Below are positions 1 to 64,000 of a stretch of DNA of 64,000 bases, one piece after another. The position numbers and the translations under genes were made by a program. Where the stretch lies: contig NC_008268.1 in the NCBI RefSeq assembly GCF_000014565.1, positions 3,038,001 through 3,102,000 on the forward strand, in the 5' to 3' direction. Positions within the stretch are counted from its first letter, which is position 1; every line of letters begins with the position of its first letter. The notes below the pieces were generated by a model that ran no database searches, was not told where the DNA came from, and saw nothing but the letters and a program-made list of their open reading frames with translations. This DNA is from Rhodococcus jostii RHA1. Lineage in GTDB: Bacteria; Actinomycetota; Actinomycetes; Mycobacteriales; Mycobacteriaceae.

Positions 1-702
1 CGCACCCCACACGATCTGCACCAGCACCTTCACGGTGCCGAGTTTCTCGACGACGTCGGCGGTGTCGCGTTCGTCGAAATATTGGACCTGGTCGAGGTAA
101 CGCTGCTGCCCGCTCGCGCCCGCGAAAGGACCGAGGTAGGCCTCCGCGACGGACGCCGGCAGCCGACGACGGGTCGCGGTGTCGAGGTGTGCCTCGGTGA
201 TCCGCTGGAAGATGTGCGTCGGCATCGTGCGGTACACGTCGAGGTGGCGTTGCATGTGCTGCGCTACCGGCGTCACCCACGGAGAGAGCACCGCCGCGTC
301 GAGGAGTGCGATGCGCCGGACCGGGACTCCCTCGACGAGGTGTGCGCGGAGCACCGTCGCCGCACCGATGTCGTGGCCGACCAGCACAGGCCGGTCGAGC
401 CCCCAGTGTTCGACCAGCCGGGCCAGCACGCGAGCATGCGTGCGGATCGCCACCGGCTCGCCGGGAACCGATGGGGAGTCACCGTAGCCGGGGAGATCCC
501 AGACGTACACCGTGTTCTGCTCGGCGAGCCGGGGAATCACCGCGCGCCACAGATACGACGACGAGGGCGTGCCGTGCACGAGAACGACGGGTGGTCCGTC
601 GCCGAAGACTCCGGCCGCGATGGTGGCGCCGTCCACCGTCAGGCGGTCGGGCAGGTGCCACCGGTCGGTGTCGGCCGTGCTGGAGATCTGCTGTCGAGTC
701 AT
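1..702 (-). CDS. Alpha/beta hydrolase (haloalkane dehalogenase / epoxide hydrolase-like), 3'-truncated by window
   Basis: The gene runs off the left edge, so only the first 234 codons are visible, starting MTRQQISSTADTDRWHLPD. The fold is recognisable from the oxyanion-hole segment VLVHGTPSSSYLWR and the nucleophile elbow LVGHDIGAA. The elbow carries Asp rather than Ser, which in this superfamily points to haloalkane dehalogenases or epoxide hydrolases rather than esterases. The catalytic His and acid would lie beyond the edge. It is transcribed divergently from the CGNR regulator at 769, with 66 bases and an inverted repeat between them, so the regulator may control it (inference). The substrate cannot be read from the sequence. 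Confidence is high for the fold, moderate for the enzyme class. Confidence 0.8.
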   Translation of the reverse strand, partial: MTRQQISSTADTDRWHLPDRLTVDGATIAAGVFGDGPPVVLVHGTPSSSYLWRAVIPRLAEQNTVYVWDLPGYGDSPSVPGEPVAIRTHARVLARLVEHWGLDRPVLVGHDIGAATVLRAHLVEGVPVRRIALLDAAVLSPWVTPVAQHMQRHLDVYRTMPTHIFQRITEAHLDTATRRRLPASVAEAYLGPFAGASGQQRYLDQVQYFDERDTADVVEKLGTVKVLVQIVWGA

Positions 703-719
703 GATCATCCTCCCGAGAC

Positions 720-750
720 GTAACGGTTAAACTGACTTGGTAACCATTAC
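720..750. promoter_or_regulatory. Inverted repeat in divergent promoter (candidate operator)
   Basis: GTAACGGTTA (720-729) and the complement of GTAATGGTTA (741-750) match at 9 of 10 positions with an 11-base spacer. It lies between the divergent starts of the hydrolase (702) and the CGNR gene (769). Operator function is inferred. Confidence 0.5.
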
Positions 751-768
751 GCTAGGCGGAGGCTGTAA

Positions 769-1374
769 GTGATGCAACTGACTTTCACCGATTACACCTT
801 CGGGGCATCGGTAGCGACGGCGCTCGTCCTCACTGCCCCGGAGGTGCTCGTCGCGACCGGTGACGCCCTCACCGACGGCGAGTCGCTGCACGCTTTCCTC
901 ACCGAGCACGGCATCGCCCGCGGAGACCGGCCCGCAACCGGCACCGATCTGGACGAGGTCCGTGCGCTGCGGACACGGGTGCGCGACGTCGTGGCCGCGC
1001 CGAACGAGGAGGCGATCGTCGACGGGGCCAACCAACTCCTACGCGTCGCCCACACCGTCCCCTTCCTCGGGCGCCACGACGGCACATGGATGTGGCACCT
1101 CGAGACCGCACCCGAGTCGACGCTCGCCGACGACCTGGCCGTCGTCATCGGAACGGGCCTGCTCGCAACAGTGGCTTCGCTGGGACCGAACCGGTTCCGG
1201 TCGTGCGAATCCCCCTCGTGCAACGGCATTTTCGTCGACACCAGCCGGGCTGGGCGGCGCCGGTTCTGCATGCCCCAGGTGTGCGGAAACCGTGTCAACG
1301 TGGCGAACTTTCGCGCCCGACGCCGTCGCGAACAGCAGGATCGCCCCGGTTCGGGCCCCACAGACGCCGGGTGA
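769..1374 (+). CDS. CGNR zinc-finger protein, putative ABATE-type transcriptional regulator
   Basis: A 201-residue protein with an N-terminal stress-induced ABATE-like domain (about 1-140) and a C-terminal CGNR zinc finger. The finger is visible as FRSCESPSCNGIFVDTS followed by RRRFCMPQVCGNRV and a basic tail: two C-x4-C pairs (CESPSC and CMPQVC), and the CGNR signature that gives the family its name. Such proteins are presumed DNA-binding regulators. The start is GTG 769 or ATG 772, both behind a GGCGGAGG ribosome site at about 754-761. The divergent hydrolase and the inverted repeat at 720-750 suggest local regulation. The inducing signal is unknown. Confidence 0.8.
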   Translation: MMQLTFTDYTFGASVATALVLTAPEVLVATGDALTDGESLHAFLTEHGIARGDRPATGTDLDEVRALRTRVRDVVAAPNEEAIVDGANQLLRVAHTVPFLGRHDGTWMWHLETAPESTLADDLAVVIGTGLLATVASLGPNRFRSCESPSCNGIFVDTSRAGRRRFCMPQVCGNRVNVANFRARRRREQQDRPGSGPTDAG

Positions 1375-1429
1375 GGAGTCGATGACGATCCGGCGAAGGG
1401 TCCATTGGCTGACCTGGTCGTTCGGCCGA

Positions 1430-1466
1430 CCGGTGGTGGCGGTCAGCAGCTGACTGCCACCACCGG
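1430..1466. terminator. Hairpin terminator between convergent genes
   Basis: A 17-bp stem, CCGGTGGTGGCGGTCAG pairing with 1450-1466, with a single G-T wobble and a three-base loop. It sits in the 126-base gap between the convergent CGNR gene and the StyA-like gene. No T-run follows, as is common in this GC-rich group. Confidence 0.7.
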
Positions 1467-1500
1467 CGCCCGATCATCGTGCGGGACAGCGAGGAGTTGC

Positions 1501-2859
1501 CTAGGCTCGGGCCGTCGCCGGTGACGCGGTGAATCCGGCGCTCGGCGCGAACCGTGCCAGCACGTCCTCGGCCGGTTCCCCGGCCGCGGCGGCGATGAAC
1601 GCGAGAACGTCCTCCCGGGTGTCGAGACCGATCAACGTGTCGGGTTCGGAGAGGAACCCGAACAGGGCCGCGGCAACGGGTTCGCTCACGGTCGCCGCCG
1701 GGAACAGCAATTCGGCGTGGACCGCGTACTTCGGATCGCCGAGGAACAACCGGGTGACCTCGGCAGCAGCGTGACCCCTTGTGTGCCAGTGCTTCTCGAA
1801 CTGCTCGGACAACCAGTCGGCGGTGAACTCGCCGTCGTGCGCACGTGCCGCGTCGACGAGCGCGGCCACCTGCACGGCGGTGTTCTGGGCCCCCTGTCCG
1901 GCGAGGGGATCGAACGCGATCGCGGTGTCACCGATCGCCGCGACCACGTGGCCGTTACTGGTCGTCCCGACCGCGCGGCGCACCGTCGGGGTGACCGCCC
2001 CTTTCAGCCACGAGTGCGGGTCGGACTCGATCACCTGCAACCGCTCGATCTCGGGGGCGTCGTGCGGGAAGTAGTCGCGGTAGAAGTCGACGACGGTCTG
2101 CCGCGCGGAGTGCACGTCGGTGACCGCTTCGAACCGGTCCTCCCAGGGGCTGCCCGGCTTCGCGAAGCCGAGGAAACTCCACGTCGCGCCGGCGTCCTTG
2201 TGCAGGTACGGGCCGAGCCAGGCCTCACCGAAGTCGGTGTGCAGGTTGAAGAGATTGTGCGCGCCGCCCGCCGCGGACCGGTAGCCGAAGGTGTCGGCGC
2301 CGTGTCCGAGGCCCTGCAACGTCACCAGCAGCAGTCGGCGCTGCGGTTCGCTGTACACGGTCCGTTCGGTGTCCACCGGGAACAGCGTGGACAGCCCGCC
2401 CTTTCCGGTCGCCACGAGCGTCAGGTCGTGGTCGGCGGCGATCGCGTCGAGGTCGTCGGGATTCACCGCCCGGACCTCGAAGCGGCCGCCGCGGTCCAGG
2501 AACCGGCCGAGCCGGTCGTCGGCCCGCAACCGCACGTCGACGCCCTGCGCGACGTACCGGAAGTCGGGGTCGAACTCGAGGACGTCGGCCCGGGTGTCGC
2601 CCTCCCCCGTGTGCAGGCGGGTACTCATCCCGGTCGAGTGCGGACCGTCGGCGTAGAGGTCCTCGATGATGCGGGCGTCGGCCTCACGGGACTTACCGAA
2701 GTAGACGGCGGTGCCGGTGGCCGGGACGTCGTTGCGCAAGGCGTCGCGGTCGCGGTCACTGTAGAGGGTGACGGTGAAACCGGCGTCGACGAGACCGAGC
2801 GCGGCGGTGGTGCCGGCCAGTCCGGCTCCGACGACGGCGGCGGTGCGGGGTGTACTCAT
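1501..2859 (-). CDS. FAD-dependent monooxygenase, styrene monooxygenase (StyA)-like
   Basis: 452 residues, starting at ATG 2859 behind GGGAGGA. Upstream in-frame codons are ignored because they overlap the preceding gene's spacer without a ribosome site. The N-terminus holds the Rossmann FAD motif VVGAGLAGTTAALGL (about 9-23). A second FAD element, AIGDTAIAFDPLAGQGAQNT, is near residues 310-330. The middle resembles the substrate-binding domain of StyA-type, two-component single-chain flavoprotein epoxidases, which receive FADH2 from a separate reductase. No reductase gene lies nearby. It is the last gene of a minus-strand operon after DszC-like and DszA-like monooxygenases (28-base gap), so it probably acts on the same compound or its product. 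The substrate is unknown. Confidence 0.75.
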   Translation of the reverse strand: MSTPRTAAVVGAGLAGTTAALGLVDAGFTVTLYSDRDRDALRNDVPATGTAVYFGKSREADARIIEDLYADGPHSTGMSTRLHTGEGDTRADVLEFDPDFRYVAQGVDVRLRADDRLGRFLDRGGRFEVRAVNPDDLDAIAADHDLTLVATGKGGLSTLFPVDTERTVYSEPQRRLLLVTLQGLGHGADTFGYRSAAGGAHNLFNLHTDFGEAWLGPYLHKDAGATWSFLGFAKPGSPWEDRFEAVTDVHSARQTVVDFYRDYFPHDAPEIERLQVIESDPHSWLKGAVTPTVRRAVGTTSNGHVVAAIGDTAIAFDPLAGQGAQNTAVQVAALVDAARAHDGEFTADWLSEQFEKHWHTRGHAAAEVTRLFLGDPKYAVHAELLFPAATVSEPVAAALFGFLSEPDTLIGLDTREDVLAFIAAAAGEPAEDVLARFAPSAGFTASPATARA

Positions 2860-2887
2860 GGGTCCTCCCGGTGGTTGTGGTGGTCGT

Positions 2888-4303
2888 TCAGTTGTTCGTG
2901 TACGCGCGGTAGCGGTCGGTCCGCGTCGAGAGGTCGCCGCCGAGGCGGTACCGCGCGCCCCGGTGGTCGGCGGGAAGCCGGTCGCCCTTGTCGAACAGCT
3001 TGTGGCGCAGGGTCCCGTCGGTGTAGCCCGTCGGGTAGGCACCCCGGGCCTGCAGCGCCGGCACGACGTGGGTGACGACGTCCTCGAACGAACCCGGCGT
3101 GATCGCGTACGCCAGGTTGAACCCGTCGACGTCGGTGTCGGCCACCCACTCCTGCAGCTGCGTCGCGACGGTCTCGCCGGAACCGACGAACCGCGGCCCG
3201 AGACCGCCGATGCTCGCCCACTCCGCGATATCGCGCACCGTCCACTCGCGACCGTCGTCGGAAGCCTCCTGGAATGCGGCGACGGCCGACTGGATCGCGT
3301 TGCTCTCGACGTTCCCGATCGGGTCGTCGAGGTCGTACCGCGACAGGTCGATCCCCATCCAGCCGGACGTGAAGACCAGTGCGCCCTCGAGGTCCGCGTA
3401 TCGCCGGTACTCCTCCTGCTTCGCGGCCGCGGCCTCGTCGGTGCTGCCCGTGATGACGGTGGACAGCGCGTAGATCCGCGCCGAATAGGGGTCGCGGCCG
3501 GCGTCGACGAGGGCCTGGCGGATCCGTGCGACGGTGTCCTTCAGCACCCGCTTCGACGGCGGCCCCACGAAGATCGCCTCGGCGTTCTCGGCGGCGAACC
3601 GGACACCGCGCGGCGACGCCCCCGCCTGGTAGATCACCGGCGACCGCTGCGGCGACGGTTCCGACAGGTGGATGCCCGGGACCGTGAAATGCGTTCCGCG
3701 GTGGCCGATGTGGTGCACCTTCTCCGGATCGACGTATACGCCGCGCTCGGTGTCGCGCACGACGGCGTCGTCCTCCCACGAGCCTTCCCACAGCTTGTAG
3801 AGCACCTCGAGGTACTCGTCGGCGTGGTCGTACCGGGTGTCGTGGTCGAGTTGATCGGCGTCACCGAAGTTCCGGGCCGCGGACGGCAGGTAACCCGTCA
3901 CGACGTTCCACCCGATCCGACCCCCGGTGAGATGGTCGAGGGTGGAGAGTCGGCGCGCGAACGGATACGGGTGCTCGAATCCCGTCCCCGTGGTGATGCC
4001 GAAACCGAGGTGTTCGGTGACCGCTGCCATGGCCGAGACGAGCAGCAACGGGTCCGCGACCGGGATCTGGGCGCCCTGCCGCAGCGCGGCCTCGTCCGTT
4101 CCGCCGTAGACGTCGTAGGTGCCGAGCACATCGGCGATGAACAGGCCGTCGAACAGCCCGCGTTCGAGGAGCCGGGCGAGGTCGGTCCAGTAGCCGAGGT
4201 CGGTGTAGCGGTGCGACTGGTCGTCCGGGTGCCGCCACAGCCCCGGCGACTGGTGGGCGACGCAGTTCATGTCGAAGGCGTTGAAACGGATCTGCCGGGT
4301 CAT
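2888..4303 (-). CDS. LLM-class FMNH2-dependent monooxygenase, NtaA/SnaA/DszA family
   Basis: 471 residues with the luciferase-like TIM-barrel of the NtaA/SnaA/DszA/SoxA group. The family start is typical (RFNAFDMNCVAHQSPGLWRH), as are the DLARLLERGLFDGLFIADV, FGITTGTGFEHPYPFARR and GWNVVTG segments. Members oxidise sulfones, nitrilotriacetate, pristinamycin precursors or similar compounds using FMNH2 from a separate reductase. Its ATG overlaps the stop codon of the upstream DszC-like gene (ATGA at 4300-4303), indicating translational coupling. Presence beside a DszC-like protein recalls sulfur-compound desulfurisation operons, but no DszB-like desulfinase is present, so the substrate stays open. 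Confidence 0.85.
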   Translation of the reverse strand: MTRQIRFNAFDMNCVAHQSPGLWRHPDDQSHRYTDLGYWTDLARLLERGLFDGLFIADVLGTYDVYGGTDEAALRQGAQIPVADPLLLVSAMAAVTEHLGFGITTGTGFEHPYPFARRLSTLDHLTGGRIGWNVVTGYLPSAARNFGDADQLDHDTRYDHADEYLEVLYKLWEGSWEDDAVVRDTERGVYVDPEKVHHIGHRGTHFTVPGIHLSEPSPQRSPVIYQAGASPRGVRFAAENAEAIFVGPPSKRVLKDTVARIRQALVDAGRDPYSARIYALSTVITGSTDEAAAAKQEEYRRYADLEGALVFTSGWMGIDLSRYDLDDPIGNVESNAIQSAVAAFQEASDDGREWTVRDIAEWASIGGLGPRFVGSGETVATQLQEWVADTDVDGFNLAYAITPGSFEDVVTHVVPALQARGAYPTGYTDGTLRHKLFDKGDRLPADHRGARYRLGGDLSTRTDRYRAYTNN

Positions 4304-5538
4304 GCCGACGCGTCCGCATCGCGCACGCTCTGCCGCTGCCCGGCGCTCCAGGCGTACGGCAGCGGGTCACCGTTCAGGACGTACGCCCCCACCGACTGCT
4401 GCTTGTAGATCAGGGGGTTGTGGGCCGAAATGGTGCGTGCGTTTCGCCAGTGCCGGTCGAGCCCGAGTTCCGAGGAGGTGATCGACGCGCCACCCACCTC
4501 GAACAACTGCGCGGTCGCGTCGAGGACGAGGCCGATCACCACGGATTGCGCGCGGGCTGCGGCGGCCTCGGCGCCGTCCAGGAGTTCAGGGTCCTCACCA
4601 CCGGCGTCGAGCAGGCGGTCGAGTTCGTCGGCGACGGCGAGCACGGTCGCGCGGGCGCCGTACGCGGCGGCGGACAGCTTGCCGATCACCTGCTGCACGA
4701 GCGGGTCGTGCCGGGGCAGGTCGGCGGCGGCGTGGGTGAACGTGCGGGTACGGGCACGAACCCATTCCGCCGTGTCCGTCTCCGCGCGGCGGGCGATCCC
4801 GGCAAGGACGGCCAATTGCACGAGTTGCAGGTAGGACGTCGCGTAGGTGCGGCCGGGCGCGCCGTATCCGGGCCCGAGGATTCGCTCCTCGGGCACGACG
4901 ACACCCGAGAACGTGGTCGTGCCGCTTGTGGTGAGCCGCTGTCCGAAACCGTCCCAGTCGTCGGTCTGGGTCACGCCCGGAGCGTCGGCGTCCACCAGCA
5001 CCGACACCCGCTCGCCGTCGCGGTCGGCCGCGACGAGGATGTGATCGGCGTAGAGACTGCCCGTGCTGTAGTACTTCACGCCGTCCAGAACCCAGGTGCC
5101 GTCGTCGCCGCGGCGCAGCGTCGTCTGGTACCGGTCTGCGGCTCCCACCCCGGGTTCGGTGATGGCGTTGCCGACCAGTGTTCCCTCCGCCGCCGCGCGC
5201 AGCCACTGCTCACGGTTGTCGGTGGGCGCGGCGAGGCGCTGGTCCTCGACGAAGCTCCAGTGCACCCGAAGCGCCTGGGGCAGATTGGATTCCGCGGCGG
5301 CCAGGTCGATCAGCAGACCGAACAGTTGCCGGACCGACGCACCGAACCCGCCGAACTCGACGGGGACGCGCAGGGCACCGAACCGCGCGTCGCGAAGCAG
5401 ACCCACCTCGTCGAACGGCAACCGGCGATCCCGTTCCCGGCCCAGCGCCCCCTCGGCGATCCGGTCGAAGATCGGATGGAACCGGTCTTCGAGTTCGCTG
5501 TCGGTTACTGCCTCGGCCTCGATCGTTGAACTGCTCAC
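4300..5538 (-). CDS. Acyl-CoA dehydrogenase-fold flavin monooxygenase (DszC/SfnC-like)
   Basis: 412 residues from GTG 5538, chosen because GAGGAG lies eight bases upstream; a longer in-frame ATG at 5604 lacks a good site and would overlap a palindrome. The sequence follows the acyl-CoA dehydrogenase fold: an N-terminal helical part with LRVPVEFGGFGAS, the mid-domain GNAITEPG stretch (FMN-binding region) and a C-terminal helical bundle ending RDADASA. The catalytic Glu of true acyl-CoA dehydrogenases is not evident. Together with the DszA-like neighbour this favours the DszC/SfnC type, which uses FMNH2 and oxygen. It is the first gene of the three-gene operon running to 1501. Confidence 0.75.
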   Translation of the reverse strand: MSSSTIEAEAVTDSELEDRFHPIFDRIAEGALGRERDRRLPFDEVGLLRDARFGALRVPVEFGGFGASVRQLFGLLIDLAAAESNLPQALRVHWSFVEDQRLAAPTDNREQWLRAAAEGTLVGNAITEPGVGAADRYQTTLRRGDDGTWVLDGVKYYSTGSLYADHILVAADRDGERVSVLVDADAPGVTQTDDWDGFGQRLTTSGTTTFSGVVVPEERILGPGYGAPGRTYATSYLQLVQLAVLAGIARRAETDTAEWVRARTRTFTHAAADLPRHDPLVQQVIGKLSAAAYGARATVLAVADELDRLLDAGGEDPELLDGAEAAAARAQSVVIGLVLDATAQLFEVGGASITSSELGLDRHWRNARTISAHNPLIYKQQSVGAYVLNGDPLPYAWSAGQRQSVRDADASA

Positions 5539-5556
5539 GTGCGTGCTCCTCGGTGC

Positions 5557-5571
5557 GTCGACTATGTCGAC
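5557..5571. promoter_or_regulatory. Palindrome upstream of the monooxygenase operon
   Basis: GTCGAC-TAT-GTCGAC, two self-complementary hexamers three bases apart, beginning 19 bases upstream of the chosen GTG start of the DszC-like gene. A plausible operator; no regulator is identified. Confidence 0.35.
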
Positions 5572-5753
5572 ACCACGATGGGCGAACGGGCCGCGTGGGG
5601 GCACTACTTACGATCGCGCAGAGTCGAACGCTCGCTCGCGAGTCTGAGGTGCCGCTCTGCCCGCACCGTGTACGTCGAGCCGACCGATCATCGACGGAGG
5701 AACCGACAGTCCCGGTGAAATCGGTTGGAACAGTATCAATATCCGCAGCATCG

Positions 5754-6845
5754 CTAGCTTCCCGGCCCGACGTCGATCGGCACACGAGGCGCCGAACGGT
5801 GATCACTGGCGATGGTTACCACGCATTCCACTCGCGTACCGAGAAGTGAACGAACGACGGTGGGCTCTTCGATGCTCTGCTCGTCGAGCGACTGCTCCTC
5901 GATGCTCTGCTCGTCGAGCGACCCGACCTCTTCGGAAACTTCGACGGGTGCCTTCGGTCCGCGCGTCGCCAACCAGCACAGGATTGCCCCGAGGCACACC
6001 ACGGCAGTTCCCACCCAGAACGTGAGGCCGAGTGCCGTGGCCAACATCAACGACGAGAATGCGGCGGACAGTACGGGCGTGAAGTACGAGGCAGCGGCGA
6101 GCAAGGTCATGTTTCCGCGCAGGATTCCGACATTCCACAAGGCGTAGCCGAAGCCGATCGCGCAGGCCGCCACCACCGTCGCCGCGACCGCGGTGAAGCT
6201 CAGGTGCATCGGCTCGCGACCGGACAACAGGTACATGCACCAGAACGAGACGGCCGTCAGCACGAAGAACGGGGTGATGCCGTTGTTCCCGTTTGCGAAC
6301 ATCTTGGTGACGGTGCAGTAGCCCGACCAGATCATTGCGCCGGCGAACGCGAGCCCATAGCTCAGAGGATTCGAGCGCACGTTGTCGACAGTGCCTGCGA
6401 CGTCCAGTCCGGCGTCACCGCCGAGAACGACGGCAATGCCGACTACCGACAGCACGATGCCGGGCAGTATCAGGCGCGAAGCCTTCTGTCCGGCGAACAC
6501 GATCGCGAACACCACCGTCAGGCTCGGCCACAGATAATTCACGATTCCGACTTCGATTGCCTGCCTCGGAGTGTCCGCCAGTCCGATTGCGAGGGCAAAG
6601 CACACCTCGTACGCGGCAAACATCACGGCACCGGTGACGAGATACGTCCGACTGAAGTCTCTGAGCTTGGGCCATCCGACAGTCACCGACAACAGAATCG
6701 CGCAGCACGAGTAGATCATCGCGGCGCCGCCGATCGCCCCCAGGCTATCGGTGACCAGACGGATCATTCCGACCATCGAACTCCACAACACAATCGCCAA
6801 CAGCCCCGCCGCGGTGGCACTTCCGCTCGACTTGGTCGCTCTCAC
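5754..6845 (-). CDS. DMT-superfamily exporter, YddG-like (aromatic amino acid type)
   Basis: 363 residues with about ten hydrophobic helices and the EamA-type repeat of drug/metabolite transporters. The stretch EVGIVNYLWPSLTVVFAIVF is typical of YddG-like aromatic amino acid exporters. The start is GTG 6845 behind AAAGGAGG. The cytoplasmic tail is odd: SLDEQSIEEQ is followed by SLDEQSIEEP, a 30-base tandem duplication at 5865-5922 giving an acidic, Gln-rich end. Upstream lie a hairpin, an inverted repeat and a TGTGATCACA box also found near the GntR gene at 9305, so the exporter probably belongs to that regulon. The exported compound is inferred only from family resemblance. Confidence 0.8.
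   Translation of the reverse strand: MRATKSSGSATAAGLLAIVLWSSMVGMIRLVTDSLGAIGGAAMIYSCCAILLSVTVGWPKLRDFSRTYLVTGAVMFAAYEVCFALAIGLADTPRQAIEVGIVNYLWPSLTVVFAIVFAGQKASRLILPGIVLSVVGIAVVLGGDAGLDVAGTVDNVRSNPLSYGLAFAGAMIWSGYCTVTKMFANGNNGITPFFVLTAVSFWCMYLLSGREPMHLSFTAVAATVVAACAIGFGYALWNVGILRGNMTLLAAASYFTPVLSAAFSSLMLATALGLTFWVGTAVVCLGAILCWLATRGPKAPVEVSEEVGSLDEQSIEEQSLDEQSIEEPTVVRSLLGTRVECVVTIASDHRSAPRVPIDVGPGS
5865..5922. repeat. Two-copy 30-base tandem repeat inside the YddG-like gene
   Basis: A 28-base unit (5865-5892 and 5895-5922) is repeated with a period of 30 bases and one mismatch. It encodes two copies of SLDEQSIEE in the C-terminal tail. The period keeps the frame, so copy-number change would only alter tail length. 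Confidence 0.8.
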
Positions 6846-6958
6846 AACAACACTCCTCCTTTACCGTGCTCGTGAACTCTCGGTGACACCGTCGCTCGTA
6901 CCGATTCGACCGGAATGCAACGAGTTTCGTGCCCTGTCGCGCAGGGAGATGACTACCA

Positions 6959-6983
6959 CTGCAGCCGAGGGTCTCGGCTGCAG
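6959..6983 (-). terminator. Hairpin between purU remnant and exporter gene
   Basis: CTGCAGCCGAG and CTCGGCTGCAG form a perfect 11-bp stem with a three-base loop. It lies downstream of the purU remnant and in the long leader of the exporter gene, so it may be the old purU terminator or part of the exporter's 5' untranslated region. Confidence 0.5.
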
Positions 6984-7007
6984 ACCGACAGTCGATGACA
7001 CCGCCGC

Positions 7008-7032
7008 TTACATTGCGGTAATACGAATGTAA
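7008..7032. promoter_or_regulatory. Inverted repeat beside GntR box
   Basis: TTACATT (7008-7014) and AATGTAA (7026-7032) are perfect 7-base arms 11 bases apart, directly adjoining the TGTGATCACA box at 7035. This is probably the control region of the exporter gene at 6845. Confidence 0.4.
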
Positions 7033-7034
7033 TC

Positions 7035-7044
7035 TGTGATCACA
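7035..7044. promoter_or_regulatory. GntR/FCD-type operator box 1 (TGTGATCACA)
   Basis: A perfect 10-base palindrome about 190 bases upstream of the YddG-like start. The same sequence is at 10195-10204 next to the GntR gene, and a one-mismatch version is at 7662-7671. The match to that regulator is inferred from position and recurrence. Confidence 0.55.
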
Positions 7045-7139
7045 TATGCGACAAGTCGGTTGATGCGTGAGACACACCACTGTCGGGGCACGGGACGTTC
7101 AGACCGATTGAACTCGCACAGATTTCGGCGCTCGAGCGC

Positions 7140-7514
7140 CGGGTGAACACTGAATCCGGGCAGGACAGAGTGCTGAATGTTGTTGGCACGTCCGCGTAGC
7201 CGGCGGTAGGCGTCATCTGACAGGACACGCGTGTAGCCGGCGCGAACGGCCGGATCGGCGTCGCACGTCGACACTCACGAACAGTCGCGCCCCGACCATC
7301 GGCCGCAAGTGCTCGCGGTTGGACACGGTGACAAAGTCGTCCCCGAGGATGCGCGCGTCCCACCGAAAAATGAGGTCGTGAACTTGTCCGCGACCTTCCC
7401 GAAAATCGTCTACCGCACGGGGAGATCGCTGCCGTCGGGAGAGAACGAGCCGACGGCATGCACGATGCCCGAACGCTCCGGACAACTGCGCGTGAGCGTG
7501 CAGGTCTGGCGCAT
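7140..7514 (-). pseudogene. purU: Decayed formyltetrahydrofolate deformylase (purU)
   Basis: From ATG 7514, behind an intact GAGGAG, the reading starts MRQTCTLTRSCPERSGIVHA, the ACT-domain start typical of PurU, and stops at TAG about 7410. A shifted frame (near 7400-7300) continues with VHDLIFRWDARILGDDFVTV and SNREHLRPMV, which matches the PurU core (NDLLFRW...VSNH..L). The first frame then resumes with YTRVLSDDAYRRLRGR and ANNIQHSVLPGF, equal to the family's YMQVLSDDLC..INIHHSFLPGF. Internal segments and everything after that motif are missing. PurU hydrolyses 10-formyl-tetrahydrofolate to formate and THF. Recognition is from remembered family motifs. Deletions plus frameshifts make sequencing error unlikely as the sole cause. 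Confidence 0.75.
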
Positions 7515-7528
7515 TTCATCTCCTCAGA

Positions 7529-7551
7529 GTGTTGATATATCAGTACAACAC
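7529..7551. promoter_or_regulatory. Palindrome in promoter of purU remnant
   Basis: TGATATATCA (7533-7542) is a perfect palindrome, flanked by GTGTTG (7529) and CAACAC (to 7551) arms. It sits immediately upstream of the purU ribosome site, as a relic or still active operator. The rest of 7552-7939 holds only the box at 7655 and the transporter leader. Confidence 0.4.
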
Positions 7552-7654
7552 TACATGGCTATCAGCATCATGCAAGGTAGTGGGGTTGGGGAGGCGATAC
7601 CGGGGCCGTCGTATCGACCCGCGTCCCGGGCACGAGAAATCACATTCAGGGTTG

Positions 7655-7671
7655 TGTGATCTGTGATCTCA
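7655..7671. promoter_or_regulatory. GntR/FCD-type operator box 2
   Basis: TGTGATC followed by TGTGATCTCA, the same tandem arrangement as at 10188-10204 but with one mismatch in the second half. It lies about 270 bases upstream of the MFS start at 7940. Confidence 0.55.
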
Positions 7672-7939
7672 TCCTATTCTGTGTGACGAGACGCACATCA
7701 CATCGACGTGAAGGTTCGAACCACGATCGCCGGCTCGGACGGTGATCGATCTTCATCGCGTCTCACGGTGCAGATACCGCTGCCCTTCAGTGCATCGGGA
7801 TTCACCAGAGCGCCAGTGCAGGACCGTCGCGCTCGAGGCTCGACTCATCTCTTTTCACACCGACCACGACAGGCACCCCGAACACGTCTTACAGGGGTCC
7901 ACGTCAAGCCAGACCAGAAACGTCAACGAGGAGCTCGAT

Positions 7940-9301
7940 ATGGTCACCAATCCGCTGGACGACGCGCCGCTGTCCAGGTTTCACAAGAAGCTTGCCGTGT
8001 TCTCGTCGGGAGGACCGTTCCTGGACGGATTCGTCTTGTCCATCATCGGTGTCGCGATGATCCAGATCGCGGATCAGTGGGGCCTGTCGTCCGTGGAGCA
8101 GGGACTGGTCGGCGCATCGTCGCTGATCGGTATTCTCCTCGGTGCATTCGCCGGCGGTTGGTTGACCGATCGTTTCGGGCGAGAAGTCTTGTTCACGGTC
8201 GATTTGATCGCGATCGCCGCATTTTCGGTCGCACAGTTCTTCGTCCAGGACGTGATCTGGCTGATCGTGCTCCGCCTGCTCATCGGCATGGCGGTCGGCG
8301 CCGACTACCCGATCGCCACGTCGCTACTGACGGAGTTCACCCCTCGCAAGTACCGCGGGCCGTTCCTCGGCGCATTCGTCGCCATGTGGTTCGTCGGCGC
8401 TGCAGCGGCGTACGTAGTGGGCCAGGTACTTGCCGAAACAGGAAACGACAACGCCTGGCGCTGGATGCTCGCCAGCGCCACGGTGCCTGCGGTGCTGATC
8501 GTCGTAGCCCGCGTCGGCACTCCCGAGTCGCCGCGTTGGTTGGTGGGCAAGGGCAGGATCGACGAAGCCAACAAGGTGCTGCGTAAGGTGTTCGGCCCCG
8601 GCGTCTCCGTCGCCGACCTCCCCGCGGAGGACGAGAACAGCGTCAGCGTCAAGGAGCTCCTCCGTTCCGGATACGGAAAGCGGATGGCGTTCATCACCCT
8701 GTTCTGGACCTGCTCGATCGTCCCCCTGTTTGCCGTCTACGCGTTTGCGCCTGCCATTCTCGGCGCCCTCAAACTGGAAGAGGATGCGGCACATATCGGT
8801 TCCGCTGTCATCACGATCCTGTTCCTGGTCGGATGCATCATCGCCCTGTTCCTCGTCAACCGCATGGGACGCCGCCCCCTCCTCATTCACAGCTTCCTGT
8901 GGGCCGGTCTGGCACTGCTGCTGATGGGAGCGTTTCCCGAGGCACCTACCACGATCATCATGGTTCTCTTCGCCGCATACGCCGTACTGATCGGCGGCAC
9001 GCAGATCCTGCAGTGGGTCTACCCGAACGAGCTCTTCCCCACCGAGATTCGTGGCACCGCAGTAGGCATGGCCTCCTCTCTGAGCCGCATCGGTGCAGCA
9101 ATCGGAACATTCCTCGTACCACTGTCCCTCAGCGGCCTCGGGATCGGAGCGACGATGCTCATCGCAGCGGTGATCACGTTGCTCGGAGCGGTTCTGTCCC
9201 ACTTCTGGGCACCGGAAACCCGAGGACTGTCCTTGACCGAGAGCGCCTCGCTCGGGATCGCCAGCTCACCGGTATCGCCCGCACGAGCGTCCCGGTCGTA
9301 A
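7940..9301 (+). CDS. MFS transporter, sugar-porter-like
   Basis: 453 residues from ATG 7940 with GAGGAG upstream; earlier in-frame codons give a non-hydrophobic Arg-rich extension and are rejected. Twelve hydrophobic segments are expected. Sugar-porter signatures are visible: GGWLTDRFGRE after helix 2, PESPRWLVGKGRIDEA in the central loop, NRMGRRPLL after helix 8 and PETRGLSLTE near the end. The substrate may be a sugar, polyol, acid or aromatic compound; the family alone does not say. It is convergent with the GntR gene (three bases between stops) and has the shared operator box upstream, so it should be part of the same catabolic regulon. Confidence 0.85.
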   Translation: MVTNPLDDAPLSRFHKKLAVFSSGGPFLDGFVLSIIGVAMIQIADQWGLSSVEQGLVGASSLIGILLGAFAGGWLTDRFGREVLFTVDLIAIAAFSVAQFFVQDVIWLIVLRLLIGMAVGADYPIATSLLTEFTPRKYRGPFLGAFVAMWFVGAAAAYVVGQVLAETGNDNAWRWMLASATVPAVLIVVARVGTPESPRWLVGKGRIDEANKVLRKVFGPGVSVADLPAEDENSVSVKELLRSGYGKRMAFITLFWTCSIVPLFAVYAFAPAILGALKLEEDAAHIGSAVITILFLVGCIIALFLVNRMGRRPLLIHSFLWAGLALLLMGAFPEAPTTIIMVLFAAYAVLIGGTQILQWVYPNELFPTEIRGTAVGMASSLSRIGAAIGTFLVPLSLSGLGIGATMLIAAVITLLGAVLSHFWAPETRGLSLTESASLGIASSPVSPARASRS

Positions 9302-9304
9302 CAT

Positions 9305-10093
9305 CTACGCCTGATCTCGGTGCTGCGCTTCGAGGAGAGCCCGGATTCGATCGGTCGCATCGACGAGCGAATCGTGATTGACGCTCGCTGCCGCGACGTC
9401 GTCGCCTCGAAGCGCAGCCTCGACGAGACGCTCTTGAAAGACCACCAACGACTCGACGTCTCCCGAGTCCAGCGTGCCCCGGGCACCGACGATCTTGTAG
9501 GCCCTGCAGTGGTGCCACAGATTGCGAATCATGTTGACGAGCAACGGGTTATCACTCGCACGGTAGAGAATCGACAGCAGTTCCTCGTCGTGTTCCAACA
9601 GTTCCACGACCCGGCCCTCGACGATCGCGACCCTCATCGCCTCGAATTCGGTCTTCATTCGCTCGGCGTCGGCGCGGGTGATTCGAGTGGCACCGAGCCG
9701 GGCAGCCTCGACCTCCAACAACAGTCGGACGTCGTAGACATGGACCAACTCTGCGAAGCTCAGTCCCTTCACGACAGCACCCCGGTGCGGGACCCGCTCC
9801 GCGAGACCTGCCTCCTCTAGTCGGCGAATTGCCTCTCGAACCGGCATGACACTCGTGCCGACCTGGGCCGCGAGGTCGCGGATGCGCAATCTCGTCCCGG
9901 CAGGCATATCGCCATTCATGATCGATTGATGGATCATCGAGTACACCTGATCCGTCAGGAGAGTCGGCTCGACTTTCTGCGGAACGGTCACCGGGGCGAT
10001 CCCAGCGGGGCCTGAGCAGGACTCTCCCGGGCGTTTGGTCGCACGGCTCGCAGACCGTTCGCCCTCACGAGTCACCGGTTCCGTCGCAGTCAT
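9305..10093 (-). CDS. GntR-family transcriptional regulator, FCD (FadR) subgroup
   Basis: 262 residues: a disordered 40-residue N-terminus, a winged helix (about 45-110: LLTDQVYSMIHQSIMNG, LRIRDLAAQVGTSVMPVREA, GLAERVPHRGAVV) and an all-helical FCD effector domain with the expected acidic and His positions (HDEELLSILYRAS, LWHHCRAY, VNHDSLVDA). FCD proteins usually bind a metal and a carboxylate ligand and act as repressors. It is divergent from the FAD enzyme operon at 10389, with TGTGATC/TGTGATCACA in between. The same boxes occur before the MFS gene and the YddG-like gene, so all are likely targets (inference). Confidence 0.85.
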   Translation of the reverse strand: MTATEPVTREGERSASRATKRPGESCSGPAGIAPVTVPQKVEPTLLTDQVYSMIHQSIMNGDMPAGTRLRIRDLAAQVGTSVMPVREAIRRLEEAGLAERVPHRGAVVKGLSFAELVHVYDVRLLLEVEAARLGATRITRADAERMKTEFEAMRVAIVEGRVVELLEHDEELLSILYRASDNPLLVNMIRNLWHHCRAYKIVGARGTLDSGDVESLVVFQERLVEAALRGDDVAAASVNHDSLVDATDRIRALLEAQHRDQA

Positions 10094-10170
10094 ATGGCCC
10101 TCGCCCTTCGCCCTGATCTCGACGTAGCCCGAACCATCGCTGTCGGGCCTTCGCGCACGATGCGCCGCCG

Positions 10171-10204
10171 ATCACATCATCCGCTTGTGTGATCTGTGAT
10201 CACA
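10171..10204. promoter_or_regulatory. GntR/FCD-type operator box 3, divergent promoter
   Basis: TGTGATC (10188-10194) is followed directly by the perfect palindrome TGTGATCACA (10195-10204); ATCACA at 10171-10176 is a further half-site in the opposite orientation. Placement between the GntR start (10093) and the operon start (10389) fits autoregulation and control of the catabolic operon. Confidence 0.6.
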
Positions 10205-10388
10205 CTTTATCCTCAATGGAGCGGGTATGACCGGCATCACTGTTTTATCCCAGAGAACGACGCGTCCGGACTGCGTGCATCGCACGCAACCACTGCACGG
10301 CAGGTGCGCGCGTCCCGAATCACAACTTGCCACGAACACGCCACCACTCCCCGGCGAGCGACATGGCCCCAGTGAAGGAGATATCGAA

Positions 10389-11783
10389 GTGCGAGATGTA
10401 GTTGTAGTCGGTGCCGGCCTCGCCGGTCTGTCAGCGGGCTGGCGGTTGCGTCACTGGGACACACTTGTCTTGGAGTCCGAGGAGCGCGTCGGTGGACGCA
10501 TCCGTTCCGAACGTCGCGGGTCGTATTGGCTGAACTGGGGTGGCCACGTCTTCGCCGGCCCCGGATCGTCCACGGAAGCCCTGCTCAACGAGGCCGGGGT
10601 GATGTCGGTCGACATCCCCGGGTCGCTGCAGGCCCTCTCGATGAACGGGAAGTTCCTCCGCAAGGGGCACATCGCCACCTATCCGTTCCGGATCCCGATG
10701 TCGCTCTCGGCTCGGGTGGCAACCATGCGCGCCGGCATGAAGATCGTTGCGGGCGTCGGAAAGTACACCGGAGTGGTACGCAAGCGCGCCGGTGAGTCCG
10801 GAGCGATGCGCCAGCAGCGGATCTACGACTTCGCGAACGACGAATCCTTCCTCGACTTCGTCGGGGACTTGCCGGAGGACGCGGCCGCGCTGTTCAAGAC
10901 CACCGTCACCCGGTCCGCCGGAAACATGGACCAGATCTCGGCGGGCGCAGGCATCGGATACTTCAGCCTGGTGCTCGGGTTCGGGCAGGGCCTCAGCCGC
11001 GGCATCGTCGGCGGGCCGTCCACACTCACCGAAGCCCTCGCCGCGTCGCTGGGCGACCGCGTTCAGCTGGGTGCCGCCGTGCAGGAGGTCGTGCACAAGA
11101 AGGACTCGGTGATCGTTCGCTACCGCCAGGACGGACGCGACCACGAAGTCGAGGCGCGAACGGTCGTGCTGGCCACCACCGCGGACGTGTCCCACCGGGT
11201 CGGGGTCGACCTGCCGCAGGACCTGCGCGACGCGCTCTCTCAGATCAAGTACGGCCCCCACGTCAGCTCGGCGTTTCTCACCGACGAAACGACGGCGCGG
11301 CCGTGGGACGACATCTACGCCATCGCCGCCCCCAAGCGTTCGTTCGCCATCGCGCTCAACCAGGCAAGCATCGTCCGCGGCACCGAGTCCGTCCGGCAGC
11401 CCGGCGGCAGCTTCATGACGTTCTCGCCTGCGGCGTTGGGTAGCGCACTGCTCGACAAGAGCGACGACGAAGTGGTGAACACTCACCTCGCCGACCTCGA
11501 GCAGATCCTGGGGCCCGGATTCTCCGACACCGTCGTGGAAGCCAAGGCCGCACGGTGGAAGAACGCGTCGCCCTACAGCTTCCCCGGTCGCGCAAAGCTT
11601 CAGCCCACCTTGACGCGCGGTGCCGGCCGAGTCTTCCTGGCCGGCGACTATCTCGGAACGCTCTACACGGAAACGTCGATCACCTCGGGGTTCTCCGCTG
11701 CTCAAGAGGTCGCCAGCGTGCTCGCCACCCATCGCCAGACTCGTCAACCGAAGATGCTCACCGTTCAGCCCGCCAGCGCCTGA
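10389..11783 (+). CDS. FAD-dependent oxidoreductase (amine oxidase / HemY-like fold)
   Basis: 464 residues from GTG 10389, with AAGGAG about nine bases upstream; the in-frame upstream ATG at 10227 gives a sequence without family character. The N-terminus is the dinucleotide-binding motif VVVVGAGLAGLSAGWRL, then the GG-doublet ERVGGRIRSE. The C-terminus holds the second FAD motif GRVFLAGDYLGT followed by SITSGFSAAQEVA. This is the architecture of flavin amine oxidases and protoporphyrinogen-oxidase-like proteins. As first gene of an operon with a DapA-family lyase, an amino acid symporter and an aldehyde dehydrogenase, it most likely oxidises an amine or amino acid; the substrate is unknown. 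Confidence 0.75.
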   Translation: MRDVVVVGAGLAGLSAGWRLRHWDTLVLESEERVGGRIRSERRGSYWLNWGGHVFAGPGSSTEALLNEAGVMSVDIPGSLQALSMNGKFLRKGHIATYPFRIPMSLSARVATMRAGMKIVAGVGKYTGVVRKRAGESGAMRQQRIYDFANDESFLDFVGDLPEDAAALFKTTVTRSAGNMDQISAGAGIGYFSLVLGFGQGLSRGIVGGPSTLTEALAASLGDRVQLGAAVQEVVHKKDSVIVRYRQDGRDHEVEARTVVLATTADVSHRVGVDLPQDLRDALSQIKYGPHVSSAFLTDETTARPWDDIYAIAAPKRSFAIALNQASIVRGTESVRQPGGSFMTFSPAALGSALLDKSDDEVVNTHLADLEQILGPGFSDTVVEAKAARWKNASPYSFPGRAKLQPTLTRGAGRVFLAGDYLGTLYTETSITSGFSAAQEVASVLATHRQTRQPKMLTVQPASA

Positions 11784-11827
11784 CCTTCCCCACACCAAAC
11801 ACTCGTCAACGATCTAGGAGTCATTTC

Positions 11828-12721
11828 ATGTCCAAGCAACTCAGCGGTGTCCTCACAGCATTGACCACCCCGTTCGACGCCGACGAACTCATCGACACGG
11901 ACAAGCTGAAGCTCGTGGTGGACCGCTCGATCAAGGCAGGCGTCGACGGTGTCGTCGCGGCAGGATCGACCGGTGAGGTCGGGGCGCTGTCGTCGGACGA
12001 GCGCCTGCGTCTCGTCGACACGGTCATCGAGCACACCGACGGCCGGGTTCCCGTCATCGCCCAGACCGGTGCCACGACGACCGCAGAGGCCATCCAGCTC
12101 TCCCGCGCCGCCGAAAAGTCGGGCGCCGACGTGCTCATGCTGATCACACCGTTCTACGAGCCGCTCTCGACCGAAGAGACGGTGGCATACATCAAGGATG
12201 TCGCTTCCGCCGTGGAGCTGCCGGTCATGCTCTACAACATCCCCGCGGTCACGGGTGTGAACCTCGACCCGAGCACTGTTCGCTCCCTGGCCGAAGAGGT
12301 CGACAACATTCGGTACATCAAGGACTCGAGCGCGAACTGGGAACAGGCACTGCAGCTGATCCACCACCACAGCGACGTGATCGGCACCTTCATCGGCTGG
12401 GACTCCTACATCTACAGCGCGCTGGTCGAGGGCGCTGCCGGGGTCATGGCAGGTGCCGCAAACGTCGTTCCGGACGAGATCGTCGCCGTGAACCGGCTCA
12501 TCGGCGAGGGCGACCTGCACGGCGCGCTCGCCAAATGGAAGAACCTGTACCCGGTGATCGACGCGATGATCTCCGTTCCCTTCATCTCCGCCGTCAAAGC
12601 CGGTCTCGCTCTGCAGGGAGAACCGGTAGGAGCGCCCCGCCGGCCCACCGCAGAACTCCCCGCAGAGCAGGTCGAAAAGATCGGACAGGCACTGAAGCGG
12701 CTCGCAGAGGGGACTGCGTAA
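11828..12721 (+). CDS. DapA/NanA-family lyase or deaminase (class I Schiff-base aldolase fold)
   Basis: 297 residues with all hallmarks of the dihydrodipicolinate synthase family: GSTGE (46-50), LYNIP with Tyr136 and the Schiff-base Lys165 in IRYIKDSS. Housekeeping DapA is unlikely because of the operon context, between an FAD enzyme and a Na+/amino-acid symporter. Members of this family in catabolic operons include N-acetylneuraminate lyase, keto-deoxy-sugar-acid dehydratases and the pyrroline-hydroxycarboxylate deaminase of hydroxyproline degradation. The combination here fits the last type as well as any, but that is inference. The start ATG has AGGAG nine bases upstream. Confidence 0.85.
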   Translation: MSKQLSGVLTALTTPFDADELIDTDKLKLVVDRSIKAGVDGVVAAGSTGEVGALSSDERLRLVDTVIEHTDGRVPVIAQTGATTTAEAIQLSRAAEKSGADVLMLITPFYEPLSTEETVAYIKDVASAVELPVMLYNIPAVTGVNLDPSTVRSLAEEVDNIRYIKDSSANWEQALQLIHHHSDVIGTFIGWDSYIYSALVEGAAGVMAGAANVVPDEIVAVNRLIGEGDLHGALAKWKNLYPVIDAMISVPFISAVKAGLALQGEPVGAPRRPTAELPAEQVEKIGQALKRLAEGTA

Positions 12722-12724
12722 ATC

Positions 12725-14212
12725 ATGGCAGGCCTGGACTGGGCCGAGATGCTCACGACCGTGGCGGACGCCATCTGGGGACCGATGGCCTACGTGGTCC
12801 TCGGCCTCGGGGTGGCGTACACCGTCGCCACCAGAGGCATTCAGTTCCGACGCATCCCGGACATGATCCGACAGCTGAAGGAATCCAGCGAAGGCGAAGG
12901 AGGACTGTCCTCCTTCCAGGCGCTTGTCCTTGCGCTCGCCAGCCGTGTGGGTGTCGGGAGCATCGCCGGTGTCGCAACAGCAGTCGGCGGTGGTGGACCG
13001 GGTGCCCTGCTGTGGATGGCCGTGACAGGACTGGTCGGCTGCACCGTCGGGTACGCCGAGGCAACCCTCGCGCAGGTGTTCAAACGTCAGGTCGAGGACG
13101 AGGACCGGAAGAAGGCCAACGAGGATATCGGCGGCATGCCGTACTACATCAAGTACGGACTGAAGCTTCCCAAGGTCGCGGGCCTCGTCGCGTTCCTCGG
13201 GCTGGTCGGCTACGGATTCATGTTCCCCGGATTCCAGGTCAGCACCATTGCCTCGAGTGCGGAGATGGCATTCGGAACACCGACCTGGGTGCCGGCAGTG
13301 CTCATCACCGTGCTGATCGCTCTGGTGATCTTCGGTGGCACTACTCGAATCGTCAAGGTCACGCAGACTCTCGTACCGATTCTCGCAATCGGATACCTGA
13401 CGTTGGCGCTGGCGGTGATCGCGGCGAACATCGAAAATGTCCCGGAAGCGATCACGCTCATCGTGAACTCGGCGTTCGGTATCGACCCTGTGCTGGGCGG
13501 CATCGCGGGCGCTGCAGTTGCATGGGGAGTGCGCCGGGCAGTCTTCGCGTCGGCGAACGGAATCGGTGAGGCGACGTTCGCCGCGGCGGCGGCACGGACG
13601 TCCCACCCCGGCAAGCAGGGTCTCGTCCAGACGTTCAGCATCTACATCGACGTGCTGCTGATCTGCATGGCAACAGGGCTGATGATGGTGGTCTCCGGAC
13701 AGTACAACGTCTCCGATGGTTCGGGTGGTTACCTTGTCCAGAACCTTCCGGGTGTGGAGGCCGGTCCGAACTGGGTCCAGAAGGCCATCGACACGTTGGT
13801 TCCCGGGTGGGGCGCGGCGTTCATCGCAGTAGCCGTGTTCCTGTTCGGCTTCACCTGCCTCATCGTGTACTTCTACGTGGCCAACTCGAACCTGTTGTTC
13901 CTGCTCAACGGGCGGAAGGGGCCGGTATCCAAGCTGGTCCTCAAACTCGGCACGCTCGCGATCGTATTCGTCGGCTCCGTCGTGAACGCAGGACTCGTCT
14001 GGGCGATCGGCGATATCGGGCTCGGGCTCATCGCCTGGGTCAACCTGATGTGCCTGGTACTGCTCTTCCCGCTCGTCTACCGGGTGTACCGCGATTACGA
14101 GCAACAGAAGAAGCGTGGACTCGACCCCGCGTTCGATCCCACAGCGCTCGGCATCGACGGAGCCGAGTTCTGGGAAGCGAACACCGTCACCGGACACAGC
14201 GTCTCCCGGTGA
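12725..14212 (+). CDS. Alanine or glycine : sodium symporter (AGCS family)
   Basis: 495 residues with about ten to eleven membrane helices. Family segments include ALASRVGVGSIAGVATAVGG near the N-terminus, GGMPYYIKYGLK in a loop and RRAVFASANGIGEATFAAAA in the core. AGCS proteins import small neutral amino acids with Na+. The gene begins three bases after the lyase stop, so the two are co-transcribed. In this operon it probably imports the compound oxidised by the FAD enzyme or a related amino acid. One deviation: the family motif commonly reads GNxxGV, whereas here it is SRVGVGSIAGV. Confidence 0.9.
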   Translation: MAGLDWAEMLTTVADAIWGPMAYVVLGLGVAYTVATRGIQFRRIPDMIRQLKESSEGEGGLSSFQALVLALASRVGVGSIAGVATAVGGGGPGALLWMAVTGLVGCTVGYAEATLAQVFKRQVEDEDRKKANEDIGGMPYYIKYGLKLPKVAGLVAFLGLVGYGFMFPGFQVSTIASSAEMAFGTPTWVPAVLITVLIALVIFGGTTRIVKVTQTLVPILAIGYLTLALAVIAANIENVPEAITLIVNSAFGIDPVLGGIAGAAVAWGVRRAVFASANGIGEATFAAAAARTSHPGKQGLVQTFSIYIDVLLICMATGLMMVVSGQYNVSDGSGGYLVQNLPGVEAGPNWVQKAIDTLVPGWGAAFIAVAVFLFGFTCLIVYFYVANSNLLFLLNGRKGPVSKLVLKLGTLAIVFVGSVVNAGLVWAIGDIGLGLIAWVNLMCLVLLFPLVYRVYRDYEQQKKRGLDPAFDPTALGIDGAEFWEANTVTGHSVSR

Positions 14213-14269
14213 GGAGTTTGCCGCAACTGTCCGTCACGCCATAGCGGATCATCCAGCGCAACCCGTTGC

Positions 14270-14294
14270 GGGCCGGCGCTTCTCGCGCCGGCCC
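14270..14294 (+). terminator. Intercistronic hairpin between symporter and aldehyde dehydrogenase
   Basis: GGGCCGGCGC (14270-14279) pairs perfectly with GCGCCGGCCC (14285-14294) around a five-base loop. With no T-run and the ribosome site of the next gene 20 bases downstream, it may act as an attenuator or mRNA stabiliser rather than a full stop. Confidence 0.55.
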
Positions 14295-14328
14295 ACATCA
14301 TCCCAGTCGATCTTGGAGGTTCTTCCAG

Positions 14329-15840
14329 ATGCCCAACACCACCCTCACCGGACATGTCGCCGTCAGCCGAGCACCCGGAGGTTCCTTGAACGTCCGGGAC
14401 GACCTGCCTCCGACCCAGCACTACATCGCAGGAGCGTTCGACGCCGTCGACAACTCCGGTCCCCGCACCGACGTCGTCGACCCGAGTACCGAACAGGTCA
14501 TCGCCGCGGTACCCCAGGGGACCGCGGCCGATGTCGACCGAGCGGTCGCAGCCGCGGTCGCGGCCAAGAACGACTGGGCCAGACTCGTTCCGAAGGAACG
14601 CTCCCTTCTGCTTCACCGCATCGCGGACAGAATCGAACAGAACTCCGAGGTACTGGCGCGGCTCGAATCCGCCAACACCGGAAAACCTTTCGAAGTCTCG
14701 AACGACGACGTCGCAGGCACTGTGGACACCTTCCGGTTCATGGCGGGCGCACTGCGTGCGACCACGTCGATGGCCGCCGGAGACTACGCCGAGAACCACC
14801 TGTCGGTCATCCTGCGTGAGCCGCTCGGTGTGGTCGGCGTCGTCACCCCGTGGAACTATCCGCTGCTGATGGCGGCGTGGAAGATCGCGCCGATCCTCGC
14901 AGCCGGAAACACGGTGGTGATCAAGCCGTCCGAGCAGACCCCCTTGACGACACTGAAATTCGCCGAACTCGTCGGTGACCTGCTTCCGGTGGGCGTGTTC
15001 AATGTGGTGTCCGGACTCGGGCCGACCGTGGGAGCGCGGCTGACCGAGCATCCCGACGTCGACATGCTCGCCCTGACCGGATCCGTGGGCAGCGGCAAAG
15101 CCGTCGCACGTGGGGCCGCAGACACGCTCAAGCGCGTCCATCTCGAACTGGGCGGCAAAGCACCAGTGGTGATCTTCGCCGACGCCGATCTCGACGACGC
15201 CGCGGTGTCATTGCGTGCGGCGAGCTACTGGAACTCGGGCCAGGAATGTGGCGCAGCATGCCGGATTCTCGTGCACGAGTCCGTCGCCGAGGAGTTCACC
15301 CGGAAGCTGGTCGAACAGGTGAGCACGTTCGTGGTCGGCGAGCCAGGAGCAGGTGACACCGTGGAAATCGGCCCTCTGGTGTCGAAGGCGCACTTCGAGC
15401 GGGTCACCGCATATCTGGAACGTGCGGCGCAACAGGGAATCACCGCCGCAATCGGTGGATCTGCACTGGACGGACCGGGGTACTTCGTCGCACCGACCGT
15501 GCTCGTCGGCGTACCCGACGGCGCCGAATGCGCTCGCGAGGAGATCTTCGGCCCGGTGGTCACCGTCGAGACGTTCACCGACGAGGACGAGGCGACCCGC
15601 CGCGCGAACGATGTTCCGTTCGGCCTCTCGGCATCGGTCTGGACCGAGAACGCCCGCCGCAGCCACGAAGTTGCCGCGCGGATCGACGCCGGAACGGTGT
15701 GGGTCAACTCCCACCTCGTGCTGGCCAACGAAGTTCCGTGGGGTGGGTTCAAGGGATCCGGCTACGGACGCGACCTGTCGATCTATGCCCTCGACGACTA
15801 CTCACGCACCAAGCACGTCATGCACAACCACGGTCGATAG
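14329..15840 (+). CDS. Aldehyde dehydrogenase, gamma-aminobutyraldehyde dehydrogenase-like
   Basis: 503 residues from ATG 14329 behind TTGGAGG. NAD(P)-dependent aldehyde dehydrogenase features are complete: VVTPWNYPLLMAAWK (substrate entry and Asn), GSVGSG (cofactor loop), Glu273 in HLELGGKAP and catalytic Cys307 in NSGQECGAA. GQ-x-C-x-AA rather than GQCC resembles the PatD/YdcW gamma-aminobutyraldehyde dehydrogenases. That suggests an omega-amino or semialdehyde product arising from the FAD enzyme and lyase encoded upstream. It is the last gene of the operon, followed by a strong terminator at 15889. Confidence 0.85.
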   Translation: MPNTTLTGHVAVSRAPGGSLNVRDDLPPTQHYIAGAFDAVDNSGPRTDVVDPSTEQVIAAVPQGTAADVDRAVAAAVAAKNDWARLVPKERSLLLHRIADRIEQNSEVLARLESANTGKPFEVSNDDVAGTVDTFRFMAGALRATTSMAAGDYAENHLSVILREPLGVVGVVTPWNYPLLMAAWKIAPILAAGNTVVIKPSEQTPLTTLKFAELVGDLLPVGVFNVVSGLGPTVGARLTEHPDVDMLALTGSVGSGKAVARGAADTLKRVHLELGGKAPVVIFADADLDDAAVSLRAASYWNSGQECGAACRILVHESVAEEFTRKLVEQVSTFVVGEPGAGDTVEIGPLVSKAHFERVTAYLERAAQQGITAAIGGSALDGPGYFVAPTVLVGVPDGAECAREEIFGPVVTVETFTDEDEATRRANDVPFGLSASVWTENARRSHEVAARIDAGTVWVNSHLVLANEVPWGGFKGSGYGRDLSIYALDDYSRTKHVMHNHGR

Positions 15841-15888
15841 TTCATCCCGAGGTTCGTCCTGCCCGGCGTCGACCGTCGTGCGAAACGT

Positions 15889-15923
15889 GGCGCCCGCCCT
15901 GTTCTCTGCACAGGGCGGGCGCC
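15889..15923 (+). terminator. Strong hairpin terminator after the catabolic operon
   Basis: A perfect 14-bp stem, GGCGCCCGCCCTGT pairing with 15910-15923, and a seven-base loop, 48 bases after the aldehyde dehydrogenase stop. It separates the operon from the WhiB gene. Confidence 0.8.
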
Positions 15924-16013
15924 GCAGTCCTCTGCCGGCGTCGTCCACACGGGAGGGGAACCCACCGTCGATATTGCTGCCGCTCACACCCTCTGGACAA
16001 GATCGGAGTAGTC

Positions 16014-16433
16014 ATGAAGTCCACCGCCCTGACCACACACCTCTACGCGCCCTCGACCGAACTGTGGGATTGGCAGATGAACGCCACGTGCCGGAGCATG
16101 GGAACCGATCTGTTCTTCTCCCCCGAAGGTGAGACACGGGAGGCCCGGCGATACCGGGTAGACTTCGCCACCCGGATCTGCCAGACCTGCCCGGTCCTCG
16201 AGCAATGCCGCACTCACGCGCAGACGGTGCGCGAGCCGTTCGGGATCTGGGGTGGTACCACGGAGTCCGAGCGCCGGTACGGTGACGCCGGCAGGCCCGG
16301 ATCGGTGAAGGCGGACGGCGCCGCGGGTGGGCGCACAACCCGTCCGGCCGCAGGGCGCCTGACAGTCTCCGGCCGGCACCCCGGGCCGGGAAGACGTCAC
16401 CGGCAGACTTCGTCACCGTCGACGGTTCGATGA
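16014..16433 (+). CDS. WhiB-family iron-sulfur transcriptional regulator
   Basis: 139 residues from ATG 16014 (GGAGTAG upstream). The WhiB domain occupies roughly 15-85: a first Cys in NATCRSM, the C-x2-C-x5-C group CQTCPVLEQC, and the turn motif FGIWGGTTESER. The four Cys should hold a [4Fe-4S] cluster. The final 50 residues are basic and low-complexity and may contact DNA. WhiB proteins work with sigma factors in actinobacteria. It stands alone behind a strong terminator; no partner or target can be read from the context. The subgroup is not assigned. Confidence 0.85.
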   Translation: MKSTALTTHLYAPSTELWDWQMNATCRSMGTDLFFSPEGETREARRYRVDFATRICQTCPVLEQCRTHAQTVREPFGIWGGTTESERRYGDAGRPGSVKADGAAGGRTTRPAAGRLTVSGRHPGPGRRHRQTSSPSTVR

Positions 16434-16628
16434 CCATTCCGCGCGGACAGCCGTGTTCGTCGATTCCTTCGGTGCCACGATCTCGATGGTGTACTCGGTG
16501 AGCGCCGTCGCGCAGATCCGGCTCCGCTCGGGAATGGGACGGGAGCAATCCGGAAACTCCGCTTCAAAATGTGGCTGTCCCCGACGAGTCGGTCGTGCTC
16601 ACTGTCATTGTGGCTGCTCCTGGACGGA
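16434..16628. other. Intergenic stretch, no gene seen
   Basis: 195 bases between the convergent ends of the WhiB and ParB-like genes. No convincing coding sequence, hairpin or repeat was recognised. Confidence 0.5.
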
Positions 16629-17210
16629 CTAGTTGATGCGTGGCCCCCGGGCGCGTTCGGCCTTGCGCGGCGGGAAAGGTTCGCCGTTGTTGTATGTGCG
16701 TTCGAGAACGGCGAGGTAGTGGGCGAGGGCTTCGTCGACGAGGGTGGACCAACTGTTGGGGGCGCCGGCGATATGGCCGATGGCGGCGACGGCATTCTTG
16801 CCGTTTTCGGCCTTGGCGCGGTTGATGTAGACGGATTCCTGCTTCTTGTCTGCGGGGACCCGTCTGGTGGTCTTCTTCTCCTCGCCGAGGGCCACCGGTT
16901 CGGCGATGGTGGCTGCTTCTTGTGCGACGTCCACGCCCTGTTCGACGAGATTCGGCAGTCGTCTCTTGCGGCGTTCGAAGGGGTTGTTGGCGAGCCCTGC
17001 GACGTCCACGCCCTGTTCGACGAGGTTCGGCAGTCGTGGCTTGCGGCGTTCGAGGGGGTTGTTCGCGAGTCCGGGCTTACGTGTCACGCTCGTCAGGAGG
17101 TCCGTGCGACGAGTGCTCGCGTGCGTCCCGTCCTGGTGCGCGCCAGTGCGGGGCTGGGGGCGGCGTTCGAGCGGGTTGTTGGCGAGTCCGGGCTTACGTG
17201 TCACGCTCAT
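16629..17210 (-). CDS. ParB-like partner of ParA with N-terminal tandem repeats
   Basis: 193 residues. The start ATG 17210 overlaps the parA stop (ATGA at 17207-17210), indicating coupling. The N-terminal half is built from repeats: SVTRKPGLANNPLERR twice (39 residues apart), and a 25-residue unit beginning GLANNPLERR or GLANNPFERR and ending VEQGVDVA twice. The C-terminal part (about 125-193, ESVYINRAKAENGKNA then two helices) resembles a ribbon-helix-helix DNA-binding fold. In ParA systems a short basic N-terminal peptide of the partner usually stimulates ParA ATPase; the repeated basic motif may do that here. No canonical ParB nuclease-like domain was seen, so the name describes role by position. 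Confidence 0.6.
   Translation of the reverse strand: MSVTRKPGLANNPLERRPQPRTGAHQDGTHASTRRTDLLTSVTRKPGLANNPLERRKPRLPNLVEQGVDVAGLANNPFERRKRRLPNLVEQGVDVAQEAATIAEPVALGEEKKTTRRVPADKKQESVYINRAKAENGKNAVAAIGHIAGAPNSWSTLVDEALAHYLAVLERTYNNGEPFPPRKAERARGPRIN
16924..17208. repeat. Coding tandem repeats in the parB-like gene
   Basis: One 75-base unit starts at 16924 and again at 16999 with few mismatches. A second, about 47-base block lies at 17045-17091 and 17162-17208, 117 bases apart. All spacings are multiples of three, and the copies are close to identical at DNA level, so the duplications are recent or maintained by recombination. Confidence 0.85.
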
Positions 17211-17968
17211 CGGATGTCCCTTTCGACGAGTTCTTGGGCGGCGTCGCGGTAGGCGCGCGCTGCGGCGGAGGACGGTGCCCACCTGACGACGGGTTCTTCG
17301 GCGCTGTAGCTTTCGCTGACGCGGACGGACTTCGGGATGATGGTGCGCATCGTCTGGTCGGGGTAGGTCTCGCGGAGCGCGGCGAGGACCTGCTGGTCGA
17401 TGACCTGGCCGAGTTCGACGCGGCCGCACAGAATGTGATTGAGCCGCGCACTGGGATTGAGCAACTCGACCTGCTCGGTGATGTAGTTCTCGATCCGCAT
17501 GAGCGCTTCGAGTTCCATGGCTCCCGTCATGACAGCGGCGAGCACTTCGGTGCAGGCGACGAGTGCGCTGATGGTCAGGTGGTCGAAGTCTCCGGGGCAG
17601 TCGAGGAGGTTGAAATCGACGTCGGGGGCGCCCGCGAGGGCTTTGCGCAGGACGCCGTGCGCACCGGGCTTCTTGAGGAAATAGGGCCCGACGGAATCGA
17701 GTTCCTTGGTGGCAGGAACGAGGTGGATCCCGGACGCGGTGATGGTGGTGGCATCTTCGATGCTCGCCACCATCATGAGCACCGACAGGACATCGTTGTC
17801 GACGGCTTCGGGCGTGGCGCCGAGCCAGGTGGTGGCGTTGCATTGCGGATCGAGGTCGACGACGCGGACGGTGTAACCGGCTTCGACGAGGGCTTGGGCG
17901 AGGTTGACCGCGCTCGTGGTTTTGGTGGAGCCACCTTTATGGTTGACCACTGCGATGGTGCGGGTCAT
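17207..17968 (-). CDS. parA: ParA-family partition ATPase
   Basis: 253 residues from ATG 17968 (AAGGGAC upstream); a codon eight residues earlier is possible. The deviant Walker A box is KGGSTKTTSAVNLAQAL (about residues 12-28), the A' region DLDPQCNATTWLG and Walker B FNLLDCPGDFDHL. ParA proteins bind DNA non-specifically as ATP dimers and move plasmids or chromosomes together with a centromere-binding partner, here probably the ParB-like protein encoded downstream. This small ParA lacks an extra N-terminal DNA-binding domain. Such a pair may mark a plasmid or an integrated plasmid; no replication initiator was found in the window. Confidence 0.9.
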   Translation of the reverse strand: MTRTIAVVNHKGGSTKTTSAVNLAQALVEAGYTVRVVDLDPQCNATTWLGATPEAVDNDVLSVLMMVASIEDATTITASGIHLVPATKELDSVGPYFLKKPGAHGVLRKALAGAPDVDFNLLDCPGDFDHLTISALVACTEVLAAVMTGAMELEALMRIENYITEQVELLNPSARLNHILCGRVELGQVIDQQVLAALRETYPDQTMRTIIPKSVRVSESYSAEEPVVRWAPSSAAARAYRDAAQELVERDIR

Positions 17969-18283
17969 ATGGGCCTGTCCCTTCGTGTACATATAGTGAC
18001 GTAGCTCAAGATACTGAACTTGGCCGAGGCACGCGGATGACCCGCCGATCTGAGCGCTGAACCCTCAACTTCTGTGACGGCGACTACACGCAGGGGAACT
18101 ACAGCCGCGTTGGGCGGGAGTGCGGCCTGACGATTCGGCCCGCACCGCCGGCCCGCTCCCCTATAGACCGAGTACCAACGCGGCCAGTGTGAATATGCAG
18201 GGCTACCGATAGACCCGCATTTCATCGGATGCAGATGTCGGGAACTGCCGCACACAAGTCGAGTGGCGTGTTAGAACGAACGA
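17969..18283. other. Divergent intergenic region upstream of parA, no gene seen
   Basis: 315 bases. It should hold the parA promoter and possibly a centromere, but I found no convincing iterated repeat. CAAG and CTTG arms near 18008-18023 are the only weak inverted repeat noticed. Confidence 0.4.
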
Positions 18284-19363
18284 GTGGCACTCGGCGAACA
18301 GATCGAGATCGATGTTCGGACACGCATGATTGTGGGTCAAGAGCTAGATATGGCCGCTCACCAGCCAGACGTGGGCAACGTGATCGTTCACCGAGCCGGA
18401 GATCTCCTGGTGCTCGTCGACAGCGGGGTGACAACCGTGGTCCGGGACGCGATCCGATCCGCTGCCGACGACCTCGCTCCGTGGTCGAAGATCCTGCTGC
18501 TCACCACCCACGGTCACCCCGACCATGTCGGGAACAACGACATCATCACAGACCTCGGCGACGGGCTCGACCCCTCGAACGTGCACCATTTCGTCAGCGC
18601 GCACGACGCGAGCCAGTACCACGATCACGGGCTCCCCTACTGGACAACGAGCCTTGAACGCGTGTCCGGCCTGGTACCAGGTTTCGAGGATCCGGCTGCG
18701 GCAGCTCGCCGTCTCCTCGCCATGTACCGGCCCTACGTTCCCATCACCAACATCACCCGAACCTACGAGGAACTCCCGCTCGAGCACCTCGTCATCGGCT
18801 CTCAACACATGTCGGGTTGGTCGTTCGACGACGGTGCCGTTCAGGTCATCCGCACCCACGGCCACTGCGCCGGCCAGGTCGTCGTCCACCTTCCCGAAGC
18901 GCGGTTGCTGCACCTGTCCGACGAACCGAACGGCCCGTGCGGCGCGATGCACGACGCCAACCAGATGAATATCTTCGCCGCGCTCGCCCAGGCACTGACG
19001 CTGGTCGAGACCGATGCTGTCGACATCGTCACCGAAGGCCATGCGTTCGAGGTGTTCGATCGCCCGACCGCAGCCGAGCGTCTGTCGACGCTGCTCGATC
19101 AGGCCTCGGCGCTCGACGGCGCCGCACAGGCACTGCTCAGCGGTGGCATCGACGACCTTCCGGCGTTCGTCGCCGCCTTCATTGCACGCTCCCAGGCGCT
19201 CGGCGTCTCGGGTGCGAACCCGAACCCCATGTTCAACACCATGATGACGGTCGCCAAGCTGCGCGAGCTGAGCCTCGTCGCGAAAGGCGAAGGTCCGCAA
19301 CAGACATGGAGCCGACCCGTGCTCGACGACTCGATGGGCGCACCATCGTCACCGGTTGAATGA
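18284..19363 (+). CDS. Metallo-beta-lactamase-fold hydrolase
   Basis: Up to 359 residues from GTG 18284; later starts at ATG 18326 or 18350 are possible and no ribosome site decides it. The zinc motif appears as LTTHGHPDHVGN (about 74-85), followed by THGHCAGQVVV near 190 and a late His in VTEGHAFEVF near 253. This gives the His-rich metal site of the MBL superfamily (glyoxalase II, lactonases, alkylsulfatases). It is a stand-alone gene with no informative neighbours, so substrate is unknown. The long C-terminal helical part after residue 265 goes beyond a minimal MBL domain. Confidence 0.8.
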   Translation: MALGEQIEIDVRTRMIVGQELDMAAHQPDVGNVIVHRAGDLLVLVDSGVTTVVRDAIRSAADDLAPWSKILLLTTHGHPDHVGNNDIITDLGDGLDPSNVHHFVSAHDASQYHDHGLPYWTTSLERVSGLVPGFEDPAAAARRLLAMYRPYVPITNITRTYEELPLEHLVIGSQHMSGWSFDDGAVQVIRTHGHCAGQVVVHLPEARLLHLSDEPNGPCGAMHDANQMNIFAALAQALTLVETDAVDIVTEGHAFEVFDRPTAAERLSTLLDQASALDGAAQALLSGGIDDLPAFVAAFIARSQALGVSGANPNPMFNTMMTVAKLRELSLVAKGEGPQQTWSRPVLDDSMGAPSSPVE

Positions 19364-20139
19364 CCCCTCGACCGATGTAGTTGCCGTGCCCCTTCCCATC
19401 CCACTTGCCTCGACGAATTTGCACGAGTCGAATACACAGGCTCACCAGTAACTGTTCGGAATTGCATCAGATAGCCGATTCGAGGTAACGGACTCTTCGT
19501 TTGGTGAAACTTCGGTAAGCGTGCAAGGGCCGTCGTTGGGTCTACCTGAGACGACAGATCTACCTTCGACGGTCGATCTGCATGCCGGTAAGGGGTGACG
19601 CGGCAGATGCGGGATCCGCACAGAACCGCAACCTTCGCTTCGATGGGCCAGTGGCGTACGACGGGGTTCCGTATTCGACCCGGACGATCCGCATTCCCTT
19701 CAGGTGTGACTGAGCGATCCCGGTCTACAGGTGGTCACCGAATTCGGAGCGCGGACCGTCCTACTCGCGATGTAAACAGGGCGACGCGCACAGGTCATCG
19801 AGTTGACGAAGGTTCGGACACTCCGTGACGTTGTCGCCCATGCACTGGTGTTCGCCTGTATGACCGTGAAGAACCGCGAAAGCACGTAGGGCGGACGACC
19901 AACGATCTGCGACGACATCCAGTAGAGGAACCTGGTCCGCCCGATCGGAGACCGACCGACGGAAAAGAGGTCGCCGGACGCGAGATCCAATTAGATTTGA
20001 TGCAGACCGTGTGGGGTGCGATGTCAATCGCAGGGATGGCCAGATCATTCTTCCTCAACCTGACTGAAGAAAATTGCTCGCCCTCCGGGAGAAAGCACGG
20101 TGACCGGCGTGGGAAATGTTGCTGCTTTCGACGTCTTAC
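19364..20139. other. Intergenic region of about 0.78 kb, no recognisable gene
   Basis: Short open frames exist on both strands but none shows a family signature or a ribosome site with convincing composition. Base composition is less GC-rich than in the flanking genes. It may contain decayed sequence, but nothing could be identified. Confidence 0.5.
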
Positions 20140-20643
20140 TCACGTCGTGACGGACGGTGCGATGCCGTGGGGGCTGGCGAAGGCGTCGCGTTGGGCTCGG
20201 CGCCGCTGCCGAGCTGACTCGAATCGCTGTGTGTCGAGGTCGGTGTGTAGAGGGCGGGGTGCAATGGTCACGGGTTTGCCGTCGGAGTCGACGGCGACCA
20301 TGGTGAAGTATGAGCTGTTGGTGTGGCGGCTGGTTCCTTCCTGGATGTTCTCGGTGTCGACCCGGATACCGATTTCCATCGAGGTGCGTCCGGTGTAGTT
20401 CACCGATGCGGAGAAGGTGACCAGTTCTCCGACATGGATGGTGTCGCGGAAGTGGACGCGGTCGACGGACAGGGTGACGACGTAGGTGCCGGCGTAGCGA
20501 CTCGCGCAGCTGTAGGCGACCTGGTCGAGCAGTTTGAGCAGGCTGCCGCCGTGGACGTTGCCGGAGAAGTTGGCCATGTCCGGGGTCATCAGCACGGTCA
20601 TCGACAGTGACGTCGGGCGGGTGATGGGGTCGTTCGCTGGCAT
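20140..20643 (-). CDS. Hotdog-fold acyl-CoA thioesterase (YciA/ACOT-like)
   Basis: 167 residues from ATG 20643 (GGAGA upstream). The single hotdog domain reads LMTPDMANFSGNVHGGSLLK, with the Asn-His-Gly-Gly active-site turn, then LLDQVAYSCASRYAG and VDRVHFRDTIHVGELV, typical of YciA and cytosolic acyl-CoA hydrolases. The family hydrolyses acyl-CoA thioesters. It follows the sugar-acid cluster on the same strand, but a strong palindromic element at 20692-20735 separates it from the last gene there, so it may be independently regulated. Confidence 0.9.
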   Translation of the reverse strand: MPANDPITRPTSLSMTVLMTPDMANFSGNVHGGSLLKLLDQVAYSCASRYAGTYVVTLSVDRVHFRDTIHVGELVTFSASVNYTGRTSMEIGIRVDTENIQEGTSRHTNSSYFTMVAVDSDGKPVTIAPRPLHTDLDTQRFESARQRRRAQRDAFASPHGIAPSVTT

Positions 20644-20691
20644 GCGTTCTCCGTGGGTGTGGTGGTGGCAGGAGGGCGGTCCGTGGCCGAG

Positions 20692-20735
20692 CGCGGTGTT
20701 GTAGCGATACTGCGTTGTAGCGCTACAACACCGCG
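20692..20735. promoter_or_regulatory. Large inverted repeat upstream of the thioesterase
   Basis: CGCGGTGTTGTAGCG (20692-20706) is the exact complement of 20721-20735. Overlapping it is the perfect palindrome GTTGTAGCGCTACAAC (20714-20729). GTTGTAGCG thus occurs three times in 40 bases, as expected of a two-site operator; alternatively it is a terminator for the upstream cluster. Confidence 0.55.
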
Positions 20736-20837
20736 TGCCCTGGCTTCTTGGCTCCGTCCGCAGTGCACCGTTGCGGGCGTGGTGCGACACGGGTGAAAGT
20801 ACCCGCAGCGCACTTTTCGTGCGGCTATTTCAGAGGG

Positions 20838-22313
20838 TCAGCTCCGCCCCCAGAGCTGCGATTGCCCGGCCGGCGAACGTTTTTGGGGAATGCTCCAGGG
20901 GTTGGCGTCCTGCAGTGGCTCGGGGAGCCAGGAGTCGAAGTAGTTCTGGAAGGCGACGGGCCGGAGGAATCGCTCGACGGCTGCGGTTCCGACCGCGGTG
21001 TGCAATGGTGATGTCGTCGAGGGGAAGGGTCCGCCGTGGTGCTGTGCGGGTGTGACCGATACTCCGGTCGGCCACTCGTTGAGGAGGATTCGCCCGGTTC
21101 GTGTTTCGGCCAGGCGGAGGAGGTCGGCGAGTGTGTCCGCGTCGGCTTCTTCTGCGTGCAGGGTGATGGTGAGCGAGCCGTGCAGGCGACTGGCGGCGTC
21201 GGTGAGCTGCTTGACGTCGGTGTACTCGACGATTATCGAGAACGGGCCGAAGGCCTCGGTGAGTACGTTGTCCGCGTGCTCGACGAAGGTGGGGTAGTCG
21301 ATGGACAGGAGTGCAGGCTGATGGCAGCCGTCGACCGTTGTCGGTTCGACGAGCATCCGTCCGCCGATCTGGTCGCCGATCTCCTGGAGCCGGTCGGCAA
21401 AGCCGGAGGTGATGGAGTCGGTAAGTAGTGCGCCGGTGCGTTTTCCGCCGATCCGCTCGGTGAGGATATCCTCCAGGCCGTGGTCTGCGGGCAGGAATAC
21501 GATGCCCGGCTTGGTGCAGAACTGGCCGTTGCCGAGGGTGAAGGAGTCCACGAAGCCCTCGGCGATCGCGTGTCCACGCTCGTCGATTGCGGCCTGGCTG
21601 ACGAACACCGGGTTGATGCTTCCCAGTTCTCCGTAGAACGGGATGGGTCGCGGTCGGTCGGCCGCGATGCCGGCCAGGAACAATCCTCCGCGCACCGATC
21701 CGGTGAAGGTTGCCGCGTCGACGCGTTCGTCGCGGAGCGCGTCGATGCCGGCGTCACGGCCCTCGATGACGTGGAAGGCTCCGGCCGGGGCTCCGGCGGC
21801 GTCGAGTGCTGCGGAGACGAGTCTTCCGGTGAGCTCACTGAGTTTCGGGTGCCCTTCGTGGGCTTTCACGACCACCGGGCACCCGGCGGCCAGCGCCGAC
21901 GCGGTATCGCCTCCCGCAACCGAGAAGGCGAATGGGAAGTTGCTCGCGGCGAAGTTGAGGACGACGCCGATCGGGATCCGCATGCGGCGGAGGTTCGGCC
22001 TGGGTCCGGAACCGAAGTCCGGATCGGGGTCGTCGATGCGGGCGTCGAGGAACTCGCCGGTCTGTGCTTGTTCGGCGAACAGGCGCAATTGCATCGTGGT
22101 CCGGGCGAGCTCTCCCCGCAGGCGGGGCTCCGGGAGGTGCGTTTCTTCCATCGCGACCGGTACCAGCTCGTCGGCTGCGGCGTCGAGACGGTCCGCGATT
22201 TCTACCAGTTGCGCGTACCGCTGCTGTGGGGTCTGACGGGCAAACTCGGCCGTGGCGGCTGCCGCCTGTCCCAGCACGTTGTCCAGGTCCATGTCTGTAT
22301 CGGTTCCTCTCAT
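20838..22313 (-). CDS. Alpha-ketoglutaric semialdehyde dehydrogenase-like (2,5-dioxovalerate DH)
   Basis: 491 residues. ATG 22313 overlaps the rpiA stop (ATGA) and has GGAG eight bases upstream; an internal ATG at 22292 is a weaker alternative. The sequence matches the NADP-type KGSADH branch of aldehyde dehydrogenases: LNFAASNFPFAFSVAGGDTA instead of the usual TPWNFP region, FTGSVRGG, Glu229 in YGELGSINPV and catalytic Cys266 in GNGQFCTKPG. The enzyme would oxidise alpha-ketoglutarate semialdehyde, the end product of non-phosphorylative pentose and sugar-acid pathways, to 2-oxoglutarate. With the FAH-family protein at 27687 this suggests a Weimberg-type ending. Confidence 0.8.
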   Translation of the reverse strand: MRGTDTDMDLDNVLGQAAAATAEFARQTPQQRYAQLVEIADRLDAAADELVPVAMEETHLPEPRLRGELARTTMQLRLFAEQAQTGEFLDARIDDPDPDFGSGPRPNLRRMRIPIGVVLNFAASNFPFAFSVAGGDTASALAAGCPVVVKAHEGHPKLSELTGRLVSAALDAAGAPAGAFHVIEGRDAGIDALRDERVDAATFTGSVRGGLFLAGIAADRPRPIPFYGELGSINPVFVSQAAIDERGHAIAEGFVDSFTLGNGQFCTKPGIVFLPADHGLEDILTERIGGKRTGALLTDSITSGFADRLQEIGDQIGGRMLVEPTTVDGCHQPALLSIDYPTFVEHADNVLTEAFGPFSIIVEYTDVKQLTDAASRLHGSLTITLHAEEADADTLADLLRLAETRTGRILLNEWPTGVSVTPAQHHGGPFPSTTSPLHTAVGTAAVERFLRPVAFQNYFDSWLPEPLQDANPWSIPQKRSPAGQSQLWGRS

Positions 22314-23068
22314 TTGCGCCACTCCGGGATCCTGGCGGCATTCCGGTGCGGCAGTTCGATGAGTTTCGCCGCCCCGTCCGGGGAAGCGATGAGGATTTCG
22401 TGGGCGATTCCGGTGAACAGCCCGTTCTCCACGACGCCGGCGATCCAGTTGAGGTTCGTGTCGAGCAGGGCTTTGTCGGTGATCGCGACCATGTGGGCGT
22501 CGAGGATGAAGTTGCCGCTGTCGGTGACGACAGGCTGCCCGTTCCGGTGTCGCTGAATGATCTTGACATCGGTGTAACCGAGGTCGGTCAGCAGCGCGGA
22601 GATCGATCGCCGAGTCGCCTTCCACCCGAACGGGATGACCTCGATCGGAAGTGGGAAGGAGCCGAGTTGCTCGACCAGTTTGGTGTCGTCTGCGATGCAC
22701 ACCATCTTCGACGAGGCCTCGGCGACCATGCGCTCCCACAGCAGGCAGGCGCCGCCACCCTTGATCATGTCGCCGTCGTGGTCGACCTCGTCGGGTCCGT
22801 CCAGCGTCACATCGAGTGGGCGGTCGAGGTCGTTGAGATCGACGAGGGTGATACCGACCGACAGGGCCAGGTCGCGGGTTGCGGTGGAGGTGGGGACACC
22901 GACGACGTCGAGGCCGTCGGCGACCTTCTCGCCGAGGGCGCGCACGAACCACGCGGACGTCGTTCCGGAGCCGAGTCCGAGTTGGGCGCCGTCGTGCGCG
23001 TAGCGCTCCACCGCGGCCCGGCCGACGGCGTATTTCGCCGCGTCCTGGGGGGTTTCGGTCGTGTACAT
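22310..23068 (-). CDS. rpiA: Ribose-5-phosphate isomerase A
   Basis: 252 residues, full length for RpiA. Family segments are clear: LGLGSGTTSAWFVRALGE, the VTLDGPDEVDHDGDMIKGGG catalytic stretch containing the conserved Asp and Lys, and LPIEVIPFGWKATRRSI. It interconverts ribose-5-phosphate and ribulose-5-phosphate. In a catabolic cluster with an FGGY kinase and a HAD phosphatase it may act on a related pentose or tetrose phosphate rather than being the housekeeping copy (inference). AAGGA precedes the ATG by eleven bases. It overlaps the next gene by four bases. Confidence 0.85.
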   Translation of the reverse strand: MYTTETPQDAAKYAVGRAAVERYAHDGAQLGLGSGTTSAWFVRALGEKVADGLDVVGVPTSTATRDLALSVGITLVDLNDLDRPLDVTLDGPDEVDHDGDMIKGGGACLLWERMVAEASSKMVCIADDTKLVEQLGSFPLPIEVIPFGWKATRRSISALLTDLGYTDVKIIQRHRNGQPVVTDSGNFILDAHMVAITDKALLDTNLNWIAGVVENGLFTGIAHEILIASPDGAAKLIELPHRNAARIPEWRK

Positions 23069-23092
23069 GTGGAGGAGTTCCTTTCGGGTGGG

Positions 23093-23743
23093 TCAGATGA
23101 GGGCGAGCAGGTCGTCGAACGAGTCGAGCCGGAAGTCGGCCTCGATATCGGGGTGTCCCCAGCTCACATGGGCATAGCGGATGCCTGCGGCCGCCGCGGT
23201 GTCGCGGTCGATGTCGGTGTCACCGACGTAGAGCACTGTCGAGGGGGCGCCGAGGGCGGCGATGGTGTCGGTGAGATGCCGGGGATCGGGCTTGGGCCCG
23301 TCGGTGGCGTCGGAACCTATGACCGCCCCGATGATCTTCCCGAGCCCCAGTGCATCGAGGACCGCGTGGGCGATCGGTGTCCGCTTGTTTGTGCATATTC
23401 CGAGCTGGATGCCCCGGGCGTCCAGCTCGGAGAGCACTGCGGCGGCGGTGTCGATCAGGCGGGTCTTTCTCGCCGGGTTCGCGCGGTAGCGCTCGGAGTA
23501 GGTCGCCAGGACGTCGTCGACGATCGGTGCGGTGACGGGCAGTCCGGCGACCCGCAGGCACTGTTCGACGAGTGCGCGGGGGCCGCCGCCGAGTGCGTCG
23601 GCGACCTGCCGGACGGTGACCCGGTGATCACCGTGAGAGGACAGTGCCTCGTTCATGGCCGCGGCGATGTCCTCGCTGCTGTCGACCAGGGTGCCGTCGA
23701 GATCGAAGACGACTGCCGTGAATTTCGTCTGCGTGGTGCTCAT
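23093..23743 (-). CDS. HAD-superfamily phosphatase, phosphoglycolate phosphatase-like
   Basis: 216 residues from ATG 23743, overlapping the upstream kinase stop by ATGA. HAD motif I is VVFDLDGTLVDSSED near residues 10-24, motif II the TNK in GICTNKRTP, and motif III/IV is seen as GPKPDPRHL and LYVGDTDIDRDTA. A C1-type helical cap lies between motifs I and II. Such enzymes dephosphorylate small phospho-sugars or 2-phosphoglycolate. In the operon it sits between the FGGY kinase and RpiA and may remove or repair phosphorylated intermediates. The exact substrate is not evident. Confidence 0.85.
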   Translation of the reverse strand: MSTTQTKFTAVVFDLDGTLVDSSEDIAAAMNEALSSHGDHRVTVRQVADALGGGPRALVEQCLRVAGLPVTAPIVDDVLATYSERYRANPARKTRLIDTAAAVLSELDARGIQLGICTNKRTPIAHAVLDALGLGKIIGAVIGSDATDGPKPDPRHLTDTIAALGAPSTVLYVGDTDIDRDTAAAAGIRYAHVSWGHPDIEADFRLDSFDDLLALI

Positions 23744-25272
23744 GTCTTCCTTGCGATGTCGATGTCGGAGAACACGTCGGTGAAGTGCCCGAACAGGTTT
23801 CGGTAACCCTCGAAGATCCGGGTGTAGCGGGTGGCTTCGGTGGGACCGGGGAGATGTCGCGAGGACACCTCCAGGTGCCCGTAGGCGTCGTCGAAGGATT
23901 CCCAGGTGCCTGCCCCGACCCCGGCGACGATCGCGGCACCGTACGCGCCGCCTTCGCTGCTGCCGGTCATGGTAACGACCTCGGTGTCGAACACGTCGGC
24001 CATCGTCTGCAGCCAGAAGCCGTCGCGGGTGGCGCCGCCGGAGGCGATGATCCGGTCGCACGGTATCCCCAGCTCGGTGAATGATTCGAGGATCTGACGC
24101 ATGTTGAGCAGCGCGCCCTCGATCACGGCACGCACGAGATGCCCGAGCCCGTGCATGCGGGTCAGCCCGACCATGGCCCCGCTCGCGGAGGGGGCGTAGT
24201 GCGGGGATCGCTCGCCGGCCAGATACGGCAGGAACAGCAGGCCGTCGGCGCCGACGGGCACCTTTTTGGCCAGGTCGATGAGTTCGGTGAAGCTGACGTC
24301 CTGTGCTCCCGGTAGTTGGTGGACAACGTCGGCGAGCCATTGCAGTCCCCCGGCGGCGGACAGGGACACTCCCATGATGTGCCAGTAGCCGGGCTGGTTG
24401 TAGCAGGACACCTGCACGGCGCCGGTGACGTTGTCCGGGCACGATTGGGAGACCGCGGCGACGATGCCGGCTGTGCCGAGGGTGACTCCGATGTCGCCGG
24501 GCCGGGCGATGCCCATCGAGGCCGTTTGGACGACCGCGTCCCCGCCTCCGCCGTAGACCTGGACGTCCTCTCGCAGGTTCCAGGCGTGGGCGATGTCCGG
24601 GAGCAGGGTGCCGGTGGGTTCGGGGGACTCGACGACCTCGGGGAGCATCGACTCGCACACCCCGACCGCCGCGAGCATCGCCGGGGACCACGTGCGGTTG
24701 GCGACGTCGAACAGACCTGTTCCGGATGCCTCGGACACCTCGGTGACGAACTGTCCGTTCATCCGCCAGCGCAGGTAGTCCTTCGGGTTGAGGATCCGGT
24801 GGGTCCGCGCGAAGGACTCGGGTTCGTGGTCGCGTAGCCAGGCAACCTTGCCTGCGGTGAATCCGGTGATGAGCCGGTTGGCGGTGGCGTCGAGGACCGC
24901 GTGGGGGCCACCCACGGTGTCGGTGATCGCGACGCATTCGGCTTCGCACCGCTGGTCGTTCCAGAGGATGGCGCGCCGGATGACCGTGCCGGTGTCGTCG
25001 AGGGCTACCAGGCCGTGCATCTGCCCGCTCAATCCGATGGCGACGATCTCGTCACCGCGGCGGGGCAGCTGTGCGGTGACCTCTCGAATGCAGGCATCGG
25101 TGGCCGCCCACCAGTCGTGCGGGTCCTGTTCGGACCAGCCGTGACGGTCGGAGAACAGCGGGTACTCACGCACGGCGGTGGTCATCACCGCCCCGGTGTG
25201 GTCCACGGCGACGACCTTGCAGGACGAGGTCCCGATGTCGACGCCGAGGTGCACTCGCGCGGCGGTGGTCAT
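23740..25272 (-). CDS. FGGY-family carbohydrate kinase (xylulokinase-like)
   Basis: 510 residues with both FGGY domains. The N-terminal phosphate loop is LGVDIGTSSCKVVAVD, followed by IGLSGQMHGLVALDDTG and AILWNDQRC, which are xylulokinase-like. The C-terminal signature region is PYLAGERSPHYAPSASGAM and the adenosine site ASGGATRDGFW. It would phosphorylate a ketopentose or similar sugar with ATP. Start ATG 25272 overlaps the aldehyde dehydrogenase stop by one base. Together with RpiA it gives the cluster a phosphorylative arm in addition to the oxidative one. Confidence 0.85.
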   Translation of the reverse strand: MTTAARVHLGVDIGTSSCKVVAVDHTGAVMTTAVREYPLFSDRHGWSEQDPHDWWAATDACIREVTAQLPRRGDEIVAIGLSGQMHGLVALDDTGTVIRRAILWNDQRCEAECVAITDTVGGPHAVLDATANRLITGFTAGKVAWLRDHEPESFARTHRILNPKDYLRWRMNGQFVTEVSEASGTGLFDVANRTWSPAMLAAVGVCESMLPEVVESPEPTGTLLPDIAHAWNLREDVQVYGGGGDAVVQTASMGIARPGDIGVTLGTAGIVAAVSQSCPDNVTGAVQVSCYNQPGYWHIMGVSLSAAGGLQWLADVVHQLPGAQDVSFTELIDLAKKVPVGADGLLFLPYLAGERSPHYAPSASGAMVGLTRMHGLGHLVRAVIEGALLNMRQILESFTELGIPCDRIIASGGATRDGFWLQTMADVFDTEVVTMTGSSEGGAYGAAIVAGVGAGTWESFDDAYGHLEVSSRHLPGPTEATRYTRIFEGYRNLFGHFTDVFSDIDIARKT

Positions 25273-26708
25273 TACCGTGTCCCGTACTGGATGCGGAGGT
25301 GCTTGTACTGCAGATACCCCTCCAACCCGGCCTTGCCGTGCTCGACGCCGAAGCCGCTGCCCTTGCGGCCGCCGTAGGGGGCGTTCATGATTCCGGCGTC
25401 GACATTGTTGACGGCGACATTGCCGAAATCGAGGAGCCGGCCGAGGTCGTGGGCCTGCGCGAGATCACCGGTGTAGACGTAGGCCGCGAGACCCGCCTCG
25501 GTGCCGTTGGCGAGGTCCACCGCGTTCCTCAGGTCGCTGAAGGGCATGACGCCGACGACGGGACCGAATGTCTCCTCGTGCATCACGAGCATGTCCGGGT
25601 TGCAGCCGGCGATGACCGTCGGCTGATAGAAGTTCCCGGGCGCGAGCGTCTCGATCCGCGTGCCGCCGGTGGTGACGGTGGCACCGCGGGCGATGGCGTC
25701 GCGCACGTGCTGGTCGACGACGTCGAGGCCGGCGCGAGTCGCCATCGGTCCGACGTCGACCGTGGGGTCCATGCCGTTGCCGACGGTCAGCTCGGACACC
25801 TTCGCGGTGAGTCGGTCGACGAACTCGGAGTACACCGTTTCGTGCACGTAGATGCGGTTGATGGCGATGCAGATCTGTCCGGCGTTGCGGAACCCGCGGC
25901 GCGCGGCGCCGGCGACGGCGGCGTCGATGTCCGCCCGGTCGGTGACGATCATCGGGCACGAGCCGCCCAATTCCATCGTCAGGGGTTTCGCGGCGGGCAC
26001 GCCGCGGGCGATCTTGCCGCCTGTCGCCGTCGATCCGGTGAACGCCAACTTGTCGAATCCGGGATGGCCGGCCACGGCCGGGCCCGTCTCGCCGCCACCG
26101 AGGACCAGGTTCGCCACGCCGGCCGGCAGTCCTGCTTCGTCGATGCAGGCGAACAGCAGTGCCGGTGACAGCGAGGCGTACTGCGACGGCTTGATCACGA
26201 TCGTGCAGCCGGCCGCGAGTGCGGCGCAGAGCTTCCACCCGACCAGTTCGAGCGGGTAGTTCCACGGGGTGATCGCCCCGATGACGCCGATCGGTTCCTG
26301 GACGACCATGCTGGCGAAGCCGTCGACGTCGTTGGGGATCACTTCCCCGTGGATCCGTGTGGCCTCCTCGGCGTAGAAGTGGAACGCCTTGGCGAGTTTG
26401 TCGACCTCGCCGGTCGCCTCACCGATGGTCTTGCCCATCTCGGTTGTGATCGCTTCGGCGAGTTCGCGTTCGCGGGTCTTGACGATGTCGCCGATGGTGT
26501 GAAGGTAGCGGGCTCGCACGGTCGGGTTGACGTGTCGCCAGTCGGCGAAGGCGCGGCGGGCCGCGGTGACGGCGGCGTCGACGTCGGTGGCGGTCGAGGC
26601 GGGGACCTCGGCGATGACCTTCTCGTCGGCCGGGTTGAGCGCCTTGAAGGTCGTCTCGCTCGGGACCCACCCGCCGTCGATGTAGTTGTGCAGTGTGGTG
26701 ATCGTCAT
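25272..26708 (-). CDS. Aldehyde dehydrogenase (NAD(P)+), glycolaldehyde/lactaldehyde or semialdehyde type
   Basis: 478 residues from ATG 26708; an in-frame codon 14 residues earlier has a poorer context. It is a canonical ALDH: ITPWNYPLELVGWKLCAALA, KPSQYASLSP, FTGSTATG, Glu247 in MELGGSCP and catalytic Cys280 in NAGQICIAINR. The GQIC-I context is common in lactaldehyde, glycolaldehyde and succinate-semialdehyde dehydrogenases. In this cluster it probably oxidises a short hydroxyaldehyde, feeding the neighbouring hydroxyacid dehydrogenase, or a sugar-derived semialdehyde. It is a different ALDH branch from the KGSADH-like gene at 20838. Confidence 0.8.
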   Translation of the reverse strand: MTITTLHNYIDGGWVPSETTFKALNPADEKVIAEVPASTATDVDAAVTAARRAFADWRHVNPTVRARYLHTIGDIVKTRERELAEAITTEMGKTIGEATGEVDKLAKAFHFYAEEATRIHGEVIPNDVDGFASMVVQEPIGVIGAITPWNYPLELVGWKLCAALAAGCTIVIKPSQYASLSPALLFACIDEAGLPAGVANLVLGGGETGPAVAGHPGFDKLAFTGSTATGGKIARGVPAAKPLTMELGGSCPMIVTDRADIDAAVAGAARRGFRNAGQICIAINRIYVHETVYSEFVDRLTAKVSELTVGNGMDPTVDVGPMATRAGLDVVDQHVRDAIARGATVTTGGTRIETLAPGNFYQPTVIAGCNPDMLVMHEETFGPVVGVMPFSDLRNAVDLANGTEAGLAAYVYTGDLAQAHDLGRLLDFGNVAVNNVDAGIMNAPYGGRKGSGFGVEHGKAGLEGYLQYKHLRIQYGTR

Positions 26709-26734
26709 GGCATGCGCCTTTCGCTCGGGGGTGA

Positions 26735-27685
26735 TCAGTTCAGCGGGCATCGCAGCGGCTCGCCCCGGATCGCCCGGGACGCCTCCTCGGCGGCGAGGCG
26801 CTGGAGATCGCGCAGCGACTGTTCGGAGTAGAACGCTGCGTGCGGGGTGAGGACGGCGTTCGGGTGCGCGCGCAGCCGGTGGTCGGGGGCCAGAGGTTCC
26901 GGATGGAAGACGTCGAGTCCGACCCCGGCCAGCGCGCCGGAATCGAGTGCGTCGAGCACGGCGTCCTGCTCGACCAGGGCACCACGTGAGGTGTTGACCA
27001 GGAACGACCCGAACGGCATCTTGGCGAGATTGTCGGCGTTGACGATTCCGCGGGTGTCCGCGGTGGCGGGGGCGTGCAGCGAGAGCGCGTGGGACCGTCG
27101 GAACAGCTCGTCGAGATCGACGAGGGTGATGCCGTGGTCGGCCGCGACGTCGGGGTTCGCGTACGGGTCGTGGGCGATCAGATCGAACCCGAAGGGCTGC
27201 AGTCTTTTTGCGACGGCAAGCGCGATACGTCCGGTGCCGAGCAAACCTACCGTCGTCTCACTGGTCGAGCGGATCGGGGCGAGTTCGGTCGCGGACGGCC
27301 AGCCGCCGGCGGCCAGTGCGCGGTCGAACTGGGCAACTTTGCGCAGGAGCATGAGCGTGAGGGTGACGGCATGATCGGCGACGGTGTCGGCGCCGTAGTC
27401 CGGCACATTGCACACCCGCACCCCCAGCCGGGTGGCGGCGTCGAGGTCGACGTTGTCGAAGCCGATTCCGTAGCGGACGACGACCCCGTTCGGGTTCATG
27501 GCGGCGAGCGCAGCGGCGGTCATGGGGGCGAAGTTGACCAGTGCTACGTCGGCGCCGCGGACTGCCTCGATCGCCTCGGTCTCGGTGGTGGCGGCGAAGG
27601 TGGCGAAGTCGGCGTCGAGTTCTTTCGCGGCGGCGCGTTCGAAATCCTCGCCGGCGAAGTTGTGGTCGGTGATCACCATCCGCAT
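26735..27685 (-). CDS. D-isomer-specific 2-hydroxyacid dehydrogenase
   Basis: About 316 residues. The start is ATG 27685, with GTG 27694 as an alternative very close to the GGGAAGG site; it overlaps the FAH-family gene end either way or abuts it. The NAD-binding motif is VGLLGTGRIALAVAKRL. Catalytic Arg lies in VNTSRGALVEQDAVL, the Glu in LDVFHPEPL and the His in LTPHAAFYSEQ. The hinge PDYGADTVADHAVTLTLMLLR is typical of CtBP/phosphoglycerate-dehydrogenase-like enzymes. It would interconvert a 2-keto acid and D-2-hydroxyacid, possibly glyoxylate/glycolate in this sugar-acid context. Confidence 0.85.
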   Translation of the reverse strand: MRMVITDHNFAGEDFERAAAKELDADFATFAATTETEAIEAVRGADVALVNFAPMTAAALAAMNPNGVVVRYGIGFDNVDLDAATRLGVRVCNVPDYGADTVADHAVTLTLMLLRKVAQFDRALAAGGWPSATELAPIRSTSETTVGLLGTGRIALAVAKRLQPFGFDLIAHDPYANPDVAADHGITLVDLDELFRRSHALSLHAPATADTRGIVNADNLAKMPFGSFLVNTSRGALVEQDAVLDALDSGALAGVGLDVFHPEPLAPDHRLRAHPNAVLTPHAAFYSEQSLRDLQRLAAEEASRAIRGEPLRCPLN

Positions 27686-27686
27686 C

Positions 27687-28874
27687 TCAGGCACCGACCT
27701 TCCCGACCAGTCCGCGCCCGTGCAGGTTGGCGATGAACGACCGCAGCCCGAACTCCCAGCGCTGCGCCTTCTCGGAGTGGTTGACGCGGTTGACGAGAGT
27801 GCCGAGTTTCGGGCTCGAGATCCGCACCACGTCGCCGATGTGGTGGGTGAATCCCATGCCCTCGCCGCCGCGGTCGTGCGTCGGAGAGAACAGGGTGCCG
27901 GTGTAGAGGACGATCCCGTCGGGGTACTGGTGGGCGTCGCCCACGGTGTATTCGGCGAGGGTGCTGATGTCGCGGGAGATCTCGCGCATGTAGCTCACGT
28001 CGTCGAGAACGAAGCCGTCGTCCTCCCCCAGTACCTGCAGGCGCACCTCGGCGGCGCGGACGTCGTCGAGGGTGAACGATTCGTCGAGCAACCTGATGAA
28101 CGGTCCGAGCGAGGCCGAGGCGTTGTTGTCCTTCGCCTTGGGCAGCAGCAGCGCCGAGCGGCCCTCGACGTCGCGGAGGTTGACGTCGTTGCCGAGCATC
28201 GCACCCACGATGCGTCCGGTGGAGGTGACCGCGAGGGCGACCTCCGGTTCCGGGTTGTTCCACGACGAGACCTGCGCGACACCGATTTCGGAGCCGCACC
28301 CGACCGCCGAGAGGACCGGCGCCTTGGTGAAGACCTCCGGGTCCGGTCCCAACCCCACCTCGAGGTACTGGGACCACTGGCCGCGAGCCTTGAGGTCTTC
28401 CTTGAGCCGGGCCGCGTCCTCGCTGCCGGGTTCGATGGAGGACAGGGTCGTGCCGATGAGCCGCTCGAAGTCGCCGCGGATGGCGTCGGCCTGTTCGGGG
28501 TCGCCGCCGGCGCGCTCCTCGATGAGCCGTTCGAGCAGCGACGTCGCGAACGTCACCCCGGCGGCCTTGAGCACCGACAGGTCGACCGGTGCGAGCAGAT
28601 AAGGGGCGCTGGTGCGGGCGGCGAGGGAGCTGGCGAGGACGTCGGCGATGGGCCAGGAGCGGGTGCCGACCGCGCTGCGGACGGCCTTGACCGGGTCCGG
28701 TGATTCGAGGAGATCGGTCATGGTCGGGAAGGCGTCGGTGATGTCGACCACCGCACCCGAGCGCAGGGTGACGATGCACGGGCCGCCGATGGCGTCGTCG
28801 TGGACCCGGCCGACGAGGGTGGCATTCGCCGCGTCGGCGGGCAGGACCGCTGCGTGCTGATCGATGAGGTTCAT
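27687..28874 (-). CDS. FAH-family dehydratase/hydrolase, 2-keto-3-deoxy-pentonate dehydratase-like
   Basis: 395 residues from ATG 28874. The C-terminal half has the fumarylacetoacetate-hydrolase fold: GCGSEIGVAQVSSWNNPEPE with metal-binding acids, the NDVNLRDVEGRS segment, and GDAHQYPDGIVLYTGTLFSP. Length and the long N-terminal domain resemble the XylX / L-2-keto-3-deoxyarabonate dehydratase type, which yields alpha-ketoglutarate semialdehyde, rather than short FAH hydrolases. The presence of a KGSADH-like gene in the same cluster supports that. No sugar-acid dehydratase of the IlvD/EDD type is visible. The ribosome site is weak (GGAT). Confidence 0.75.
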   Translation of the reverse strand: MNLIDQHAAVLPADAANATLVGRVHDDAIGGPCIVTLRSGAVVDITDAFPTMTDLLESPDPVKAVRSAVGTRSWPIADVLASSLAARTSAPYLLAPVDLSVLKAAGVTFATSLLERLIEERAGGDPEQADAIRGDFERLIGTTLSSIEPGSEDAARLKEDLKARGQWSQYLEVGLGPDPEVFTKAPVLSAVGCGSEIGVAQVSSWNNPEPEVALAVTSTGRIVGAMLGNDVNLRDVEGRSALLLPKAKDNNASASLGPFIRLLDESFTLDDVRAAEVRLQVLGEDDGFVLDDVSYMREISRDISTLAEYTVGDAHQYPDGIVLYTGTLFSPTHDRGGEGMGFTHHIGDVVRISSPKLGTLVNRVNHSEKAQRWEFGLRSFIANLHGRGLVGKVGA

Positions 28875-28929
28875 GGTGTCGAGATCCGTTTCGTTTCTAT
28901 TGTGGTGGAAGTGCGAGTGCCGTAGTTGG

Positions 28930-29646
28930 TCAGCGGAGGCTGTAGCCGCCGTCGGCGACGAGTTCGCTGCCGCAGAAGTAGCCCGACTCGTCGCTGAGCA
29001 GGAACGCCACCGCGGCCGCGATCTCCGAGGGTTCGGCCATCCGCTGCTGGGGGGTGGCATCGAGCCATTGCCGGAACTGGTGCGCCTTCCGGGCGAGCAG
29101 CGGTGTGGCGACGTAGCCCGGGGAGACGGCGTTGACGCGGACGCCGCGGTCGGCCCATTCGGAGGCCAACGACTTGGTCAGCGCGGTGACCGCCGCCTTC
29201 GAGGCGTTGTAGGCGCACTGTTTCTGGGGGACGTTGACCACGTGATTGCCGCTCATCGAGGAGATGTTGACGATGGCGCCGGACTTCTGCTCCAGCATCC
29301 GTCGACCGAAGGCCTGGTTCGTGATGAACAGTCCCCGCAGGTTCACCCCGAGGGTGCGATCCCACTCGTCGAGGGTCATCTCCTCGGCGGCGATGTCGTC
29401 TTCGACGACGCCGGCGGCGGCGACCAGTCCGTCGATGCGGCCTTCACGTTCGGCGATGCGGGTGGCGACTTGCGCCATCGCGTACGGATCGGTGATGTCG
29501 ACGATCGTCGATTCGCCGAGCGGTGAAGCCGTTCGGTCCAGCGCATACACGCTCGCGCCTTCGTCGATCAACCGGGCGCACACGGCCTCGCCGATGCCGC
29601 CGGCCGATCCGGTCACTGCCACGACTTTCCCGTTCAATCCGCGCAT
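28930..29646 (-). CDS. Short-chain dehydrogenase/reductase
   Basis: 238 residues. The cofactor motif is VTGSAGGIGEAV, with an Asp (ALDRTA) after beta-2 suggesting NAD+. The active site reads NISSMSG with the Ser, YNASKAA with Tyr and Lys, and an LVADGGYSLR C-terminal end of classical SDRs. A notable feature is the insertion VPQKQCA before the catalytic Tyr. Likely role: oxidation of a sugar or polyol imported by the adjacent ABC transporter (inference from position, first enzyme gene after the permease). AAGGGAAACACC precedes the ATG. Confidence 0.85.
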   Translation of the reverse strand: MRGLNGKVVAVTGSAGGIGEAVCARLIDEGASVYALDRTASPLGESTIVDITDPYAMAQVATRIAEREGRIDGLVAAAGVVEDDIAAEEMTLDEWDRTLGVNLRGLFITNQAFGRRMLEQKSGAIVNISSMSGNHVVNVPQKQCAYNASKAAVTALTKSLASEWADRGVRVNAVSPGYVATPLLARKAHQFRQWLDATPQQRMAEPSEIAAAVAFLLSDESGYFCGSELVADGGYSLR

Positions 29647-29666
29647 GGTGTTTCCCTTCTCGGTTT

Positions 29667-30716
29667 CTAGTGCACGCCCACCGTGGCCACGGTGGGCGTG
29701 GGCGGGGCTGTGGGGGTGCGCGGGCGGGCTTTGCGTGCCCGGGTCTTGAGGACGCCGACCTTGGCCGCGAGGATCGCGCCGATCAGGACGACACCGTTGA
29801 AGACCGGCTGCACCCAGGTTTGAGCGCCGAGCATGAACAGTCCGGTGGTGCCGGCAGCGACGAGCACGACGGCGGTCATGGTTCCCCAGACGTTGTAGTA
29901 GCCGCGGCGGATCGACGTCTCACCGAGGAAGCAGGCGGCGATGGCGGGGAGCAGGAATTCCGAGCCGCTCGTCGGTGCTGCCGAACCGACCTGGGCGACC
30001 TGCAGTACACCTCCGATTGCCGCGAGGACCGCGCCGCCGACGAACGCGCCGACGGTGAGCTGGTCGACCTTGATGCCGGTCAACCGTGCGGCGTCCCGGC
30101 TGCCGCCGATGGCGTAGAGCCGTCGGCCCACCGGACGGAAGTACAGCACGTACCAGAGCACGATGCCGACGGCGACGGCGAAGATGAACGGCAGCGGGAT
30201 ACCCAGGGGGCGGCCCTGCCCCAGATCCTTGAACGCCTGCGGGATACCGCTGTAGATGACCGCGCCCTTCGAGTACCACAGGATCGCACCGAAGAGGACG
30301 GACTGCGTGCCGAGGGTGACGACAAGTGCGTTCAAGTTCAGGTAGGCGACGAGGAATCCGTTGATCAGCCCGACGACGACGGCCACGACGACGACGATCA
30401 GCACCGCCAGTGGCCACTGTGAGACGGTGCCGTTGGACATCAGCCCGGTGGCCAGGACGCCACCGAACCCGGCCATGGCGGCGACCGACAGGTCGAAGTG
30501 ACCGACGATCAGCGGGAGCATCAGCCCGAATGCGATGAACATGATCGACGCATTGGCCTGCAGGATCGAGCCGAAGTTCGCGATGGTCGGGAAGGTATCG
30601 GGACGCATCACCGAGAAGAATCCGATGATCGCGATCAGGGCGATCACGATTCCGTAGTCGGTGAAAATCCTTTTGAACGCTCCCGCCGGGCGACCAGGCG
30701 CTCGTTGAACGGTCAT
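29667..30716 (-). CDS. ABC sugar importer permease (RbsC family)
   Basis: 349 residues from ATG 30716 (GGAG six bases upstream). About ten membrane segments with the BPD_transp_2 pattern: GHFDLSVAAMAGFGGVLATG near the N-terminus, NGFLVAYLNLNALVVTLGT, the cytoplasmic coupling region VGRRLYAIGGSRDAARLTGI and FLLPAIAACFLGETSIRRG. The last 30 residues are a basic, Pro/Thr-rich tail. It should form a homodimer with the RbsA-like ATPase at 30745 and receive substrate from the lipoprotein encoded at 32329. Confidence 0.9.
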   Translation of the reverse strand: MTVQRAPGRPAGAFKRIFTDYGIVIALIAIIGFFSVMRPDTFPTIANFGSILQANASIMFIAFGLMLPLIVGHFDLSVAAMAGFGGVLATGLMSNGTVSQWPLAVLIVVVVAVVVGLINGFLVAYLNLNALVVTLGTQSVLFGAILWYSKGAVIYSGIPQAFKDLGQGRPLGIPLPFIFAVAVGIVLWYVLYFRPVGRRLYAIGGSRDAARLTGIKVDQLTVGAFVGGAVLAAIGGVLQVAQVGSAAPTSGSEFLLPAIAACFLGETSIRRGYYNVWGTMTAVVLVAAGTTGLFMLGAQTWVQPVFNGVVLIGAILAAKVGVLKTRARKARPRTPTAPPTPTVATVGVH

Positions 30717-30744
30717 GGTGTACTCCAAGATTCGATGATGGCCG

Positions 30745-32295
30745 CTAGGCCGTGGAAAGGTCCTGAACCGCGTAGCTCGCCGCGGCGATTCGTTCGGTGG
30801 TGATCTGTGCGCCGACGAGCTCGGTCGCGATACGCCCACGACGCATCACGAGCACCCGGTCGGCGTAGCGGGCGACCAAGTCGATGTCCGAGTCCAGCAG
30901 CAGCACCGACAATTCACGCCGGGCAACCTGTTCGAGGACGGCCTCGAGGATCGTCTTGCGGGCGCCGACATCGACGCCGTAGGTCGGTTCGTCCAGGATG
31001 AGGACATCGAGGTCGAGTTCGAGCCACTTGCCGAGGACGATCTTCTGCTGGTTTCCGCCGGACAGCTCACCGAGCAGACGTTCGGGGTCGGCCGGGCGTA
31101 CGTCCAGGCGCTCGATCGCGCTCGCGGTTACCGTCCGCTCGCTGCTGCTCGACAACCGGCCGCCGCTCATGTGCTTGTCAAGGCTCGCCAGGCAGAGGTT
31201 GTCCGCCAATGTGAAGGACGGGATCGCGCTCTGCTTGCGGTCCTGGGGGACGTATCCGATGCCGCGTTCGATGCTGAGCTTCGGCGAGATCCGGTGCAGC
31301 TGCCTTCCGTGCAACCGGACCTCGCCGGCGGTGACGGCCTGGGACCCGAAGATCAGTCGGCCGAGTTCGCTGCGGCCGGAACCGACCAGACCCGTGACCG
31401 CCAGCACCTCCCCCGGCCGCAGGTCGAGATCGACATCCTGCACGAACGTTCCGCACACCCCTCGCAACGACAGTTTCGGCGCCGTTCCCGGTTCGACGGC
31501 CCGTCGGGCAGGTGCCGGGATGTCGGCGGTCTCGCTCGCGGCGGCCCCGCCGGTGATGATCTGCGTCAGATGCTGGTCGTCGGTGGCGGCGATGACGTCG
31601 TCGAAGACGAGTCGGCCATCGCGCAGCACCGAGACCCGGTCGGCCATCGCGAACACCTCGTCGAGGCGGTGTGAGACGTAGATCAGGGCGATGCCCTGAT
31701 CGCGCAGCAACCGGCAGCGGCTGAGTAGTTCGTCGACCTGCGCGTTGGGCAGTCGTGCCGTGGGCTCGTCCAGGACGAGCACACCCTTCCCCGGTTGCAA
31801 CCCTCGCAGGGCGCGGGCCATCGCGACGAGGGTTTGCTGGACGGGCCCGAGCGCACCGACCAGGGTGCGGGGGTCGAGGTCGTCGAGTCCGACCGCGGCC
31901 AGGTCGGCGATCGAGGTCGCGCGCTGGCGGCGCCAGTCGATGGTGGCGGCGCGCCTTTCGTAACCGAGGGCCAGTGCCAGGTTGTCGGCGATCGACATCG
32001 ATTCGATCAGACCGAGGTCCTGGTGGACGAAGCGCACCCCGGCGTCGTGCAGCACCGTGGGGTCGGCGGGCAGTGCCAGTTCCTCCCCGTGCACACGGAT
32101 ACTTCCGGTTGTCGGGGTGTGGTATCCGGCGAGCAGCTTGATCAGGGTCGACTTCCCGGATCCGTTCGCGCCGAGCAGGGCGTGGATCGAGCCCGGCCGA
32201 AATTCCAGATTCACATCGTCCAGAACCCGATTTACTCCGAATTCCTTTGACAGTCCGATGATTTCGACACCCGGTGACGAGTCGTTCGATGTCAT
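30745..32295 (-). CDS. ABC sugar importer ATPase with two nucleotide-binding domains (RbsA family)
   Basis: 516 residues from ATG 32295 (ATG 32325, four bases after the preceding stop, is an alternative). Domain 1 has a normal Walker A, LLGANGSGKSTLIKLLAG, and Walker B GVLVLDEPTARLP; its signature is LGPVQQ instead of a strict LSGGQ. Domain 2 has the degenerate P-loop GLVGSGRSELGRLIFG but a full signature LSGGNQQKIVLGKWL and Walker B DVLILDEPTYGVDVGA. This asymmetry is usual for the monosaccharide importers. It energises uptake with the permease at 29667. Confidence 0.9.
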   Translation of the reverse strand: MTSNDSSPGVEIIGLSKEFGVNRVLDDVNLEFRPGSIHALLGANGSGKSTLIKLLAGYHTPTTGSIRVHGEELALPADPTVLHDAGVRFVHQDLGLIESMSIADNLALALGYERRAATIDWRRQRATSIADLAAVGLDDLDPRTLVGALGPVQQTLVAMARALRGLQPGKGVLVLDEPTARLPNAQVDELLSRCRLLRDQGIALIYVSHRLDEVFAMADRVSVLRDGRLVFDDVIAATDDQHLTQIITGGAAASETADIPAPARRAVEPGTAPKLSLRGVCGTFVQDVDLDLRPGEVLAVTGLVGSGRSELGRLIFGSQAVTAGEVRLHGRQLHRISPKLSIERGIGYVPQDRKQSAIPSFTLADNLCLASLDKHMSGGRLSSSSERTVTASAIERLDVRPADPERLLGELSGGNQQKIVLGKWLELDLDVLILDEPTYGVDVGARKTILEAVLEQVARRELSVLLLDSDIDLVARYADRVLVMRRGRIATELVGAQITTERIAAASYAVQDLSTA

Positions 32296-32328
32296 TGCGG
32301 TTCTCGTTTCTCGGTCGGTGACCATGTG

Positions 32329-33510
32329 TTATCCGATCCCCCACAGCTGCTCGAACTTCGCGCGGAAGTCGAAGTTGCCCTGCCATCCCTTGGTTTCGAG
32401 TTCGGCCGACCGGTCCGGCGGGAGCTGGGACAGCGAGTCCTTGTCGAACAAGGCGACCGGGATGGATTCGGTGAAGTCGAACGCGGGTAGGCCGTTGGTC
32501 ATGCGGTTGACGTTGTCGATTGCCGCGTAGGCCAACCATTCTCGCGGGTCGGCGAAGCACACCTTCTGCACGCCGCCGGCGCGAATGATGTCCAGGTTCT
32601 CCGGGTTGCAATCGAAGCCGGCGCCGGAAACGGAGTCGGTGAACCCTGCGCGGTTGAGGCCGTTGCTGACGCGGAAGAGGCACGAGTCGAAGCAGGAGAC
32701 CCAGTTGAGCTGGGGGTTCGCCAGTCTGGTGGCCACCGCTTGCGCGGCGGGACCGATCGTCGGATCTTCGAAGGTCGCCAGACTCCAGTCCTGGGTGACG
32801 ACGTCGCATCCCGGGCAGTTCTCCGGGGTGTCGAGGTAGTCCTGCGAGCCTTTGTACTGGCCGTTGACCACGATGTACAGGTCGGCGTTGCGCATCTGCA
32901 GCATGCCGAGATCGCCGTCGCTCTTCCACACCGCGTACTGCGCGACGGACTCTCCGGCACGCACCCAGTCGAAGGACACATCCGGGACCGTGTCGGGGGT
33001 GTTCTTCAGTGATCCGAGGGTGACCACCTTGACGCCCGCCGCAAGGGCACGCTGGAGCGCGGACTGGACGCGGGTGGTGTCCACGAAGATGAGGATGACG
33101 GCATCGACCTTCTCGTCCACAGCCGTGTTCAACGCGTTGAGCTGGACCTCAGGCTTGCCCTGGCCGTCGGAGATCTTCGGCACCCAGCCGAGCTTCTTGA
33201 CCTCCGATTCGATGGCCTTCGCCGGTCGACTCGACCCGGTCGAGGCCATTTGCTCCGGGATGAGGGTGATCCTGAGGCCTGGCCGGGGCGGCGGGCTGGT
33301 TTCCGGTCCCGTCCACTGGTTGTCCTGCATTCCTGCGTCGAGGAGTTCGGCCGCGCCACCGCGTGCTTTCTCCACCGCCGCCTCCCGTGCGGCCGGGTCG
33401 ACTGCCGATCGATCCGAAGGTGCTGTCGAGCAGCCCGTCAGCAGGAGAATCACGCCAATGATGGCGACTACGACTCCGCGCCTTTGCGAAGCGGTCCGTG
33501 CGATTGCCAT
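32329..33510 (-). CDS. ABC sugar-binding lipoprotein (RbsB-like), unusually Cys-rich
   Basis: 393 residues from ATG 33510 (AGAAGGAAC upstream). A lipoprotein signal peptide ends with the lipobox LLLTGCS. The mature part is a type I periplasmic-binding fold: ITLIPEQMASTGSSRP, DAVILIFVDTTRVQSALQRA, KVVTLGSL. Odd features are two close Cys pairs (NCPGCD and SCFDSC) plus single Cys in FDCNPEN and KVCFADP, suggesting up to three disulfides outside the membrane; typical sugar-binding homologues have few. It is the first gene of the transporter-enzyme operon, downstream of the GntR gene. Confidence 0.85.
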   Translation of the reverse strand: MAIARTASQRRGVVVAIIGVILLLTGCSTAPSDRSAVDPAAREAAVEKARGGAAELLDAGMQDNQWTGPETSPPPRPGLRITLIPEQMASTGSSRPAKAIESEVKKLGWVPKISDGQGKPEVQLNALNTAVDEKVDAVILIFVDTTRVQSALQRALAAGVKVVTLGSLKNTPDTVPDVSFDWVRAGESVAQYAVWKSDGDLGMLQMRNADLYIVVNGQYKGSQDYLDTPENCPGCDVVTQDWSLATFEDPTIGPAAQAVATRLANPQLNWVSCFDSCLFRVSNGLNRAGFTDSVSGAGFDCNPENLDIIRAGGVQKVCFADPREWLAYAAIDNVNRMTNGLPAFDFTESIPVALFDKDSLSQLPPDRSAELETKGWQGNFDFRAKFEQLWGIG

Positions 33511-33632
33511 GTCGTTCCTTCTGCGTATACCACCCGTCGGCGTCACCGAGAATGGACGAGTTGAGTTGTGCTGCAGGCATATGCGGTCACTGCAGCGCCC
33601 CGGAAGGTGATTCGGGGCATGTTTGGCCGCCA

Positions 33633-33654
33633 CGATCACTTCGCAGAGTGATCG
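33633..33654. promoter_or_regulatory. Inverted repeat in promoter of the sugar cluster
   Basis: CGATCACT (33633-33640) and AGTGATCG (33647-33654) are perfect arms around six bases, in the 200-base gap between the GntR stop and the binding-protein start. It contains GATCAC, similar to half-sites bound by FadR-type GntR proteins, so it is a candidate site for the GntR protein encoded at 33711. Confidence 0.5.
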
Positions 33655-33710
33655 AGTACGTGTAGGTAAGGCGGGAGGGGGCGATCCGCCCCGTCAGCGC
33701 GTGGTGTCGG

Positions 33711-34415
33711 TCATTCCCTCTGGCGCGAGGACGTCAGCGTGGCCCGGTGGCGCACGATTCGGCGGAGGTGGTTCTCCGCGGCGAACCGGGCCCGAGCTGG
33801 ATCGCCTGCTGCGATCGCCTGGGCGATCTCGAGATGTTCCTGGACGGTGTGGCCGGCTTCGGACGGGTACCCGGCGCCGGCGCTGTACGAGTCACTGAGG
33901 TAGTCGTTGACCGGCCTCATGACCAGGAGGAAGAAGGGGTTTCCGCTTGCCTGCGCGATCTGCTCGTGAAAGGCCAGGTCCGCGTCCAGGAACTCGGATG
34001 TCGACGGGTCCGCCGCCTCCAACCGCTCATTCAGTCGCGTCAGCTCGGCCAGGTGGTCGTCGGTGCGCCGAGCGGCAGCAAGAGCGGCCATCTCGAGTTC
34101 CAGAACGAGCCTGAGCTCCATCAGCTGTTCGAAGGAGCCCTCACTGAGCCGGAGCAGAAGGCCGTACTGTTCGGCGATCACGCTGCCGTCCACCGCAGCC
34201 ACGGCCATTCCCCGCCCCGGGCTCACCGTGACCAGACCACGCTGAACGAGCAGTCGCGTCGCCTCCCGGACTACCGTCCGGCTGACCTCGAACCGCTCGG
34301 CCAGTTCGGCCTCCGTCGGAAGCCGCTCGCCGACAGCAAGACCCAGGATTTCGTCCTGAAGTGTCTGAGCGACGACATCAGAGAGGCGTTGCTTCGAGCG
34401 AGTGGTTTCCGACAT
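33711..34415 (-). CDS. GntR-family regulator, FCD (FadR) subgroup
   Basis: 234 residues from ATG 34415; the longer frame upstream has no family character. The winged helix covers about 8-75: LSDVVAQTLQDEILGLAVGE, LPTEAELAERFEVSRTVVRE, GLVTVSPGRGMAV. The FCD domain follows with ELRLVLELEMAALAAARR, FLDADLAFHEQIAQASGNPF and HTVQEHLEIAQAI, whose Asp/His positions suit metal and ligand binding. It precedes the RbsB-like gene on the same strand and is probably the local repressor of the whole 20.8-33.5 kb cluster, with a sugar acid as ligand (inference). Confidence 0.85.
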   Translation of the reverse strand: MSETTRSKQRLSDVVAQTLQDEILGLAVGERLPTEAELAERFEVSRTVVREATRLLVQRGLVTVSPGRGMAVAAVDGSVIAEQYGLLLRLSEGSFEQLMELRLVLELEMAALAAARRTDDHLAELTRLNERLEAADPSTSEFLDADLAFHEQIAQASGNPFFLLVMRPVNDYLSDSYSAGAGYPSEAGHTVQEHLEIAQAIAAGDPARARFAAENHLRRIVRHRATLTSSRQRE

Positions 34416-34900
34416 GAGAGAAATGTACGACAAAGTCTGCACTGTGGTCAAGCTCACGTCAGAAATCAATGGTCGATTTCGGAACAAAGCGCAGGTGAAG
34501 AGCAGCCGGTGGCAGAACCTTGCCATCTCAACAGGTGCTGGTGTCGATCTTTGTATGATGATTGAGGTCCACAGAGCGCCGCAGAATACGGTGAAGAAAA
34601 GATGCCCATCACGACGCCTCTTCGGGCTCCACCTCACGGACGCCGACAAGCGCCATGTCGACGCATCGGTGCGCCGGTCGCCATCGACGAGGGAGCGAAC
34701 ACGGCCTCGGCGATGCAGCCGCAGAAGTGGCTGAACTGAGTACGAACCGGACAGAACGGGTTCACACGATTACCCAGCCGCGCAGACCCTGCCGCTCGCC
34801 GCGCCAGCGGTGCCCTTGTGTCTACGACCTCACCGCTGCTGGGCGATATCGCCGGCAAGAATGGGGGTCCTGTGGTGGTGGGAGGCCGGCCACCTGCAGA

Positions 34901-35077
34901 AATGGCTATGAAGCACCGGGTTTGGACGACATCGGGGCGGCAGCAGCGGCATACTGCCCCAATCTGTACAGCTACTTCCCGAGGTAGGCGGATCTGCTGG
35001 AGGCGACACTCGAACGTGGCACCAGCGCTCTGTGGTTCCTGCTGCACGCCGTGTTGCGGGAGAACGACGACCCGCGA
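34901..35077 (+). pseudogene. TetR-family regulator remnant
   Basis: One frame reads NGYEAPGLDDIGAAAAAYC then PNLYSYFPR, a TAG at 34985-34987, and ADLLEATLERGTSALWFLLH followed by AVLRENDDPR. This is the helix-turn-helix of a TetR protein, with the TAG standing where family members carry Lys (YFPSKADLLEA), so AAG to TAG would explain it. The N-terminal helix and the ligand-binding domain are missing. The rest of 34416-35157 contains no other recognisable gene. Confidence 0.65.
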
Positions 35078-35157
35078 CCGAACCTCCCGGCACCGGATGT
35101 CGATGGACGGAATCGAAGCCGTTGCACACCCTCAGGTGATCGAACGAAGATGGGACT

Positions 35158-35616
35158 GTGATCATCGAACGCAGTTCCGTCGTCGGCGCACCGATTGGAC
35201 AGGTGTGGGCGAGGGTCGTCGACCCGGAGGGGATCAACGACGAAATGCGTCCGTGGATGACGATGAGCATCCCGCGGGGCCGGGAGTCGATCACCATCGA
35301 CTCGGTCCCGGTCGGCGAACCGCTCGGTCGGGCGTGGCTGCGGCTGTTCGGGCTGGTCCCGTTCGACTACGACGATCTGACCATCGCCGAGCTCGAACCG
35401 TACCGGCGGTTCCACGAGAAGTCGACGATGCTGAGCATGCGCCGGTGGGAGCACGAACGGACGCTGCGGCCTTTCGATGACGGGAGCACCGGCGTCCACG
35501 ACCGGATCACGTTCGAGCCGAGGCTGCCGCTGATGCCGCTGACGCCGGTGCTCGCCCGCGTCCTGGGCGCGTTCTTCGCCCACCGGCATCGCCGTCTGGT
35601 GCGGCATTTCGACTGA
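35158..35616 (+). CDS. SRPBCC-like (START/Bet v 1 fold) small protein
   Basis: 152 residues from GTG 35158. The start IERSSVVGAPIGQVWARVVDPEGINDEMRPWMTM follows the SRPBCC pattern, in which a first beta-strand is followed by an APxxxVWxxVxDP-like helix; only this resemblance supports the fold. The end (LPLMPLTPVLARVLGAFFAH, then RHRRLVRHFD) matches the long C-terminal helix. Proteins of this fold bind hydrophobic ligands or act in polyketide, steroid or stress responses. The tetR remnant directly upstream may have been its regulator. Function is unassigned. Confidence 0.6.
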   Translation: MIIERSSVVGAPIGQVWARVVDPEGINDEMRPWMTMSIPRGRESITIDSVPVGEPLGRAWLRLFGLVPFDYDDLTIAELEPYRRFHEKSTMLSMRRWEHERTLRPFDDGSTGVHDRITFEPRLPLMPLTPVLARVLGAFFAHRHRRLVRHFD

Positions 35617-35622
35617 CGGGCT

Positions 35623-35673
35623 CGCCCAATGTCACACCGGTGCAGTCGGACTGAACCAGTGTGACATTGGGCG
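35623..35673. terminator. 51-base near-perfect palindrome, bidirectional terminator
   Basis: CGCCCAATGTCACAC (35623-35637) is the exact complement of 35659-35673. The inner bases continue to pair (GGT, then CAGT/ACTG) around a three-base loop. It lies between convergent stops at 35616 and 35685. Confidence 0.8.
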
Positions 35674-35684
35674 CGGCAAACGAG

Positions 35685-36437
35685 TCAGTGCGCCGTGTAC
35701 CCACCGTCGACGACGAGTTCGGTGCCGGTGGTGAAGCCGGACTCGTCCGAGGCGAGGTAGAGCACCCCGTACGCGATCTCGTCGGGCTCCCCCTGCCGCG
35801 GGAGGGGGTTGCCCGAGACGAGTTGACGGTAGTACTCCTCCGATCCGATCGCGCTGCCCTCGGCCGACCGCCGGCTCATCGCCGTCCGCATCGACCCGGG
35901 GTGGATCGAGTTGACGCGAATGCCGTGCGGCCCGTACGTGACGGCGTCGGCCTTGCTGAGCAGCCGCACGGCACCTTTCGACGCGTGGTACAGCGGGACG
36001 TTGGAGCCTCCGGTCAACCCGTGGATCGACGAGAAGTTCACAATGCTGCCCTTCTTCCGGCCAATCATGTGGGGCACCACGTGCTTGGTGGTCAACCAGA
36101 CACCTTTGACGTTGACGTCGAAGATCTGGTCGAACTCGGCGACCGACGCCTCGTGCGACGGCGCGGGCCGCCCGATGATGCCGGCGCAGTTGACCAGGAT
36201 GTCGGGAACACCCACCGTCTCCACCACCGCTGCGACGGTCTCGGCGACGCCGGCCTCGTCGGTAACGTCGACGGCGAACGACGTGATCGCCGTCGAATCC
36301 CACGGCGCATCCGGCACTTTGAGGTCGAGGGCCGCGACCAGGGCGCCCTCTCGTGCGAGCATCCGCGCGGTCGCGCCGCCCAGGTCGCCGTTCGCCCCGG
36401 TGACGACGGCGACCTTCCCTGCGACTCGACCCGTCAT
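35685..36437 (-). CDS. Short-chain dehydrogenase/reductase
   Basis: 250 residues of classical SDR type: cofactor motif VTGANGDLGGATA, LDLKVPD with Asp after beta-2 (NAD+ preference), VNCAGIIG, FSSIHG with catalytic Ser, YHASKGA with Tyr and Lys, and a TELVVDGGYTAH end. Its ATG overlaps the YCII stop (ATGA at 36434-36437), so it is co-translated with the YCII and flavin-dehydrogenase genes. Members in such neighbourhoods often oxidise alcohol or steroid-like intermediates. The substrate cannot be read here. Confidence 0.85.
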   Translation of the reverse strand: MTGRVAGKVAVVTGANGDLGGATARMLAREGALVAALDLKVPDAPWDSTAITSFAVDVTDEAGVAETVAAVVETVGVPDILVNCAGIIGRPAPSHEASVAEFDQIFDVNVKGVWLTTKHVVPHMIGRKKGSIVNFSSIHGLTGGSNVPLYHASKGAVRLLSKADAVTYGPHGIRVNSIHPGSMRTAMSRRSAEGSAIGSEEYYRQLVSGNPLPRQGEPDEIAYGVLYLASDESGFTTGTELVVDGGYTAH

Positions 36438-36742
36438 GACCTACCTCCCACTGCTGCGACGGCCCACGGGCCGATCATCGGAATCCATTCGGTGATGTCG
36501 TACGACGCGACGAACCCGTGCGTCCGGAACGGGTCGGCGTCGACGACGTCGACGACGTCCTGCTTGCCTGCGGCCTCGTAGATCATCGCCGCGCCGGGTT
36601 CTTCTCCGGCCGCGAACGGTCCGGACCCGAGGATCAGCCCGCGGTCGGCGGCGGCCTGCAGGTGGCTTTTGTGTTCGGGACGGTGCTCGTCCCGGCCGGC
36701 CGTGTCGCCGGTGTAGGTGTAGCGGACGAGGAAGAACGGCAT
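36434..36742 (-). CDS. YCII-domain protein
   Basis: 102 residues from ATG 36742. The sequence MPFFLVRYTYTGDTAGRDEH shows the conserved early Asp-His dyad region; LQAAADRGLILGSGPF and the DVVDADPFRTHGFVASYDIT segment are family-typical, with DPF being the conserved motif. YCII proteins have a ferredoxin-like fold and are often dehydrochlorinase-like or muconolactone-isomerase-like accessory enzymes. It lies one base after the flavin-dehydrogenase stop and overlaps the SDR start, so all three form one operon. Confidence 0.85.
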   Translation of the reverse strand: MPFFLVRYTYTGDTAGRDEHRPEHKSHLQAAADRGLILGSGPFAAGEEPGAAMIYEAAGKQDVVDVVDADPFRTHGFVASYDITEWIPMIGPWAVAAVGGRS

Positions 36743-36743
36743 G

Positions 36744-38476
36744 TCAGACCTCTTCCAGAACGGTCGGCGCGACGGATTCGCTCCGCAGCGACGCGAGGAT
36801 CTCGGCGTCCCGGCCGATGGTGTATCCGAAGACGAGGGCGGGCCCGATGTTGGCGCCGTAGCCCGGGTAGCCGCCGCCGAAGATGCTGACGGCCGCGGAA
36901 CCGGCGGCGAAGAGTCCGGGGATCGGCTGGTTGTCGTCGTCGAGGACCTGGCTGTGCCGGTCGACGGCCAGACCCGAGTAGGCGCCGAGGTCGCCCATCT
37001 CGATCTCGCGGCGTAGTACGGCCCCTTGTCGAGCGGCTCGAGGTTCGGGTTGGGCTGGTGCTCCATGTCGCCCTTGAAGTGGTGGAACCAGTTGGATCCG
37101 CGATTGAACTTCGGGTCCTCCCCCTTGGCGGCGCCCGCGTTGAACTCGGCGAGGGTCTTCTTCAACCCGGCGACGTCGACACCGATCTCGAGGGCGAGTT
37201 CCTCGACCGTGCCGGCCTTGTGGAGGAATCCGGTCTTCTTGAAATAGCCCTGTGGGATCGGCCACGGCTTGGCGTAACCGATCCCGTACTTGTTCATGGC
37301 TTTCGAGTCGGCGATGATGTAGCCGAACGTCTCGTTCTGGCCGACGTTGTCCTGAATCATCGCCATGCCGAAGTCGTGGTAGGAACTCGACTCGTTGGCG
37401 AAACGTTCGCCCTTGCGGTTCACGGCGATCAGACCGGGGAGCCCGAATGCCCGCAGGTGCGGGAAGATCCGCTGCTGCCCGCGCAGACCGGTGAACACCG
37501 TCACCGGGGCCCACGCGGCCGGCTCGTGGACGTCGGTGTCGACGTGCCCGCCGAGCGGCGCGGCCAGACGCACATTGTCGCCGTCGTGCCCGACCGTGGG
37601 AGTGAAGTGGTTGTCCCCGTGCGGATCATGACCCCAGTACTCGGCTCGCAGCGCCGGATCCGACGAGTAGCCGCCGGCTGCGATGACAACGCCGAGCCGC
37701 GCCTCGACCGTTCCCGCGTGCACTCCCCCGAGCACCGCCCCGGTGACGACCCCGTTCTCCGACTGCAGAATCTTCGTCACCGGCGTCTCGGTCCACATCC
37801 GGATGCCGAGCTTCGCGGCGGACGACACCATCCGCACCATCAGCGAATTGCCGTTGGTCCGGTCGAACGATCGGCGGCAGAGCACCGTCTCGGCCCACGT
37901 CTTGAGGAGCTTCTTCGACACGTAGGCAAACGATTTCCACGACTGGTTGGCGTGGAGGAACTGGGCGATGTCGGGTCCGACCTCCGGCATGTAACCGAAC
38001 ACGGTGTAGGTGTCGAGGTAGGGGCGCAACCGCAACCGGTTCTCGCCGAGCGTGCGCGCGTCGACCACCTTGCCCGAGATCGCGCGTCCCGACGGTTTCG
38101 CGCCCGGCGCGTCCATCTGGTAGTCCGGAGCCATTTCCGGATAGACGAATTCGACGTCGGTGTCGCGTTCGAGCCAGTCGATGGCCTCGGGCACCTCGTC
38201 GAGGAACGTGTCGACCATCTCGGCCTTGTAGCAGTCCTTGGCGAGGGCGCGGATGTAGGTTTCGATCTCCTGACGGGTGTCACCCTGCGCGACGCCCTGC
38301 TTGTTGCCGGGCACCCACGCCCAGCCGCCCGAGATCGCGGTGGTGCCGCCGAGCCACTGCGACTTCTCGGCGACGATGACGCTGTGCCCTTCGCTCGCCG
38401 CCTTGAGTGCGGCGGCCATGCCTGCGGCCCCGGATCCGATGACCAACAGGTCGCATTTGACGGTTTTCGAGCTCAT
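36744..38476 (-). pseudogene. FAD-binding dehydrogenase (3-ketosteroid-delta1-dehydrogenase/fumarate-reductase type), frameshifted
   Basis: From ATG 38476 (GGAAGG upstream) the protein begins CDLLVIGSGAAGMAAALKAA, then EKSQWLGGTTAISGGWAWVP, the typical FAD_binding_2 start. Around residue 488 the frame breaks: after GPYYAA the correct family ending EMGDLGAYSGLAVDRHSQVL, PGLFAAGSAAVSIFGGGYPG and GANIGPALVFGYTIGRDAEI appears only in the neighbouring frame. One base is missing near 37,007 (plus strand CTCGCGGCG where CTCCGCGGCG would restore the frame). As written, translation would read through garbled sequence into the YCII gene. It may be a sequencing error in a GC-rich run or a true mutation. 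The repaired protein would have about 577 residues. Confidence 0.8.
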
Positions 38477-38648
38477 ACGTGGACCTTCCCTGGAGAGTCG
38501 GCACTCGATCAGGCGTCGGCGAAAGGGCTGGTGTGCAGTGCCTTTCGGCTCGCGATGCGCGATCGGTGGCGGTGTGTTCGCGACAACCACTCTGACCGAC
38601 CCGAGACCCGAGTCACAGCGCGACTCCAATGGATGGAAAGAGTTTCTG

Positions 38649-39410
38649 TCAGTGCCGCGATCCGCGCGTCATCGCCCGGGTAATGCCGCGCGACGCCGTC
38701 GTCAGCGCCGCGACCACCGACTGCGGGTTGGCCTGATCGTGCGGAATGACGACGGACAAGGCGGCGATCACCCGGCCGCCGTCGGTGTCCCGCACGGGCA
38801 CGGCGACTCCCGTGGCACCCGGGGTGATGAGACCGGCGGCCACCGCGAAATGCTGGTGCCGCACCTCGGCGAGGAGACGTCGCATCTGGTCGGGATCGGT
38901 GACGGTGGCGTCGGTGTAGCGCTCGAGCGGCTGCGACAGCAGTTCGTCCTGCACGTCGCGGGACGCGTTGGCCATCAGGACCAGACCGGACGAGCAGGCG
39001 TGCACCGGAAGACGTCCGGCGATCTTGGTGACGTTGACGACGGACCCGCGGGTGGAGAGCCGTTCGACGAACAGCACCTCGTTGCCGTCGAGGATGCCCA
39101 GCTGGGTGTGCTGCTTGATCGCGGCGTTCACGTCCTCCATGAACGGCATCGCGGCTTCACGCAGGCTCAGGGTGTGCGAGCCGCGGGAGCCCAGTTCCCA
39201 CATCCGCACGCCGATGCTGATGCGGGTGTCGTTGCGTTCGAGGAGGCGGTACTTCACGAGTTCCCCGACGATGCGGTGCGCCGTCGCGACGGGGAGGTCG
39301 GATCGACGCGCGATGTCGGACACCGACAGGGACGGTGTGTCCGCGTCGAAGGAGGACAGAACCCTCACGACGCGGGCAGTGACCGATTCTCCTGTCGGTG
39401 TCCGTGACAT
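38649..39410 (-). CDS. IclR-family transcriptional regulator
   Basis: 253 residues. The N-terminal winged helix (about 8-70) reads VTARVVRVLSSFDADTPSLS, DIARRSDLPVATAHRIVGEL and YRLLERND; the C-terminal GAF-like effector domain includes VNAAIKQHTQLGILDGNEVL, GRLPVHACSSGLVLMA and the late AALSVVIPHD. IclR proteins sense small aromatic or aliphatic acids. It lies upstream of the flavin-dehydrogenase operon and downstream of the MHS-type transporter gene, all on the minus strand, and probably regulates them. Confidence 0.9.
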   Translation of the reverse strand: MSRTPTGESVTARVVRVLSSFDADTPSLSVSDIARRSDLPVATAHRIVGELVKYRLLERNDTRISIGVRMWELGSRGSHTLSLREAAMPFMEDVNAAIKQHTQLGILDGNEVLFVERLSTRGSVVNVTKIAGRLPVHACSSGLVLMANASRDVQDELLSQPLERYTDATVTDPDQMRRLLAEVRHQHFAVAAGLITPGATGVAVPVRDTDGGRVIAALSVVIPHDQANPQSVVAALTTASRGITRAMTRGSRH

Positions 39411-39428
39411 CGCCCTATTGTCCTCCGG

Positions 39429-40781
39429 CTACTCCCGCGGGGGCGACGGACGCCCGAGGTCGGCCAGCGGCACCCGGTACGTCTCGCGGGCGGTGAAGGC
39501 GGCGACGGACGAGACCAGCATGCAGAGGGCAGTGAACACCGCGACGGGGACCCACGCGTTCACCCCGGTACCGAGCAGCGCCCAGCCGATCGCCGGGGCG
39601 AATCCGGCGATGAGGAAGCCGATCTGCGTGCCGACCGCGAAACCGGAGTAGCGCACCGGCGCCGCGAACATTTCGGTGAAGAAGCTGGGCCACAGGCCGT
39701 TCACCATCGAGTAGAACAGGGTCATCGTGAGCAGAGCGGCGAGGAAGATCAGTGGAATGGAGCCGACGGAGATGGCCCAGAAGTACCCGAAGATCGTCAC
39801 GGCGCACCCGAGGGCACCGGTGATCCAGACGGGGCGACGTCCGACGCGGTCCGACAGCTTGGCGAGCAGCGGGATCGCGACGATGGACCCTGCGATCGAC
39901 ACCGACGACGCCCACAGCATCGTGGTGCGGTCGATGCCGACGTCGGGTCCGGTGGCGTAGGCGAGCCCGAAGACCGTGAACACCGTCTGCCCGACCGCGA
40001 ACAGCGAGCACAGCGCGATCCGCAGGACGTCCCGCCACTGGGTGGTCACGACGGTGACGACGGGCAGCTTCTGCACTTCCGCGTGCTCGCGTGACTCCTC
40101 GAACACCGGGGTCTCGTCGAGCTTGGTGCGCACGAAGTAGGCCACCACGAGCATCACCGCGCTGCACCAGAACGGAATTCGCCAACCCCAGCTGTCGAGT
40201 TGATCCTTCGGCAGCGCGGCCACGGGGATGAAGACGAGGGTCGCGAGGACCATCCCGGCGGCATATCCGGTCATCGTGAAACTGGTGAAGAACGCCCGTC
40301 GCCCCTCGGGTGAGTGCTCGAGCGTGAGGGTGCTGGCGCCGGCGGCCTCACCGCCCGCGGAGAATCCCTGTGCGAGGCGGCACAGCACGAGGAGTATCGG
40401 GGCGGCGATGCCGATCTGCTCGTACGTGGGCAGGAACCCGATCGCGAGACTGGACAGACCCATGATGAGCAGCGTCAGCAGCAGAATCTTCTTGCGGCCC
40501 AGCTTGTCTCCGAAATGTCCCAGCACGATTCCGCCGACGGGCCGGGCCACGTAGCCCACCCCGAACGTCGCGAGCGCGGCGACCGTCCCGATCGCGTCGT
40601 TGCCCGCCGGGAAGAACGTGTGCCCGAAGACCAGGGCGGCGGCGGATCCGTAGATGAAGAAGTCGTAGTACTCGAGTGCACTGCCGAGGAACGACGCGAG
40701 TGCCGCCTTCTTCGGCGTCTTCGCGACCTCGGTGGGTGTCGCGGTCGTCGGGCTGTCGTGCGTGACGGCGGATACGTTCAT
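39429..40781 (-). CDS. MFS transporter, metabolite:H+ symporter (MHS) family
   Basis: 450 residues from ATG 40781; the longer frame lacks character. Twelve helices and MHS features are present: ASFLGSALEYYDFFIYGSAA before helix 1, ARPVGGIVLGHFGDKLGRKK in loop 2-3, RLAQGFSAGGEAAGASTLTL and KLSDRVGRRPVWI in loop 8-9. MHS members such as KgtP, ShiA and ProP import organic acids or osmolytes with protons. It sits next to the IclR regulator and the flavin-dehydrogenase operon and likely brings in their acidic substrate. Confidence 0.9.
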   Translation of the reverse strand: MNVSAVTHDSPTTATPTEVAKTPKKAALASFLGSALEYYDFFIYGSAAALVFGHTFFPAGNDAIGTVAALATFGVGYVARPVGGIVLGHFGDKLGRKKILLLTLLIMGLSSLAIGFLPTYEQIGIAAPILLVLCRLAQGFSAGGEAAGASTLTLEHSPEGRRAFFTSFTMTGYAAGMVLATLVFIPVAALPKDQLDSWGWRIPFWCSAVMLVVAYFVRTKLDETPVFEESREHAEVQKLPVVTVVTTQWRDVLRIALCSLFAVGQTVFTVFGLAYATGPDVGIDRTTMLWASSVSIAGSIVAIPLLAKLSDRVGRRPVWITGALGCAVTIFGYFWAISVGSIPLIFLAALLTMTLFYSMVNGLWPSFFTEMFAAPVRYSGFAVGTQIGFLIAGFAPAIGWALLGTGVNAWVPVAVFTALCMLVSSVAAFTARETYRVPLADLGRPSPPRE

Positions 40782-40927
40782 CGACTCTCCTGCGATCGGG
40801 CCTGGCGTTGTGTGACACAACGTGCCAACAGGCCCACGCGTGCGCAACGTCACATCCATCCATTGGAAAGCCGGCCTCACGCCCCGGACGAACGGGACGA
40901 ACGAGCGTCCCGTTCGTTCGACAACTG

Positions 40928-42205
40928 CTACTGGTGCGCCGGGGACAACTCCCAGCCGGTGCTCATGTCGCGGGCCAGGTCGGGCACCCGCCGCAGCACC
41001 CGCTGGCTCTCGACGAAGTCGCGGAACGGGATGGCCAGCAGGGCCCGCAACTCTCCCGGACGACCCTCGGCGAGCCGCTGGTAGGACGACGCGATGTCAC
41101 TGACGATGTACTGCCAGCGCGGTTCGCGATCGGCCCAGTTGAAACCCGGCAGGGGCGTGCGGAGGCGATAGGCCGAGCCGTTCACGTCGCCGTCGACCGA
41201 CATCGGCGCAACCTGTCCCGGTGCGCGCGAGCCGGGAACCGACGGTTGCGCCGCGAGGGTCGTGGCGTAGGTGAGCGCGCGGCCGACGCCGTCGCGGGCT
41301 GCCGCGGTGACGTCCCACTGATCGGCGATGATCTGATTCTGCTCGCGCGACGCCATCCGGAACAACGCGTCCGCGTAACCCACCGGAGTGCCGGAGAAGA
41401 TTCCGTTCCACGCAATCTCGGCGTTCTCGTCGAGCAGTCCGGCATCGGCCATCTCCTCGACAGCGGCCCGGCCCTCGTTCAGGTACGCCTCGTGCATGGG
41501 CACCATGTCGAAGTAGATGTGCTTCTGCATCATCAGCAGGCGCTTCTGGTACCAGTCCATGTCGTCGGCGGTCATCGCCGGTCCGACGCCGGCGAGCGTT
41601 CTCGGGTCCGCAGGCAGGAGCGTCATCGCCTCGCCGGGTAACCCACGGACCGTGGACGCGACGGCGTTGCCGAGGGCGTGGACGGCGTCGACTCCGAGCA
41701 CGGTGCGGCCGAGGTCGAGGTCCCAGAAGCCGGCGGCGAACGATCCTCCCGCCAGCCCGGCCATGCCTGACCAGTAGAGCTCGGTGCGCTGGAGTTGGTA
41801 CCGGCCGTAGTTCTCGTAGACCCGGTCGACCACCGCGGCGTTGGCGATCAGCCCGGCGTTCGGATCCCACGCGGCCAGGTCGATGCCGGACGCCTCGGAT
41901 CCACGAGCGAGCCAATACTGTTGCAGAAGAGCGGAATACCGCGTGGGAGCTATGCCGTCGGAGCGGGCGGCCGACAGCGCGGCGCCGAGAACGGCGGAAT
42001 CGATGGGCAGCCGGGGGTCGAGTCCGCCGATCGACTCCGCCGCCGCGTTCGCCGGCGTGATGTCGAGCAGCCGCTCGTAACCGGTGGCGTGCGCGACGAT
42101 CGGCGGCGGCGCCGCGAGCGCGACCACCCCGAGCAGCGTGACGAGCACCGCGCGGATCGTCGTGGTGCGGACCCACGGCGATTGGCAGTGCACAGCACCG
42201 GGCAT
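40928..42205 (-). CDS. Secreted protein of unknown function
   Basis: About 425 residues from ATG 42205; the GTG giving VRTTTIRAVLV is an alternative. An N-terminal signal peptide, IRAVLVTLLGVVALAAPPP followed by IVAHA, suggests export with cleavage after AHA. The mature part is Ala-rich, helical and without a domain I recognise; WDPNAGLIANAAVVDRVYEN and LLMMQKHIYFDMVPMHEAYL are distinctive stretches. No membrane anchor or lipobox follows. Neighbours (MHS transporter downstream, TetR upstream) do not reveal a role. Confidence 0.7.
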   Translation of the reverse strand: MPGAVHCQSPWVRTTTIRAVLVTLLGVVALAAPPPIVAHATGYERLLDITPANAAAESIGGLDPRLPIDSAVLGAALSAARSDGIAPTRYSALLQQYWLARGSEASGIDLAAWDPNAGLIANAAVVDRVYENYGRYQLQRTELYWSGMAGLAGGSFAAGFWDLDLGRTVLGVDAVHALGNAVASTVRGLPGEAMTLLPADPRTLAGVGPAMTADDMDWYQKRLLMMQKHIYFDMVPMHEAYLNEGRAAVEEMADAGLLDENAEIAWNGIFSGTPVGYADALFRMASREQNQIIADQWDVTAAARDGVGRALTYATTLAAQPSVPGSRAPGQVAPMSVDGDVNGSAYRLRTPLPGFNWADREPRWQYIVSDIASSYQRLAEGRPGELRALLAIPFRDFVESQRVLRRVPDLARDMSTGWELSPAHQ

Positions 42206-42289
42206 GTCAGGTATTTCACAACATATATGTGATGCCGTCAGGGGTTTGCCCGAATTGCCGTCGGCGCAATGCATCCCAGGTCAGCGCAC

Positions 42290-42329
42290 GTGAGTGACAA
42301 AGCGTGCCCCCGGACGCTGTGCCACTCAC
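42290..42329 (-). terminator. Hairpin overlapping the tetR stop codon
   Basis: GTGAGTGACAAAGCGT (42290-42305) pairs with 42314-42329 (complement GTGAGTGGCACAGCGT), two mismatches in 16. The TGA stop of the TetR gene lies inside the stem. It belongs to the GTGAGT-core group also seen at 45470, 50387 and 53644. Confidence 0.7.
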
Positions 42330-42979
42330 ATGGGCTGGGGACCGAGCTGGCCCAGGACGGCCGAGAGGATGGTGTGCGCGCTGCCGATGACGGACTCGAT
42401 CGGCTGCGGGTTCTCCGACAGCACCCATTGCTGGGCGATCATCAGCACGGCTCCGACCAGGCCGGTCGCGAGGGTGCGCAGGTGGAAGTCGGGGAATGCG
42501 GTCCGGTCGACTGCCGGACCGATGACGACGAGAACTGCATCCACGAACGACCGGGTGACGCGGCGGTAGGCGTTGTCGACCTCCGGCCCGACACCGAGGA
42601 CTTCCTGGAATGCGATCCGCGGGATCCGCGGGTCGTCGGCGACGGATCGGAAGAACGCGGTCAGCGCACCGCGCACCCGCGCGTCGAGATCGGCGCCGCC
42701 GTCCCTCGCGCCGCGCAGGACGCTGTCGCGCAGGCGGTCGGTCACGCTCGCGTACGCGGCCAACAGCAGGGCCTCGCTGTCGTCGAAGGACTCGTAGAAG
42801 TAGCGCTTGGTGAGCCCGGCCGTCGAGCAGATCTTTTCCACCGTCGCGGAGCGGTATCCGCTGGTCCCGAACACTTCGACGGCCGCGTCGACGAGGCGCA
42901 CGCGACGCTCTTCCTGACGCTGACGGGGACCCGCACCGCGGTACGTGCGGCCCGTTTCGTCGAGGTTGGGCGAACTCAC
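42326..42979 (-). CDS. TetR-family transcriptional regulator
   Basis: 217 residues. The helix-turn-helix is at about 27-75: RLVDAAVEVFGTSGYRSATV, EKICSTAGLTKRYFYESFDD. The C-terminal ligand domain is typical of larger TetR proteins. It is divergent from the SDR/monooxygenase pair starting at 43056, with the palindrome CACCGAACGGTG between them, so it is the likely repressor of these genes, similar in layout to EthR/EthA (analogy only). The stop codon is embedded in a terminator hairpin. Confidence 0.9.
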   Translation of the reverse strand: MSSPNLDETGRTYRGAGPRQRQEERRVRLVDAAVEVFGTSGYRSATVEKICSTAGLTKRYFYESFDDSEALLLAAYASVTDRLRDSVLRGARDGGADLDARVRGALTAFFRSVADDPRIPRIAFQEVLGVGPEVDNAYRRVTRSFVDAVLVVIGPAVDRTAFPDFHLRTLATGLVGAVLMIAQQWVLSENPQPIESVIGSAHTILSAVLGQLGPQPM

Positions 42980-43019
42980 GCCCCCATATTGACACCGCGC
43001 AGTTCCAGTTACAAACTGA

Positions 43020-43031
43020 CACCGAACGGTG
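43020..43031. promoter_or_regulatory. Palindrome in tetR/SDR divergent promoter
   Basis: CACCGAACGGTG: perfect 5-base arms around two bases, 25 bases upstream of the SDR start. A second GACACC element lies at 42991-42996. Candidate TetR operator. Confidence 0.45.
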
Positions 43032-43055
43032 CCAGATCACACGCCAGGAGATCCC

Positions 43056-43949
43056 ATGCCCACGCTGAGGAACAAAGTCGCACTCGTCACCGGGGCCGCG
43101 CGTGGTATCGGCGCGGAGACGTCACGCGCCCTCGCCCGCAAAGGCGTCAAACTGGTTCTGATCGATCTGGACGCCGAACCGCTGAACGCGCTCGCCGCCG
43201 AACTCGGCGACGACGTCGCGATCGCCGCGACCGCCGACGTGTGCGACCTGGCCGCCGTGCAGAAGGCCGTCGACGCCGGTATCGCAAAGTTCGGCGGCAT
43301 CGACCTCGTCCTCGCGAACGCCGGCATCGCCAGCTTCGGCTCGGTCCTGCACGTCGATCCGGCGACGTTCAAGCGGGTCATCGACATCAACATTCTCGGC
43401 GTCTTCCACACCGTCCGCGCTGCACTGCCCTCCGTGATCGAACGCAAGGGCTACATCCTCGTCGTCTCGTCACTCGCCGCGTTCGCGCCCGTGGCCGGGT
43501 TGACTGCCTACAACGCCAGCAAGGCCGGCATCGAGCATTTCGCCAACGCCCTGCGTCTCGAAGTCGCACACCACGGCGTCACCGTGGGCTCGGCCCACAT
43601 GTCGTGGATCGACACACCGCTCGTTCAGGACGCGAAAGCCGACCTCACCGCGTTCAACCAATTTCTCGCCTCCCTGCCGGGACCGCTCGGCAAGACGACG
43701 TCGGTGGGCTCGTGCGTCGACGCGTTCGTTGACGCCCTGGCCAAGCGGAAACGCCGGGTCTACGTGCCCCGGTGGGTCGGAATCTTCGCCTGGCTGAAGG
43801 CGGTGGTGACGTCGCGGATCGGGGACCGCACTCTGCTGCCGCCCGTCCCCCGGATCCTTCCGCTGATGGACGAGGAGGCCGCAAAGCTCGGCCGGTGCAC
43901 CAGCGCACGTAATGTCGCTCTCGGCGACGTCGCCGTAGACCCGAAGTAA
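43056..43949 (+). CDS. Short-chain dehydrogenase/reductase (SadH-like)
   Basis: 297 residues from ATG 43056 (AGGAG six bases upstream). SDR features: VTGAARGIGAETSRALARKG, ANAGIASFGS, VVSSLAAFAPVAG with Ser, YNASKAGIEH with Tyr and Lys. The C-terminal extension (VYVPRWVGIFAWLKAVVTSR and on) exceeds the classical length and is typical of SDRs paired with flavin monooxygenases in actinobacteria. It is followed after 30 bases by the monooxygenase gene, an arrangement like the mycobacterial mymA operon, suggesting alcohol/ketone interconversion before Baeyer-Villiger oxidation. Confidence 0.85.
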   Translation: MPTLRNKVALVTGAARGIGAETSRALARKGVKLVLIDLDAEPLNALAAELGDDVAIAATADVCDLAAVQKAVDAGIAKFGGIDLVLANAGIASFGSVLHVDPATFKRVIDINILGVFHTVRAALPSVIERKGYILVVSSLAAFAPVAGLTAYNASKAGIEHFANALRLEVAHHGVTVGSAHMSWIDTPLVQDAKADLTAFNQFLASLPGPLGKTTSVGSCVDAFVDALAKRKRRVYVPRWVGIFAWLKAVVTSRIGDRTLLPPVPRILPLMDEEAAKLGRCTSARNVALGDVAVDPK

Positions 43950-43979
43950 GCACCCTTCCCCGCCAGCGAGAGAGCGTTC

Positions 43980-45476
43980 ATGTCACACACCGAGACCGCC
44001 GCCGAGACCACCGGGGCGAAGACGCCCGTCGAACACGTCGACGTGCTGATCATCGGAGCCGGACTGTCCGGGATCGGTGCCGCATACCACCTGCAGGACA
44101 ACTTTCCCCGACGGACCTACGCGATCCTGGAGAGCCGCGAGTCGATCGGCGGCACGTGGGACCTGTTCCGCTACCCCGGCATTCGCTCCGACTCCGACAT
44201 GTACACCCTGGGCTACCGGTTCAAACCGTGGTCGGGTGAGAAGTCCATCGCCGACGGGCCGTCGATCCTCGAGTACGTCAAGGACACGGCGGCCGAGCAC
44301 GGTATCGACCGGAACATCCGGTTCCGGCACAAGGTCGTTCGTGCCGAGTGGTCTACCGCGGATTCGCACTGGACGGTCGACGCCGAGCGCACCGATACCG
44401 GCGAGACGGTCCGGCTCACAGCCGATTTCCTGATGTCCTGCAGCGGCTACTACCGCTACGACGAGGGCTACACCCCCGAGTTCCCCGGGCTCGACCGGTT
44501 CGGTGGTCGCGTCGTCCACCCGCAGCAGTGGCCCGAGGACCTCGACTATGAGGGCAAGCGGGTCGTCATCATCGGCAGCGGCGCCACCGCGGTGACGCTG
44601 GCGCCGTCCATGGCTGCCGACGCCGCCCACGTGACCATGCTGCAGCGGTCGCCCACGTACATCATCTCCATGCCGGCGAAGGACAAGCTGGCCAACAAGC
44701 TGCGACGCCACCTGCCCGCCAAGCTCGCCTACGGCCTCACCCGCCTGAAGAACGCATCGGTCGCCACCGCGATCTACCAACTGTGTCAGCGGTACCCGGA
44801 ATTCATGAAGGGCCGCATCCGGCAACTCCAGGAGAAGTGGCTGCCGAAGGGGTACGACATCGACACCCACTTCACGCCCCGATACAACCCGTGGGATCAG
44901 CGACTGTGCCTGGTCCCCAACGGGGATCTGTTCCGCGCCATTCGGAACGACGAGGTGTCGATCGTGACCGATCACATCGACACCTTCACCGAAACCGGGA
45001 TCACGCTGAAGTCCGGTGAAGAGTTGCACGCCGATGTGGTCGTCACCGCAACCGGTTTGAACCTGCTCGCGTTCGGCGGGATGACGCTCGCCGTCGACGG
45101 CCACGACATCGACCTCACCGAAACCATGGCCTACAAGGGAATGATGCTCAGCGGGGTCCCCAACTTCGCGTTCGTCATCGGGTACACCAACGCGTCCTGG
45201 ACGCTCAAGGCCGACCTGGTGTGCGAGTACGTCTGCCGTCTGCTCGCGCACATGGACGCGAACGGGTTCACGCAATGCGCCCCTGAGCGCGACAGTTCGG
45301 TCGAGGAGGAGCCGTTCCTCGACTTCGCCGCCGGATACGTGCTGCGGTCGGTGGAATCGTTCCCGAAGCAGGGTTCGAAAGCGCCGTGGCGGCTGCGGAT
45401 GAACTACTTCCGCGACCTGGTTGCATTGCGGCACGGCAAGATCCTGGACGACGCCATGACCTTCAGCCGCCCGTGA
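43980..45476 (+). CDS. Flavin-containing Baeyer-Villiger-type monooxygenase (EthA/MymA-like)
   Basis: 498 residues. FAD motif LIIGAGLSGIGAAYHL (about 23-38), a GTWDLFRYPGIRSDSDMYT stretch as in EthA, the monooxygenase fingerprint FGGRVVHPQQWPED, and the NADPH motif VVIIGSGATAVTLAP. These enzymes insert oxygen into ketones or oxidise heteroatoms with NADPH and oxygen. The upstream SDR and the divergent TetR gene complete an EthA/EthR- or mymA-like locus. Its TGA stop lies within the hairpin at 45470-45515. Confidence 0.9.
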   Translation: MSHTETAAETTGAKTPVEHVDVLIIGAGLSGIGAAYHLQDNFPRRTYAILESRESIGGTWDLFRYPGIRSDSDMYTLGYRFKPWSGEKSIADGPSILEYVKDTAAEHGIDRNIRFRHKVVRAEWSTADSHWTVDAERTDTGETVRLTADFLMSCSGYYRYDEGYTPEFPGLDRFGGRVVHPQQWPEDLDYEGKRVVIIGSGATAVTLAPSMAADAAHVTMLQRSPTYIISMPAKDKLANKLRRHLPAKLAYGLTRLKNASVATAIYQLCQRYPEFMKGRIRQLQEKWLPKGYDIDTHFTPRYNPWDQRLCLVPNGDLFRAIRNDEVSIVTDHIDTFTETGITLKSGEELHADVVVTATGLNLLAFGGMTLAVDGHDIDLTETMAYKGMMLSGVPNFAFVIGYTNASWTLKADLVCEYVCRLLAHMDANGFTQCAPERDSSVEEEPFLDFAAGYVLRSVESFPKQGSKAPWRLRMNYFRDLVALRHGKILDDAMTFSRP

Positions 45477-45515
45477 GTACTTATTAACCGCCCGCGGTTA
45501 ACAAGTACTCACGGG
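45470..45515. terminator. Bidirectional terminator containing both stop codons
   Basis: A 22-bp stem with one mismatch (45470-45491 with 45494-45515), CCCGTGAGTACTTATTAACC on the left arm, and a two-base loop. The TGA of the monooxygenase (45474-45476) and the complementary stop of the YihY gene (45509-45511) are both within the arms, so the same palindrome ends both convergent genes. Confidence 0.85.
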
Positions 45516-46549
45516 CCCGCGGCCTCGCTCTCGCGTAGCGCCTTGCCCTCCTGCACGTACTGCTCGTACTTCTCGGCGTTCTTGTCGGAGACGCGCGTAT
45601 CGCGGGGCGGCAATTGCAGTTCGTCCTCGGCCGGAATGCCGGCCTGCAATTCCCGTCCGCGTTCGAGTTCGGCATCCAGTTCGGCGCCGAAGAGCAACGC
45701 CAGGTTGGTGATCCAGAGCCAGAGCAGGAACACGATCACGCCGGCCAGGGAGCCGTACGTCTTGTTGTAGCTGCCGAAGTTGGCGACGTACAGACCGAAC
45801 AGGACCGACGCCACGATCCACGTCACGATGGCGAGGAAGGCGCCGGCGCTGATCCAGCGGAACTTCGGTTGCTTCACGTTGGGCGTGACGTAGTAGAGGA
45901 TGGCCACGGCTACCACGACGATGCCGAGGACGAACGGCCAGCGTGCGATGTTCCACACGGTCAGAGCGGTGTCGCCGAATCCGATCGTGTCACCCACCGA
46001 GCGTGCGACGGGGCCGCTCAGGGCGAGCATCGCCGCAGCGGCCGCGACCAGAACCAGGCCGACGATGGTGACGGCCAGCATCTGGGGGCGGAGTTTCCAC
46101 ACGGGACGCCCCTCCTCGACCTCGTACATGCGGTTCATCGCGCGTCCGAACGCCCCGATGTAGCCGGACGCCGACCACACCGCACCCAGCAGGCCGAGGA
46201 CGAGGGCCATTCCCGCGGTCGGTGCTGCGACCAGTTGCGCGATGGGGTCGCGCAACGTGTCCACGGCGGAGGACGGCCCGAGGTCGTCGACCATCTGCAG
46301 GACCGCGTCGGTGGTGCGCTGCCCCTGACCGAACACTCCCAGCAACGAGACCAGCGCCAGCAGCGCAGGAAACAGCGAGAGGACCGCGTAGTACGTCAGC
46401 GCGGCGGCCAGGTCGGTGCACTGGTCGCGGGTGAACTCGTGCGCCGTCTTCCTGATGACGTACCACCAGGACGGTTTCGTCAGGTCCGCGGGCGAATCCG
46501 GCTTACGCGGATCGTCGGGTTCCGGTTCGGCGTGTTGATCGTCGTTCAT
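45509..46549 (-). CDS. YihY/BrkB-family inner membrane protein
   Basis: 346 residues. The family start KTAHEFTRDQCTDLAAALTY is followed by YAVLSLFPALLALVSLLG; six membrane segments follow, with IGAFGRAMNRMYEVEEGRPV and GSLAGVIVFLLWLWITNLAL typical. YihY proteins were once called RNase BN; that assignment is obsolete and function remains uncertain (virulence-factor BrkB-like transport). The cytoplasmic C-terminus is charged. It starts 42 bases after the sensor kinase stop on the same strand and may be co-transcribed. Confidence 0.9.
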   Translation of the reverse strand: MNDDQHAEPEPDDPRKPDSPADLTKPSWWYVIRKTAHEFTRDQCTDLAAALTYYAVLSLFPALLALVSLLGVFGQGQRTTDAVLQMVDDLGPSSAVDTLRDPIAQLVAAPTAGMALVLGLLGAVWSASGYIGAFGRAMNRMYEVEEGRPVWKLRPQMLAVTIVGLVLVAAAAAMLALSGPVARSVGDTIGFGDTALTVWNIARWPFVLGIVVVAVAILYYVTPNVKQPKFRWISAGAFLAIVTWIVASVLFGLYVANFGSYNKTYGSLAGVIVFLLWLWITNLALLFGAELDAELERGRELQAGIPAEDELQLPPRDTRVSDKNAEKYEQYVQEGKALRESEAAGP

Positions 46550-46591
46550 CGGTCACGCCTACCCGGAACGCAGGTCGGGGAAACTGGGGCC

Positions 46592-48820
46592 TTATTCGCG
46601 GTCGGTGCCTGCGGTGAAGTTCGCGACGACCTCTGCCGCGATCTCCCGAAGTTTGACGTTGCGGTTCTGCGAATAGGAGGCGAGTTTGTAGTCGTCGGCG
46701 CCGTGGTTCAGTCCGTCGATGGTCGACTCCGTTCCCGCTCGGGCGGTGAGCAGAACGACCGGCAGCCGGGCCGTCGACTGCTCCGATCGCAGCTCGCGGA
46801 GGAAGTCGATGCCGTCGCGACCGGGAAGCATGACGTCGCTGAGCACGAGATGCGGCGTGCGGACGGCGACGCGCTTCAGTGCGGACTCCGCGTCGGCGAC
46901 GGCGTCGACGTCCCAGCCCTGCTCCTGCAGCAATCGTGTCAGGTACGCCCGCAGGTCCGGATGGTCTTCGACGAGCAGGATGCGGCGGCGGTCCGCCCCG
47001 GGTTCGGTCGACGGCGCGACCTCGGCGGACGGTTCGCGCTGGTCGATGTCGCCGAAGGACGTCACCGCGCCGACGGGTCGGTCGTCTGCGCGCGGGGTCA
47101 CGCCGTCCGGCGCCGGGACCCGCGGTACGCGGACGGTGAAGGTGCTGCCCCGGCCCGGTGCGCTGTCGAGTTCGACGGAACCGCCGAGCGCAGCGGCGAA
47201 ATCGGCCACCAGGGAAAGCCCGATGCCGACGCCGCCCGACCCGCCGGCCTCGACGCGATAGAACCTGTCGAATACGCGTTCCCGTTCTTCGGCGGGAATG
47301 CCCACCCCCGTGTCGGTCACGCTCAACACCAGCCGGCCGGCGTCCTGGCGGAGCGCCACGGACACGGATCCGGACCGCGTGTACTTGACCGCGTTCGACA
47401 CGAGGTTCAGCACGATCTTCACCCACATCTCGCGGTCCACTTCGACCGGACCGGCGCCTTCGTCGATATCGGCCCGGAGCGCGAGTCCGGCCTGCACGGC
47501 GGCGGAATCGAACATGCTCACGCATTCGGCGGTCAGCCTGCCGACATCGGTCGGCTCCGGGCGGGGCAGCAGCTGGCCGGCTTCCGCCTTGGACAGATCG
47601 AGGAGGTCGTCGACGAGCTGCTGCAGCCGGACCGCTGCCCGGTAGGCGGCCGCGATCGCGTCACGCTGATCTGCGGGCAACTCGTCCCCGGTCCGCTCAC
47701 GCAGAGTCTCGAGGGGGCCCAGCAGCAAGGTCAACGGGGTACGGAACTCGTGACTGACGTTCTGGAAGAACCGCGTCTTCGCCGCGTCGAGTTCCGCCAG
47801 CGCGGCGGCGCGGTCCCGTTCGAACTCGTAGGCCAGAGCGTCCGAGATCAGCGTCGACACCTTCGCCGTGACCAACTCGGCGAAACCCCGATACGCGTCG
47901 TCGAACGCGCGATACGGACTGATCCCGAGCACGAGCACACCCACCGGCTCCGCGTGACCCGTCACGATCAACGGGCACAGCCGCACCTCCGTCACCGCCT
48001 TCGACCCGGCGGGCTCGAACGATTCGCCGGGCGCCTGGACGCGGCGGCTGGTGACGTCGGTCGCCGGAATTCGGGCGGGCCTGAACTCGCCGTCGTCGTC
48101 CACCCCGGCGGCACCGACGAGCACCAGGTCGTCGGCGGCGTCGTCGCCCGAGCCACCGGCGACCTCCCGACGGAGGTATATCGCGGCCAGCGGAACGTCT
48201 TGTCCGCTGGCGCCGAGCACGCGCACGACCGCACGGCAGGCATCGACGAGCGGGTCGTCGCCGCCCGCGGTGGATACCGTGCCCAGTTGCCGCAGCGTCT
48301 CCAATCGCCGCTCCCCGAGCACGGTCGCGGTCACGTCGGTCGTCGCGACGAAGACACCGGCGACCTTCCCGTCCTCGTCCTGTACCGGACTGTAGGAGAA
48401 CGTCCAGTACGTCTCCTCGAGGTACCCGTGCCGCAGCAGGTACAGCGGCTGATTCTCCGTGTAGGTCGCCGCGCCGCCCGACATCACCTGCTCGGCGAGC
48501 GGTCCCACCTCGTCCCAGATCTCCGCCCAACACTGGGCCCCGGGTTCGCCGATCGCGGCGGGGTACTTGGCGCCGAGGACCCGGGTGTACGCGTCGTTGA
48601 AGATCTGCACGAGCTCAGGACCCCACCAGAGCAACATCGGGACCTCGGAGGGCAGCACGGTGCGTATTGCCGCCCGCAACTCGACAGACCAGGTCTCGAC
48701 CGGCCCCAGCGGTGTGGCCGCCCAATCGATGCGGCGTAGCCGCTCCCGTGTCTCGCCCGGCCCGGCGAACAACCGATCCGCCGACCAGGAATTACCGAAA
48801 CCCGAGCCAGTCACATCCAT
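46592..48820 (-). CDS. Hybrid sensor histidine kinase (PAS-GAF-HisKA-HATPase-REC) with altered receiver end
   Basis: 742 residues, no membrane segment. A PAS-like domain (about 25-165: WGPELVQIFNDAYTRVLGAK, VFVATTDVTA) is followed by a GAF domain (about 175-335), HisKA with His357 in FFQNVSHEFRTPLTLLL, HATPase_c with Asn475 in LNLVSNAVKY, GVGIPAE and IGLSLV, and a receiver with Asp662 in LVLSDVMLPGRDG. The receiver end is odd: GADDY is followed by KLASYSQNRN rather than the usual LVKPF, so the conserved Lys-Pro is absent. Phosphate could still be accepted on Asp662, but switching may differ. No output regulator is adjacent. Confidence 0.85.
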   Translation of the reverse strand: MDVTGSGFGNSWSADRLFAGPGETRERLRRIDWAATPLGPVETWSVELRAAIRTVLPSEVPMLLWWGPELVQIFNDAYTRVLGAKYPAAIGEPGAQCWAEIWDEVGPLAEQVMSGGAATYTENQPLYLLRHGYLEETYWTFSYSPVQDEDGKVAGVFVATTDVTATVLGERRLETLRQLGTVSTAGGDDPLVDACRAVVRVLGASGQDVPLAAIYLRREVAGGSGDDAADDLVLVGAAGVDDDGEFRPARIPATDVTSRRVQAPGESFEPAGSKAVTEVRLCPLIVTGHAEPVGVLVLGISPYRAFDDAYRGFAELVTAKVSTLISDALAYEFERDRAAALAELDAAKTRFFQNVSHEFRTPLTLLLGPLETLRERTGDELPADQRDAIAAAYRAAVRLQQLVDDLLDLSKAEAGQLLPRPEPTDVGRLTAECVSMFDSAAVQAGLALRADIDEGAGPVEVDREMWVKIVLNLVSNAVKYTRSGSVSVALRQDAGRLVLSVTDTGVGIPAEERERVFDRFYRVEAGGSGGVGIGLSLVADFAAALGGSVELDSAPGRGSTFTVRVPRVPAPDGVTPRADDRPVGAVTSFGDIDQREPSAEVAPSTEPGADRRRILLVEDHPDLRAYLTRLLQEQGWDVDAVADAESALKRVAVRTPHLVLSDVMLPGRDGIDFLRELRSEQSTARLPVVLLTARAGTESTIDGLNHGADDYKLASYSQNRNVKLREIAAEVVANFTAGTDRE

Positions 48821-49017
48821 GGACCCTTCCGCCCACTGCCGGTCGCCCGGACATGTCCGTTGTCAACAGGGAAATCATGGCCCAGTACCGCGTGCAACCG
48901 CCACTTCTCGTCTTCCGACATTCGGAAGCGAAGTTGGATTCGAGTGACCCGTCCGCCACGGTAGGTGAGTCGTGAGCCACATCACAGCCCACCTCCGAGG
49001 AAGAGCAGGTCCCGCGC

Positions 49018-50373
49018 ATGCAATTCGACCTACGCGAACGCATCGACAGCAGTCCGATGACGCGCTACCAATGGGGCGCCATCGCCATCTGCGGTCTACT
49101 CAACGTGCTCGACGGCTTCGACGTCCTCGTCATGGCGTTCACCGCCCAGTCGGTGTCGCAGGAGTGGGATCTGTCCGGCTCGGTCGTCGGCCTCCTGCTC
49201 AGCGCCGGACTGTTCGGGATGGCCGCGGGTTCGCTGTTCCTGGCGCCGTGGGCCGACACCATCGGCCGCCGCGCCATGATCCTGCTGTGCCTGGCACTCG
49301 CGTCGACGGGCATGCTGCTGTCGGCGGTCAGCCAGAGCGCGTTGCAACTCGGCCTGCTCCGCGCCCTCACCGGCGTCGGCATCGGCGGAATCCTCGCCAG
49401 CAGCAACGTCATCGCCAGTGAGTACGCGTCGAACCGCTGGCGCGGGCTCGCGGTGAGTCTCAACTCCACCGGTTACGCCGTCGGCGCCACCCTCGGCGGA
49501 ATCATCGCCGTCGTGCTGCAGAACTCGCTCGGCTGGCGCTCGGTGTTCCTGTTCGGCGGGCTGTGCACGGCGGCCATCATCCCCGTCGTCTACGCCCGGC
49601 TCCCCGAATCCATCGACTTCCTGCTCGTCCGGCGACCGGCCAACGCCCTCGACCGGATCAATGCCTTCGCCCAGCGGGTCGGCCAGCCGCGACTCGACGG
49701 ACTGCCCGCACCGCGCGCCGCCGCCACGGCCGACGCCGGATTCGCGATGCGCGTCCTGCTGTCTCCGCAGCGCCGCCGCAGCACACTCCTGGTGTGGTTC
49801 GCGTTCTTCATGGCGATGTTCGGCTTCTACTTCGTCACCAGCTGGACCCCGAAACTGCTGGTCGAGGCGGGCATGTCCGCGAACCAGGGCGTCACCGGCG
49901 GAGTGCTCCTCAACCTCGGCGGCATCTTCGGCGCCACCCTGCTCGGGGCGCTGTCCGCACGCTTCGCCCTCAAGCGCGTGCTCATCGCCTACATGGCGAT
50001 CGCGGGCGTGCTGCTCGTCGTCTTCGTCCCCGCCACCGCGTCCATCGTCATCGCGTTCGGGCTCGGCGCCCTGATCGGCGTCTTCGCCAACGGCTGCATC
50101 GCCGGGCTGTACGCAATCACGCCGTCGGTCTACTCGCCCGCCGTCCGGGCCACCGGCGTCGGCTGGGGCATCGGCATCGGCCGCGTCGGCGCCATCGCGT
50201 CCCCGATCGTCGCGGGCGCCCTCCTCGACCGCGACTGGTCGCCCACCCAGCTGTACATCCTCGTGGCCGCGTCCTTCGTGCTCGCCGGACTCGCCGTGTC
50301 GCGACTGCGGTTCGAGAAGACCGGCGTGGACGCCGGGGACGCCACCGCGGACGCGCCGCTGACCACTCACTGA
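49018..50373 (+). CDS. MFS transporter, aromatic acid:H+ symporter (AAHS) type
   Basis: 451 residues, twelve helices. The AAHS signature LLNVLDGFDVLVMAFTAQSV, with its DGFD motif in helix 1, is followed by APWADTIGRRAMI in loop 2-3 and RALTGVGIGGILASSNVIA. Relatives (PcaK, BenK, MhpT) import benzoate-like acids. No aromatic catabolic gene is adjacent, so the substrate is uncertain. It is convergent with the M20 amidohydrolase gene and ends just before the hairpin at 50387. The ribosome site is weak or distant (GAGGAAG about 15 bases upstream). Confidence 0.85.
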   Translation: MQFDLRERIDSSPMTRYQWGAIAICGLLNVLDGFDVLVMAFTAQSVSQEWDLSGSVVGLLLSAGLFGMAAGSLFLAPWADTIGRRAMILLCLALASTGMLLSAVSQSALQLGLLRALTGVGIGGILASSNVIASEYASNRWRGLAVSLNSTGYAVGATLGGIIAVVLQNSLGWRSVFLFGGLCTAAIIPVVYARLPESIDFLLVRRPANALDRINAFAQRVGQPRLDGLPAPRAAATADAGFAMRVLLSPQRRRSTLLVWFAFFMAMFGFYFVTSWTPKLLVEAGMSANQGVTGGVLLNLGGIFGATLLGALSARFALKRVLIAYMAIAGVLLVVFVPATASIVIAFGLGALIGVFANGCIAGLYAITPSVYSPAVRATGVGWGIGIGRVGAIASPIVAGALLDRDWSPTQLYILVAASFVLAGLAVSRLRFEKTGVDAGDATADAPLTTH

Positions 50374-50386
50374 GGCGGCTCCGCCA

Positions 50387-50432
50387 CCCGTGCGTGGTTG
50401 ACGAGTGTAGAGACTCGTTAACCACTCACGGG
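50387..50432. terminator. Bidirectional hairpin terminator
   Basis: CCCGTGCGTGGTTGACGAGT (50387-50406) pairs with 50413-50432 (complement CCCGTGAGTGGTTAACGAGT), two mismatches in 20, six-base loop. It lies between the convergent MFS and amidohydrolase stops and carries the GTGAGT core on one arm. Confidence 0.8.
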
Positions 50433-50442
50433 CCCGGAAGGC

Positions 50443-51666
50443 CTAGATCCCGACCTTCGACAGGATCGCCGTCATCGCCGCCTGGACGCCGGTGGACAGG
50501 GTGGGCTCCGCGACGGGGGCGAAGAACGGTGAGTGGTTCACCGGCACAGGCTTTCCACTCTCGAGGGTTTCCGCGGTGTGGCCACCGAACATCCAGAACA
50601 CCGACGGAACGCCGATCACCTCGGCGAGCAGGCCGAAGTCCTCCGAGCCCATCATCGGAGTCGACGGCCTGACGTTGTTCTCGCCCAGCACCTTCTGCAG
50701 CTCGGCGACGAGTTCGGCGGTGGCGTCGGGATCGTTGTAGTTGCGCGGGAACGTGTACAGCTCCTCGATCAGCGGCTTCGGCGCCCCGGACGCGTCGGCC
50801 TCGGCGTAGATGATGCGGCGCAGCGCGGCATTGACTTGCTCACGCACCTCGGGGTCGAGGGTGCGCACGTTGATCGTGAACTCGGCCCGGTCCGCGATGA
50901 TGTTCTCCTTCAGCCCCGCATGGAACGTGGCGACCGTGACGACCGCCGGCTTCATGGGGTGAACTTCGCGGGACACGATGGTCTGGATGCGGTTGATCAT
51001 GTTGACGCCCTGGATGATCGGGTCGATCGAATCCTGGGGCTGGGAGCCGTGTGAGCCCTGGCCGTAGACGGTGACCTTCAGTGAATCGGCCATGGCCATC
51101 GCGTCGCCACTCGTGACGTGCACGGTGCCGGCCAGCATCGGCCCGACGTGCTGCCCGAAGACGATCTCCGGCTTGGGTGCCCGGTCCCACAGGCCATCCT
51201 CGACCATGGCCTTCGCTCCGGCGGCCGTTTCCTCGCCCGGTTGGAAGAGGAACACGATCGTTCCGGCCCACGCCTCGCGCGCGCCTGCGAGCAGTTCGGC
51301 GACGGTGAGCAGGGTGGCGACGTGTGTGTCGTGGCCGCAGCCGTGCATCACGGGCACCTCGGTGCCGTCGTCGAGGTGTCCGGTGGCGGCGCTGGCGTAG
51401 TCGACGCCGGTGTCTTCCGCGATCGGCAGCCCATCGGAATCGGCGCGGAAGGCCACCGTGGGGCCCTCGCCGTTGGTCAGGACACCGACCACTCCGGTGC
51501 CGCCGCAGACGAACGTGTCGATCCCGAGGGCGACGAGGGAACTCTGGATCAACTCCGCGGTCTTGTGTTCCTGCATGGACAGTTCCGGGTTCGCATGCAG
51601 GTGGTAGTAGAGGTCGTGCATCTTCGCCCGCAGCTCGTCGGTGAGCGCGATCGGGAGGTCGGTCAT
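50443..51666 (-). CDS. M20-family amidohydrolase/peptidase, in glycine-riboswitch operon
   Basis: 407 residues from ATG 51666. Metal-site elements of M20D enzymes (hippurate hydrolase, IAA-amino-acid hydrolase, N-acyl amino acid amidohydrolase) are present: AFRADSDGLPI, MHGCGHDTHVATLL, FQPGEETAAGAKAM and MMGSEDFGLLA. The enzyme would hydrolyse an N-acyl or peptide bond, releasing an amino acid. It is the last gene of the minus-strand operon beginning at 53212, whose leader has a tandem glycine riboswitch. It may therefore release or clear glycine-containing compounds such as N-acyl-glycine (inference). The ribosome site is weak (AAAGAAG). Confidence 0.85.
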   Translation of the reverse strand: MTDLPIALTDELRAKMHDLYYHLHANPELSMQEHKTAELIQSSLVALGIDTFVCGGTGVVGVLTNGEGPTVAFRADSDGLPIAEDTGVDYASAATGHLDDGTEVPVMHGCGHDTHVATLLTVAELLAGAREAWAGTIVFLFQPGEETAAGAKAMVEDGLWDRAPKPEIVFGQHVGPMLAGTVHVTSGDAMAMADSLKVTVYGQGSHGSQPQDSIDPIIQGVNMINRIQTIVSREVHPMKPAVVTVATFHAGLKENIIADRAEFTINVRTLDPEVREQVNAALRRIIYAEADASGAPKPLIEELYTFPRNYNDPDATAELVAELQKVLGENNVRPSTPMMGSEDFGLLAEVIGVPSVFWMFGGHTAETLESGKPVPVNHSPFFAPVAEPTLSTGVQAAMTAILSKVGI

Positions 51667-51717
51667 GGAGTCTTCTTTCGAATCATGTGAAGGTGAGATG
51701 TCTCCGCGCATCGATTC

Positions 51718-52454
51718 TTACTCGATGGTCGCGAGCTCGGCCGGGCTCTGGTCGTTCTTGTTCCGCAGGAACCAGGCGAGGACCGCCGTCACGATCACCG
51801 GATGGCGGTGGACGACAGCGCGAGGCTCGGCATCGCCGGAACCACCACGAACGTGATGACCGCGGCCACCAGCAGCGCGACCACCGTGGCCCGGGGCTGC
51901 TTCATCGACACGATCGCCTGGACGAGGACCGCCCCCAGGACCGAGGGAAGGATGTAGGAACGGGTGACGGTCACGATGTCGGTGGGAATCACGCTGATCA
52001 GCCAGGTGCCGAGCAGCCCCACGAACACGGCCAGGGACACGAGGTGCACCATCGCGGCGCCGCAGATCGCCAGGACCGCAGCCAGTTCGGCCCGCTTGGT
52101 TCCCGGTTTGGCTCCGATGTTCGTCTGCGCGATGAGCGCGGCAGGCAACAGCTTGTTCGCGATGTTGCCGATCATGAACGCCTGGTACATCGCGGCCGGA
52201 CCGAGGATGGGGAAATAGGTCAGCGGTTCGACCAGCCAGATGATGAAGAATGTCCCGGCCACCGCGGCGAACGCGGTCCACAACTGGCCTCCGGTGACGT
52301 CCACCTCACCCGAGAACACCAGGTACAGGGGCGCACCGATCGACAGAAGCAGCCCCACGATCATCGTGATCCGACCCCAGCGGGACGTCGTCTTGTCGAA
52401 CTCGGCGAGTGCACGCGCACCGGTGGACACCGTTACGGCTTCGTCGGTAGTCAT
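51718..52454 (-). pseudogene. Small membrane protein partnering DUF5058, frameshifted near its C-terminus
   Basis: From ATG 52454 (AAAGGAC upstream), a Lys-rich cytoplasmic start precedes about six helices, including MIVGLLLSIGAPLYLVF, PAAMYQAFMIGNIANKLLPA and VVALLVAAVITFVVV. As written the frame stops at 51795 after SLALSSTAIR. In the next frame the sequence PVIVTAVLAWFLRNKNDQSP continues, giving a final helix and tail to a stop at 51718. One missing G/C around 51,799 accounts for this. A sequencing error seems likely, but a true truncation losing the last helix is possible. It lies between the DUF5058-like and M20 genes under one glycine riboswitch. Confidence 0.65.
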
Positions 52455-52483
52455 CGAAAAGTCCTTTCCGTGCGAGTCGTGAA

Positions 52484-53212
52484 TCAGGAAGTGACCAGGT
52501 AGGTAACGGTGAGGGCGGCGAGGATCGAAATGCCCAGCCCCCATTCACGGAGCCAGCCCTTGCCGAACGTCCGGGCCACGAAGAGGCAGATCCCCATCGC
52601 AACCGCGGAGGCGGCGAACGCGACGATGTGATAGCTGGACTTCGTCAGTTCCTGGAAGCCCAGCGACGCGAACGCGCCGATCAGGGCGGCAGACGGGACG
52701 ACGGCCATCAACGCCGGATTCACGGTGCGGATCTTCGCGTCGCCCCGCTTGAGCAGCGGAGTGAGGACGAGCGCGGACAGCATCCACATCACACCGCCGA
52801 TACTCATCGCGAAGAAGGCGACCACGAACACATTCTGGGTGTAGGTGTCGGCACCGAGTTTCGCGCCCATGGAGTCGGCGGCGATGCTGGCCGCGGACAC
52901 GTCGTACGCGGCGGAACCGATCAGGCCGATGCGGGCCAGGACGGCGGGCGTCCCGAAGAGGGCGAGCAGGGCGATCGCCACGAGGCAGACCGCCAGGGAC
53001 GGTCCGATCGCCGAGACGGCGCCGGAGCGGAACGACACTTTCATGTCTTCCGGCGACATGTCCGCGACGGGTGCCACCTTGCGGACCGCGGTCATGTAGA
53101 TCGCCGACTGCACGACGATGACGACGAAGATGCCGGCAACGGCCACCCAGAGAACAGGCGAGTTGGCGACAGCCATGATGTCCGTGGATGTCCCACTAGC
53201 AGTCACATTCAT
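52484..53212 (-). CDS. DUF5058-like membrane protein, candidate glycine-responsive transporter subunit
   Basis: 242 residues from ATG 53212 (GGGAG four bases upstream). About six helices: SPVLWVAVAGIFVVIVVQSA, AIGPSLAVCLVAIALLALFG, VFVVAFFAMSIGGVMWMLSA, ALMAVVPSAALIGAFASLGF, IVAFAASAVAMGICLFVA and a last one ending TYLVTS. A polar segment with YDVSAASIAADSMG lies between helices 2 and 3. Assignment to DUF5058 is from memory. The transcript leader has a tandem glycine riboswitch, so expression should follow cellular glycine. With the small membrane partner and M20 hydrolase downstream, transport of glycine or a glycyl compound is the leading inference. Confidence 0.7.
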   Translation of the reverse strand: MNVTASGTSTDIMAVANSPVLWVAVAGIFVVIVVQSAIYMTAVRKVAPVADMSPEDMKVSFRSGAVSAIGPSLAVCLVAIALLALFGTPAVLARIGLIGSAAYDVSAASIAADSMGAKLGADTYTQNVFVVAFFAMSIGGVMWMLSALVLTPLLKRGDAKIRTVNPALMAVVPSAALIGAFASLGFQELTKSSYHIVAFAASAVAMGICLFVARTFGKGWLREWGLGISILAALTVTYLVTS

Positions 53213-53247
53213 GGATCTCCCAGGGAGCGTGAGTAACCGGCGAACCG

Positions 53248-53261
53248 ATCGCTCGAGCGAT
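53248..53261 (-). promoter_or_regulatory. Palindrome between riboswitch and DUF5058-like start
   Basis: ATCGCTCGAGCGAT is a perfect 14-base palindrome 36 bases upstream of the start codon. It may form part of the riboswitch expression platform, or be a protein site. Confidence 0.4.
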
Positions 53262-53298
53262 GTGAGGGTGATCCGGTGGATCGCCTCGGCTGACACCC

Positions 53299-53495
53299 GC
53301 TCTGTTCCGTAACCTGAGAGTTTGGAGACACACTCGTGGGAGTGGTCATCGTGCCCCGTCGGTGAACGTGCCGTTACAGCCGACACGCTGCTCTCCAGAG
53401 TTCCCGACCCTGACTGTCCTGGTGCCTGAGAGTTTGTGGGTACTTGCTCCTTCGGCGTCCGGGACTCGGTCCCGGAACTCTCCAGCCAGGTTCAT
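53299..53495 (-). promoter_or_regulatory. Tandem glycine riboswitch upstream of DUF5058-like operon
   Basis: Read on the minus strand, two aptamers follow one another. The first (about 53492-53405) has CTGGCTGGAGAG, GCCGAAGGAGCAA and AACTCTCAGGCACCAGGACAG. The second (about 53403-53299) has CTCTGGAGAG, a variable arm and CCAAACTCTCAGG with GTTACGGAACAGAGC. GGAGAG, GAAGGRGCAA and AACTCTCAGG with a trailing GGACAG/GAACAGAG are the known glycine aptamer core elements. The linker of a few bases is typical for tandem glycine riboswitches, usually ON switches for glycine use or export. Confidence 0.85.
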
Positions 53496-53643
53496 AGGGA
53501 GAAACCACCGTGATGGTTCCGAATCGAACTGACTCGGGACGTACTGTTCCGCAGACGTATTACGAAGGCATGACTTCGCCGTTCCGGCGTGTTAACTCAC
53601 ACTCCTGGGCGGAAATCGCCAGTGCGCGTTCGCATGCCGAACA

Positions 53644-53695
53644 CCCCATGTGAGTGGCAAAGCGTGCGCCAGCACCCTTTGCCACTCACATGGGG
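53644..53695 (-). terminator. Perfect 19-bp hairpin after lpd
   Basis: CCCCATGTGAGTGGCAAAG (53644-53662) is the exact complement of 53677-53695, with an inner GTGC/GCAC stem and a four-base loop. It ends two bases before the lpd stop codon (53697). The region 53496-53643 between it and the riboswitch holds the promoter of the DUF5058-like operon, no gene. Confidence 0.85.
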
Positions 53696-53696
53696 G

Positions 53697-55070
53697 TCAG
53701 CCGTGGACGTGGAGAGGCTTGCCGGCCACTGCCATCAGTGCCTCACCGAGCGCCTCGCCCTGGGTGGGGTGGGCGTGCACGAACTTCGCCGCCTGCGCGG
53801 CATCGACCTCGAAGTTGTAGAGCAGCTGCGCCTCACCGATCAGCTCCCCGACGCGGTCGCCGACCATGTGCACGCCGACGACGACCCCGGTCGGCGCCAC
53901 CACGAGTTTGACCGCTCCCGACGTCTTGAGGATCTGGCTCCTGCCGTTGCCGGCGAGGTCGTAGGTGACGGTCTCGACGTTCTCGCCGAACTTCTCCCGG
54001 GCGGCGGTCTCGGTCAACCCGACCGACGCGACCTCGGGGTGGGAGTAGGTGACCCGCGGGATCCCGGTCTCGTCGACGACGTCCGGACGGAGCCCGGCGA
54101 TCTCCTCCGCCACGAAGATCCCCTGCTGGAAACCGCGGTGGGCCAGCTGGAGCCCGGGGACGATGTCGCCGACCGCGAAGACGTTCGGGACCGTGGTGCG
54201 CAGTCGATCACTGGTCACCACGAAGCCCTTGTCGAGCATCACTCCGGTCTCCTCGTACCCCATCGACGCGGTGTTGGGTCCGCGCCCCACTGCGACCAGC
54301 ACGACGTCGGCGTCGAGCACGTCGCCGGAGTCGAGGGTGACGGACACCGCATCCTCGTCTTGCGTCACCTCCGTCACCCGCACACCTGTCTTCGCGGCGA
54401 TCTTGCGACGACGGAATGCCCGCTCGAGGTACTTGGAGGTCGTTTCGTCCTCGTTCGGCACCAGCCGCGGCATCGCCTCGACGATCGTCACCGACGCACC
54501 GAACGACGCCCAGACACTGGCGAATTCGACGCCGATGACGCCGCCGCCCAGGATGATCGCTTTCTTCGGGACGGACGGCAACACGAGCGCCTGTTCGCTG
54601 GTGACGATCCGGCCGCCGATGCTGATGCCGGGCAGCGTCTTCGGCGACGACCCCGTCGCCAGGACGACGGCGGCGCCCGTGATCAGCTCGTCGTCGACCT
54701 CCACTCCGTTGGGTCCGACCAACCGTCCGCGGCCGTTGACGACGGTGATGCCGTACGAGTCGACGAGGCCCTGCAATCCTTTGTGCAGTCGGGTGACGAT
54801 GGTGTTCTGGTAGCTCAGGACCTTCTCGAGGTCGACACCGTCGAACGTGACGTCGATACCGAACTGCGAGGCGGTGCGGGCACTGTCGGCGACCTCGGCG
54901 GAGTGCAGCAGCGCCTTCGTCGGAATGCATCCCTGATGCAGGCACGTGCCGCCGAGTTCGTTCTCCTCGACGAGGATGACCGAACGGCCCAGTTCGGCCG
55001 AGCGGATGGCGGCCGCGTAGCCGCCGGAACCGCCGCCGAGGATGACGACATCTGCTGATCGGTGGGACAT
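53697..55070 (-). CDS. lpdA: Dihydrolipoyl dehydrogenase (L-protein of the glycine cleavage system)
   Basis: 457 residues. FAD motif VVILGGGSGGYAAAIRSAEL, redox disulfide Cys43/Cys48 in GGTCLHQGCIPTKALLHSAE, NAD motif AIILGGGVIGVEFASVWASFG, FAVGDIVPGLQLAHRGFQQG and the C-terminal His-Glu dyad in VHAHPTQGEALGEAL. The enzyme reoxidises dihydrolipoyl groups with NAD+. It lies directly downstream of lipA (34 bases) and divergent from gcvP, so it probably serves as the L-protein of the local glycine cleavage complex, as well as possibly other lipoyl complexes. Confidence 0.92.
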   Translation of the reverse strand: MSHRSADVVILGGGSGGYAAAIRSAELGRSVILVEENELGGTCLHQGCIPTKALLHSAEVADSARTASQFGIDVTFDGVDLEKVLSYQNTIVTRLHKGLQGLVDSYGITVVNGRGRLVGPNGVEVDDELITGAAVVLATGSSPKTLPGISIGGRIVTSEQALVLPSVPKKAIILGGGVIGVEFASVWASFGASVTIVEAMPRLVPNEDETTSKYLERAFRRRKIAAKTGVRVTEVTQDEDAVSVTLDSGDVLDADVVLVAVGRGPNTASMGYEETGVMLDKGFVVTSDRLRTTVPNVFAVGDIVPGLQLAHRGFQQGIFVAEEIAGLRPDVVDETGIPRVTYSHPEVASVGLTETAAREKFGENVETVTYDLAGNGRSQILKTSGAVKLVVAPTGVVVGVHMVGDRVGELIGEAQLLYNFEVDAAQAAKFVHAHPTQGEALGEALMAVAGKPLHVHG

Positions 55071-55104
55071 GGGAACTCCTTGCTGGAACGGAAGAGGATG
55101 GGGT

Positions 55105-56034
55105 TCAGTGAACTGCGGTCGCGGCGACGGCCTCCGCGTGGAGGCGGCCGGCCCGATAGGAGGAGCGCACGAGCGGACCGGACAGGACGCCGAGGAAGCC
55201 GATCTCGCGGGCGATCCCGTCGAGCATGACGAACTCGTCCGGTTTCGCCCACCGCGCCACCGGATGGTGCCGGGCGGACGGCCGCAGATACTGGGTGATC
55301 GTGATCAACTGGCAACCGGCGGTATGCAGATCCCGGAGGGCCTGAATCACCTCGTCCGCGGTCTCCCCCATCCCGAGGATGAGGTTCGACTTGGTGATCA
55401 GGCCGTCCTCCCGGGCCCGGGTGATCACCTCGAGGGAACGCTCGTACGTGAAGGCAGGGCGGATACGACGGAATATCCGGGGAACAGTCTCCACGTTGTG
55501 CGCAAGCACTTCCGGACGGGTGTCGAACACCTCGCGTAGTTGCGCGGCGTCGGCGTTGAAATCGGGGATCAGCAGTTCGACGCCGGTGCCCGGGCACAGT
55601 TCGTGAATCTGCCGCACCGTCTCCGCGTACAGCCAGGCGCCGCCGTCCGGCAGATCGTCGCGGGCAACCCCGGTGACGGTGGCGTACCGAAGGCCCATGG
55701 TCTGCACCGACTCCGCGACCCGTCTGGGCTCTCCCCGGTCGAGTGCGGCGGGCCGGCCGGTGTCGATCTGGCAGAAGTCGCACCGCCGGGTGCACTGGCT
55801 TCCGCCGATGAGGAACGTCGCCTCACGGTCCTCCCAGCATTCGAAGATGTTGGGACATCCCGCTTCCTGGCACACGGTGTGCAGGTTCTCGCGTTCGACG
55901 AGAGCGGCGAGGTCCCGGTATTCGGGGCCTGTCCGCATCTGCACCTTCATCCACGACGGTTTGCGTTCGACCGGAGTCTTGGCGTTGCGGACTTCGAGGC
56001 GGAGCAGTCGGCGGCCGTCAGGCTGTGCAGTCAT
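55105..56034 (-). CDS. lipA: Lipoyl synthase
   Basis: 309 residues from ATG 56034 (AGGAG seven bases upstream). The N-terminal auxiliary cluster Cys55, Cys60, Cys66 ([12 protein letters not shown]) and the radical-SAM motif Cys81, Cys85, Cys88 (CTRRCDFC) are complete; the C-terminal RSSYRAG supplies the Ser ligand of the auxiliary cluster. The enzyme inserts two sulfurs into octanoyl groups to make lipoyl cofactor, as needed on GcvH. No lipB is present in the window. It forms an operon with lpdA and is divergent from gcvP. A UUCG hairpin precedes its ribosome site. Confidence 0.95.
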
Positions 56035-56049
56035 GTGGGGAACTCCTAG

Positions 56050-56067
56050 GACCGGTCGAAACCGGTC
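56050..56067 (-). promoter_or_regulatory. UUCG-tetraloop hairpin in the lipA leader
   Basis: On the minus strand GACCGGT-TTCG-ACCGGTC forms a 7-bp stem closed by a UUCG-type loop, ending a few bases before the AGGAG of lipA. It is likely very stable and may affect lipA translation or mRNA stability. The rest of 56068-56324 contains the divergent lipA and gcv promoters; no gene seen, no promoter pinpointed. Confidence 0.45.
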
Positions 56068-56324
56068 GGTATGCGGCGTCGGGCCCGCGCGGTGGACAGC
56101 GCGGCACCAGGGAAGGGTGATCGGGGAGAGCGAGCACACATCGACAACCGTTGGGGCTGCGGGCATCTGGGCTCTGATCGCCCGGCGTGTGCGGTCACGT
56201 CCGAGCGAAGATGCATCGAGGATGCCAAACGACGAGGACTCTTGGCAACACCGTCGGTCCGAGGAGACAAACCCGCGGCGTCTGTGTACTGTTTGGCCAA
56301 CCACAACTGAAGACGCCGTTGACG

Positions 56325-56516
56325 CGCAGCGGGAGAACCTCCGTTTCGGAGGCGCCGTAGGAGCAACTTCCTCCCCGGGAATCTCTCAGGCCCCAGTACC
56401 GCAGCGCAGAGGCAACTCTGGAGAAAGTATCGGCCGTACGGCCGGAACTTACCGAAGGTGAAGAGCACACCGCAGTGGCGGTGCGCCCAAACTCTCAGGT
56501 TTCAGGACAGAGCGGG
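56325..56516 (+). promoter_or_regulatory. Tandem glycine riboswitch upstream of gcvP
   Basis: The first aptamer (about 56325-56408) shows GCAGCGGGAGAACCTC, GCCGTAGGAGCAACTTC and AATCTCTCAGG with GTACCGCAGCGC. The second (about 56410-56514) shows AACTCTGGAGAAAG, a long arm, ACCGAAGGTGAAGAGC and CCAAACTCTCAGGTTTCAGG with ACAGAGCG. These match the glycine aptamer core in tandem. It is expected to raise expression of the glycine cleavage operon when glycine is high. Confidence 0.9.
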
Positions 56517-56549
56517 GAGGTGCCCCTTGTCGATGTCCGGTGCGGTCCG

Positions 56550-56569
56550 GACTCAACGAAACCGGAGTC
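56550..56569 (+). promoter_or_regulatory. Possible ribosome-site-sequestering stem before gcvP
   Basis: GACTC (56550-56554) can pair with GAGTC (56565-56569), covering the GGAG ribosome site of gcvP (56564-56567). Upstream GGGG/CCCC and CCGG repeats could form competing stems. A plausible translational expression platform for the riboswitch. Confidence 0.4.
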
Positions 56570-56574
56570 ACCTC

Positions 56575-59487
56575 GTGCCAGCAGAACCCCGCACCGCCAT
56601 CCGCGGCGTGCCCCTCACCAGCGACTTTCCGTCCCGCCACATCGGTCCTGATGCCGCCGCGTCACGGCGGATGCTCGACGCCCTCGGTTACGACAGTCTC
56701 GCGAACCTGATCGACAGCGCGGTGCCGGACCAGATCCGCAGCTCACAGCCCTTGAATCTGCCCGCGGCGAGGTCCGAGCAGCAGGTTCTCGCCGATCTGC
56801 GGGCGCTGTCGGAGCGCAACGAGACCCGCGTCCAGATGATCGGCCTCGGGTACTCCGACACCATCACTCCCGCGGTGTTGCGACGGAACATGCTCGAGTC
56901 CCCCGCCTGGTACACGGCCTACACCCCGTACCAACCGGAGATCTCCCAGGGCAGGCTGGAGGCGCTGCTGACGTTCCAGACCGTCATCGAGGATCTGACC
57001 GCCCTTCCCCTGGCCGGCGCGTCGCTGCTCGACGAGGCGACCGCCGTGATGGAGGCGGTACTGCTGATGCGGCGCGCGAACAAGTCGAAGTCCGCCACCA
57101 ACCGCGTCGTCCTCGACGCGGACTGCCTGCCACAGACACTGGCCGTCGTCCGGGGACGGGCGAAAGCAGTGGGCATCGAGGTGGTGGTCGCGGAACTGTC
57201 CGGGGAACTGCCCGACGGTGACATGTTCGGGGTGGTCTTCCAGGCGCCCGGTGCGAGCGGCGCGGTGCGCGACCTGGCTCCGATGATCGCCGCGGCGAAG
57301 GCGCGCGGCGCCCTGACCACCGTCGCGGCGGACCTGCTGTCGCTGACGATTCTGACACCGCCCGGCGAGCAGGGCGCCGACATCGCCGTCGGGTCGGCGC
57401 AGCGATTCGGTGTGCCCCTGTTCTTCGGCGGACCGCACGCCGGCTACATGGCCGTGCGCAGCGGGCTCGAGCGCATGCTGCCCGGCCGTCTCGTCGGAGT
57501 GTCCGTCGACGTCGACGGGAAGACCGCCTACCGGCTGGCTCTGCAGACCCGCGAACAGCACATCCGGCGCGACAAGGCGACCAGCAACATCTGCACGGCG
57601 CAGGCGCTGCTCGCGAACGTCGCCGCGATGTACGCCGCCTACCACGGTCCGGAGGGGTTGCGCGCCATCGCGAATCGGGTGCACACCCACGCGACGACCA
57701 TCGCAGGAAGCCTGCGCGCCGCCGGTCACACGATCGTGCACGACAGCTTCTTCGACACGGTTCTCGTGCGGGTCCCGGCGGGTGCCGGGGCGATCGTGGA
57801 GTCGGCCGATCGGGACGGCATCAACCTCCGTCTCGTCGACTCCGATCACGTCGCGATCGCCTGCGACGAGTGCACCACCGACGACATCGTCCGGCGGGTG
57901 GTCGCCGTGTTCGGTGCGCAGCCGACGACCGTCGCGGTGCCCGAACTGCCGTCGGCACTCGCCAGGACGTCGAACTACTTGCAGCACCCCGTGTTCCACG
58001 ATCACCGCTCCGAAACCGCGATGCTCCGCTTCCTGCGCACGCTGTCGGACAAGGACCTCGCGCTCGACCGCACCATGATCCCGCTCGGATCGTGCACGAT
58101 GAAATTGAACTCCGCCGTCGAGATGGAACCGATCAGCTGGCCCGGATTCGCGTCCATCCACCCGTACGCCCCGGTCGCGCAGACGGCGGGCTACCTCGAA
58201 CTCGTCGCCGACCTGGAACGCTGGCTCGGCGAGATCACCGGCTACGATCGGGTGTCGTTGCAGCCCAATGCCGGATCCCAGGGCGAGCTGGCCGGCCTGC
58301 TCGCGATCCACGGCTATCACGAATCCCGCGGCGACTTCGAACGCAACGTCTGCCTCATCCCCCAGTCCGCGCACGGCACCAACGCCGCATCCGCGGTTCT
58401 CGCGGGCATGAAGGTCGTCGTCGTCGCGACCGCGGAGAACGGCAACATCGACGTGGGCGACCTGCGCGCGAAGATCGCGGCGCACGAGGGCGCGATCGCC
58501 GCGATCATGTTGACCTACCCGTCCACTCACGGCGTGTACGAGAACGACGTGCGGACGGTCTGCGATCTGGTGCACGAGGCCGGCGGGCAGGTGTACGTCG
58601 ACGGCGCGAACCTCAATGCGTTGGTCGGCCTCGCACAGCCAGGCAAGTTCGGCGGCGACGTCTCACACCTGAACCTGCACAAGACGTTCTGCATCCCACA
58701 CGGCGGCGGCGGTCCCGGTGTCGGGCCTGTCGCGGTGCGCAAGCATCTGGCGCCGTTCCTGCCCGGTAACCCGTTGGGCGGCGACGACCTCGGCACCCCG
58801 GTGTCGGCGGCCAACTACGGATCGGCCGGCATCCTGCCCATCACGTGGGCGTACATCGCGCTGATGGGTCCGGACGGGCTGACGAGCGCCACCGAAACCG
58901 CGGTGCTCGCAGCCAATTACGTCGCCCAGTCACTGGATCGGCATTTCCCGGTCCTCTACACCGGCCCGTCCGGTCTGGTGGCACACGAGTGCATCCTCGA
59001 CCTCCGGCACGTCACCAAGGCGACCGGCGTCACCGCCGAGGATGTCGCGAAGCGGTTGATCGACTACGGCTTCCACGCGCCCACCCTGTCGTTCCCTGTC
59101 AACGGCACCCTGATGGTCGAACCGACCGAGTCCGAGGACCTGGCCGAACTCGACCGCTTCATCGAGGCGATGGTGTCCATCCGCCGCGAGATCGACCTGG
59201 TCGGCGACGGCGTGTGGCCGCTCGAGCGCAGCCCGCTGCGTCAGGCCCCGCACACCGCCGAACAGGTGACCGCGGACGAATGGGATCTGCCCTACCCGCG
59301 CCACCTCGCCGCCTACCCCGTCGCATCGCTTCGCGCCGCCAAATACTGGCCCCCGGTGCGTCGCATCGACGGCGTCCACGGCGACCGCAACCTCGTCTGC
59401 TCGTGCCCGGCACCCGAGGCCTTCGAGAACACCACCGACATCGACACTTCGGCCATCGCCGAGACCCCCGAGGAGGCCTTCGCATGA
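56575..59487 (+). CDS. gcvP: Glycine dehydrogenase (decarboxylating), P-protein
   Basis: 970 residues from GTG 56575 with GGAG seven bases upstream; a longer in-frame start at 56458 lies in the riboswitch and is rejected. This is the fused alpha-beta form. [20 protein letters not shown] is the typical N-terminus; [15 protein letters not shown] lies in the second half. The PLP Lys703 is in [21 protein letters not shown]-protein decarboxylates glycine and passes the aminomethyl group to GcvH. The stop overlaps the gcvT ATG (ATGA), so the operon is translationally coupled. Confidence 0.96.
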
Positions 59488-60599
59488 CCCTCACCACGAC
59501 GCCCGCGTCCCCGCTGCTCGGCGAGCACGGCGCACTGGGGGCCCATTTCACCGACTTCGCGGGCTGGCAGATGCCGCTGAAGTACGACAGCGAACTCGCC
59601 GAGCACCACGCCGTCCGCAAGACCGCCGGACTGTTCGACCTCTCACACATGGGCGAGATCGCGGTCACCGGCCCTGAATCCGGAGCGGTCCTGGATTACG
59701 CTCTGGCCGGCGAACTCTCGAAGATCGGCGTCGGCAGGGCCAAGTACTCCCTCTTGTGCAATGCGGGCGGCGGAGTCATCGACGATCTGGTCGTCTACCG
59801 TCTCGCCAACGAGCATTTCCTCGTCGTGGCCAACGCGGCCAACGCCCCGACGGTGCACCGCGAACTGGCGGCACGCGTCGAGGGCTTCTCCGCCAGGGTC
59901 GACGACCAATCCTCGGAGACCGCGCTGATCGCGGTGCAGGGACCGGCCGCGCAGGACGTCGTGCAGTCCCTCGTTCCCGCCGAGCAGGTCGAGACGGTGG
60001 CGGAGTTGAAGTACTACGCGGTCACGCGCGCGGTGGTCGCCGGCATCGACGTCCTCCTCGCCCGCACCGGATACACCGGGGAGGACGGGTTCGAGCTGTA
60101 CGTGCCGAACGAACTGTCCGTGCAGTTGTGGCGCGCACTGCTCGACGCCACCACCGCCCGCGGCGGCGTCCCCGCCGGCCTCGCGTGCCGCGACACCCTC
60201 CGCCTCGAGGCCGGAATGGCCCTGTACGGCCACGAACTGACCCTCGACACGAATCCGTACGAAGCCGGGCTCGGCAAGGTGGTCCGGCTGAACAAGGACT
60301 TCGTCGGCCGCGATGCGCTGCAGACGTTGTCGGATCAGGCCCCGCAGCGGGTGCTCGTCGGCCTCGCCGGAGGCGGGCGCCGGGCCGCCCGCGCCGAGTA
60401 CACCGTGTTGGACGCGGCCGGTGAGTCGGCGGTCGGCACCATCACGTCCGGGGCGTTGTCTCCGACACTCGGGCATCCGATCGCGCTCGCCTTCGTGGAC
60501 GTCGCGTTCCGCGAACCGGGCACCGAACTGACGGTCGACATCCGCGGCAAGAAGGAACCGTTCGTGGTCACCCCATCGCCGTTCTACCGCCGCTCCTGA
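59484..60599 (+). CDS. gcvT: Aminomethyltransferase, T-protein of glycine cleavage
   Basis: 371 residues, ATG overlapping the gcvP stop. Family landmarks are [50 protein letters not shown] (folate-binding region with Glu) and [21 protein letters not shown]-terminal [20 protein letters not shown] closes the OB-like domain. It transfers the methylene group from aminomethyl-GcvH to tetrahydrofolate, releasing ammonia. It sits between gcvP and gcvH with a 38-base gap before the latter. Confidence 0.95.
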
Positions 60600-60637
60600 A
60601 CCGTTCCCGCCCACTTCAGCCCCGAAAGGGTCACACC

Positions 60638-61042
60638 ATGTCTTCGCACGCCTTCCCCGACGACCGCAGCTACACCGACGACCACGAGTGGGTCCTGATC
60701 GAGCCGGGCGCCGCCCTCCCCGACGAACCGGTCCGCGTCGGCATCACGTCCGTCGCCGTCAACTCGCTCGGCGAGCTGGTCTTCGTCGACCTGCCGGAGG
60801 TCGGCGCGACCATCGTCGCCGGCGAATCGTGCGGCGAGGTCGAGTCCACGAAGACCGTGTCCGAGCTGTACCCGCCGGTGAGCGGCCGGGTCACCCTGAT
60901 CAACACCGCCGCCGTCGACGACCCCGGACTGGTCACCTCCGACCCCTACGGGGAGGGCTGGCTGTTCGCCGTCCAGCCGTCCGCCGCCGGCGAGCTGCTC
61001 ACCGCGGCCGAGTATGCCGAGAAGAACGGGGTGCAGGCATGA
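60638..61042 (+). CDS. gcvH: Glycine cleavage system H-protein
   Basis: 134 residues. [11 protein letters not shown] at the start and the lipoylation hairpin [19 protein letters not shown] with Lys72 as the lipoyl site are canonical, as is the [13 protein letters not shown] end. It carries the aminomethyl group between P-, T- and L-proteins. Lipoylation probably depends on the LipA encoded across the divergent promoter. A CCGAAAGG ribosome site lies ahead of ATG 60638. Its stop overlaps glyA (ATGA). Confidence 0.95.
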
Positions 61043-62307
61043 GTGTCCTGAACCGCGACCTCGCGGATTTCGACCCGGACGTCGCCGCACTGATCGGCAA
61101 GGAGCTGGAGCGCCAGCGCACCGGCCTCGAGATGATCGCGTCGGAGAACCACGCCCCGCTTTCGGTGATGCAGGCGCAGGGTTCCGTGCTGACCAACAAA
61201 TACGCCGAGGGCTACCCCGGGCGGCGCTACTACGGCGGCTGCGAGCACGTCGACACGATCGAGCAGCTCGCCATCGATCGCGTCAAGGCGCTGTTCGCCG
61301 CCGAATACGCCAACGTGCAACCGCATTCCGGCGCCACCGCGAACGCGTCGGTGATGCACGCGCTGATCGAGCCGGGCGACACGATCCTCGGAATGTCCCT
61401 CGCCGACGGCGGCCACCTCACGCACGGCATGCGCCTCAACTTCTCCGGCAAGCTCTACAACGTCGCCGCCTACGGGGTGTCCGAACAGGACTACCTCATC
61501 GACATGGACGAGGTGGCGAAGGCAGCACGCGAGCACCGGCCGCAGCTGATCATCGCCGGCTGGTCGGCCTACCCCCGGCACCTGGACTTCGCCCGCTTCC
61601 GGGAAATCGCCGACGAGGTCGGCGCGTACCTGATGGTCGACATGGCCCACTTCGCGGGTCTGGTCGCCACCGGATTCCACCCGTCTCCCGTCCCGCACGC
61701 ACACGTCGTCACGTCGACGACGCACAAGACCCTCGGCGGACCCCGCGGCGGCATCATCCTGACGGGCGACGCCGCCATCGCGAAGAAGATCAACTCCGCG
61801 GTGTTCCCCGGCCAGCAGGGCGGCCCACTGGAACACGTGATCGCGGGCAAGGCAACGGCATTCAAGATGGCGGCCGAACCCGAATTCGCGGAGCGTCAGG
61901 AACGCTGCCTGGACGGCGCGAAGGTCCTCGCCGAACGGCTCAGCCGACCCGACGTCAAGGAAGCCGGAATCAGCGTCCTCACCGGCGGCACGGACGTGCA
62001 CCTCGTCCTCGTCGACCTGCGGGATGCCGCCATCGACGGGCAGCAGGCCGAGGACCGCCTCGACGCAATCGGAATCACCGTCAACCGCAACGCCGTCCCG
62101 TTCGATCCACGGCCACCGATGGTGACGTCCGGTCTGCGCATCGGCACCCCGGCACTCGCCGCCCGCGGCTTCGGCCGGGACGACTTCGCGACCGTCGCCG
62201 ACCTGATCGCCCAGGCCCTCGTCGCGCCCGCCGACGCGGACACGTCCGGGTTGGCCGCCCAGGTCCGGGCGCTCGCGGACAAGTACCCCCTCTATCCGGG
62301 GCTGTAA
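61039..62307 (+). CDS. glyA: Serine hydroxymethyltransferase
   Basis: 422 residues, coupled to gcvH by ATGA overlap. Clear landmarks: [20 protein letters not shown], the substrate loop [33 protein letters not shown] and the PLP site [15 protein letters not shown] with Lys230. It joins methylene-THF from the cleavage reaction to a second glycine to give serine. In this operon it likely acts in glycine disposal, in addition to any housekeeping glyA elsewhere in the genome. Confidence 0.95.
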
Positions 62308-62406
62308 GTCGGTGACAATGTTTCCCGCATCGATCCTTCCATCCGCTCCTCACTCCGTTCCTCGCTGCGCTGCGGTACTCGTTGCGATGCTCCGGAAGGA
62401 CCTCGC

Positions 62407-63789
62407 GTGACGATCAGTGTGTTCGACCTGTTCTCGGTCGGTATCGGACCCTCGAGTTCGCATACCGTCGGGCCGATGCGGGCGGCGGGCACGTTCGTCG
62501 ACGACCTCGACGCACTCGGCCTCCTCGGGGACGTCGCCGGTGTCCGTGTCGATCTGTACGGATCGCTCGCGGCCACCGGCGCCGGCCACGGCACCATGTC
62601 GGCGATCCTCCTCGGCCTCGAGGGGTATCGGCCCGACACCATCGCCACGGAGGAGATGGAGAGGCGACTCGACGAGGTGCGGGCGAGTCGGCGGATCCGC
62701 CTCGGCGGGACGGTCGACATCCCGCTCGCCGAGGACGAGATGGTGCTGCACCCGTTGACGGTCCTGGATTTTCACCCCAACGGCATGACCCTCACCGCCA
62801 CCGGCGTCACCGGTCGCCAACTGCACGCGCAGACGTACTTCTCGATCGGCGGCGGATTCGTCGTCACCGGCGCCGAACCGGAACTGCCCGTCGACGCAGG
62901 CACGAATTCGCTGTCGTTCGGGTCGGCGCGCGAACTGCTCGACCTCAGCGAGCACTACGGGCTCACGATCAGTGAGATCATGCTCGAGCACGAAAGCGCC
63001 CTCCGGCCCGAGCCGGAGGTCCGGGCGCGGCTCCTGCACATCCGGGACGTGATGGTCGAGTGTCAGCGACGCGGAATCAGCCGGGACGGGTACCTGCCCG
63101 GCAGTCTGCGGGTACGCCGCCGCGCCCGCGGCTGGTACGAGCGGCTGAACGTCGAGGATCCCGATCGTGATCCCGCGTTCGCCGAGGACTGGGTGAACCT
63201 GGTGGCCCTCGCCGTCAACGAGGAGAACGCGTCCGGCGGACGGATCGTCACCGCCCCCACCAACGGGGCGGCCGGCATCATCCCGGCGGTCCTGCACTAC
63301 GCGCTGCACTACACCCCCGCCGGAAAGGCGGACCCGGACGGCACGGCGGTGCGATTCCTGTTGACGGCAGGCGCAATCGGATCCCTGTACAAGGAACGGG
63401 CCTCGATCTCCGGGGCCGAGGTGGGCTGCCAGGGCGAGGTGGGTTCCGCGGCGTCCATGGCCGCCGCCGGCCTCGCCGAGATCCTCGGTGGCAGCCCGGA
63501 GCAGGTGGAGAATTCGGCGGAGATCGCGATGGAACACAGTCTCGGTCTGACGTGTGATCCCATCGGGGGCCTGGTGCAGATCCCGTGCATCGAACGCAAC
63601 GCCATCTCGGCGGGCAAGGCGATCAACGCCGCCCGGATGGCTCTGCGCGGCGACGGCACCCACCGGGTCAGTTTGGATCAGGTCATCGAGACGATGCGGG
63701 CCACCGGCGCCGACATGAGCTCGAAGTACAAGGAGACCTCCACCGGTGGTCTCGCCGTGAACGTGTCGGTGAACCTCGTCGAATGCTGA
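62407..63789 (+). CDS. sdaA: L-serine ammonia-lyase (single-chain, iron-sulfur)
   Basis: 460 residues from GTG 62407 (GGAAGGA upstream). The fused SdaAB-type chain has [20 protein letters not shown] at the N-terminus and [15 protein letters not shown]; Cys341 (GCQGEVG), Cys383 (LTCDPIGG) and Cys394 (IPCIERN) are the probable [4Fe-4S] ligands. It converts serine to pyruvate and ammonia. As the last gene of the riboswitch-controlled operon it completes glycine to serine to pyruvate. The 99-base gap after glyA has no terminator. Confidence 0.93.
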
Positions 63790-63815
63790 CGTAAGTCAGG
63801 CGCGGACCACCGCGG

Positions 63816-64000
63816 TCATGCGTGTGCGGGCTGCAACAGACCGATCCGGTCGAATCGCTCCGCACGGTCGGAGAGTCGCTGGGTGGTGTCTGCCGAATCG
63901 AGGAGCGACAGTTCGCGGTGGAGTATCGCACCCACCCGGGTGCAGAACGCCGTGGATTCGTCTGCCGCATCCGGGAATTCGGGGATCACCTCGTCCACGA
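63816..64000 (-). CDS. Partial gene, C-terminal 61 residues, unrecognised
   Basis: Only the end of a minus-strand gene is visible, its start beyond the right edge or at GTG 63998. The visible residues, DEVIPEFPDAADESTAFCTR then VGAILHRELSLLDSADTTQR and LSDRAERFDRIGLLQPAHA, look helical and soluble with a single Cys. No family could be named. It converges with sdaA, 27 bases between stops. Confidence 0.45.
   Translation of the reverse strand, partial: VDEVIPEFPDAADESTAFCTRVGAILHRELSLLDSADTTQRLSDRAERFDRIGLLQPAHA

Follow-up and report, generated by a model that had tools for sequence, protein, structure and literature searches.

A riboswitch-preceded cassette of DUF5058, a small membrane partner and an M20D amidohydrolase beside the glycine cleavage genes of Rhodococcus jostii RHA1: a candidate glycine-supply module

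Why should a glycine riboswitch precede two small membrane proteins and an amidohydrolase? The question arises in the window analysed here, a stretch of 64,000 nucleotides from Rhodococcus jostii RHA1, in which an earlier note had placed a tandem glycine aptamer on the minus strand (53299-53495) ahead of these three genes. The coordinates it gave for the cassette were correct, and a covariance-model search returned significant RF00504 matches for both aptamers, above the curated Rfam cut-off of 32 bits (Table 1); on this match, the leader is predicted to bind glycine. Next to the cassette lie gcvP-gcvT-gcvH-glyA-sdaA, lipA and lpd, a glycine catabolism island that was absent from the finding of the earlier note. 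The gcv operon has tandem aptamers of its own, and the true start of gcvP probably lies downstream of them. Among the island genes, gcvH had no NCBIfam match at the strict limit used for this set.

Table 1. Coordinates of the cassette and of the adjoining glycine catabolism genes (positions within the window).
Feature	Position	Strand	Basis
M20D amidohydrolase/aminoacylase, 407 aa	50443..51666	minus	PF01546, PF07687, TIGR01891
Whole cassette	50447..53698		stretch missing at the corresponding position in two relatives from Rhodococcus
Partner membrane protein, 219 aa, truncated	51795..52454	minus	homologues and 3'-end comparison
DUF5058 membrane protein, 242 aa	52484..53212	minus	PF16481 200.6 bits; six hydrophobic segments (hydropathy)
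Leader from aptamer 2 to DUF5058 start, presumed expression platform	53213..53299	minus	read from sequence
Glycine riboswitch aptamer 2	53300..53400	minus	RF00504, 40.1 bits; whole-genome search: 53292-53408, 44.9 bits
Glycine riboswitch aptamer 1	53404..53495	minus	RF00504, 72.6 bits, E 3.2e-13, full model 1-94
lpd, dihydrolipoyl dehydrogenase	53697..55070	minus	TIGR01350 461 bits, cut-off 408.8
lipA, lipoyl synthase	55105..56034 (ORF reaches 56304)	minus	TIGR00510 322 bits, cut-off 310.25
Tandem glycine aptamers of gcv operon	56320..56520	plus	56320-56411, 60.9 bits; 56408-56520, 43.7 bits (second from whole-genome search)
gcvP ORF	56458..59487	plus	TIGR00461 1297.5 bits for 56635-59487; PF02347 564.6 bits
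gcvT	59484..60599	plus	TIGR00528 344.8 bits, cut-off 235.85
gcvH	60638..61042	plus	44% identity to annotated gcvH of L012
glyA, serine hydroxymethyltransferase	61039..62307	plus	NF000586 598 bits, cut-off 335
sdaA, L-serine ammonia-lyase	62407..63789	plus	TIGR00720 653.7 bits, cut-off 345.1

Four Rhodococcus loci, one of them that of the window, share the conserved two-aptamer leader, and in each the DUF5058, partner and M20 genes lie downstream of it. Inspection of the leader by eye did not reveal a hairpin followed by a T run, and its folding was not better than that of shuffled sequences (z -0.83 and 0.55). The DUF5058 protein matches its Pfam profile over the full length (1-222 of 222, cut-off 28.2 bits). 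Its partner matches no profile in Pfam or NCBIfam at E <= 0.1, and its homologues at E <= 0.001 number 893; the full-length relative P0121 likewise has no Pfam family at E <= 0.001. Pfam assigned neither Na_Ala_symp, AbgT, AA_permease nor Gly_transporter to the partner or to the DUF5058 protein, which matched PF16481 only. Confidence in the structure models was moderate or poor (pLDDT 74.7 and 60.6), and no convincing fold match came from the one of DUF5058. The literature searched contained no paper with the words DUF5058 or PF16481.

The third protein, the M20 enzyme, matches TIGR01891 with 266.5 bits (cut-off 153.75), and its nearest solved relative by sequence is 6slf (280 bits over residues 10-400). 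In the alignment, the motifs CGHDxH, PGEE, QHV and NH, which we take to be the metal and catalytic motifs of M20D enzymes, are in register with those of 6slf. Two equivalogs were rejected as assignments, CpsA (279.9 bits against a cut-off of 500) and DoeB2 (224.2 bits against 550).

Is the cassette a unit? DUF5058 and its partner occur in the same 48 of 149 genomes without exception, which supports the two-subunit assembly proposed in the earlier note; as far as comparison within this sample goes, the pairing seems obligate. Of 80 named loci, 79 have the two side by side, the remaining one being at a contig end, and 70 contain an M20 gene. The conserved-linkage check found the trio joined in bacteria and archaea alike, so that the proposal of the earlier note withstood this check as well as that with the covariance model. 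In Rhodococcus, comparison of loci shows the cassette present or absent as a whole: two relatives (L103, L106) align with the window up to 53699 and then again from 50446, so that exactly the cassette is absent while the glycine island is kept. The site is empty in G024 and G001, and G005 has a decayed copy; in all three a gcv cluster lies alongside.

The partner gene itself holds a frame shift that the earlier note had missed. Compared with three relatives, the window lacks one base near the 3' end of the gene, so that the last 26 residues are lost; relatives at 97-99% identity have 245 aa. Since its own partner gene is truncated, the window copy of the cassette may be impaired. A stronger version is that the frameshifted partner is a remnant and the cassette dead in this genome, whatever the role of the intact module; the one-base difference with its lost C-terminus and the decayed cassette of a close relative (L104) speak for this. 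However, the DUF5058 gene, the M20 gene and the riboswitch are all undamaged as well as conserved, the single-base difference may be an assembly error, and P0121, at 99% identity to the window partner, is full length. We regard a dead cassette as rather unlikely; our confidences in this and the following alternatives overlap and are not exclusive shares.

The tie to glycine extends beyond a single riboswitch and recurs in separate lineages. The tandem riboswitches found directly upstream of the cassette, in 14 of 84 genomes or records, belong to three distinct parts of the DUF5058 tree. On haloarchaeal plasmids, gcvP is found within 10 kb of the cassette in five of six cases. Two further cassettes (L120, L121) lie beside gcvP-gcvT-gcvH-glyA-sdaA, one (L123) beside gcvP-gcvT-gcvH together with a 'Gly_transporter' gene (PF03458), and one (L124) about 5 kb from gcvT-gcvP; L081 is another locus with glycine linkage. 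In G316 (locus L098), a tandem riboswitch lies upstream, an M20-like hydrolase is encoded, and gcvT-gcvH-gcvP lie no more than about 3 kb from the far side of the cassette. Because the cassette neighbours glycine cleavage genes so repeatedly, a role in glycine metabolism is supported, although no such gene was within reach in most of the closely inspected loci.

Linkage to gcv genes may also mean that free glycine is taken up or exported. In the first case the pair would transport free glycine or small neutral amino acids, the M20 enzyme would only clear peptides, and the riboswitch would adjust glycine import. The gcv islands and PF03458 genes nearby agree with this, as does the frequent association of glycine riboswitches with AGCS symporters described in the portion of PMC11477304 consulted. 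But a hydrolase usually follows the pair, amidase-type genes lie nearby in six of eight loci without M20, and at least one genome (L120) has a riboswitch-preceded amino acid permease beside its cassette; free-glycine transport appears unlikely to us. Alternatively, the pair could export glycine or a glycine-derived compound, switched on when glycine becomes toxic, like a detoxifying gcv operon. The glycine riboswitches of gcv operons are described as ON switches in the same portion of PMC11477304, and the 14 cassettes directly preceded by a tandem riboswitch would fit such a switch. An exporter would not obviously require a hydrolase attached to it, however, and the island encodes a full route from glycine to pyruvate, which suggests use rather than disposal. 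We consider export improbable.

Some observations speak against a purely glycine-specific reading. Of the 84 genomes or records, 70 have no riboswitch directly upstream. Single-linkage BLAST clustering of 90 loci, with only a few representatives scanned to label the clusters, placed amidase-type genes in 37 of them, an M20 of the hydantoinase/carbamoylase type in 13 and a regulator of the Lrp/AsnC type in 51. Since so many loci lack the riboswitch or carry such hydrolases and regulators, more than one amide-linked amino acid may be handled by the membrane pair. The other hydrolases nearby suggest that its substrates are not limited to glycine conjugates. A general transporter for amino acids in N-acyl, N-carbamoyl or peptide linkage, with glycine just one of the products and the riboswitch co-opted by some lineages to signal glycine or one-carbon status, would account for these counts; but the repeated coupling to glycine cleavage genes, archaea included, is specific, and we hold this reading possible, if doubtful.

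The explanation that we favour, and to which we give an even chance, is that the cassette takes up a glycine conjugate or peptide that is cleaved to feed glycine catabolism. As an accessory glycine-supply module, it would work as follows. DUF5058 and its partner, each about 240 residues long, would form one membrane transporter, perhaps with 12 helices in all, that imports rather than exports an amide-linked glycine compound, for example a hippurate-like N-acylglycine or a glycyl peptide. In the cytoplasm, the M20D hydrolase would cut the amide to release free glycine. GcvP, GcvT and GcvH with Lpd and LipA would convert glycine to CO2, ammonia and methylene-THF, GlyA would join the unit derived from methylene-THF to a second glycine to give serine, and SdaA would turn serine into pyruvate. 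The tandem riboswitch would read intracellular glycine and most likely switch on both the cassette and the gcv operon, so that the product would induce its own supply route.

More broadly, and somewhat short of an even chance in our view, DUF5058 and its partner may represent a new two-protein transporter family for amide-bound amino acids, common to bacteria and archaea. In gcv-linked branches it would act as a glycine-conjugate gate and form, with M20, a self-inducing 'conjugate to glycine to pyruvate' route. The cassette provides DUF5058, a domain of unknown function, with a definite partner, a likely role and a class of substrates open to testing. It would extend the set of glycine riboswitch genes to a hydrolase-coupled membrane pair and, if the favoured explanation is right, suggests a way in which glycine conjugates such as hippurate, or glycyl peptides, are used by soil actinobacteria and haloarchaea.

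Parts of this arrangement have precedents. AbgT with AbgA/AbgB takes up p-aminobenzoyl-glutamate and hydrolyses it by an M20D enzyme. As proposed for the cassette, a transporter gene goes with one for an M20D amidohydrolase whose action releases an amino acid from an amide, but AbgT is one large, unrelated transporter, and Pfam finds no AbgT domain in the two membrane proteins. In Escherichia coli, yjiH-yjiG-iadA likewise places two small membrane proteins beside a peptidase/amidohydrolase, an isoaspartyl dipeptidase of a family other than M20; the likeness is an analogy only, the cassette membrane proteins having no Pfam family but DUF5058. AgaA, the N-alpha-acyl-glutamine aminoacylase of 6slf, resembles the M20 enzyme as its closest solved relative with aligned active-site motifs; that entry is named for acyl-glutamine; under the explanation favoured here, the window enzyme would act on glycine amides. 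A lysine-riboswitch gene of Clostridioides difficile, YfcC, encodes a putative amino acid antiporter in an apparent operon with an M20D-family amidohydrolase (PMC11477304, in the portion consulted), and differs from the cassette in riboswitch and transporter family. The targets of glycine riboswitches named in the consulted portions of PMC12452182, PMC3766115 and PMC11477304 are gcv, glyA, serine dehydratase, grd and known transporters, and 'DUF' is absent from the text of PMC12452182. The cassette shares the RNA class, the tandem form and a glycine-related target with the tandem RF00504 riboswitches of gcv operons and of glycine or amino acid transporters, but here the target is DUF5058, its partner and M20.

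The earlier note had placed tandem glycine aptamers ahead of the DUF5058 gene, and both exceed the RF00504 cut-off.

The riboswitch-led cassette in the window
Feature	Position	Strand	Family or score
Glycine aptamer 1	53495-53404	minus	RF00504, 72.6 bits (cut-off 32)
Glycine aptamer 2	53400-53300	minus	RF00504, 40.1 bits (cut-off 32)
DUF5058 protein	53212-52484	minus	PF16481
Partner membrane protein	52454-51795	minus	no family found in Pfam or NCBIfam searches
M20D amidohydrolase	51666-50443	minus	TIGR01891

The genes are separated by 29 bases (DUF5058-partner) and 128 bases (partner-M20D). Hydropathy analysis revealed six hydrophobic segments in the DUF5058 protein, and a full-length relative of the partner is likewise strongly hydrophobic. 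Because the window partner gene is one base shorter near its 3' end than in three relatives, its product ends 26 residues early (219 versus 245 aa); either a mutation or an assembly error could account for the difference.

Upstream of the cassette, lpd and lipA lie on the same strand. Divergent from these, a further tandem riboswitch, with aptamers of 60.9 bits and (from a whole-genome search) 43.7 bits, precedes gcvP, gcvT, gcvH, glyA and sdaA. Family models confirmed the gene names, and gcvH was assigned from its 44% identity to a gcvH annotated in an archaeon. Together these genes make up a full pathway that turns glycine into one-carbon units, serine and pyruvate. This neighbourhood, which lies beyond the stretch that the earlier note described (up to 53495), is the context that matters most. 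Since the genome has one more full gcvP about 2.1 Mb away, outside the window (G000:C1:962017-963640), which has a tandem riboswitch of its own, the window gcv cluster looks like an accessory island. At least two full gcvP genes (over 550 bits) occur in 7 of 28 genomes of the window's own genus, and DUF5058 is absent from 4 of those 7.

DUF5058 itself was detected in 4 of the 28 genomes, the window's own included. Four others (G001, G005, G019 and G024) possess a second gcv cluster and lack DUF5058. In G024 and G001 the flanks join at the site matching window 50447-53698. G005 retains a 42-base remnant of the partner together with the later portion of its M20 gene, and in G019 a different segment of about 7 kb occupies the site. 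These sequences argue that the cassette and its riboswitch are either there or missing as a single unit, with one decayed copy. The G019 segment (L105 9963-17238) carries genes whose protein starts closely resemble those of a cluster at window 5754-15840, whose members encode a permease-like protein, an amine oxidase (PF01593), a member of the sodium:alanine symporter family (PF01235) and an aldehyde dehydrogenase (PF00171).

A scan of contigs from named genomes yielded 165 confirmed relatives; the best 80, nearly all actinobacterial, were kept as loci. The partner directly follows DUF5058 in 79 of these 80; at the single exception the contig stops 79 bases further on. In 70 of the same 80 loci an M20 gene lies no more than 3 kb further on, and two of the other ten have at most 400 bases of contig remaining. 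In a separate set of 149 genomes, drawn from the family to which an Arthrobacter genome belongs, 48 carry DUF5058 together with the partner, and neither ever occurs alone. Six haloarchaeal plasmids all carry DUF5058, the partner and an amidohydrolase in order (partner by profile in all six). Thus, the co-occurrence of the membrane proteins and the linkage of the trio, both looked for after the earlier note proposed a two-subunit glycine or glycyl-compound transporter with a hydrolase, were borne out.

The two membrane proteins are predicted most likely to form a heteromeric importer, perhaps with 12 helices. The M20D amidohydrolase, which keeps the motifs of the solved N-alpha-acyl-glutamine aminoacylase AgaA (6slf), would then free glycine. 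Conservation in DUF5058 peaks around residues 86-100 (G87, P89, R94, G99 and S100 do not vary among 10 diverse members), modelled at moderate confidence as two short helices (residues 88-97 and 101-114) between longer ones, with four of five model versions below pLDDT 60; this stretch is a plausible candidate substrate site. By analogy with gcv glycine riboswitches, described as ON switches in passages of PMC11477304, the cassette riboswitch is probably an ON switch; leader folding did not decide between ON and OFF.

Glycine cleavage genes also accompany other cassettes. They adjoin it at L120, L121 and L123, are some 5 kb distant at L124 and are close at L098 and L081. Five of the six haloarchaeal plasmids have gcvP within 10 kb, none being found in the sixth (W04), and the stretches seen also include lpd (four plasmids), lipA (three) and glyA (three). 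An RF00504 search of three of these records (W04-W06) found no aptamer. A 'Gly_transporter' gene (PF03458) is near the cassette at L012, L096 and L123. At L120 (2319-4226), a glycine aptamer ahead of an amino acid permease gene (PF00324) is followed by a second aptamer with the gcv operon, a divergent Lrp-type gene and the cassette.

We compared genome-wide aptamer and DUF5058 positions in 84 genomes or records (44, plus 40 of a further 42; G486 and G488, with no DUF5058 position, were left out). A same-strand aptamer pair lies within about 0.35 kb upstream of the DUF5058 domain in 14 of 84 (G000, G006, G023, G453, G316, G484, G490, G506, G537, G560, G594, G609, G620 and G623; the second aptamer of G506 came from a separate search and only the first is listed for G537), and none was found directly upstream in 70; stricter Infernal filters, used for the further 42 genomes and for plasmid records, may have missed weak aptamers. 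By rough arithmetic (few sites per several million bases), far fewer than one such case is expected by chance. In a tree built from 55 DUF5058 domains, whose loci were picked partly for the riboswitch and which thus gives no frequencies, the riboswitch state changes at least five times, with carriers in three places (Rhodococcus, G316 at L098, and one Arthrobacter-type group). A Paenarthrobacter plasmid has a sub-threshold aptamer match (28.9 bits; L009 4683-4772, W02:C1:6393-6482, minus) just ahead of its DUF5058 copy and on the opposite strand. At L118 (11015-15270), 5-oxoprolinase-subunit-like genes, one of them scanned (carboxyltransferase domain PF02682), directly precede a cassette with tandem glycine aptamers.

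Around the cassette at 90 loci, crude ORF calls grouped by single-linkage BLAST, with identities from few scanned representatives, included Lrp/AsnC-type regulators (51), amidase-type genes (37) and hydantoinase/carbamoylase-type M20 genes (13). Where M20 is missing and at least 2 kb of contig could show it (n=8), a divergent amidase-type gene lies upstream in 6; L034 lacks upstream sequence and L039 has no amidase-type gene. Amidase-type genes in place of M20 and the other amide hydrolases point to amide hydrolysis as the common denominator of the cassette loci, with glycine suggested as the product in the gcv-linked branches. The many cassettes without a direct riboswitch, together with other hydrolases and regulators nearby, speak for a wider role, as does the count of gcvP genes no more than 10 kb from DUF5058: 7 in 44 genomes or records (G000, G006, G023, G453, G316, W05 and W06).

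The DUF5058-partner-M20-amidase locus L059, at 60% identity to the actinobacterial query, comes from a contig whose label is Vibrio cholerae strain 35D and which may include foreign sequence. At L014 (4977-5705), from a plasmid of Vibrio diabolicus, an in-frame stop splits the DUF5058 copy, which is flanked on each side by transposase genes.

We found no mention of DUF5058 or PF16481 in a searched library of 5.39 million open papers, nor of such a cassette in passages of the glycine riboswitch regulon papers PMC12452182, PMC3766115 and PMC11477304. The RNA class and the enzyme family are the known parts of this system; the membrane pair is the undescribed one.
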